20,008 nt of DNA from a virus. Each line of letters begins with the position of its first letter. Position 1 is the first letter of the stretch. Below are positions 1-20,008 of the stretch, piece by piece. The stretch is taken from positions 1-20,008 of IMG/VR virus record IMGVR_UViG_3300007344_000355, one strand, 5' to 3'. The translations under genes and the position numbers were made by a program. The notes under the pieces are model-generated. The model ran no database searches. It was not told the DNA's origin and saw only the letters and a program-made list of their open reading frames with translations.

Positions 1-1014
1 AGAAAGGTACAGCATACTTTTAAAGAAGGTGAAACTTTTGAATCTATAGCAGATGCTTATGGTATTAGTGTAAAAACTCTTAAAGAAAGAAATGGAGTCA
101 AATCTATTCTAGAATTAAATGAAGGTGATGTACTTACCATAGCTAATATGGAAAAGTTTAAATCATTTAAAAATAAGTTTGCAGGAGTTTCCAGAAGATT
201 GTATGGTGCATATGATGAATTTGGACAAGCAGAAGGTAATAAGTATTCAGGTTATAGGTTATTTACATTTATGAGAAAGTGGTTCTTTCCAATGTTCTTT
301 AATAAATGGGGATTCAGCTATGATAAAACTCAAGGTAAATATCTATTTTCTCCTGAAAGATTTCAGCCAAGATATGATTGGGCTACAGGTACAACTCCTA
401 TAGGATATTATGTAAATGGATATAAAGCATTTGTTAAGGCTTTAGACTTTAAAGCTAAAGGATGGAACTATTTAACAGCTCAAGAAAAAGCAGACTTTAA
501 AAAGTCAATGATGGATGCTATGATTATAGCAGTTGCGGCAATCATATTAATACTAGGATTTGGTTATGATCCAAGTGATAAAGAAAGATTCCAAAAAATG
601 AAAAAGAAATCTGGACCTTTATTTGGAAAAGACTTTGAGCTTGCAGGATACTTAGAAAACTTAACTCAAATACTTACTATAGGTACTATGCAAGAAGTTA
701 CTGCATTTATTCCAATGGTAGAAGTTGGTGTAGTAAACTTTGGATTGGATGATTATATGAAATTGTTTACATCTACAACTACAGCTTTTGGAAATACTAT
801 AGGCTTATATGCAAAAATATTTGATGATCTAATTAAGCACTTAACAGGTAATGAAAAAGCATACTATCAAAAAGATACAGGTGAGCTTTGGTATAAGAAA
901 GCAGGTCAACCTAAAGTTATATCACACTTGTTAAGAACAGTAGGTGTTACAGGTAGCACCCAAGATTTACCTGAAACTTTAAAAGGAATTGAATCATCTG
1001 GTAAATTAAGATAA
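1..1014 (+). CDS. C-terminal part of a large, probably virion-associated protein with LysM-like repeat and membrane helix (5' end outside window)
   Basis: The frame is open from base 1, so the ATG at 148 is internal and only the last 337 residues are visible. Visible residues about 3-47 read as a LysM-like repeat: a QHTFKEGETFESIADAYGIS segment, then an L..RNGVKS part, closing with L.EGDVLTI. This matches the LysM pattern (H/V..GETL..IA..Y.vs...L...N......L..G..L.I). LysM modules bind peptidoglycan or chitin-type glycans. About 120 residues later comes one hydrophobic segment (AMIIAVAAIILILGFGY, visible residues about 173-189) that could cross a membrane. The rest is rich in aromatic and basic residues and is not recognised. 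It is the last sizeable plus-strand gene before the converging replication module. In crAss-like phages that position is often taken by very large virion or ejected proteins. A virion role is inference; the LysM match is by eye only. Confidence 0.65.
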   Translation, partial: RKVQHTFKEGETFESIADAYGISVKTLKERNGVKSILELNEGDVLTIANMEKFKSFKNKFAGVSRRLYGAYDEFGQAEGNKYSGYRLFTFMRKWFFPMFFNKWGFSYDKTQGKYLFSPERFQPRYDWATGTTPIGYYVNGYKAFVKALDFKAKGWNYLTAQEKADFKKSMMDAMIIAVAAIILILGFGYDPSDKERFQKMKKKSGPLFGKDFELAGYLENLTQILTIGTMQEVTAFIPMVEVGVVNFGLDDYMKLFTSTTTAFGNTIGLYAKIFDDLIKHLTGNEKAYYQKDTGELWYKKAGQPKVISHLLRTVGVTGSTQDLPETLKGIESSGKLR

Positions 1015-1015
1015 C

Positions 1016-1150
1016 ATGACAAAAATTAATACAACAAAATCTTTGCAGCGGCCTAAAGTTAAAAGACCAGGAGTGCATGCTAAAACTAAAACTTCTAAAT
1101 TGAAGTCGTCTAAACATTATAAAAAGAAGTACAAAGGTCAAGGAAGATGA
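1016..1150 (+). CDS. 44-aa highly basic small protein
   Basis: The ATG lies one base after the TAA of the upstream large gene, and the TGA overlaps the next ATG (ATGA at 1147-1150), so it sits in a translationally coupled chain. The product is extremely basic: Lys and Arg make up about a third of it and acidic residues are absent. The centre reads KRPGVHAKTKTSKLKSSKHY and the C-terminus KKKYKGQGR. The composition suggests nucleic-acid binding or packing with DNA in the virion, but nothing in the sequence proves this. My impression is that short ORFs with a similar RPGVHAKTKTS core recur in Bacteroidota phages; that is recollection, not a search result. The tight coupling and the ordered composition argue for a real gene despite its size. 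Confidence 0.65.
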   Translation: MTKINTTKSLQRPKVKRPGVHAKTKTSKLKSSKHYKKKYKGQGR

Positions 1151-1302
1151 AATGGCAACTGTTATTCCATTTGCATTGGCCTCATGATAGGCTTGCAATA
1201 GGATGGGAATATATAGGACCCAACGAACATGAAGAAATTTATACTTTTACTCTTTACTTGACTATAATAACTATAACTCTAGATATATATTCAGAGGACT
1301 AA
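1147..1302 (+). CDS. 51-aa small hypothetical protein, possibly membrane-associated
   Basis: The start overlaps the stop of the 44-aa gene by ATGA, and the TAA sits about ten bases before the hairpin that ends the module. The N-terminal half is aromatic and histidine-rich (MKWQLLFHLHWPHDR, then AIGWEYIGPNEHEE). The C-terminal half is hydrophobic and beta-branched (YTFTLYLTIITITLDIY), ending in acidic SED. The hydrophobic stretch of about 16 residues could be a membrane strand or helix or part of a beta structure. No family is recognised with certainty. Coupling to the preceding genes and the lack of wasted space support it as a genuine last gene of the plus-strand unit. Confidence 0.6.
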   Translation: MKWQLLFHLHWPHDRLAIGWEYIGPNEHEEIYTFTLYLTIITITLDIYSED

Positions 1303-1336
1303 GAAAAAAAAAGGGAGACAGCCTAAGCTATCTCCC
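1303..1336 (-). terminator. Intrinsic terminator closing the minus-strand replication module
   Basis: GGGAGA (1313-1318) pairs with TCTCCC (1331-1336). The stem continues past one C/A mismatch with AGC/GCT around a CTAA loop. On the minus strand the hairpin is followed by a T-run (the A-run at 1303-1312 on the plus strand). It lies seven bases downstream of the stop of the last minus-strand gene. On the plus strand it is followed only by a weak AATTCTTT, so bidirectional function is possible but less clear. It marks the meeting point of converging transcription. Confidence 0.85.
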
Positions 1337-1342
1337 AATTCT

Positions 1343-2554
1343 TTATGCAAAATCAAAGTCTGCATCATCTGATTCATCAAAATCATCTTCATCTACTACC
1401 GCAAAATCAAAATCAACATCTTCTTCAAATGGAGATTCTAATCCTCCATCTGCAGATTTATCTTCTATTATAGTAGGTGTTACCTCAACATCAGGTAATT
1501 CATCTACACCGTCCATGTGATCTTCATCTCCAATTGGATCTGGATCACATACTGCAGCTACTGCAGCTTCATCTTCAGCAATCTGCTCTCTAATTCTGTC
1601 TTCACAGTAAACAGGAGATTGTTCCTCCTCTTCTAACTCCTCTTCCATAATAATATTCTCCATTTTCACATCTTGCTCTTCTTGCACTGCTACATTAGCA
1701 TCAGATTGTGTTTCTTGTTCAGCTAATATTTCAGCAATAGAATCTTCTAAATCTATCTGACGAGGATCAACAAAAGGTACTGTAGCTTCATTTGTAGTTT
1801 CCTTAACTGCAGGTGCAGCAACTTGAGGTCGCGGAGCTGTTTGAAAATAAGGAAGACTGGTAATAAACCAATGAAGTACTCTTTGATCTTCCATCCAAGT
1901 TTTAGGATGAGATTGTTGCAAAGCAAGAGTGACATAATTATAGAATGCCCATAAACTCTCATTATTTTCATAAGTATGAGTTGGTCTAGACATTTGTTGT
2001 CTAATTAAACTTGCTTGCTCAGTTGTCAAGATTTCATGATCAGCAAATAAAATACCAAGCAATTGTGATTGCTTTCTTCTATCAAGACTAATTTCTTTCA
2101 TCTTTTCTTTGTCAGAAACTAATTGATCATAATACATCTTAGCAAGAGATACTTGCTCTGTAATTGTCTTTTCAGTTTCAGTATCAGCTGTACCAATATG
2201 TTTGCGGGCCCATGATCCCATGTCACCACATACCATAGTAGTATTATTCTTTGTATGAATAGCACCAATACCACACTTAAACCTCATTTGTTTATTATAA
2301 CTATTTGACCATGCAAACATCATAGACAATTCAGCATCATCTCCATAATTTAATGTATATATTGCAGAAGCAATATTACCATCATGTGTAGCTCTATATT
2401 TCTCATCTACAATTTTAAATCCAGCATCTTCTAATGCTTTAGTTGACAAATCCATTACAGACTTGTGGCTAATTACAGTATAAGTACTTGCATGATTTGG
2501 CAAGGCAACATCTATCAGATCTTGCCTGCCATATTCTTTAATTTTTCTAGGCAT
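1343..2554 (-). CDS. DUF932-like phage protein with long acidic C-terminal tail
   Basis: This 403-aa protein is encoded just after the DNA polymerase (2-bp spacing) and is the last gene of the module. Residues about 1-230 form a folded part. The segment FAWSNSYNKQMRFKCGIGA (80-98), then CGDMGSWARKH (109-119), and later SLWAFYNYVT (200-209), is laid out like the DUF932 / TIGR03299 phage-plasmid family (N-S-x-x-K..., V-C...R-K-H-T, W..YN..T). The match is by eye and the biochemical role of that family is not settled. Residues about 255-403 are low-complexity, Glu/Asp-rich and probably disordered, with repeated DFDFA-type ends (…DFDFAVVDEDDFDESDD… and final DADFDFA). An acidic tail with aromatic residues at the tip recalls the SSB C-terminal interaction peptide, suggesting contact with replication proteins; this is inference. 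Confidence 0.6.
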   Translation of the reverse strand: MPRKIKEYGRQDLIDVALPNHASTYTVISHKSVMDLSTKALEDAGFKIVDEKYRATHDGNIASAIYTLNYGDDAELSMMFAWSNSYNKQMRFKCGIGAIHTKNNTTMVCGDMGSWARKHIGTADTETEKTITEQVSLAKMYYDQLVSDKEKMKEISLDRRKQSQLLGILFADHEILTTEQASLIRQQMSRPTHTYENNESLWAFYNYVTLALQQSHPKTWMEDQRVLHWFITSLPYFQTAPRPQVAAPAVKETTNEATVPFVDPRQIDLEDSIAEILAEQETQSDANVAVQEEQDVKMENIIMEEELEEEEQSPVYCEDRIREQIAEDEAAVAAVCDPDPIGDEDHMDGVDELPDVEVTPTIIEDKSADGGLESPFEEDVDFDFAVVDEDDFDESDDADFDFA

Positions 2555-2555
2555 A

Positions 2556-4463
2556 TTAAAATAATTCTAATTGATTTGATTTAGGCTCAAGCAATTCTAT
2601 TTCACGCTTGGCCTTTTTAATGTAATAATCATAATTGATATTGTAATCTTCAAATGGTTTTTCTATGTAATTAATAAATATAGTTTGTAACCATTTGCCT
2701 GCTTCAACCTGGGACACTCTTTCATCAAGATAGTTTATTTTCATAAGCTTGCATCCCTTATTACTAATGTAATATCTAACTGTTTTTTGCAGTTTGTTTT
2801 TTATATGTTCTCCTTTATCCACATACTCTTCCCAAAATTCCCAACCAGCATTAGCTTTGACAGCACCACAAAAATCAAATACATTTTTGTTAGCTTTAAT
2901 TGTTTCTTCAGGTGGAGTACCATGAATAAAATAATCATATATAGCCTTACGAATACACAAGAAATCTTTCTTTTTATGTAGAGGCAAATCTTCAAATACA
3001 AATCTACCCTTACATTTAGTTTTAATTTCTTCACCTTCATGTAAAGCAATATAGTTATTACAATCAGCTAGTATAATCTTATGATAAGTATCATGTTCTA
3101 GCTGAAGATTTGTTATGTCTTCCCAGTTTTTGCATATCTCCATGTATTTATCTACATATTTTCTTGGGATTCTAGTCTCAAGACCATCTGTATTATGCAT
3201 AAGAGGTACAGCATTAGGGATGTTTTCACAAATCATTTCATATAACATCATTAGGCTTAACTGACCATTCAGAGTTATACGCATTGTAAGTTCAGGATCA
3301 TATAGAAAACTGTTTTCATCATTACTAAGACCGTATGTACTATTTAATACAATCTTATATACATAGTTTCTAGGATCAGATTTTGGTATCTTTTTTCTTT
3401 CATTAAAGAACCATTCATATTGCTCACAGAACTCTTTTTTAGGAAGATGTCCAGGAGCCCATCCATTTCTAATAGCTAGATTAGGATAAAAACTAGTCAC
3501 ATCACTAGTCATGATTACATATTCATCATTAGACGAATATATATCTTTTCTAGCACCATGCACACCACCAAGACCAAAATGGGTAGTTATTCCTTTATAC
3601 CTTACAGTATACTTGAAACTACCCTTTAAGTCTTGCGGATCTAATTCTAGAGCTCTAAATTTGCTAACCAATCTTTGAAACGTAGCTGTTTCAAAATTTA
3701 CATAAGGTAACAAAAGATCTTTAACTATTAGTTTACTTCTGTATGTTCTCATCTTTTTGAGATCATACTTTTTTATACCAGTCTTTTCACTAAGAAACAT
3801 TGCAAATAATTCTTTTGCAATTCTTGGTTCAGATGCACTATATAAATCTATATTATATTCTTTTGTAAGCTGTTGTCTTAAAGCAATTTCCTTTTTGCTT
3901 CTGTACATAATTGCTTTAGTTGAAGCTACATCATTAATACAATAGTCTATAATGCTATCTATTTGTTCTAGAGTTTTAATCTCAGTACTATGGTGTATAG
4001 GCATATCTTTGATATTTTGCCAATCCATAGTATTTTGGGCCCATTTTAAACTAGTTCTTTTTGCAGCATTATCCCAGTGATTTAATTTAAATATATCAAC
4101 TTGTCTAATCTGCAGAGCCCATGGAGCAAACTCTGCCCACTCACCTTCATTCTGTTTACGAATAGTATCTTGGGCTTTTGCATATATAAATAAAGCTACA
4201 TCTTCTCCATTCATTTCAAGAAGTTGTTCTTTATTTGCTAATATGTGTTCTGTTACTTGAGCATCAAATGCAATACCATTAAAAGATACATGCCATTCTT
4301 CAAGTAAGATGTTCCTTTCTAGAAATGTAATAAATTCTAGACAGTCATTCCTATCTTTATGAATAACAAATATCTCTTTATGATCAGATTTAATGTCTTC
4401 AAAAACAGCTATGAAACAATTAAGTAATGTTTCATAGTCCATTACCCAATGAGTCTTCTGCAT
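2556..4463 (-). CDS. Family B DNA polymerase with 3'-5' exonuclease domain and C-terminal clamp-binding peptide
   Basis: This is a replicative DNA polymerase of 635 aa, short for family B. The exonuclease motifs are complete: Exo I MDYET (D9, E11), Exo II FNGIAFD (61-67, D67) and Exo III YCIND (174-178, D178). The palm motif A is DVTSFYPN (321-328). Motif B is KIVLNSTYG (370-378). Motif C is HNTDG (423-427), where the first Asp of the usual DTD is Asn but the second, metal-binding Asp (D426) is kept. A KxKGRF-like element follows (about 482-488). Only about 50 residues separate motifs A and B, leaving no room for a phi29-type TPR2 insertion. The protein ends in QLELF (631-635), a textbook bacterial beta-clamp-binding motif. 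DnaB-type helicase and primase genes nearby fit RNA-primed rather than protein-primed replication. The start is fixed by the Exo I motif at residue 9. Confidence 0.95.
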   Translation of the reverse strand: MQKTHWVMDYETLLNCFIAVFEDIKSDHKEIFVIHKDRNDCLEFITFLERNILLEEWHVSFNGIAFDAQVTEHILANKEQLLEMNGEDVALFIYAKAQDTIRKQNEGEWAEFAPWALQIRQVDIFKLNHWDNAAKRTSLKWAQNTMDWQNIKDMPIHHSTEIKTLEQIDSIIDYCINDVASTKAIMYRSKKEIALRQQLTKEYNIDLYSASEPRIAKELFAMFLSEKTGIKKYDLKKMRTYRSKLIVKDLLLPYVNFETATFQRLVSKFRALELDPQDLKGSFKYTVRYKGITTHFGLGGVHGARKDIYSSNDEYVIMTSDVTSFYPNLAIRNGWAPGHLPKKEFCEQYEWFFNERKKIPKSDPRNYVYKIVLNSTYGLSNDENSFLYDPELTMRITLNGQLSLMMLYEMICENIPNAVPLMHNTDGLETRIPRKYVDKYMEICKNWEDITNLQLEHDTYHKIILADCNNYIALHEGEEIKTKCKGRFVFEDLPLHKKKDFLCIRKAIYDYFIHGTPPEETIKANKNVFDFCGAVKANAGWEFWEEYVDKGEHIKNKLQKTVRYYISNKGCKLMKINYLDERVSQVEAGKWLQTIFINYIEKPFEDYNINYDYYIKKAKREIELLEPKSNQLELF

Positions 4464-4464
4464 A

Positions 4465-4845
4465 CTAAATAACAGTACTTACAGAAGGCTTATCAGATAC
4501 TTTTTCAAGAAATTTAGAGATATCAAACTTTTTAGCGTTAGCAGCAAACATATTTACAACTTCTTTAATAGAGTCTTTATCTTCAATATAGTACTCTTGA
4601 AAAGTTTCAATTGTTTTTCTTTCTTGCTTTCCACCTTTGTTTCCAGTAATAGCTTTACCATATTCATCAAGCTTAGGTAACATATGTAAAGTTGTTTTAG
4701 TCACTTTACTTATAATTACAAAAACTTTAGACATTGGATCATAAAGACACTCCACATATGGACAGTCATTACTAATCGGAATCATTTTAAAAGTTTTGGA
4801 ATCTTGCCAGCTGGATTCAACTAGCATCATTGTTGGATTACTCAT
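4465..4845 (-). CDS. 126-aa hypothetical protein upstream of the DNA polymerase
   Basis: No family is recognised. The N-terminal two thirds look like a small alpha/beta domain with beta strands (SKVFVIISKVTKTTLHMLP, about 39-57). They are followed by a basic GNKGGKQERK loop and a helical C-terminus (residues about 85-115). It ends in TAG, one base before the polymerase start (TAGTATG), so the two are probably translationally coupled. There are no cysteine pairs, Walker motifs or transmembrane segments. Its place between the nuclease-partner gene and PolB suggests an accessory role in DNA replication or recombination, but the sequence does not show one. Confidence 0.75.
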   Translation of the reverse strand: MSNPTMMLVESSWQDSKTFKMIPISNDCPYVECLYDPMSKVFVIISKVTKTTLHMLPKLDEYGKAITGNKGGKQERKTIETFQEYYIEDKDSIKEVVNMFAANAKKFDISKFLEKVSDKPSVSTVI

Positions 4846-4866
4846 TGTTAGTTTTTAGTTACAAAT

Positions 4867-5424
4867 TTAATTAATTATTTTTGCTTTTTGCAAACTTTCC
4901 TGTATTAGCGTTTCCTTATCATAATCAGGTTTATTACAAAGCTCACCTATACTCTTTAAAAATTCTTCATTGACATCTAATATTTCAGCATAGTCTTTGA
5001 AGAAAACTTTAGGATATAAATAACTTCTCATATAAACGTAGTTAGCAGAATTCTCAGGAAAGAAAAATAGAATTTTGCTCTTTGTTTCATTACTCATTTG
5101 GCTGTATTTGCCATCAAGAAACTTTAACCAATCATTTTTTAAATCAGAAAAATCAAAAATATAAAGATGATTCTCAGAATTAATAGTATGTATTTTATAC
5201 AATCTATTATGTTTAATCAAAACTTTATTTTTAAAATCAGCAAACTCTTTCTTTTCTCTAGGATGATACAAACATATCAACTTCATATCCTCAGGTTTTA
5301 TGTTATCCCAAGCAATAAATGTTTCGCTTGGGACAACTTTTGCACCTTTTTTAATTCCAAGAAGCGGATATAAAAACATCTTGGATTTTTGAAAATACTT
5401 AGCATAAATAGATTTTATAGCCAT
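4867..5424 (-). CDS. Nuclease-partner family protein, copy 1 (unnamed family)
   Basis: This 185-aa protein starts three bases after the stop of the PD-(D/E)XK nuclease gene. It is paralogous to the product at 18440-19057, which sits in the same position behind a second nuclease gene. Shared features in order are: an N-terminal F.K…FL(Y/F)PLL.I.K block (here FQKSKMFLYPLLGIKKG, residues 11-27), a central hydrophobic strand followed by D.(x)…GKYSQMSNETKSKIL, and a C-terminal segment after V..D.E/S. No catalytic motif or metal site is evident in the shared positions. It is acidic/basic mixed, with no signal peptide or membrane helix. From the conserved pairing I infer that it binds or regulates the nuclease or loads it on DNA; no function is known to me. 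Identity between the copies is low, so only the pattern is secure. Confidence 0.8.
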   Translation of the reverse strand: MAIKSIYAKYFQKSKMFLYPLLGIKKGAKVVPSETFIAWDNIKPEDMKLICLYHPREKKEFADFKNKVLIKHNRLYKIHTINSENHLYIFDFSDLKNDWLKFLDGKYSQMSNETKSKILFFFPENSANYVYMRSYLYPKVFFKDYAEILDVNEEFLKSIGELCNKPDYDKETLIQESLQKAKIIN

Positions 5425-5427
5425 ATA

Positions 5428-6444
5428 TTATAGTTTTAATTTTTCAACTGCTAATTCATAAGGTAAGGTATAATCTTTTTCATTATAATGATATACAACT
5501 TGCTCAATGACTTTTTCAAAGAAACGCTTTAACCATTCACTCATAGTTTTAGGTGTAACTTGAAAAGGGTAAACTTGATTATATTTATCTACGACTACAA
5601 ATGTAAATAGTATATTCCATTCTACAGCATCTTCTTTATTTGCAATATATCTGTAAAAAGCTAGATTGTAATAAAGAGCTGCTTGGATCCAATATCTGTA
5701 ATATTCTACAGACTCTGGAAAGTCAATTAATGGTTTACTTGTAGTTTTTAAATCATTTATAAATAAAGTTTTCTTTTCTTTATCAATTACTACATTGTCA
5801 AGTATACCTTTAAATCCAAATGCAAACTTTCCGTATAGCAATTCATCTATTGTAATAGGTACTTCATTATAAACTTCTAGATCAGAATTATCAAGTTGGA
5901 GCAAAGCCTTAACAGATTCATTATCTTTTATAGAATCTACACATACTTTACAGTATGCATAAGATTCTTCATCTATTAATGTTTTGTTTTGACTTGATTG
6001 TAGAAAATTAAAATAACTGATATTATCTTCAGTTAGAATTTTCTTTATTCTAGCTTCATCAGTCTTAAGACTTTGATGTAAGTTTATGCTTTCTAAAACG
6101 TTGATTATATCTGTTTCATAATCTTCTAAACCTGTTGAACCATCTAAATTATTAAAATGTAATTTAAAGATTTCATCAACAACTGTTTTATTATTACCAC
6201 TTGGTAGTTTGCCAGGGACTATAATAAAATCTTTCTCAAAGTCTTCAGGATTAAGAAGAAGGCAGTGAATGACCCTACCTTTTACAAGGTGAGGGTCAAC
6301 ACTATCTTCCTTTTGTTTGAGCACATAATCGTTAAAAAACATGCTTGGTGAAAACAAGAGCTTATTTATACTACTGTAGCTAAAATAAAATTTGTCTTTA
6401 TAAAATAATTCTAGTTCCTCAGAACCAATCAAATTCTGCTTCAT
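5428..6444 (-). CDS. PD-(D/E)XK nuclease (RecB/Cas4-like), copy 1
   Basis: This 338-aa protein has the RecB/Cas4-type nuclease signature. An N-terminal SYSSINKLLFSPSMF segment (22-36) is typical of phage nucleases of the DUF3799/YqaJ-neighbour type. Then come GRVIH with the conserved His (H60), GILD (D216), DLKTTSK with the D-x-K pair (D231, K233), and QAALY (Q254, Y258). Such enzymes cut or resect DNA ends using two metal ions. In phages they usually work with a single-strand annealing protein; a Sak4-like ATPase and SSB lie 6 kb upstream on the same strand. The start overlaps the 3' end of the upstream gene by 26 bp. It is kept because the next Met (35) would remove the conserved SYSSINKLL segment. 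The gene is followed after 3 bp by its small partner gene, an arrangement repeated at 18440-20008. Confidence 0.9.
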   Translation of the reverse strand: MKQNLIGSEELELFYKDKFYFSYSSINKLLFSPSMFFNDYVLKQKEDSVDPHLVKGRVIHCLLLNPEDFEKDFIIVPGKLPSGNNKTVVDEIFKLHFNNLDGSTGLEDYETDIINVLESINLHQSLKTDEARIKKILTEDNISYFNFLQSSQNKTLIDEESYAYCKVCVDSIKDNESVKALLQLDNSDLEVYNEVPITIDELLYGKFAFGFKGILDNVVIDKEKKTLFINDLKTTSKPLIDFPESVEYYRYWIQAALYYNLAFYRYIANKEDAVEWNILFTFVVVDKYNQVYPFQVTPKTMSEWLKRFFEKVIEQVVYHYNEKDYTLPYELAVEKLKL

Positions 6445-7816
6445 CTTTTTGTACTATTGGTGTTTCTGCTACTGCAGGTTCTGTAACTTCTTCTTCTATT
6501 TCTACTGTGTCTTCTTCAATTTCAGGGTCCTCCTGGATTGTTAATTCTGCAGTATCAGGCTCAGAAACTGTAACTTCCTCTTCTGTATCTTCAATAATCT
6601 CCTCTTCAGTTGCAGAAGTTTCTATATGTTTATCTTCAAATTCAACAACATTATTCTTATATTTAATTCCTGTAGCTTCAGAAGCATCAGGATTTAATAT
6701 ATATGCTTGAGGAATTATATATTTTGAATAACCATTAGTTTTAAAATATTCTTTTTGATCATCCATTATAAAATCTAAAGCTTCTGTATTTAAAGAATTA
6801 TTCTCAATTAATCTTTTAATAACTTCATCTATATGATGTAAACCATACCCATCTATATCAAGATAATTTCTTAGAGATTTAAAATTAACATGATTTTTAC
6901 TCCTAGAGTTATTAATTTGATTATTGCAATGAAAGAATAACATTAAAAGATATAACATACTACCTTTATAATTACAATTTGCCATAATTTCCATAGCCAT
7001 AGTATGATTATCAGAATCAGAACTATTAAACATATTTCTAATATTTTGATAGGCATCTTCATCAATAGATGTAGATTCATCACCATTAATTACTTCAAGT
7101 AATGCACTTTGTTCTATTATAGTATGTTTTTCATATTCTCTATATAAATCTAAATTATCTTGATTAATTGTTCTTGACCAAGTTGAATTATTTTTAGTAG
7201 AATATACTTTAGAAAGTTCAAAACCATCTTTTACATTTAACTTTTTATAAAGAGTATTTACGTATTCTTGAGGATAATAACTATCAGGTCTGCACAACTT
7301 AGCTGTATTCCAATCTGTATAGATATATTCAGGCCATTCTCCATCAAATACTGTATTCTTAAGTTCTTCAATTCTGTGAAGCTGATAATCATAAGGTGTA
7401 TCTTTAGCTTGTTCTTTTAAAACTTCTAAAGCAGCTTCAAATACTTTACCTGAAACAGTATAATGCCAACCATCATTAAATAATTTGTATCCTGCTGAAT
7501 CACTACCAACAACAACTGTTGCAGAATCTATATCAGTAGTAGTTCTAATTTTATATTTAACAGCTAAATCCTTTAACTTTACTCTAGGTACAGTACATCC
7601 TTTCATGAAGTAAATTTTATCTTTCATTTGGGGAACCCAAGTCTGAGAGTTAAATTTTAAACCATGATCATTTGAATTTTTTGTATTTTGCAATATATAT
7701 AAAGTATCTACTTCTTCAACATAATAACTTTCTATATACTGTTTTTTATATTCATCTCTTTCTAACTTTGCACTTAGTCTAACAAACGGAACTCTTTTTA
7801 TTTTATCTTCTGTCAT
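6419..7816 (-). CDS. 465-aa hypothetical protein with acidic C-terminal tail
   Basis: No family is recognised. Residues 1 to about 385 appear folded and rich in Tyr, Asn and Lys, with a helical stretch around MLYLLMLFFHC and no nucleotide-binding motif. Residues about 385-465 are a Glu/Asp-rich, probably disordered tail ending in DEAEFDWF. The tail resembles those of the DUF932-like protein (ending DFDFA) and the SSB-like protein (ending DFNLD) in this window. This fits a common contact surface in the replication machinery, by analogy with the SSB tip; this is inference. The gene is first in its unit: its start is 11 bases downstream of a terminator-like hairpin (7828-7853). Its end overlaps the nuclease gene by 26 bp, so expression of the two is likely linked. 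Confidence 0.75.
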   Translation of the reverse strand: MTEDKIKRVPFVRLSAKLERDEYKKQYIESYYVEEVDTLYILQNTKNSNDHGLKFNSQTWVPQMKDKIYFMKGCTVPRVKLKDLAVKYKIRTTTDIDSATVVVGSDSAGYKLFNDGWHYTVSGKVFEAALEVLKEQAKDTPYDYQLHRIEELKNTVFDGEWPEYIYTDWNTAKLCRPDSYYPQEYVNTLYKKLNVKDGFELSKVYSTKNNSTWSRTINQDNLDLYREYEKHTIIEQSALLEVINGDESTSIDEDAYQNIRNMFNSSDSDNHTMAMEIMANCNYKGSMLYLLMLFFHCNNQINNSRSKNHVNFKSLRNYLDIDGYGLHHIDEVIKRLIENNSLNTEALDFIMDDQKEYFKTNGYSKYIIPQAYILNPDASEATGIKYKNNVVEFEDKHIETSATEEEIIEDTEEEVTVSEPDTAELTIQEDPEIEEDTVEIEEEVTEPAVAETPIVQKDEAEFDWF

Positions 7817-7827
7817 ATTTATAATTT

Positions 7828-7853
7828 AAAAGAGGGACTTTCATCCCTCTTTT
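7828..7853 (-). terminator. Terminator-like hairpin behind the AAA+ ATPase gene
   Basis: A perfect 10-bp inverted repeat, AAAAGAGGGA (7828-7837) and TCCCTCTTTT (7844-7853), encloses a 6-nt loop. On the minus strand it follows the stop of the MoxR-type gene by about ten bases and its descending arm ends in TTTT followed by AAATT. It would terminate minus-strand transcription. Because it is symmetrical it could act on the plus strand too, but no plus-strand gene ends here. The next start codon is only 11 bases further on. Confidence 0.75.
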
Positions 7854-7863
7854 GTTAAACAAT

Positions 7864-9039
7864 TTATTTTATAGTCATTTGAACAACTTTCTGATTTAAC
7901 ATAAGTTTTTGAAATTTAGGTTTATTACCATTCAAAATTTCTTTAACCATGTAATATCTTAAGTCATCAGTAAATGATTCGCAATCAGTCACAAGTGAAA
8001 TAATTCTGTCAATCATCTTTTGAGAAACAGAACCTTTGTCAGCTGTAACTAATGCATAGTTTATAATTCTGGTAGATATTATACTAGAAATATCTGCTCT
8101 AAAATCATCACCAACTCCAATACAAGAGTTTAAAGAACCTTTTACATAACTCCAATCATCATTGTTTAGAATTTGCTCAGGACTAATGATTTTATCTAGT
8201 TTATTATTAATAAACATAGCAAATAATGCAGATGGTTCTTCACCAATTGATCCATCACCAATCATATTAATCAATGGTAACTGATCTTCAAACTTTGGAA
8301 TAGAACTAATAGAGTTAAAGAAAGTAGTAATACTTCTAGGATTAACTTTTTTAGTTACAGTCTCAGGATTCATTAATAAGAAATTAATACATCGACCATC
8401 AATACCAACAGTTTCTGCCCACCGAGCCCAAACACTAGCATCAAATTTTACTTCAGTAGAAATAAATCTAGTTCTTTGAGCATCATCAAGACTAGTAACT
8501 TGATAGTCACCATTGTCTGGATTAGTAGTCAGGATTACATGCCAGTTCTTTGGAAGAGACCATGAAATATATTCTTGTCTATCAATTAACTCCATAGTAG
8601 CTTGCATAAATCTATGATCAGCACGAGTATAATCATCAAGAACTAAGAAACCGCCTTCACCTTTACCTTGAATCCATTCAGGTGCAGCATGAGACATTCT
8701 TTTATCTACAATTTTATAACCTTTCTTCATTGCGGCATCTACTTGATTTTCATTAATCCAAGTAGTCTGACCATCTTTGTTGGAAATCTTAAATTCTTTT
8801 ACAGGAAAACCAACAAGGTCACCTAGTTCTTCTATCTGAGATAGATTAATTTTCACAACATCCATACCCAACTCTTTACCAAGTTGAATAATTGCAGAAG
8901 TTTTACCAAGGCCCGCATCACCTTCAATGTTTACAGCAACAGGTACTTTACCTTCATTTTGAATGTGCTGATTGTTTTTCACCATGTGTTTTAAGAAGTC
9001 TTTTAACTCATCTACGTTTAGCTGTGTGCTATTGCTCAT
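7864..9039 (-). CDS. MoxR-type AAA+ ATPase
   Basis: This 391-aa ATPase has its AAA+ core near the N-terminus. Walker A is GDAGLGKTS (40-48), Walker B FLVLDD (131-136), sensor 1 TTNPDN (171-176), and an arginine-finger/second-region element DDAQRTRF lies at 185-192. These are typical of the MoxR/RavA branch. MoxR ATPases work as chaperones that remodel partners carrying a von Willebrand A (VWA) domain, using ATP and the partner's metal-ion site. The gene directly upstream (14-bp spacing) encodes such a VWA-like partner, so this is a standard MoxR-VWA pair. What the pair acts on in the phage cannot be read from the sequence. A possible role in replication-complex remodelling is inferred only from its place downstream of the primase. 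The last gene of its unit, it is followed by a hairpin. Confidence 0.9.
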   Translation of the reverse strand: MSNSTQLNVDELKDFLKHMVKNNQHIQNEGKVPVAVNIEGDAGLGKTSAIIQLGKELGMDVVKINLSQIEELGDLVGFPVKEFKISNKDGQTTWINENQVDAAMKKGYKIVDKRMSHAAPEWIQGKGEGGFLVLDDYTRADHRFMQATMELIDRQEYISWSLPKNWHVILTTNPDNGDYQVTSLDDAQRTRFISTEVKFDASVWARWAETVGIDGRCINFLLMNPETVTKKVNPRSITTFFNSISSIPKFEDQLPLINMIGDGSIGEEPSALFAMFINNKLDKIISPEQILNNDDWSYVKGSLNSCIGVGDDFRADISSIISTRIINYALVTADKGSVSQKMIDRIISLVTDCESFTDDLRYYMVKEILNGNKPKFQKLMLNQKVVQMTIK

Positions 9040-9053
9040 AATTTTTAATTTTT

Positions 9054-10271
9054 TTAAATTTCTAATCTTATTTGTTTTCCTGGTAAGCTATCATTAAAAT
9101 CAGATCTCTCTGACAATACCCATAGAATAGGTTTCCTGGGTTTTATACTTGTATATGCTTCACCATCTGTGAAGTAAATCAAACTTGTAAACTTTCTATT
9201 TTCTTCAAAATATTCTAGAATAGGATCAAAACTGGTCCCGCCTCTACCTGCAACTTCTAGTTCAAACTTTCCATCATATTGTTTAATGGATTGCATTCTG
9301 GAGTCACATTGTGCAATTGTAATATCAACACCTGCTTTGTACAAGTGATGTATTTCATTAATAAATTCTTTTAATTCATCATCACAAACAGAACCTGAGG
9401 TATCAATACCAACTAACATGTTCTGTCTCATCTTTATTTTTAGACCAGGATTATCAGAATATCTTTTATTCTCTTTTCTCCTAAGTTTTCTAGTAAAGAT
9501 TTTTGTAGATATACCAGTAAATCTTCTAATATATCTTTTCCAATTAAATTTAGGTGGTGTGATTTCCTCTAGTACAATTAGACCTTCAATCTCACCTGGT
9601 ACAAAACCTCTTTTCTTTAGAGTTTGTTCTTTAGCTTCTGTTAAAACTCTTTGAACTTGTTTTTCAATTAGTTTCTTTTCAGCATCAGGCATATTTTCAA
9701 ACTCTTCCCAATCATGATTAGGTAAATTAACATCTTTAATATTACCGTTTTCATCTATGGTAACTGTCATTTGACCTTGTCCCATACCATCAAGAAGTTT
9801 ATCCATATTTCCATCACCACTACTGCCTTGTTCTTGCTTATCTTTCTGTGCTTGTTGTAGCTTATCATAATAATATCTGCAACCAGCACGCCTATTAAGA
9901 TTAAGATCAGGATAATCATCTATATTAATACCACCTTCAGGCAACCAATCTTTATCTATATATTGATTGATTTCCATGTCCATTGCAATATTAGCAAGTT
10001 TCTTATCTGCAAACATTGTAAATGTGGTTAGATGTTGAAATGCAATATGAAGCAATTCATGTTTTAATAGACCAAGTCTATGTTCTTCAGATAGTGCTGT
10101 CCAAAACTTTTCACTTATCATAAGTTGAAAGTTGATTCCATTTTTACATACACCAGCTGTTTGTATTTTGTCATCCCATGACTTATGCAACATTAACAAA
10201 AAGAAACCATAATACGGTTCCTTTAACATCAAGTCTTTTGATGTTTTACTTAGTGAATCTTGTTTATTCAT
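9054..10271 (-). CDS. DUF2201-type protein: putative zinc metallopeptidase domain plus VWA-like domain
   Basis: This 405-aa protein has two domains. The N-terminal one carries KHELLHIAFQH (70-80) with an intact HExxH zincin motif (H71, E72, H75) and a downstream helix AMDMEIN (96-102) that may supply the third ligand. The middle (about 140-170) is Gly/Gln-rich and probably flexible. The C-terminal domain is VWA-like with a MIDAS metal site: GIDTSGS (288-294), GGTSF (344-348) and FTDGE (367-371). This is the layout of the DUF2201 family, which typically pairs with MoxR AAA+ ATPases, and the next gene is such an ATPase. Enzyme activity of the zincin part is not proven for the family, though the key residues are retained here. 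It starts one base after the GIY-YIG gene stop. Confidence 0.88.
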   Translation of the reverse strand: MNKQDSLSKTSKDLMLKEPYYGFFLLMLHKSWDDKIQTAGVCKNGINFQLMISEKFWTALSEEHRLGLLKHELLHIAFQHLTTFTMFADKKLANIAMDMEINQYIDKDWLPEGGINIDDYPDLNLNRRAGCRYYYDKLQQAQKDKQEQGSSGDGNMDKLLDGMGQGQMTVTIDENGNIKDVNLPNHDWEEFENMPDAEKKLIEKQVQRVLTEAKEQTLKKRGFVPGEIEGLIVLEEITPPKFNWKRYIRRFTGISTKIFTRKLRRKENKRYSDNPGLKIKMRQNMLVGIDTSGSVCDDELKEFINEIHHLYKAGVDITIAQCDSRMQSIKQYDGKFELEVAGRGGTSFDPILEYFEENRKFTSLIYFTDGEAYTSIKPRKPILWVLSERSDFNDSLPGKQIRLEI

Positions 10272-10272
10272 T

Positions 10273-10701
10273 TTAAATATTTCCTTTGTAAAATTTTCCT
10301 AGTATGTTTCCATTTAGGTATTCTTCTTTTTCAAGGACTTCTCTTTTAAACTGATATTTAGTTTCTTCATATGTTAGTTCTGTTTTAGAAAAACATATCT
10401 TAACCATATATCTTTTAATAGGAATTCCTGCTTTGTGGGCATCTTGCAGAACCTTATTACTACTATAGTAATTTTGATAACTAGGTTTAGTTATCATTGT
10501 GTACTTTTTAGTTCTTTTATCTGTCATTTCAGCTAATGCTTTTTTGCCAAATCTTTTTTTTCTAACACTAAAAAAGTTCTTTTTACCCACATACCTTACA
10601 GATTTACCATCAATGATTGCTTCCATTTCATACACAAAGCCTATGGCTCCTTCGGGAATCATTTCATCTTTAAACTCTACTGCTTTATATATCCAGCTCA
10701 T
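10273..10701 (-). CDS. GIY-YIG-like nuclease-fold protein
   Basis: This 142-aa protein has the hallmarks of a compact GIY-YIG domain: GFVY (21-24) and RYVG (36-39) replace GIY and YIG, followed by KKNFFSVRKKR with candidate catalytic Arg residues. SYQNYYSSNKVL (74-85) matches the Y..S element, EETKYQ (112-117) holds the candidate catalytic Glu, and N130 in YLNGNI the late Asn. Single-domain versions of this type occur in many phages as free-standing nucleases, some of them homing endonucleases. No DNA-binding extension is visible, and its start overlaps the primase stop by ATGA. That suggests a resident replication-module gene rather than a recent homing insertion. Cleavage activity is inferred from the motifs only. 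Confidence 0.75.
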   Translation of the reverse strand: MSWIYKAVEFKDEMIPEGAIGFVYEMEAIIDGKSVRYVGKKNFFSVRKKRFGKKALAEMTDKRTKKYTMITKPSYQNYYSSNKVLQDAHKAGIPIKRYMVKICFSKTELTYEETKYQFKREVLEKEEYLNGNILGKFYKGNI

Positions 10702-11681
10702 ACTAATTGTTTTAATAACGGAAGAAGTTTATCTCTAGTTTCAGTAAGACCATATTTTTTAATAGAGTCAGATAAATCCTTTTCCATATCAAGTATTACA
10801 TAATCAAAATTATATTTTTCTTTATATCTTTTCATAGATCTAATACCTGCTTCATCATTATCAAATAGAACAAATACTTTTTTGTATTTGCTTATTATCT
10901 TATTAAGCATGTGTTCAGGTATTAATGTATTCTCACTATCTGGTGCAATACATTCTGCATCATTTAACTTAAGTCTAGTAAAGGCCATTAAGTCTTTTAA
11001 AGAAGATGTTATTATTAAATATTTCTTATCAAATTTTAATTGATCAGAACCTTGAATATAATTACATATTTTGATAAATTTTTTATCAGAAACCTTAGGT
11101 TGATAAATTTTATACAATGTGCCATCATCTCTAAAATAACCATAAATGCTAAAACCCTTTATAGTTATAGAACTTACCTTACCTTTATCATCTTCTTTAC
11201 TCATTATATAGTAATCCAAAGGAGCAACATTATATTTCTCAAGTAGTCTTGAACCAATATTATATTTAGTCCAGTACTTTTGATCTATTGTTGTCCAATG
11301 TCTTATTTCATAATCAGTAACTTGATACTTGCTATATTCTTTATATTCTTTAATAGGATTGCAATCATTATTTAGTATATATTGATTATAATCTTCAATA
11401 ATTTTCATAGCAGCTTCACCACGACTTTTAAGATTAAAATAAACTTTAACTAATTCTACAGAATCACCACCTAGACCCGAAGAAAAATCTTTGAATTTGT
11501 ATCTATGTGCAGTTGTATCAAAATAAATACACATAGAAGGTGTTCTTTCTCTAGTATTAACTATAGATTTTATTTTTATATCTTGACCATTTAAATGATC
11601 TGATAATTGTAAGTAATATTCAAAAGGCCATCCAGTTGGAATATCCTCTAAATCAGAAATTAAATTTTTTGTTGAAATCAT
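10698..11681 (-). CDS. DnaG-like primase with degenerate TOPRIM and no zinc cysteines
   Basis: This 327-aa protein has the layout of a phage DnaG-type primase. The N-terminal region contains NTRERTPSM (42-50) and FKDFSSGLGGDSVEL (63-77), which correspond to the EktPSF and DF...GGD-x-I/V segments of primase zinc-binding domains. The zinc-ligand cysteines are absent. The TOPRIM part has YLIITSSLKDLMAF (221-234), where the usual E-G becomes S-S, and VLFDNDEAGIRS (271-282) with an intact D-x-D. Loss of the TOPRIM Glu is seen in other phage primases as I recall them, but here it may mean altered or weak activity. It is the first gene of its unit, starting about 19 bases after a hairpin, and overlaps the GIY-YIG gene by 4 bp. 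With the DnaB-type helicase it would prime lagging-strand synthesis. Confidence 0.82.
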   Translation of the reverse strand: MISTKNLISDLEDIPTGWPFEYYLQLSDHLNGQDIKIKSIVNTRERTPSMCIYFDTTAHRYKFKDFSSGLGGDSVELVKVYFNLKSRGEAAMKIIEDYNQYILNNDCNPIKEYKEYSKYQVTDYEIRHWTTIDQKYWTKYNIGSRLLEKYNVAPLDYYIMSKEDDKGKVSSITIKGFSIYGYFRDDGTLYKIYQPKVSDKKFIKICNYIQGSDQLKFDKKYLIITSSLKDLMAFTRLKLNDAECIAPDSENTLIPEHMLNKIISKYKKVFVLFDNDEAGIRSMKRYKEKYNFDYVILDMEKDLSDSIKKYGLTETRDKLLPLLKQLV

Positions 11682-11700
11682 ATAAATGGTTTTAGTTAAT

Positions 11701-11728
11701 AAAGGGGAACCTTTTCTGATTCCCCTTT
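11701..11728 (-). terminator. Terminator-like hairpin behind the SSB-like gene
   Basis: AAAGGGGAA (11701-11709) pairs perfectly with TTCCCCTTT (11720-11728) around a 10-nt loop. On the minus strand it follows the SSB-like gene stop by about 20 bases. Its descending arm ends in TTT followed by ATTAACTAAAA, so the T-tract is short. The primase start codon lies about 19 bases further on. Confidence 0.7.
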
Positions 11729-11747
11729 AAACTTCATAGTATAGTTA

Positions 11748-12437
11748 CTAGTCTAGGTTGAAATCAGAACTTGTATTGCTAGGTATAGCAAAGTCATCAT
11801 TATCATCAAAAGATTCAACTGGTTTGTTTTCAATCTTTTTTAGATGTTTTGCTTCATCATATTGAAGAACACTATTTGGATCCGAAGCATAACCATACTT
11901 TCTGTTTTGTGCTTTTGCAAACCAGCAGTCATATGCTATATATCCAGATTTGTTTTCATACTCTTTACCTGCAAGACAAACATGTAAATACTTTCCTTCA
12001 AAAGGTGCATCATTATTAAAGGCTTTTACAAAGTCTTCAATTGTTTCATGTTTATTATCTTGTGCTAAAAACCAATCATTAACTCCTAAAGCAGAAGTTA
12101 AGTTTTTAAGAAACATCATTATAGAATTGTCTCTTTGAATTTTAATACCAGATTTAGTTTCACCATCAGCAAATGCATATTGACTTGCCTTTACTCTACC
12201 AATCTGACCCTCATATCTACCTTTAGATTCATCATTAGCATCTTTTAGAAATCCTTCAAATCCATCTATAGGTTTTGTTTCCATATCAAGGATTAAATGA
12301 TATGCACCATCTATAAATCTAAATTCTTCTAATCTGACACCATTAATTTTTAATTCATGATTACCTGTAGAAATTGTTTTAGGCATGTTGTTACCACTAC
12401 CGCCTTCTGTCATTAAATCTGTTGTACTTAAAGCCAT
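11748..12437 (-). CDS. Putative single-stranded DNA-binding protein
   Basis: This 229-aa protein lies directly downstream of the Sak4-like ATPase gene. Residues about 20-180 look like a beta-rich domain (GNHELKINGVRLEEFRF, YHLILDMETKP, YLHVCLAGKEY) compatible with an OB-fold, but no signature motif proves it. The C-terminus (about 205-229) is acidic with phenylalanines (SFDDNDDFAIP…SDFNLD), as in SSBs, whose acidic tips recruit partner proteins. Sak4-type annealases in phages are commonly encoded beside their cognate SSB, which is the main contextual support. Other possibilities are an annealase accessory protein or an unrelated OB-fold protein. It ends in TAG and is the last gene of the UDG-to-SSB unit, followed by a hairpin. 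Confidence 0.6.
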   Translation of the reverse strand: MALSTTDLMTEGGSGNNMPKTISTGNHELKINGVRLEEFRFIDGAYHLILDMETKPIDGFEGFLKDANDESKGRYEGQIGRVKASQYAFADGETKSGIKIQRDNSIMMFLKNLTSALGVNDWFLAQDNKHETIEDFVKAFNNDAPFEGKYLHVCLAGKEYENKSGYIAYDCWFAKAQNRKYGYASDPNSVLQYDEAKHLKKIENKPVESFDDNDDFAIPSNTSSDFNLD

Positions 12438-12465
12438 TTGATTTTTGTTTTTTAATTATTAATTA

Positions 12466-13188
12466 TTACTTGTATATTTTATTCCAGTGAGTTTTTATCT
12501 CACCCTTTTCATTCATTTCAGAAATTACTATCTCTTCATTTCTTAAGTGGTCTGGTCTAGCACCACATGTTACTCCATCATTGTTTTTGAAATTAATAAT
12601 GGTTTGGTTACCTTTCCTATACATATATCCAATTGCATCTGCATTTGCACAAATTAAAGATTTAATCTTACCAGTTAAATCAATATTTGCGGCCATAACC
12701 ATCTCGCCTTTATCATCAACTACTTTATCTTTAATATGACCTGATAAAATAATACAGGGAGCTAAAGTATCAATAAAATCTAGAACTTGGAAAAAAGCTT
12801 GACGAATATATAAATAACCTGCACCATTAGCTAGTGTAGTTACATTATCTCCATCAAAGTTTTTACCCATTGGAGTTTTTCTGTATAATTTTACAGCTAA
12901 CGGCATAACCATTTCTTCTAATGCAGTTACAGTATCTATAGTAATATAGTCATACGGTTTATCTGCTTCTTTAATAGCTTTGCCTGCATCCAATAGTTCT
13001 TGTAGGTTATTAACTTTTACTTTTAATGCTTCAACATACTCACTACCATTTTCGAGATCCAATATAAGATTATTCTTTAAACCTGCATAAGCAGTTGTTT
13101 TACCTGTTTTAGGTTTACTATAAATAATTAATCTTTTAGGATTTACTCTTTCTGCTTTTACTTTTTGAGTTGGAAGTACTATACCCAT
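12466..13188 (-). CDS. Sak4-like RecA-fold ATPase (single-strand annealing/recombination)
   Basis: This 240-aa ATPase has Walker A YSKPKTGKTT (23-32), Walker B DYITIDT (80-86) and a later IILSGHIKDK segment (146-155) in the place of the RecA sensor/motif region. This is the compact RecA-core layout of the phage Sak4 / AAA_24 group, which carries out single-strand annealing or strand exchange with phage SSB. The next gene encodes the likely SSB (28-bp gap) and PD-(D/E)XK nucleases lie elsewhere in the window, completing a recombination set. The product lacks the N- and C-terminal domains of cellular RecA. The start is one base past the stop of the upstream gene. Confidence 0.85.
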   Translation of the reverse strand: MGIVLPTQKVKAERVNPKRLIIYSKPKTGKTTAYAGLKNNLILDLENGSEYVEALKVKVNNLQELLDAGKAIKEADKPYDYITIDTVTALEEMVMPLAVKLYRKTPMGKNFDGDNVTTLANGAGYLYIRQAFFQVLDFIDTLAPCIILSGHIKDKVVDDKGEMVMAANIDLTGKIKSLICANADAIGYMYRKGNQTIINFKNNDGVTCGARPDHLRNEEIVISEMNEKGEIKTHWNKIYK

Positions 13189-13189
13189 G

Positions 13190-13756
13190 TTATTTATCCA
13201 TTTTAGTTAATAATATATTTGATAAATTTCTCAATTCATTACCTACTTTAATTAGCGCATCTCTTAAATCATCTTGATTATCTGATTTAGGTTTCAAGCT
13301 AACTTCTAAGTACTCTTTAGCAAAATTTGGAAAATCTGCTTCTTGTGTTTCTACAGGAGGATTCTCTAGTCTTTCTTGGTATTTTGCATAAGGTATTTCT
13401 TCACCATTAGGTAAAACAGCAACTAGTTCATCCATAGGAACTATATATACTTCATAATCATTACCAGACTTACTAGTCTTTTGCTCTAAAGGATATTCCT
13501 CTTTATAAAAAGGATTAAACTTTAATTTGTATAAAGTGTGTGTAGGATCTTCAGATACACCTTCAAAGTCACTAAGTTCTGTATAGATATCTTTACCTAC
13601 TTTAAATTCATTAGGAAAGAATTGCATTTTAAGGTCTTCTCCTGGAGGAGCCCATGCAGATTTAGCAACAAAGTAGGGATCTTTTATACCTAGCTTTTTA
13701 AATGTTGGCAAATGGGTTGCCATGAGAATTTTGGTATTCTCCTGCCTTGTATTCAT
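13190..13756 (-). CDS. 188-aa hypothetical protein between helicase and Sak4 genes
   Basis: No family is recognised. The sequence has a Trp/Pro-containing N-terminal domain (AKSAWAPPGEDLKMQFFPNE, about 31-50) and a central part with paired Lys/Glu strands. The C-terminus is helical (about 155-188, ending LRNLSNILLTKMDK) and could form a coiled coil or docking helix. The start overlaps the helicase stop by ATGA and the stop lies one base before the Sak4 start, so it is co-translated with both. Position suggests a recombination or replication accessory factor; no motif shows this directly. Confidence 0.75.
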   Translation of the reverse strand: MNTRQENTKILMATHLPTFKKLGIKDPYFVAKSAWAPPGEDLKMQFFPNEFKVGKDIYTELSDFEGVSEDPTHTLYKLKFNPFYKEEYPLEQKTSKSGNDYEVYIVPMDELVAVLPNGEEIPYAKYQERLENPPVETQEADFPNFAKEYLEVSLKPKSDNQDDLRDALIKVGNELRNLSNILLTKMDK

Positions 13757-14757
13757 ATTTGTATGTTTGTGTTTGTTTTCATTGGTACATCCATTTCTAC
13801 TATTCTTATAGTATCTCTATCTAGTTTAAAGAAACTCATTCTTGTATCACCATTTCTACATTTTAAGAAATGAAATACTAGAGTTTCAGGATCATTTATT
13901 TGTATTCTTTCAGGGCCATAATATCTAATCTTTCTTGCAGCTGGTTTATTAATACCAAGTACTATATCAGCATGCTGTAATAATGCATCAGCACCAAATA
14001 GATCAGAATCTAAAACATAGTTTCCATATGTACCTTCTATAGCACGTTTAGGGTCATCTATATTTCTATTTAATTGACTTAAGATTACAAATGACAAAGG
14101 ATAACTTCTTTTCATAAAAGTTAGGGCTTCTCCAAGATTATATAACATTTCAAATCTATCCTTCTCATGTGAATCTCTTTTAAATAGAGCTGAGTGATCT
14201 ACTGTTACTAATAATTTTGGATAAACCTTTTGTCCATCTTTTTCAACACAGTTTTGTTCAAAGTGATAATGTATACTTGCGCAAAACTCATTTACAGTAC
14301 AAGGTCTATAAACAGAGAATACTCTGTTATTTTGAGTCAATGTACTTGTGTATTGTTTACATTTATTATAAATATCTTCTGCAAGTGGTTCATATTTACT
14401 ATGTAAAACTCCATAGTCTTTTTGAGTGATTGCTGAAAATGCTCTCATACCAAGAGTTTTTTCAGGCATTTCAAATTGAAATTGTAATACTTGAAAATTT
14501 TGATCTTGATTTAAAGCAATAACTTCAGTAACAAGTTGTTCCATGAACAAAGTCTTACCAACACCAGGTCTAGCACCAACAACAGTTAAAGTATTCCACT
14601 CTAATCCATTTAAGGTAGCATCATTAAATTTAGGCCATGCTGTTTTTAGACTTTTAATTCTTCCGTCCATCCTGCCTCTCATCTCTATAAGAGCCTTCTC
14701 ATAAGCACGAACTTTGCTAATAGCCTTTAAAGGCTTTGCATTTTTAAATTGTTCCAA
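13753..14757 (-). CDS. DnaB-type replicative helicase (RecA-like domain only)
   Basis: This 334-aa protein corresponds to the C-terminal motor domain of DnaB/RepA-type hexameric helicases. Walker A is GARPGVGKT (61-69), FQFEMP (93-98) matches the DnaB segment following it, Walker B is KLLVTVDH (181-188), and motif H3 VILSQLNRNID lies at 224-234. A late KCRNGDT-type segment is typical of DnaB C-termini. The N-terminal domain that binds primase and loader in cellular DnaB is missing, replaced by about 40 residues. It would unwind the fork 5'-3' ahead of the family B polymerase. It sits one base after the 195-aa gene and overlaps the 188-aa gene by 4 bp. Confidence 0.92.
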   Translation of the reverse strand: MEQFKNAKPLKAISKVRAYEKALIEMRGRMDGRIKSLKTAWPKFNDATLNGLEWNTLTVVGARPGVGKTLFMEQLVTEVIALNQDQNFQVLQFQFEMPEKTLGMRAFSAITQKDYGVLHSKYEPLAEDIYNKCKQYTSTLTQNNRVFSVYRPCTVNEFCASIHYHFEQNCVEKDGQKVYPKLLVTVDHSALFKRDSHEKDRFEMLYNLGEALTFMKRSYPLSFVILSQLNRNIDDPKRAIEGTYGNYVLDSDLFGADALLQHADIVLGINKPAARKIRYYGPERIQINDPETLVFHFLKCRNGDTRMSFFKLDRDTIRIVEMDVPMKTNTNIQI

Positions 14758-14758
14758 C

Positions 14759-15346
14759 TTATACTATTTTTTCTCTGAAAATATCATTTTCATTAGAGCT
14801 ACTTTCATTTAGCATATCACAGTAAGTAGCTAAATCTGATTCAAAAGATTTATCAATGTTTTGTTTTCTAATGAAATATTGGGATGTTCTCATAAATTCA
14901 TAATTTTTAGAACTATACTCTTCCACATACTTTTGTGTTGCTTTAAATATAGTTGCCCACTCGTAATCATAATTTTCAAAGAACCATCTAAAACCTGCTT
15001 CTAGATTTTTTACATTGGTTCTTGCATATTTACCACTTCTTAATTTTGTTGAGGGAAATATTTCATTGTATGTTTTAATACATACATCAAATTTATCACC
15101 CATTAAATCTGTTGAAGTTTTCTTCTTACTCTTTCTAAAATAAGAGTTTAATTCCTCTACAAATATATGACTTTTTTGTGAAAGAGTCAAATCTTCATTT
15201 AACCAGCCATCTGTTTGTAATCTAGTAATTTCAATACTACTATTAACAAATGAATTAACAGACACCTTATTCTTAATACAATAAAGTACATACAAAGAAT
15301 TAGGTGTCATTTTTTGTTTTAATAATTTATTAAAGATTTCATCCAT
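14759..15346 (-). CDS. Hypothetical replication protein, possible helicase loader
   Basis: This 195-aa protein is encoded immediately upstream of the helicase gene (1-bp gap) and just after UDG (1-bp gap). The N-terminal 70 residues have a winged-helix-like pattern (TPNSLYVLYCIKNK, then a helix and DGWLNEDL). The rest is helical with aromatic residues, including FRWFFENYDYEWATIFKATQ and a Y.FMRTSQYFI.K segment near the C-terminus, a style seen in phage helicase-loader and DnaD-like proteins. No Walker motif is present, so it is not a DnaC-type ATPase. The loader role is inferred from position and fold pattern only; it could also be an origin-binding or transcription factor. Confidence 0.7.
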   Translation of the reverse strand: MDEIFNKLLKQKMTPNSLYVLYCIKNKVSVNSFVNSSIEITRLQTDGWLNEDLTLSQKSHIFVEELNSYFRKSKKKTSTDLMGDKFDVCIKTYNEIFPSTKLRSGKYARTNVKNLEAGFRWFFENYDYEWATIFKATQKYVEEYSSKNYEFMRTSQYFIRKQNIDKSFESDLATYCDMLNESSSNENDIFREKIV

Positions 15347-15347
15347 A

Positions 15348-16058
15348 TCACCAAGTTACTGAAAAATTATTATTCTTCTTTAAAATTTGATTTATCTCAT
15401 TAAATACATTTTTACAATCCCATTCTGAACCTTTTACATATACAGCACTAGCAGGATGATTTACATAAAACTTATAATTTGTATCATTTACACAGTCTTT
15501 CCATTCTTGAGCTTGTTTACCCATATATACGTAAATCAAACCTGGATTGCCAAATGTTAAATGATCAAATAGATATGCTATAAAAGGTTTCCATATGCTA
15601 TAATGTTGTCCAACTTTACCTACAACTGTAGTTAAAGCAGTATTTAACATTAGTATACCTTGATTAGCCCATCTTGTTAAATCTGGATTATGTGATTGAC
15701 CTACTCCATCATATACAGTTCTGTTTACTGCATCTAAAATAAACTTCAAACTTGGTTGTAATTGCATTGTATTACTACAACTAAATGCAATACCATCTGC
15801 AACATCAAGTTTTGGATAAGGATCTTGCCCTACCATGATAACACTAAGTTTGTCATAAGGGCATTCTTCAAAAGCTCTGAATAACTGGCTGATTTTAGGT
15901 GTAAATCTTTGATTATCTTTTGATAATCTAATTAGCTGTTTTAATATGTTATCAAAATCATTGCTAAATATAAAAGATTTAAGAAATCCCCAACCAGAGG
16001 CTTCTACTTTTTTAAATAATTTTTGTTTAATATCTTCTATGTCTATAGTAGTTGTCAT
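15348..16058 (-). CDS. ung: Uracil-DNA glycosylase (family 1)
   Basis: This 236-aa enzyme removes uracil from DNA. It has the family 1 motifs: water-activating loop VGQDPYP (76-82, catalytic D79), GIAFS (89-93), LMLNTALTT (136-144, uracil-binding Asn139) and HPASAV (201-206, catalytic H201) in place of HPSPLS. The intercalation loop reads HPASAVYV, so the Leu of the canonical HPSPLS is replaced by Ala/Val. An N-terminal extension of about 65 residues precedes the core. It heads the minus-strand unit UDG - loader - DnaB - unknown - Sak4 - SSB and faces a divergent plus-strand gene across 31 bp, which must hold or lie near the promoter. Confidence 0.94.
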   Translation of the reverse strand: MTTTIDIEDIKQKLFKKVEASGWGFLKSFIFSNDFDNILKQLIRLSKDNQRFTPKISQLFRAFEECPYDKLSVIMVGQDPYPKLDVADGIAFSCSNTMQLQPSLKFILDAVNRTVYDGVGQSHNPDLTRWANQGILMLNTALTTVVGKVGQHYSIWKPFIAYLFDHLTFGNPGLIYVYMGKQAQEWKDCVNDTNYKFYVNHPASAVYVKGSEWDCKNVFNEINQILKKNNNFSVTW

Positions 16059-16089
16059 ATTTTTTATATCTTTGATAAAATTTGAATAA

Positions 16090-16425
16090 ATGGAAATTAA
16101 GAAAGTTAAAGAAATGAAAGATGATGCTTTACTAAATGTAAAAGTAAATAAAACTTATTACCAAATGGCAAAAGCGGCATTATTTACTCTTTTACAAGAT
16201 GTATATAGCACTGAAAAAGGTAGTCCTGATACTTTTGTAAAAGATCTTGTATCAAAAGAATACAAAGATCAAACAGATAAGGAAAGAGCTTTCTATACTT
16301 TAACTTTACTTGTTGGTGAAATAGAAAAACAAGCTGTTGAAAACGATGCTTATTTTGAAAAAGAAATTGATCCTGAAAAGTTTAAAGAAGATTTGGAAAA
16401 GAGTGAAAACTCTAGTGAAGGTTAA
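16090..16425 (+). CDS. 111-aa plus-strand hypothetical protein inside the minus-strand region
   Basis: This is the only plus-strand gene among the replication genes. The product is hydrophilic and helical: VKVNKTYYQMAKAALFTLLQ (18-37), a YTLTLLVGEIEKQAVEND segment and a C-terminus rich in Lys/Glu (DPEKFKEDLEKSENSSEG). There is no nucleotide-binding or membrane motif. The codon-like amino-acid makeup and absence of an equally good opposing frame support a real gene. It is divergent from UDG (31-bp gap) and its last 14 bases overlap the 3' end of the 119-aa minus-strand gene. Transcripts of the upstream minus-strand cluster would therefore run antisense to it. TATCTTTG at 16067-16074 resembles the Bacteroidota -7 promoter element (TAnnTTTG), but I see no matching -33 box. 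Confidence 0.65.
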   Translation: MEIKKVKEMKDDALLNVKVNKTYYQMAKAALFTLLQDVYSTEKGSPDTFVKDLVSKEYKDQTDKERAFYTLTLLVGEIEKQAVENDAYFEKEIDPEKFKEDLEKSENSSEG

Positions 16426-16771
16426 CATTATATAATTCTCCAATTTCAATACAAACCTGAATAGCTTGTGTTAACTCTTCTTTACTGCAGTCAGCAAAAG
16501 ATTTTAAATCATCTCCTACAATAAGACCTGCTTTATCTTTAACTATCAGTTTCATTTCATTGAAGCTGTATCCGCTTTCTTTTGCTAGTTCTCTAATACA
16601 TTTGTGTACTTTGTTTATTTGTGCAGTACTGCCAATAGCATCCACTAATGACATAAATACATCAACTTCTTGACCTTCAGAAAGTTTTTGAATAAATAAA
16701 TCTAAGGCAACTTTAGCTTCTTTAGAGTAAACTAGTTTACCATTCTTAACCTTTAATTTTCCTGAAAACAT
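16412..16771 (-). CDS. 119-aa protein with possible NinB/Orf-like pattern
   Basis: This is a small helical protein. The middle (KVHKCIRELAKESGYSFNEM, about 55-74) and the end (KSFADCSKEELTQAIQVCIE, about 90-109, then IGELYN) are arranged like lambda NinB/Orf-family recombination mediators. Those have a helix plus E-x-W/M-K segment followed by a (K/R)S-S..SK.E...LI…G element. The similarity is distant and judged by eye. A recombination-mediator role would suit a genome with Sak4 and SSB. It is the last of the run of small genes, overlaps the upstream gene by 26 bp and converges with the plus-strand gene, overlapping its end by 14 bp. Confidence 0.65.
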   Translation of the reverse strand: MFSGKLKVKNGKLVYSKEAKVALDLFIQKLSEGQEVDVFMSLVDAIGSTAQINKVHKCIRELAKESGYSFNEMKLIVKDKAGLIVGDDLKSFADCSKEELTQAIQVCIEIGELYNVNLH

Positions 16772-16997
16772 CTATAAGTTCTTTAACTATTTTAGGATCT
16801 AGTATTTCACAGTCTGGATCAGACATGAATACAGTCCATTCACCATCAGCTCCTACTTCATCACTTTCAGAACTATATAATACTAGATCTTGAATAAGTT
16901 CTAGATTATAATAATAGTAATCATACCCATTCTGACTTTCAGAATCAGGTATTATTTCTTTTTTAAAACCTAATGCAAGTAAATCTTTTTCAGTCAT
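16746..16997 (-). CDS. 83-aa acidic hypothetical protein
   Basis: This is a small acidic protein with an N-terminal TEKDLLALGFKKE start, a tyrosine cluster (YDYYYYN, about 25-31), a strand pair and a C-terminal helix (DPKIVKELIDVFRKIKG). The L..LGF.KE opening followed by aromatic strands is a common plan for small phage proteins of unknown role. It overlaps the upstream gene by 8 bp and the downstream gene by 26 bp, which supports coupled translation. No function can be read. Confidence 0.65.
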   Translation of the reverse strand: MTEKDLLALGFKKEIIPDSESQNGYDYYYYNLELIQDLVLYSSESDEVGADGEWTVFMSDPDCEILDPKIVKELIDVFRKIKG

Positions 16998-17403
16998 TGT
17001 TTTCTAATTTTTGTTTTTTACTCCATACTTCTTTGTTGAGAATCTTAGACTCATAGTCTTCTCTACATTTAATATAAATACTTTTTTTGATATTAAATTC
17101 TCCATGTTCTTTAATTCTTTCTTTTCTGAAAAAATTAATTACTTGAGAAGCTACAAACCAATTTTCTTCATCTTTGGATTCTAATAATCTAACAGTATTA
17201 TTAAAATTATCTTCTGACATATAATTAAGATACTGGAGTAATCTTAATTCTGCAAGAAGAATAAAAGGTTTGTATGTATTTATTTTACTACCCATTTGAT
17301 ACATATGCCATAACATATGTAAATTTTTACATTCAGGAGCATCTGTTATTTCATAATGCTCTTTACAAATCTTTTTTGATAAATTTTTTATTCTTTGTTC
17401 CAT
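16990..17403 (-). CDS. 137-aa helical hypothetical protein
   Basis: No family is recognised. The protein is basic and mostly helical, with HMLWHMYQMGSKINTYKPFI (about 29-48) followed by LLAELRLLQYLNYM. A charged C-terminal half contains FFRKERIKEHGEF and ends in KKQKLENND. Two cysteines (13 and 25) precede His residues but do not make a clear metal site. Its start lies inside the end of the 39-aa gene (16-bp overlap) and its end overlaps the 83-aa gene by 8 bp. Confidence 0.65.
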   Translation of the reverse strand: MEQRIKNLSKKICKEHYEITDAPECKNLHMLWHMYQMGSKINTYKPFILLAELRLLQYLNYMSEDNFNNTVRLLESKDEENWFVASQVINFFRKERIKEHGEFNIKKSIYIKCREDYESKILNKEVWSKKQKLENND

Positions 17404-17507
17404 GATAAAATCATATTTCTTACTTTTTTACCTAAATCCATATCATTAGGATTTTCTTTTACAAGTTTTTCAATAGAACGAATATTAGGTTTTTTCTTTT
17501 TCTTCAT
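17388..17507 (-). CDS. 39-aa basic small protein
   Basis: This short gene fills the gap between the mini-metallopeptidase gene and the 137-aa gene. It starts with ATG at 17505-17507, 23 bp inside the upstream gene, and ends with TAA at 17388-17390, 16 bp inside the downstream one. The product begins MKKKKKPNIRSIEKLVKENP and continues NDMDLGKKVRNMILSWNKE. The pattern I.KL....P.D.DLGK.VR.(M/I) looks like a conserved little helical protein seen as short ORFs in phages, which is recollection only. Without it there would be an 81-bp hole in an otherwise gap-free run of genes. Confidence 0.55.
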   Translation of the reverse strand: MKKKKKPNIRSIEKLVKENPNDMDLGKKVRNMILSWNKE

Positions 17508-17769
17508 TTAATAAAGTTTTAGTTTCAGCATTCACCTGGTCTTCTGACCAATCAGCATACTTAATATGCAGTAACTCATGAATAATATCTTCTTCTGTAA
17601 GATCTCTATCATGAAATATTACTGCACTTTTATTTTTAAAATCACGATCAATACCTATAAAGTAACAGTCTTCTGCTGGACAATCACATAGAACCTGTTC
17701 ATTGTTTAAAGGTTCTAATTCAACTGTCCAATCAGTTAACTCTAACTTCTTAAGCCATTTGTCAATCAT
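17485..17769 (-). CDS. 94-aa minimal zinc-metallopeptidase-like protein
   Basis: This very small protein carries EEDIIHELLHIKY (59-71) with an intact HExxH motif (H64, E65, H68). It is preceded by a strand pair (TDWTVELEP; SAVIFHDRDL) as in single-domain zincins. The third zinc ligand is not certain; E74-E82 region residues in DWSEDQVNAE are candidates. C28, C30 and C35 cluster in the middle. The HELLHI core is identical to that of the DUF2201-type protein at 9054-10271, although nothing else in the two proteins is alike. It may be an active peptidase, a toxin/antitoxin-type factor or a binding protein. The ATG is preceded by the repeated leader TTAAACCAAAACAAAG, and the gene overlaps its neighbours by 8 and 23 bp. 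Confidence 0.7.
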   Translation of the reverse strand: MIDKWLKKLELTDWTVELEPLNNEQVLCDCPAEDCYFIGIDRDFKNKSAVIFHDRDLTEEDIIHELLHIKYADWSEDQVNAETKTLLNEEKEKT

Positions 17770-18103
17770 CTTTGTTTTGGTTTAATTTAACAATGTCTAT
17801 TAACTTATCAAGACAAGCAAGTTCTGCTTCTTCGTAGGTTTGAAACTCAAAAGCATTAAATATATGTAGCACACCACCTATATTCATAATAAAACTTTCA
17901 TGTCCAATCCCATTTATCATGTGACCTAAGCCATATTTCTCTCTAAAAAACCTGAATACCTGTTGGTAGAGTGGTGCTTTTAATACTTCAACCATTTCTG
18001 TATAGAGATTACCTCCTCCATCATAATATCCAAAACAAGGTTCATCAAAACCAAGTTCTTTGAGTTTAATCGCCAACTCATAAGGTACAAATTCATTTTT
18101 CAT
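17762..18103 (-). CDS. 113-aa hypothetical phage protein
   Basis: The N-terminus (FVPYELAIKLKELGFDEPCF, 5-24) is followed by APLYQQVFRFFREKYGLGHM (about 43-62) and a C-terminal YEEAELACLDKLIDIVK helix. As I remember, proteins with this three-block arrangement recur in Bacteroidota prophages and plasmid-like phages, always without known function. There is no metal or nucleotide motif. The ATG is preceded by the repeated leader TTTAAACCAAAACAAAG shared with the next gene downstream. It overlaps the upstream gene by 11 bp and the downstream gene by 8 bp. Confidence 0.75.
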   Translation of the reverse strand: MKNEFVPYELAIKLKELGFDEPCFGYYDGGGNLYTEMVEVLKAPLYQQVFRFFREKYGLGHMINGIGHESFIMNIGGVLHIFNAFEFQTYEEAELACLDKLIDIVKLNQNKDD

Positions 18104-18304
18104 CTTTGTTTTGGTTTAAATAAGTACCATCTTCTTCACATTCATTACCGTTCTCATCTTCATAGCCGAGAAAATAACAAGTACAATCAGTACCATAATT
18201 ATGATTTTCATAATCTTCTTTTGTAATGATTAAGTCTTGTACACCTAACCTTACATATACTTCTTTAGCTTTCTCTTTACTCATTTTATTTATTTTGGTT
18301 TAAA
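17767..18304 (-). repeat. Three copies of a TTTAAACCAAAA leader before start codons
   Basis: On the minus strand TTTAAACCAAAA or its 11-base match occurs at 18293-18304, 18109-18120 and 17775-17785. It lies 8, 5 and 5 bases before the ATG of the 63-, 113- and 94-aa genes. Copies two and three are identical over 19 bases up to and including the ATG (18101-18119 and 17767-17785). It is probably a translation-initiation element replacing a Shine-Dalgarno sequence, or the trace of gene duplication with divergence of the coding parts. Confidence 0.7.
18093..18284 (-). CDS. 63-aa acidic hypothetical protein
   Basis: This small acidic protein has three cysteines, two of them in DCTC (33-36), and acidic loops (YEDENGNECEEDGTYL). 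The N-terminus SKEKAKEVYVRLGVQDLI forms a likely strand-helix start. Its last residues (LNQNKDEK) are encoded by the leader repeat of the next gene read in another frame. The 113-aa product ends the same way (LNQNKDD), because it also overlaps a copy of that leader. It starts 15 bp after the 37-aa gene. No function is recognised. Confidence 0.6.
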   Translation of the reverse strand: MSKEKAKEVYVRLGVQDLIITKEDYENHNYGTDCTCYFLGYEDENGNECEEDGTYLNQNKDEK

Positions 18305-18413
18305 GTTTATTTTCTTCTTTAATTTCTATTAGTAAGTTAATAGCATCTTCATAGTCACCATTTTCTATGGCAAGTATTACCATGTCTATGTCTTCTTCAG
18401 TAGTTAGTACCAT
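18300..18413 (-). CDS. 37-aa acidic helical small protein
   Basis: ATG at 18411-18413 and TAA at 18300-18302 give the product MVLTTEEDIDMVILAIENGD followed by YEDAINLLIEIKEENKL. It is acidic and predicted helical throughout. It fills the stretch between the hairpin at 18431-18452 and the 63-aa gene, and its stop codon is embedded in a copy of the TTTAAACCAAAA leader that serves the next gene. The ordered amphipathic makeup and the fit with its neighbours favour a real gene, though its small size keeps this uncertain. Confidence 0.5.
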   Translation of the reverse strand: MVLTTEEDIDMVILAIENGDYEDAINLLIEIKEENKL

Positions 18414-18426
18414 ATATTTTAAGATT

Positions 18427-18452
18427 AAAAAGGGGAGTATTAAAACTCCCCT
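18427..18452 (-). terminator. Intrinsic terminator behind the second nuclease-partner cassette
   Basis: AGGGGAGT (18431-18438) pairs with ACTCCCCT (18445-18452) around a 6-nt loop. On the minus strand it is followed by TTTTAATCTT. The upper arm is part of the last codons of the partner gene, and the stop codon lies in the loop. The next small gene starts about 17 bases beyond. Confidence 0.78.
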
Positions 18453-19057
18453 GATGGTTGAAAATGTTTGCTGTTTGTAGAATACTCTGATGCAATGCTG
18501 CTATCTAAAATTTCCCGTTCACAAGATATTATAGGCCATACTTCCTGATCTTTTAAATCAGCAATTGACCCAGGATTACTAAGACGTTCTTCCCAGCTAT
18601 CTTTTAACACCTTCGCTTTATTCATAATAAGCGGAAGAGTATAAATTTTACCAGAAAAATAGCTATTGCCTAATATTAGTTTTTTTGCTTCAGCGCTAAC
18701 TTCAGAATATAAACCTTTTATAATTAGATTATAATCAGGTATAAAATCTGAAGGAACGCTAAATACTAATATTATACAACCTCTAACTTCGTAATCATCT
18801 ATGTAATTTGGAAAAGATTGAATAGTAGAATAAAATTTATCAAACTCCACATCTCTGTAATCTCTAACTAGTAGAAATATATATCCCTTGTCATTATACT
18901 TAGTAATATTAGAATCTTTAAGGTACGCATTAAGAAATCTAGAACGAAACTTAATTCTACCCCAAGGATCTAATATATTACAGTCAAATAAACTTTTAGG
19001 TATATTCAACAATGGGAATAAAAAAGTCGCAGTTTTTGTAAATTTATTCTTTGTCAT
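18440..19057 (-). CDS. Nuclease-partner family protein, copy 2
   Basis: This 205-aa protein overlaps the second PD-(D/E)XK nuclease gene by 4 bp (ATGA). It shares with the 185-aa product at 4867-5424 an N-terminal FTKTATFLFPLLNIPKS block (residues about 6-22; copy 1 has FQKSKMFLYPLLGIKKG). It also shares a central block ending GLYSEVSAEAKKLIL (copy 1: GKYSQMSNETKSKIL), and a similar spacing to a V.KD segment and a C-terminal E-W/C region. The copy adds about 20 residues and a C-terminus rich in Ser. No catalytic residues stand out, and there is no signal or membrane segment. Together with copy 1 it defines a small family encoded immediately behind a nuclease; a regulator, inhibitor or DNA-targeting subunit would fit. 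The family is unknown to me. Confidence 0.78.
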   Translation of the reverse strand: MTKNKFTKTATFLFPLLNIPKSLFDCNILDPWGRIKFRSRFLNAYLKDSNITKYNDKGYIFLLVRDYRDVEFDKFYSTIQSFPNYIDDYEVRGCIILVFSVPSDFIPDYNLIIKGLYSEVSAEAKKLILGNSYFSGKIYTLPLIMNKAKVLKDSWEERLSNPGSIADLKDQEVWPIISCEREILDSSIASEYSTNSKHFQPSGEF

Positions 19058-20008
19058 TGATTTTTAAGTATTATATGTCCGTTATTATAATATTCCATTG
19101 GGTAATCCCATCTATCGTGTTCAACGGCATACTTATACCTATTAATAGCATCATCTAGACCTTCATATTTGCTGTTATATACAGTGCCGCCTCTAAGACC
19201 TATATCATAAACCTCAGCTGTTACTCTAAAACACATTGGATTATTATATAACTCTTTTTCTACAACTATATAAAGAAAATCATCAAGCACATAACCTTGT
19301 TCTTTGACTAATCTATACAACCAATCTTGTGATTTAAGGCCTAATGTATACATAGCAGCTTGAAAATCATAACGATACTTCCAGAATTCATATTGAAAGC
19401 CTAGTACACTTTTACTAGTAGTCTTAAAATCTATAGGAGTAATTATCTTTTTTTCATGATCTATAATAACTCTATCTAACTCGCCTTTAAATTGAAGATC
19501 TCTGTATTCAAATTCTACAACTAATTTATCTTTAATTTCTAGACTAGAAGATTTTTTAGAACTACAGTATTCTTTAGTATAAGGATCCTGGCGCATTGCA
19601 GTCACACATAACACAGCTTTAGAATATTCCTCGTTGCTTACTACTTGCCTATCTTTTGCTTCACTAAGAAATTGAAAATAACTAGAGCCTAATTCTATGA
19701 TTTTATTGACTCTAGTGTCTTCTTTCCAGTTAGGCTGATAGTTTTGATATTGACAATTTCGTAATATAAGATCTCTATATTCATTATTATTCAATGTATC
19801 AGATTCAGTTATCTCTACATTTTGTTCTTTTAGATCTCTATATACTCCCTCAACAATAGTCTTAACAGTATCAGTAACAGAAATACTATCAGGTAATACC
19901 ACAAATTTTTCATCGAATTCTGCTCTATCACTAGTTAACATTAAATCTACTATAGTGCCAAATACAAAATGAGCACCAGTGGATGATTCCATTTGGTCTC
20001 TAGCTTTC
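19054..20008 (-). CDS. PD-(D/E)XK nuclease (RecB/Cas4-like), copy 2, N-terminus outside window
   Basis: The frame stays open to the window edge (residues KARDQ precede the ATG at 19990-19992). The N-terminal S.S.INKLL-type segment of copy 1 has no counterpart here, so the true start lies beyond the window. Counting from that Met, the nuclease core has FKGELD (168-173, D173), PIDFKTTSKS (186-195; D188, K190) and QAAMY (211-215). These match FKGILD, DLKTTSK and QAALY of copy 1. The VVE.E/VVD.. strand and C-terminal YP-E-Y segment also correspond. One difference: the conserved His in GRVIH of copy 1 is Asp here (FGTIVD, D15), which may change metal binding or activity. It is followed directly by the copy 2 partner gene. 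Confidence 0.88.
   Translation of the reverse strand, partial: KARDQMESSTGAHFVFGTIVDLMLTSDRAEFDEKFVVLPDSISVTDTVKTIVEGVYRDLKEQNVEITESDTLNNNEYRDLILRNCQYQNYQPNWKEDTRVNKIIELGSSYFQFLSEAKDRQVVSNEEYSKAVLCVTAMRQDPYTKEYCSSKKSSSLEIKDKLVVEFEYRDLQFKGELDRVIIDHEKKIITPIDFKTTSKSVLGFQYEFWKYRYDFQAAMYTLGLKSQDWLYRLVKEQGYVLDDFLYIVVEKELYNNPMCFRVTAEVYDIGLRGGTVYNSKYEGLDDAINRYKYAVEHDRWDYPMEYYNNGHIILKNQ

Follow-up and report, generated by a model that had tools for sequence, protein, structure and literature searches.

Exonucleases of the RecE/lambda-Exo class degrade double-stranded DNA processively in the 5'-3' direction. In phage lambda, the Gam protein, which blocks the end-resection nuclease of the host, is found beside Exo and Beta. 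Cas4 proteins bind an iron-sulfur cluster through four conserved cysteines. For crAss-like phages, the function of the nucleases is described as unclear in the excerpted text of PMC10136315, and no downstream partner family is named beside this nuclease in the excerpts of either PMC7886860 or PMC10136315; the literature covered is open-licence only, and an earlier description is possible.

Here we analysed a 20,008-nucleotide stretch of viral DNA (IMG/VR record IMGVR_UViG_3300007344_000355, positions 1 to 20,008; hereafter the window) that contains two nuclease genes, each followed directly by the gene of a small protein, its partner. The nuclease is already known; the partner appears to be unnamed in every family library searched (Pfam, PHROGs and NCBIfam). 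An earlier note on this DNA, made from the sequence alone, had described the two pairs as a cassette duplicated in one genome, with two proteins that work together and with different substrates or stages for the two copies.

Organization of the two gene pairs

Both nuclease/partner pairs lie on the minus strand. Pair A consists of nuclease A (positions 5428-6444, 338 aa; phrog_412, E=8.2e-24; Pfam PDDEXK_1, E=3.8e-7) and, after a gap of 3 nt, partner A (4867-5424, 185 aa). In pair B, the start codon of partner B (18440-19057, 205 aa) shares a 4-nt overlap with the stop codon of nuclease B (19054-20007; phrog_412, E=1.9e-26; PDDEXK_1 and DUF3799 above the Pfam cut-offs), so that the same gene order and near-zero spacing reported in the earlier note are found in both pairs. 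The contig end cuts the N-terminus of nuclease B, leaving 317 of about 343 aa in the window; comparison with a second contig, L024 (12,404 bp), places the first 26 residues beyond the end, and a full-length copy is present at 7815-8846 of L024.

The kinship of the nucleases, also claimed in that note, is upheld: the two are homologous (28% identity, E=3e-20) and both match phrog_412, 'exonuclease VIII', and PDDEXK_1. Residues D204, D219-x-K221 and Q242-xxx-Y246 are invariant among 17 aligned nucleases spanning the A, B and C types, which gives them the PD-(D/E)XK catalytic core (D, D-x-K, QxxxY) of RecE/lambda-Exo-like exonucleases, and Foldseek returned the putative exonuclease 3l0a, the Cas4-like ACE1, MGME1, AddAB and RecB as fold matches. 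The nuclease is thus most likely a RecE/lambda-Exo-like PD-(D/E)XK exonuclease of the replication-block type PDDEXK_b, presumably with the polarity of that class. No annealase gene adjoins it. A gene for a Sak4-like single-strand annealing protein (12466-13188, minus strand; phrog_124, E=1.9e-28) lies outside the pair, about 6 kb from nuclease A, as pathway context, and a Sak4 annealase is also encoded by six distant relatives.

Origin of the two pairs

Positions 1-18304 of the window are 99.9% identical to, and collinear with, the IMG/VR contig G001 (26,181 bp), and positions 18100-20007 are 99.4% identical to L024. The remaining part of L024 shows 70-80% identity to the window in two short regions only. 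Base-by-base comparison with G001 and L024 revealed that high identity between these two contigs (98.5%) is confined to 205 bp, positions 18100-18304 of the window, exactly at the switch; elsewhere they are 70-80% identical in two short regions and otherwise unalignable. The window agrees with G001 at positions 18108 and 18209 and with L024 at 18273; the change from phage A to phage B therefore falls inside the shared stretch, between 18209 and 18273. Neither contig carries two pairs, and G001, which runs about 6.6 kb beyond the switch, has a single nuclease in its whole length. Along L024 lie genes for primase, VWA protein and MoxR, then a homologue of the window gene at 6419-7816 (27% identity, E=3e-39), a 164-aa gene, and after these nuclease B and partner B. 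Pair A in the window occupies the place that matches pair B in L024, which argues that A and B are very probably single-copy orthologous pairs from two phages and not duplicates. A duplication of the cassette in one genome is rejected as very improbable on the collinearity with G001 and L024, each with one pair. One match per record was likewise obtained in each of 56 phage records (44 and 17, five of them shared) with a nuclease profile that is blind to the structural-block nuclease type described in the excerpted part of PMC7886860.

The simplest reading of the window, and in all probability the correct one, is a chimeric assembly of two phages. A natural recombinant phage genuinely carrying both pairs, to which the 98.5% identity of the 205-bp stretch against 70-80% for the other shared DNA of the two parents would lend some weight, is improbable: beyond the join the two parent contigs continue differently, the switch is only 1.7-1.8 kb from the contig end, and two nucleases of this type occur in no other searched record. 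In addition, a junction-spanning pattern that matches the window had no match among the contigs of the viral collection, which may exclude the window's own record. Because the contig brings together two phages, each with A or B as its single-copy orthologue, neither the duplication proposed in the earlier note nor its proposal that the two copies differ in substrate or stage is supported.

The 205-bp stretch is occupied for the most part by a 63-aa ORF on the minus strand (18093-18284 of the window, 9616-9804 of L024; phrog_37603, E=9.2e-12). Since this stretch is far more alike than the other DNA shared by the parents, it suggests a recent natural horizontal exchange in this region between otherwise divergent phages. 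It also calls for caution, because an apparent duplication was probably created by a shared stretch of just 205 bp.

The partner protein family

The partners of A and B are barely similar as single sequences (E=0.003), and hhalign of family A against a single B sequence gave a probability of only 7.5%. As these single-sequence and one-sided comparisons are too weak, family profiles are needed on both sides; with them, A and B matched at 96.5% (E=8e-10) in a collinear alignment of 155 columns. A further group, C, is more distant and matched partner B at 99.8% and partner A at 91.3%. Control comparisons did not exceed 1.3% for 11 further gene families from this phage or 5.5% for 100 column shuffles, and the homology of the small proteins that the note had proposed therefore stands. 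Similarly, tblastn with single partners found no match in cultured phages, so that profiles were required here too, and HMMs of the partner family matched gp044 of Cellulophaga phage phi14:2 (E=7e-24), gp49 of Flavobacterium phage Fpv1 (E=6e-14), cr4_1 gp28 (3e-19), cr55_1 gp72 (2e-8) and cr52_1 gp36 (3e-6), with weak matches in cr50_1 and cr130_1. In the same kind of comparison, membership was not established for the small genes downstream of the nuclease in cr53_1, cr115_1 and Bohxovirus, and DAC17_77 was rejected as a partner candidate.

Neither partner A nor partner B has a match in Pfam or NCBIfam or a significant match in PHROGs. The AlphaFold model of partner B (pLDDT 94.0, pTM 0.88) returned nothing at E<=0.001 in a fold search against the PDB; the C-terminal domain of MotA was a weak match (5jlt with probability 0.33 in the PDB search, Bp7 MotA with probability 0.66 among viral models). 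Against the viral models of BFVD, the search, which takes no account of gene neighbourhood, returned partner-like proteins of phi14:2 (199 aa) and of seven crAss phages: cr4_1 (204 aa), cr118_1 (188 aa), cr1_1 (158 aa), cr56_1 (161 aa), cr124_1 (168 aa), cr7_1 (148 aa) and cr6_1 (113 aa). In each of the eight phages the gene that follows the exonuclease has exactly this length, and the two sets were equated by organism and length, not by accession cross-reference. Giant-virus proteins also appeared among the fold matches, from Tupanvirus (A0A6N1NMF2, E=9.5e-6), Catovirus (A0A1V0S9U2, 7.9e-4) and mimivirus (L792, Q5UQ03, 2.4e-3).

A common fold together with profile similarity was found for the partners of A, B, C, phi14:2, Fpv1 and Suoliviridae. 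On these comparisons, the partner is an unnamed alpha/beta family of 160-210 aa, real and common to A and B.

Distribution of the pair in viruses

Among all viral loci retrieved, members of the partner family stand directly behind the nuclease in 187 pairs, 139 of them distinct, mostly at a spacing of -4 to +6 nt. The only viral partners without a checked nuclease neighbour are three at contig ends and three frame-broken fragments, the other half of which adjoins the nuclease; the expectation of the earlier note that family members lie next to nucleases is thus confirmed for viruses. Several B members were first located via the nuclease, and the A and B scans were searched by the partner alone, with the nuclease not required. 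Two contigs have a partner gene split by an apparent frameshift beside an intact nuclease (L023, 10001-10566; L108, 11014-11641). When L004, another contig, is compared with the window at 4867-6444, identity is about 100% in the nuclease region and 85-89% in the partner gene, and it changes sharply close to the boundary between the two genes; the contrast between about 100% for the nuclease and about 86% for the partner indicates that close partner variants can be exchanged alone.

The partner family is also found behind the exonuclease in phi14:2, Fpv1 and human-gut Suoliviridae, and in cr7_1 a 45-aa ORF lies between the two genes. The other neighbours of the pair vary between lineages: A has a DNA polymerase module, phi14:2 an NTP pyrophosphatase, Fpv1 a DNA-binding protein and Suoliviridae a giant gene on the opposite strand. 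That the adjacency is kept in crAss-like phages of several families suggests that both proteins take part in the same DNA-processing step.

The window itself has no capsid gene, and the assignment to Crassvirales, by homologous major capsid protein (MCP) and portal, was made on relatives of the window phage. B- and C-type relatives match the crAss-like MCP of phi14:2 at E about 1e-43 and its portal at 1e-105 or better; A-type relatives match more distantly, at about 1e-9 and at 1e-12 to 1e-26, respectively. The exceptions are one B-type record with neither match (G034) and one A-type record without an MCP match (G007).

Nucleases and partners that stand alone

In six gut Steigviridae records the nuclease is present with no partner behind it. 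The gene after the exonuclease encodes a ribonucleotide reductase in five of the six and an unrelated protein in DAC17, and the partner profile had no match in five of these genomes and a weak match elsewhere in that of cr106_1.

The reverse situation occurs in bacteria. All five matches in a bacterial genome collection (L252-L256) are stand-alone proteins that carry an extra zinc-ribbon-like motif at the C-terminus; neither their contigs nor their genomes contain the nuclease. Homologues with this zinc ribbon (L252-L256; L262 and L263; L280 and L282-L285) are 230-256 aa long and carry the motif CDRCNGQG...CFKCYG. They come from Flavobacteriales and other Bacteroidota assemblies with no nuclease nearby, and their neighbours include DUF3127, TOTE-type PDC-M16A/B genes, ShosA/DprA-like, WYL, RtcR and AbiEi. 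Shorter stand-alone homologues without the zinc ribbon were also observed in bacteria (L264, L265, L266 and L271; also L281, L286 and L287). These repeatedly adjoin an unnamed protein of about 160 aa, and DUF3127 in one case. The neighbour of about 160 aa has no Pfam family, and an NTF2-like label for it was dropped for lack of Pfam support. The bacterial homologues, some with the zinc ribbon and several located in defence islands of Flavobacteriales, might be phage partners that hosts have recruited against crAss-like phages, whose exonuclease complex they would sense, decoy or poison; we regard this conjecture as quite unlikely.

Proposed function of the pair

Gene order, spacing, partner homology, the catalytic motif and adjacency across deeply diverged phages are direct observations. 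The reading we propose, to which we give about an even chance, makes the pair a conserved operon unit of two genes, in which an accessory protein supports a RecE-like exonuclease in processing DNA ends or in recombination, the second copy in the window coming from the other phage. The exonuclease and its partner of 160-210 aa would be translated together as one operon unit; the exonuclease would resect DNA ends to make single strands, which the Sak4-like annealase of the phage would pair in recombination and replication; and the partner would be an accessory factor of this step, binding either the nuclease or its DNA substrate. The polarity of the exonuclease, the role of the partner and any physical contact between the two are what we infer here.

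Mirror-tree correlation between nuclease and partner is high overall because of shared ancestry. When the background of MoxR and primase was removed, the partial correlation of the distance matrices was r=0.12 for A and 0.31 for B/C, with no clear excess. A fused AlphaFold model of pair A, built as a same-frame read-through with the stop replaced by Gly, reached a pTM of 0.58 and gave no confident arrangement. The claim that the two proteins work together draws its plausibility from the deep conservation of adjacency; co-evolution without clear excess, the Steigviridae nuclease without a partner and the bacterial partner without a nuclease count against it.

These same results would fit a partner that has work of its own in DNA metabolism, with single-stranded DNA or other replication proteins as conceivable targets, and that is only co-translated with the nuclease: co-evolution is not clearly above background, the fused model has no interface, and the bacterial homologues stand alone without a nuclease, several near DUF3127 genes. 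The viral partner is nevertheless never found away from the nuclease, even though the other neighbours differ by lineage, and we consider this explanation possible but rather unlikely. A partner directed at host functions, for instance a block of a host end-resection nuclease in the manner of lambda Gam, could account for its place beside a recombination exonuclease and for homologues near bacterial defence genes; given that no sequence or fold likeness to a known inhibitor was found, and that the viral partner is always tied to the phage nuclease, it is improbable. Least probable of all is an antitoxin-like inhibitor that shields phage DNA from its own nuclease, as adjacency and translational coupling might suggest, for in a toxin-antitoxin-like system the nuclease would not be expected without its inhibitor, and six gut Steigviridae have the nuclease with no adjacent partner while partners stand alone in bacteria.

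The partner, conserved beside the replication-block nuclease of both environmental and human-gut phages, offers a concrete protein for testing. It has neither a PDB fold match nor a family name, and phi14:2 and Fpv1, which are in culture, both encode it.

Comparison with known systems

The nuclease described here is of the same kind as the replication-block nuclease PDDEXK_b of Crassvirales, as described in the excerpted text of Yutin et al. 2021 (PMC7886860), and the major capsid and portal proteins of the relatives of the window phage match those of phi14:2. Its likeness to RecE/ExoVIII and lambda Exo consists of the phrog_412 match and the D...DxK...QxxxY core. RecE and lambda Exo have RecT or Beta adjacent to them; here, by contrast, the Sak4-like annealase is encoded about 6 kb away, and the gene adjoining the nuclease encodes an unnamed protein without a PDB fold match. 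With Cas4 the window-type nucleases share the RecB-like PD-(D/E)XK fold, including a Foldseek match to the Cas4-family ACE1, and some records label the nuclease gene 'Cas4Csa1'. However, no cysteine is invariant or nearly invariant in the 17 aligned nucleases, and there is therefore no sign of the Cas4 iron-sulfur cluster. Cellulophaga phage phi14:2 has the same arrangement as the window: the exonuclease gp043, at 480 aa a longer nuclease, is followed at once by gp044, annotated only as hypothetical, which is a member of the partner family.
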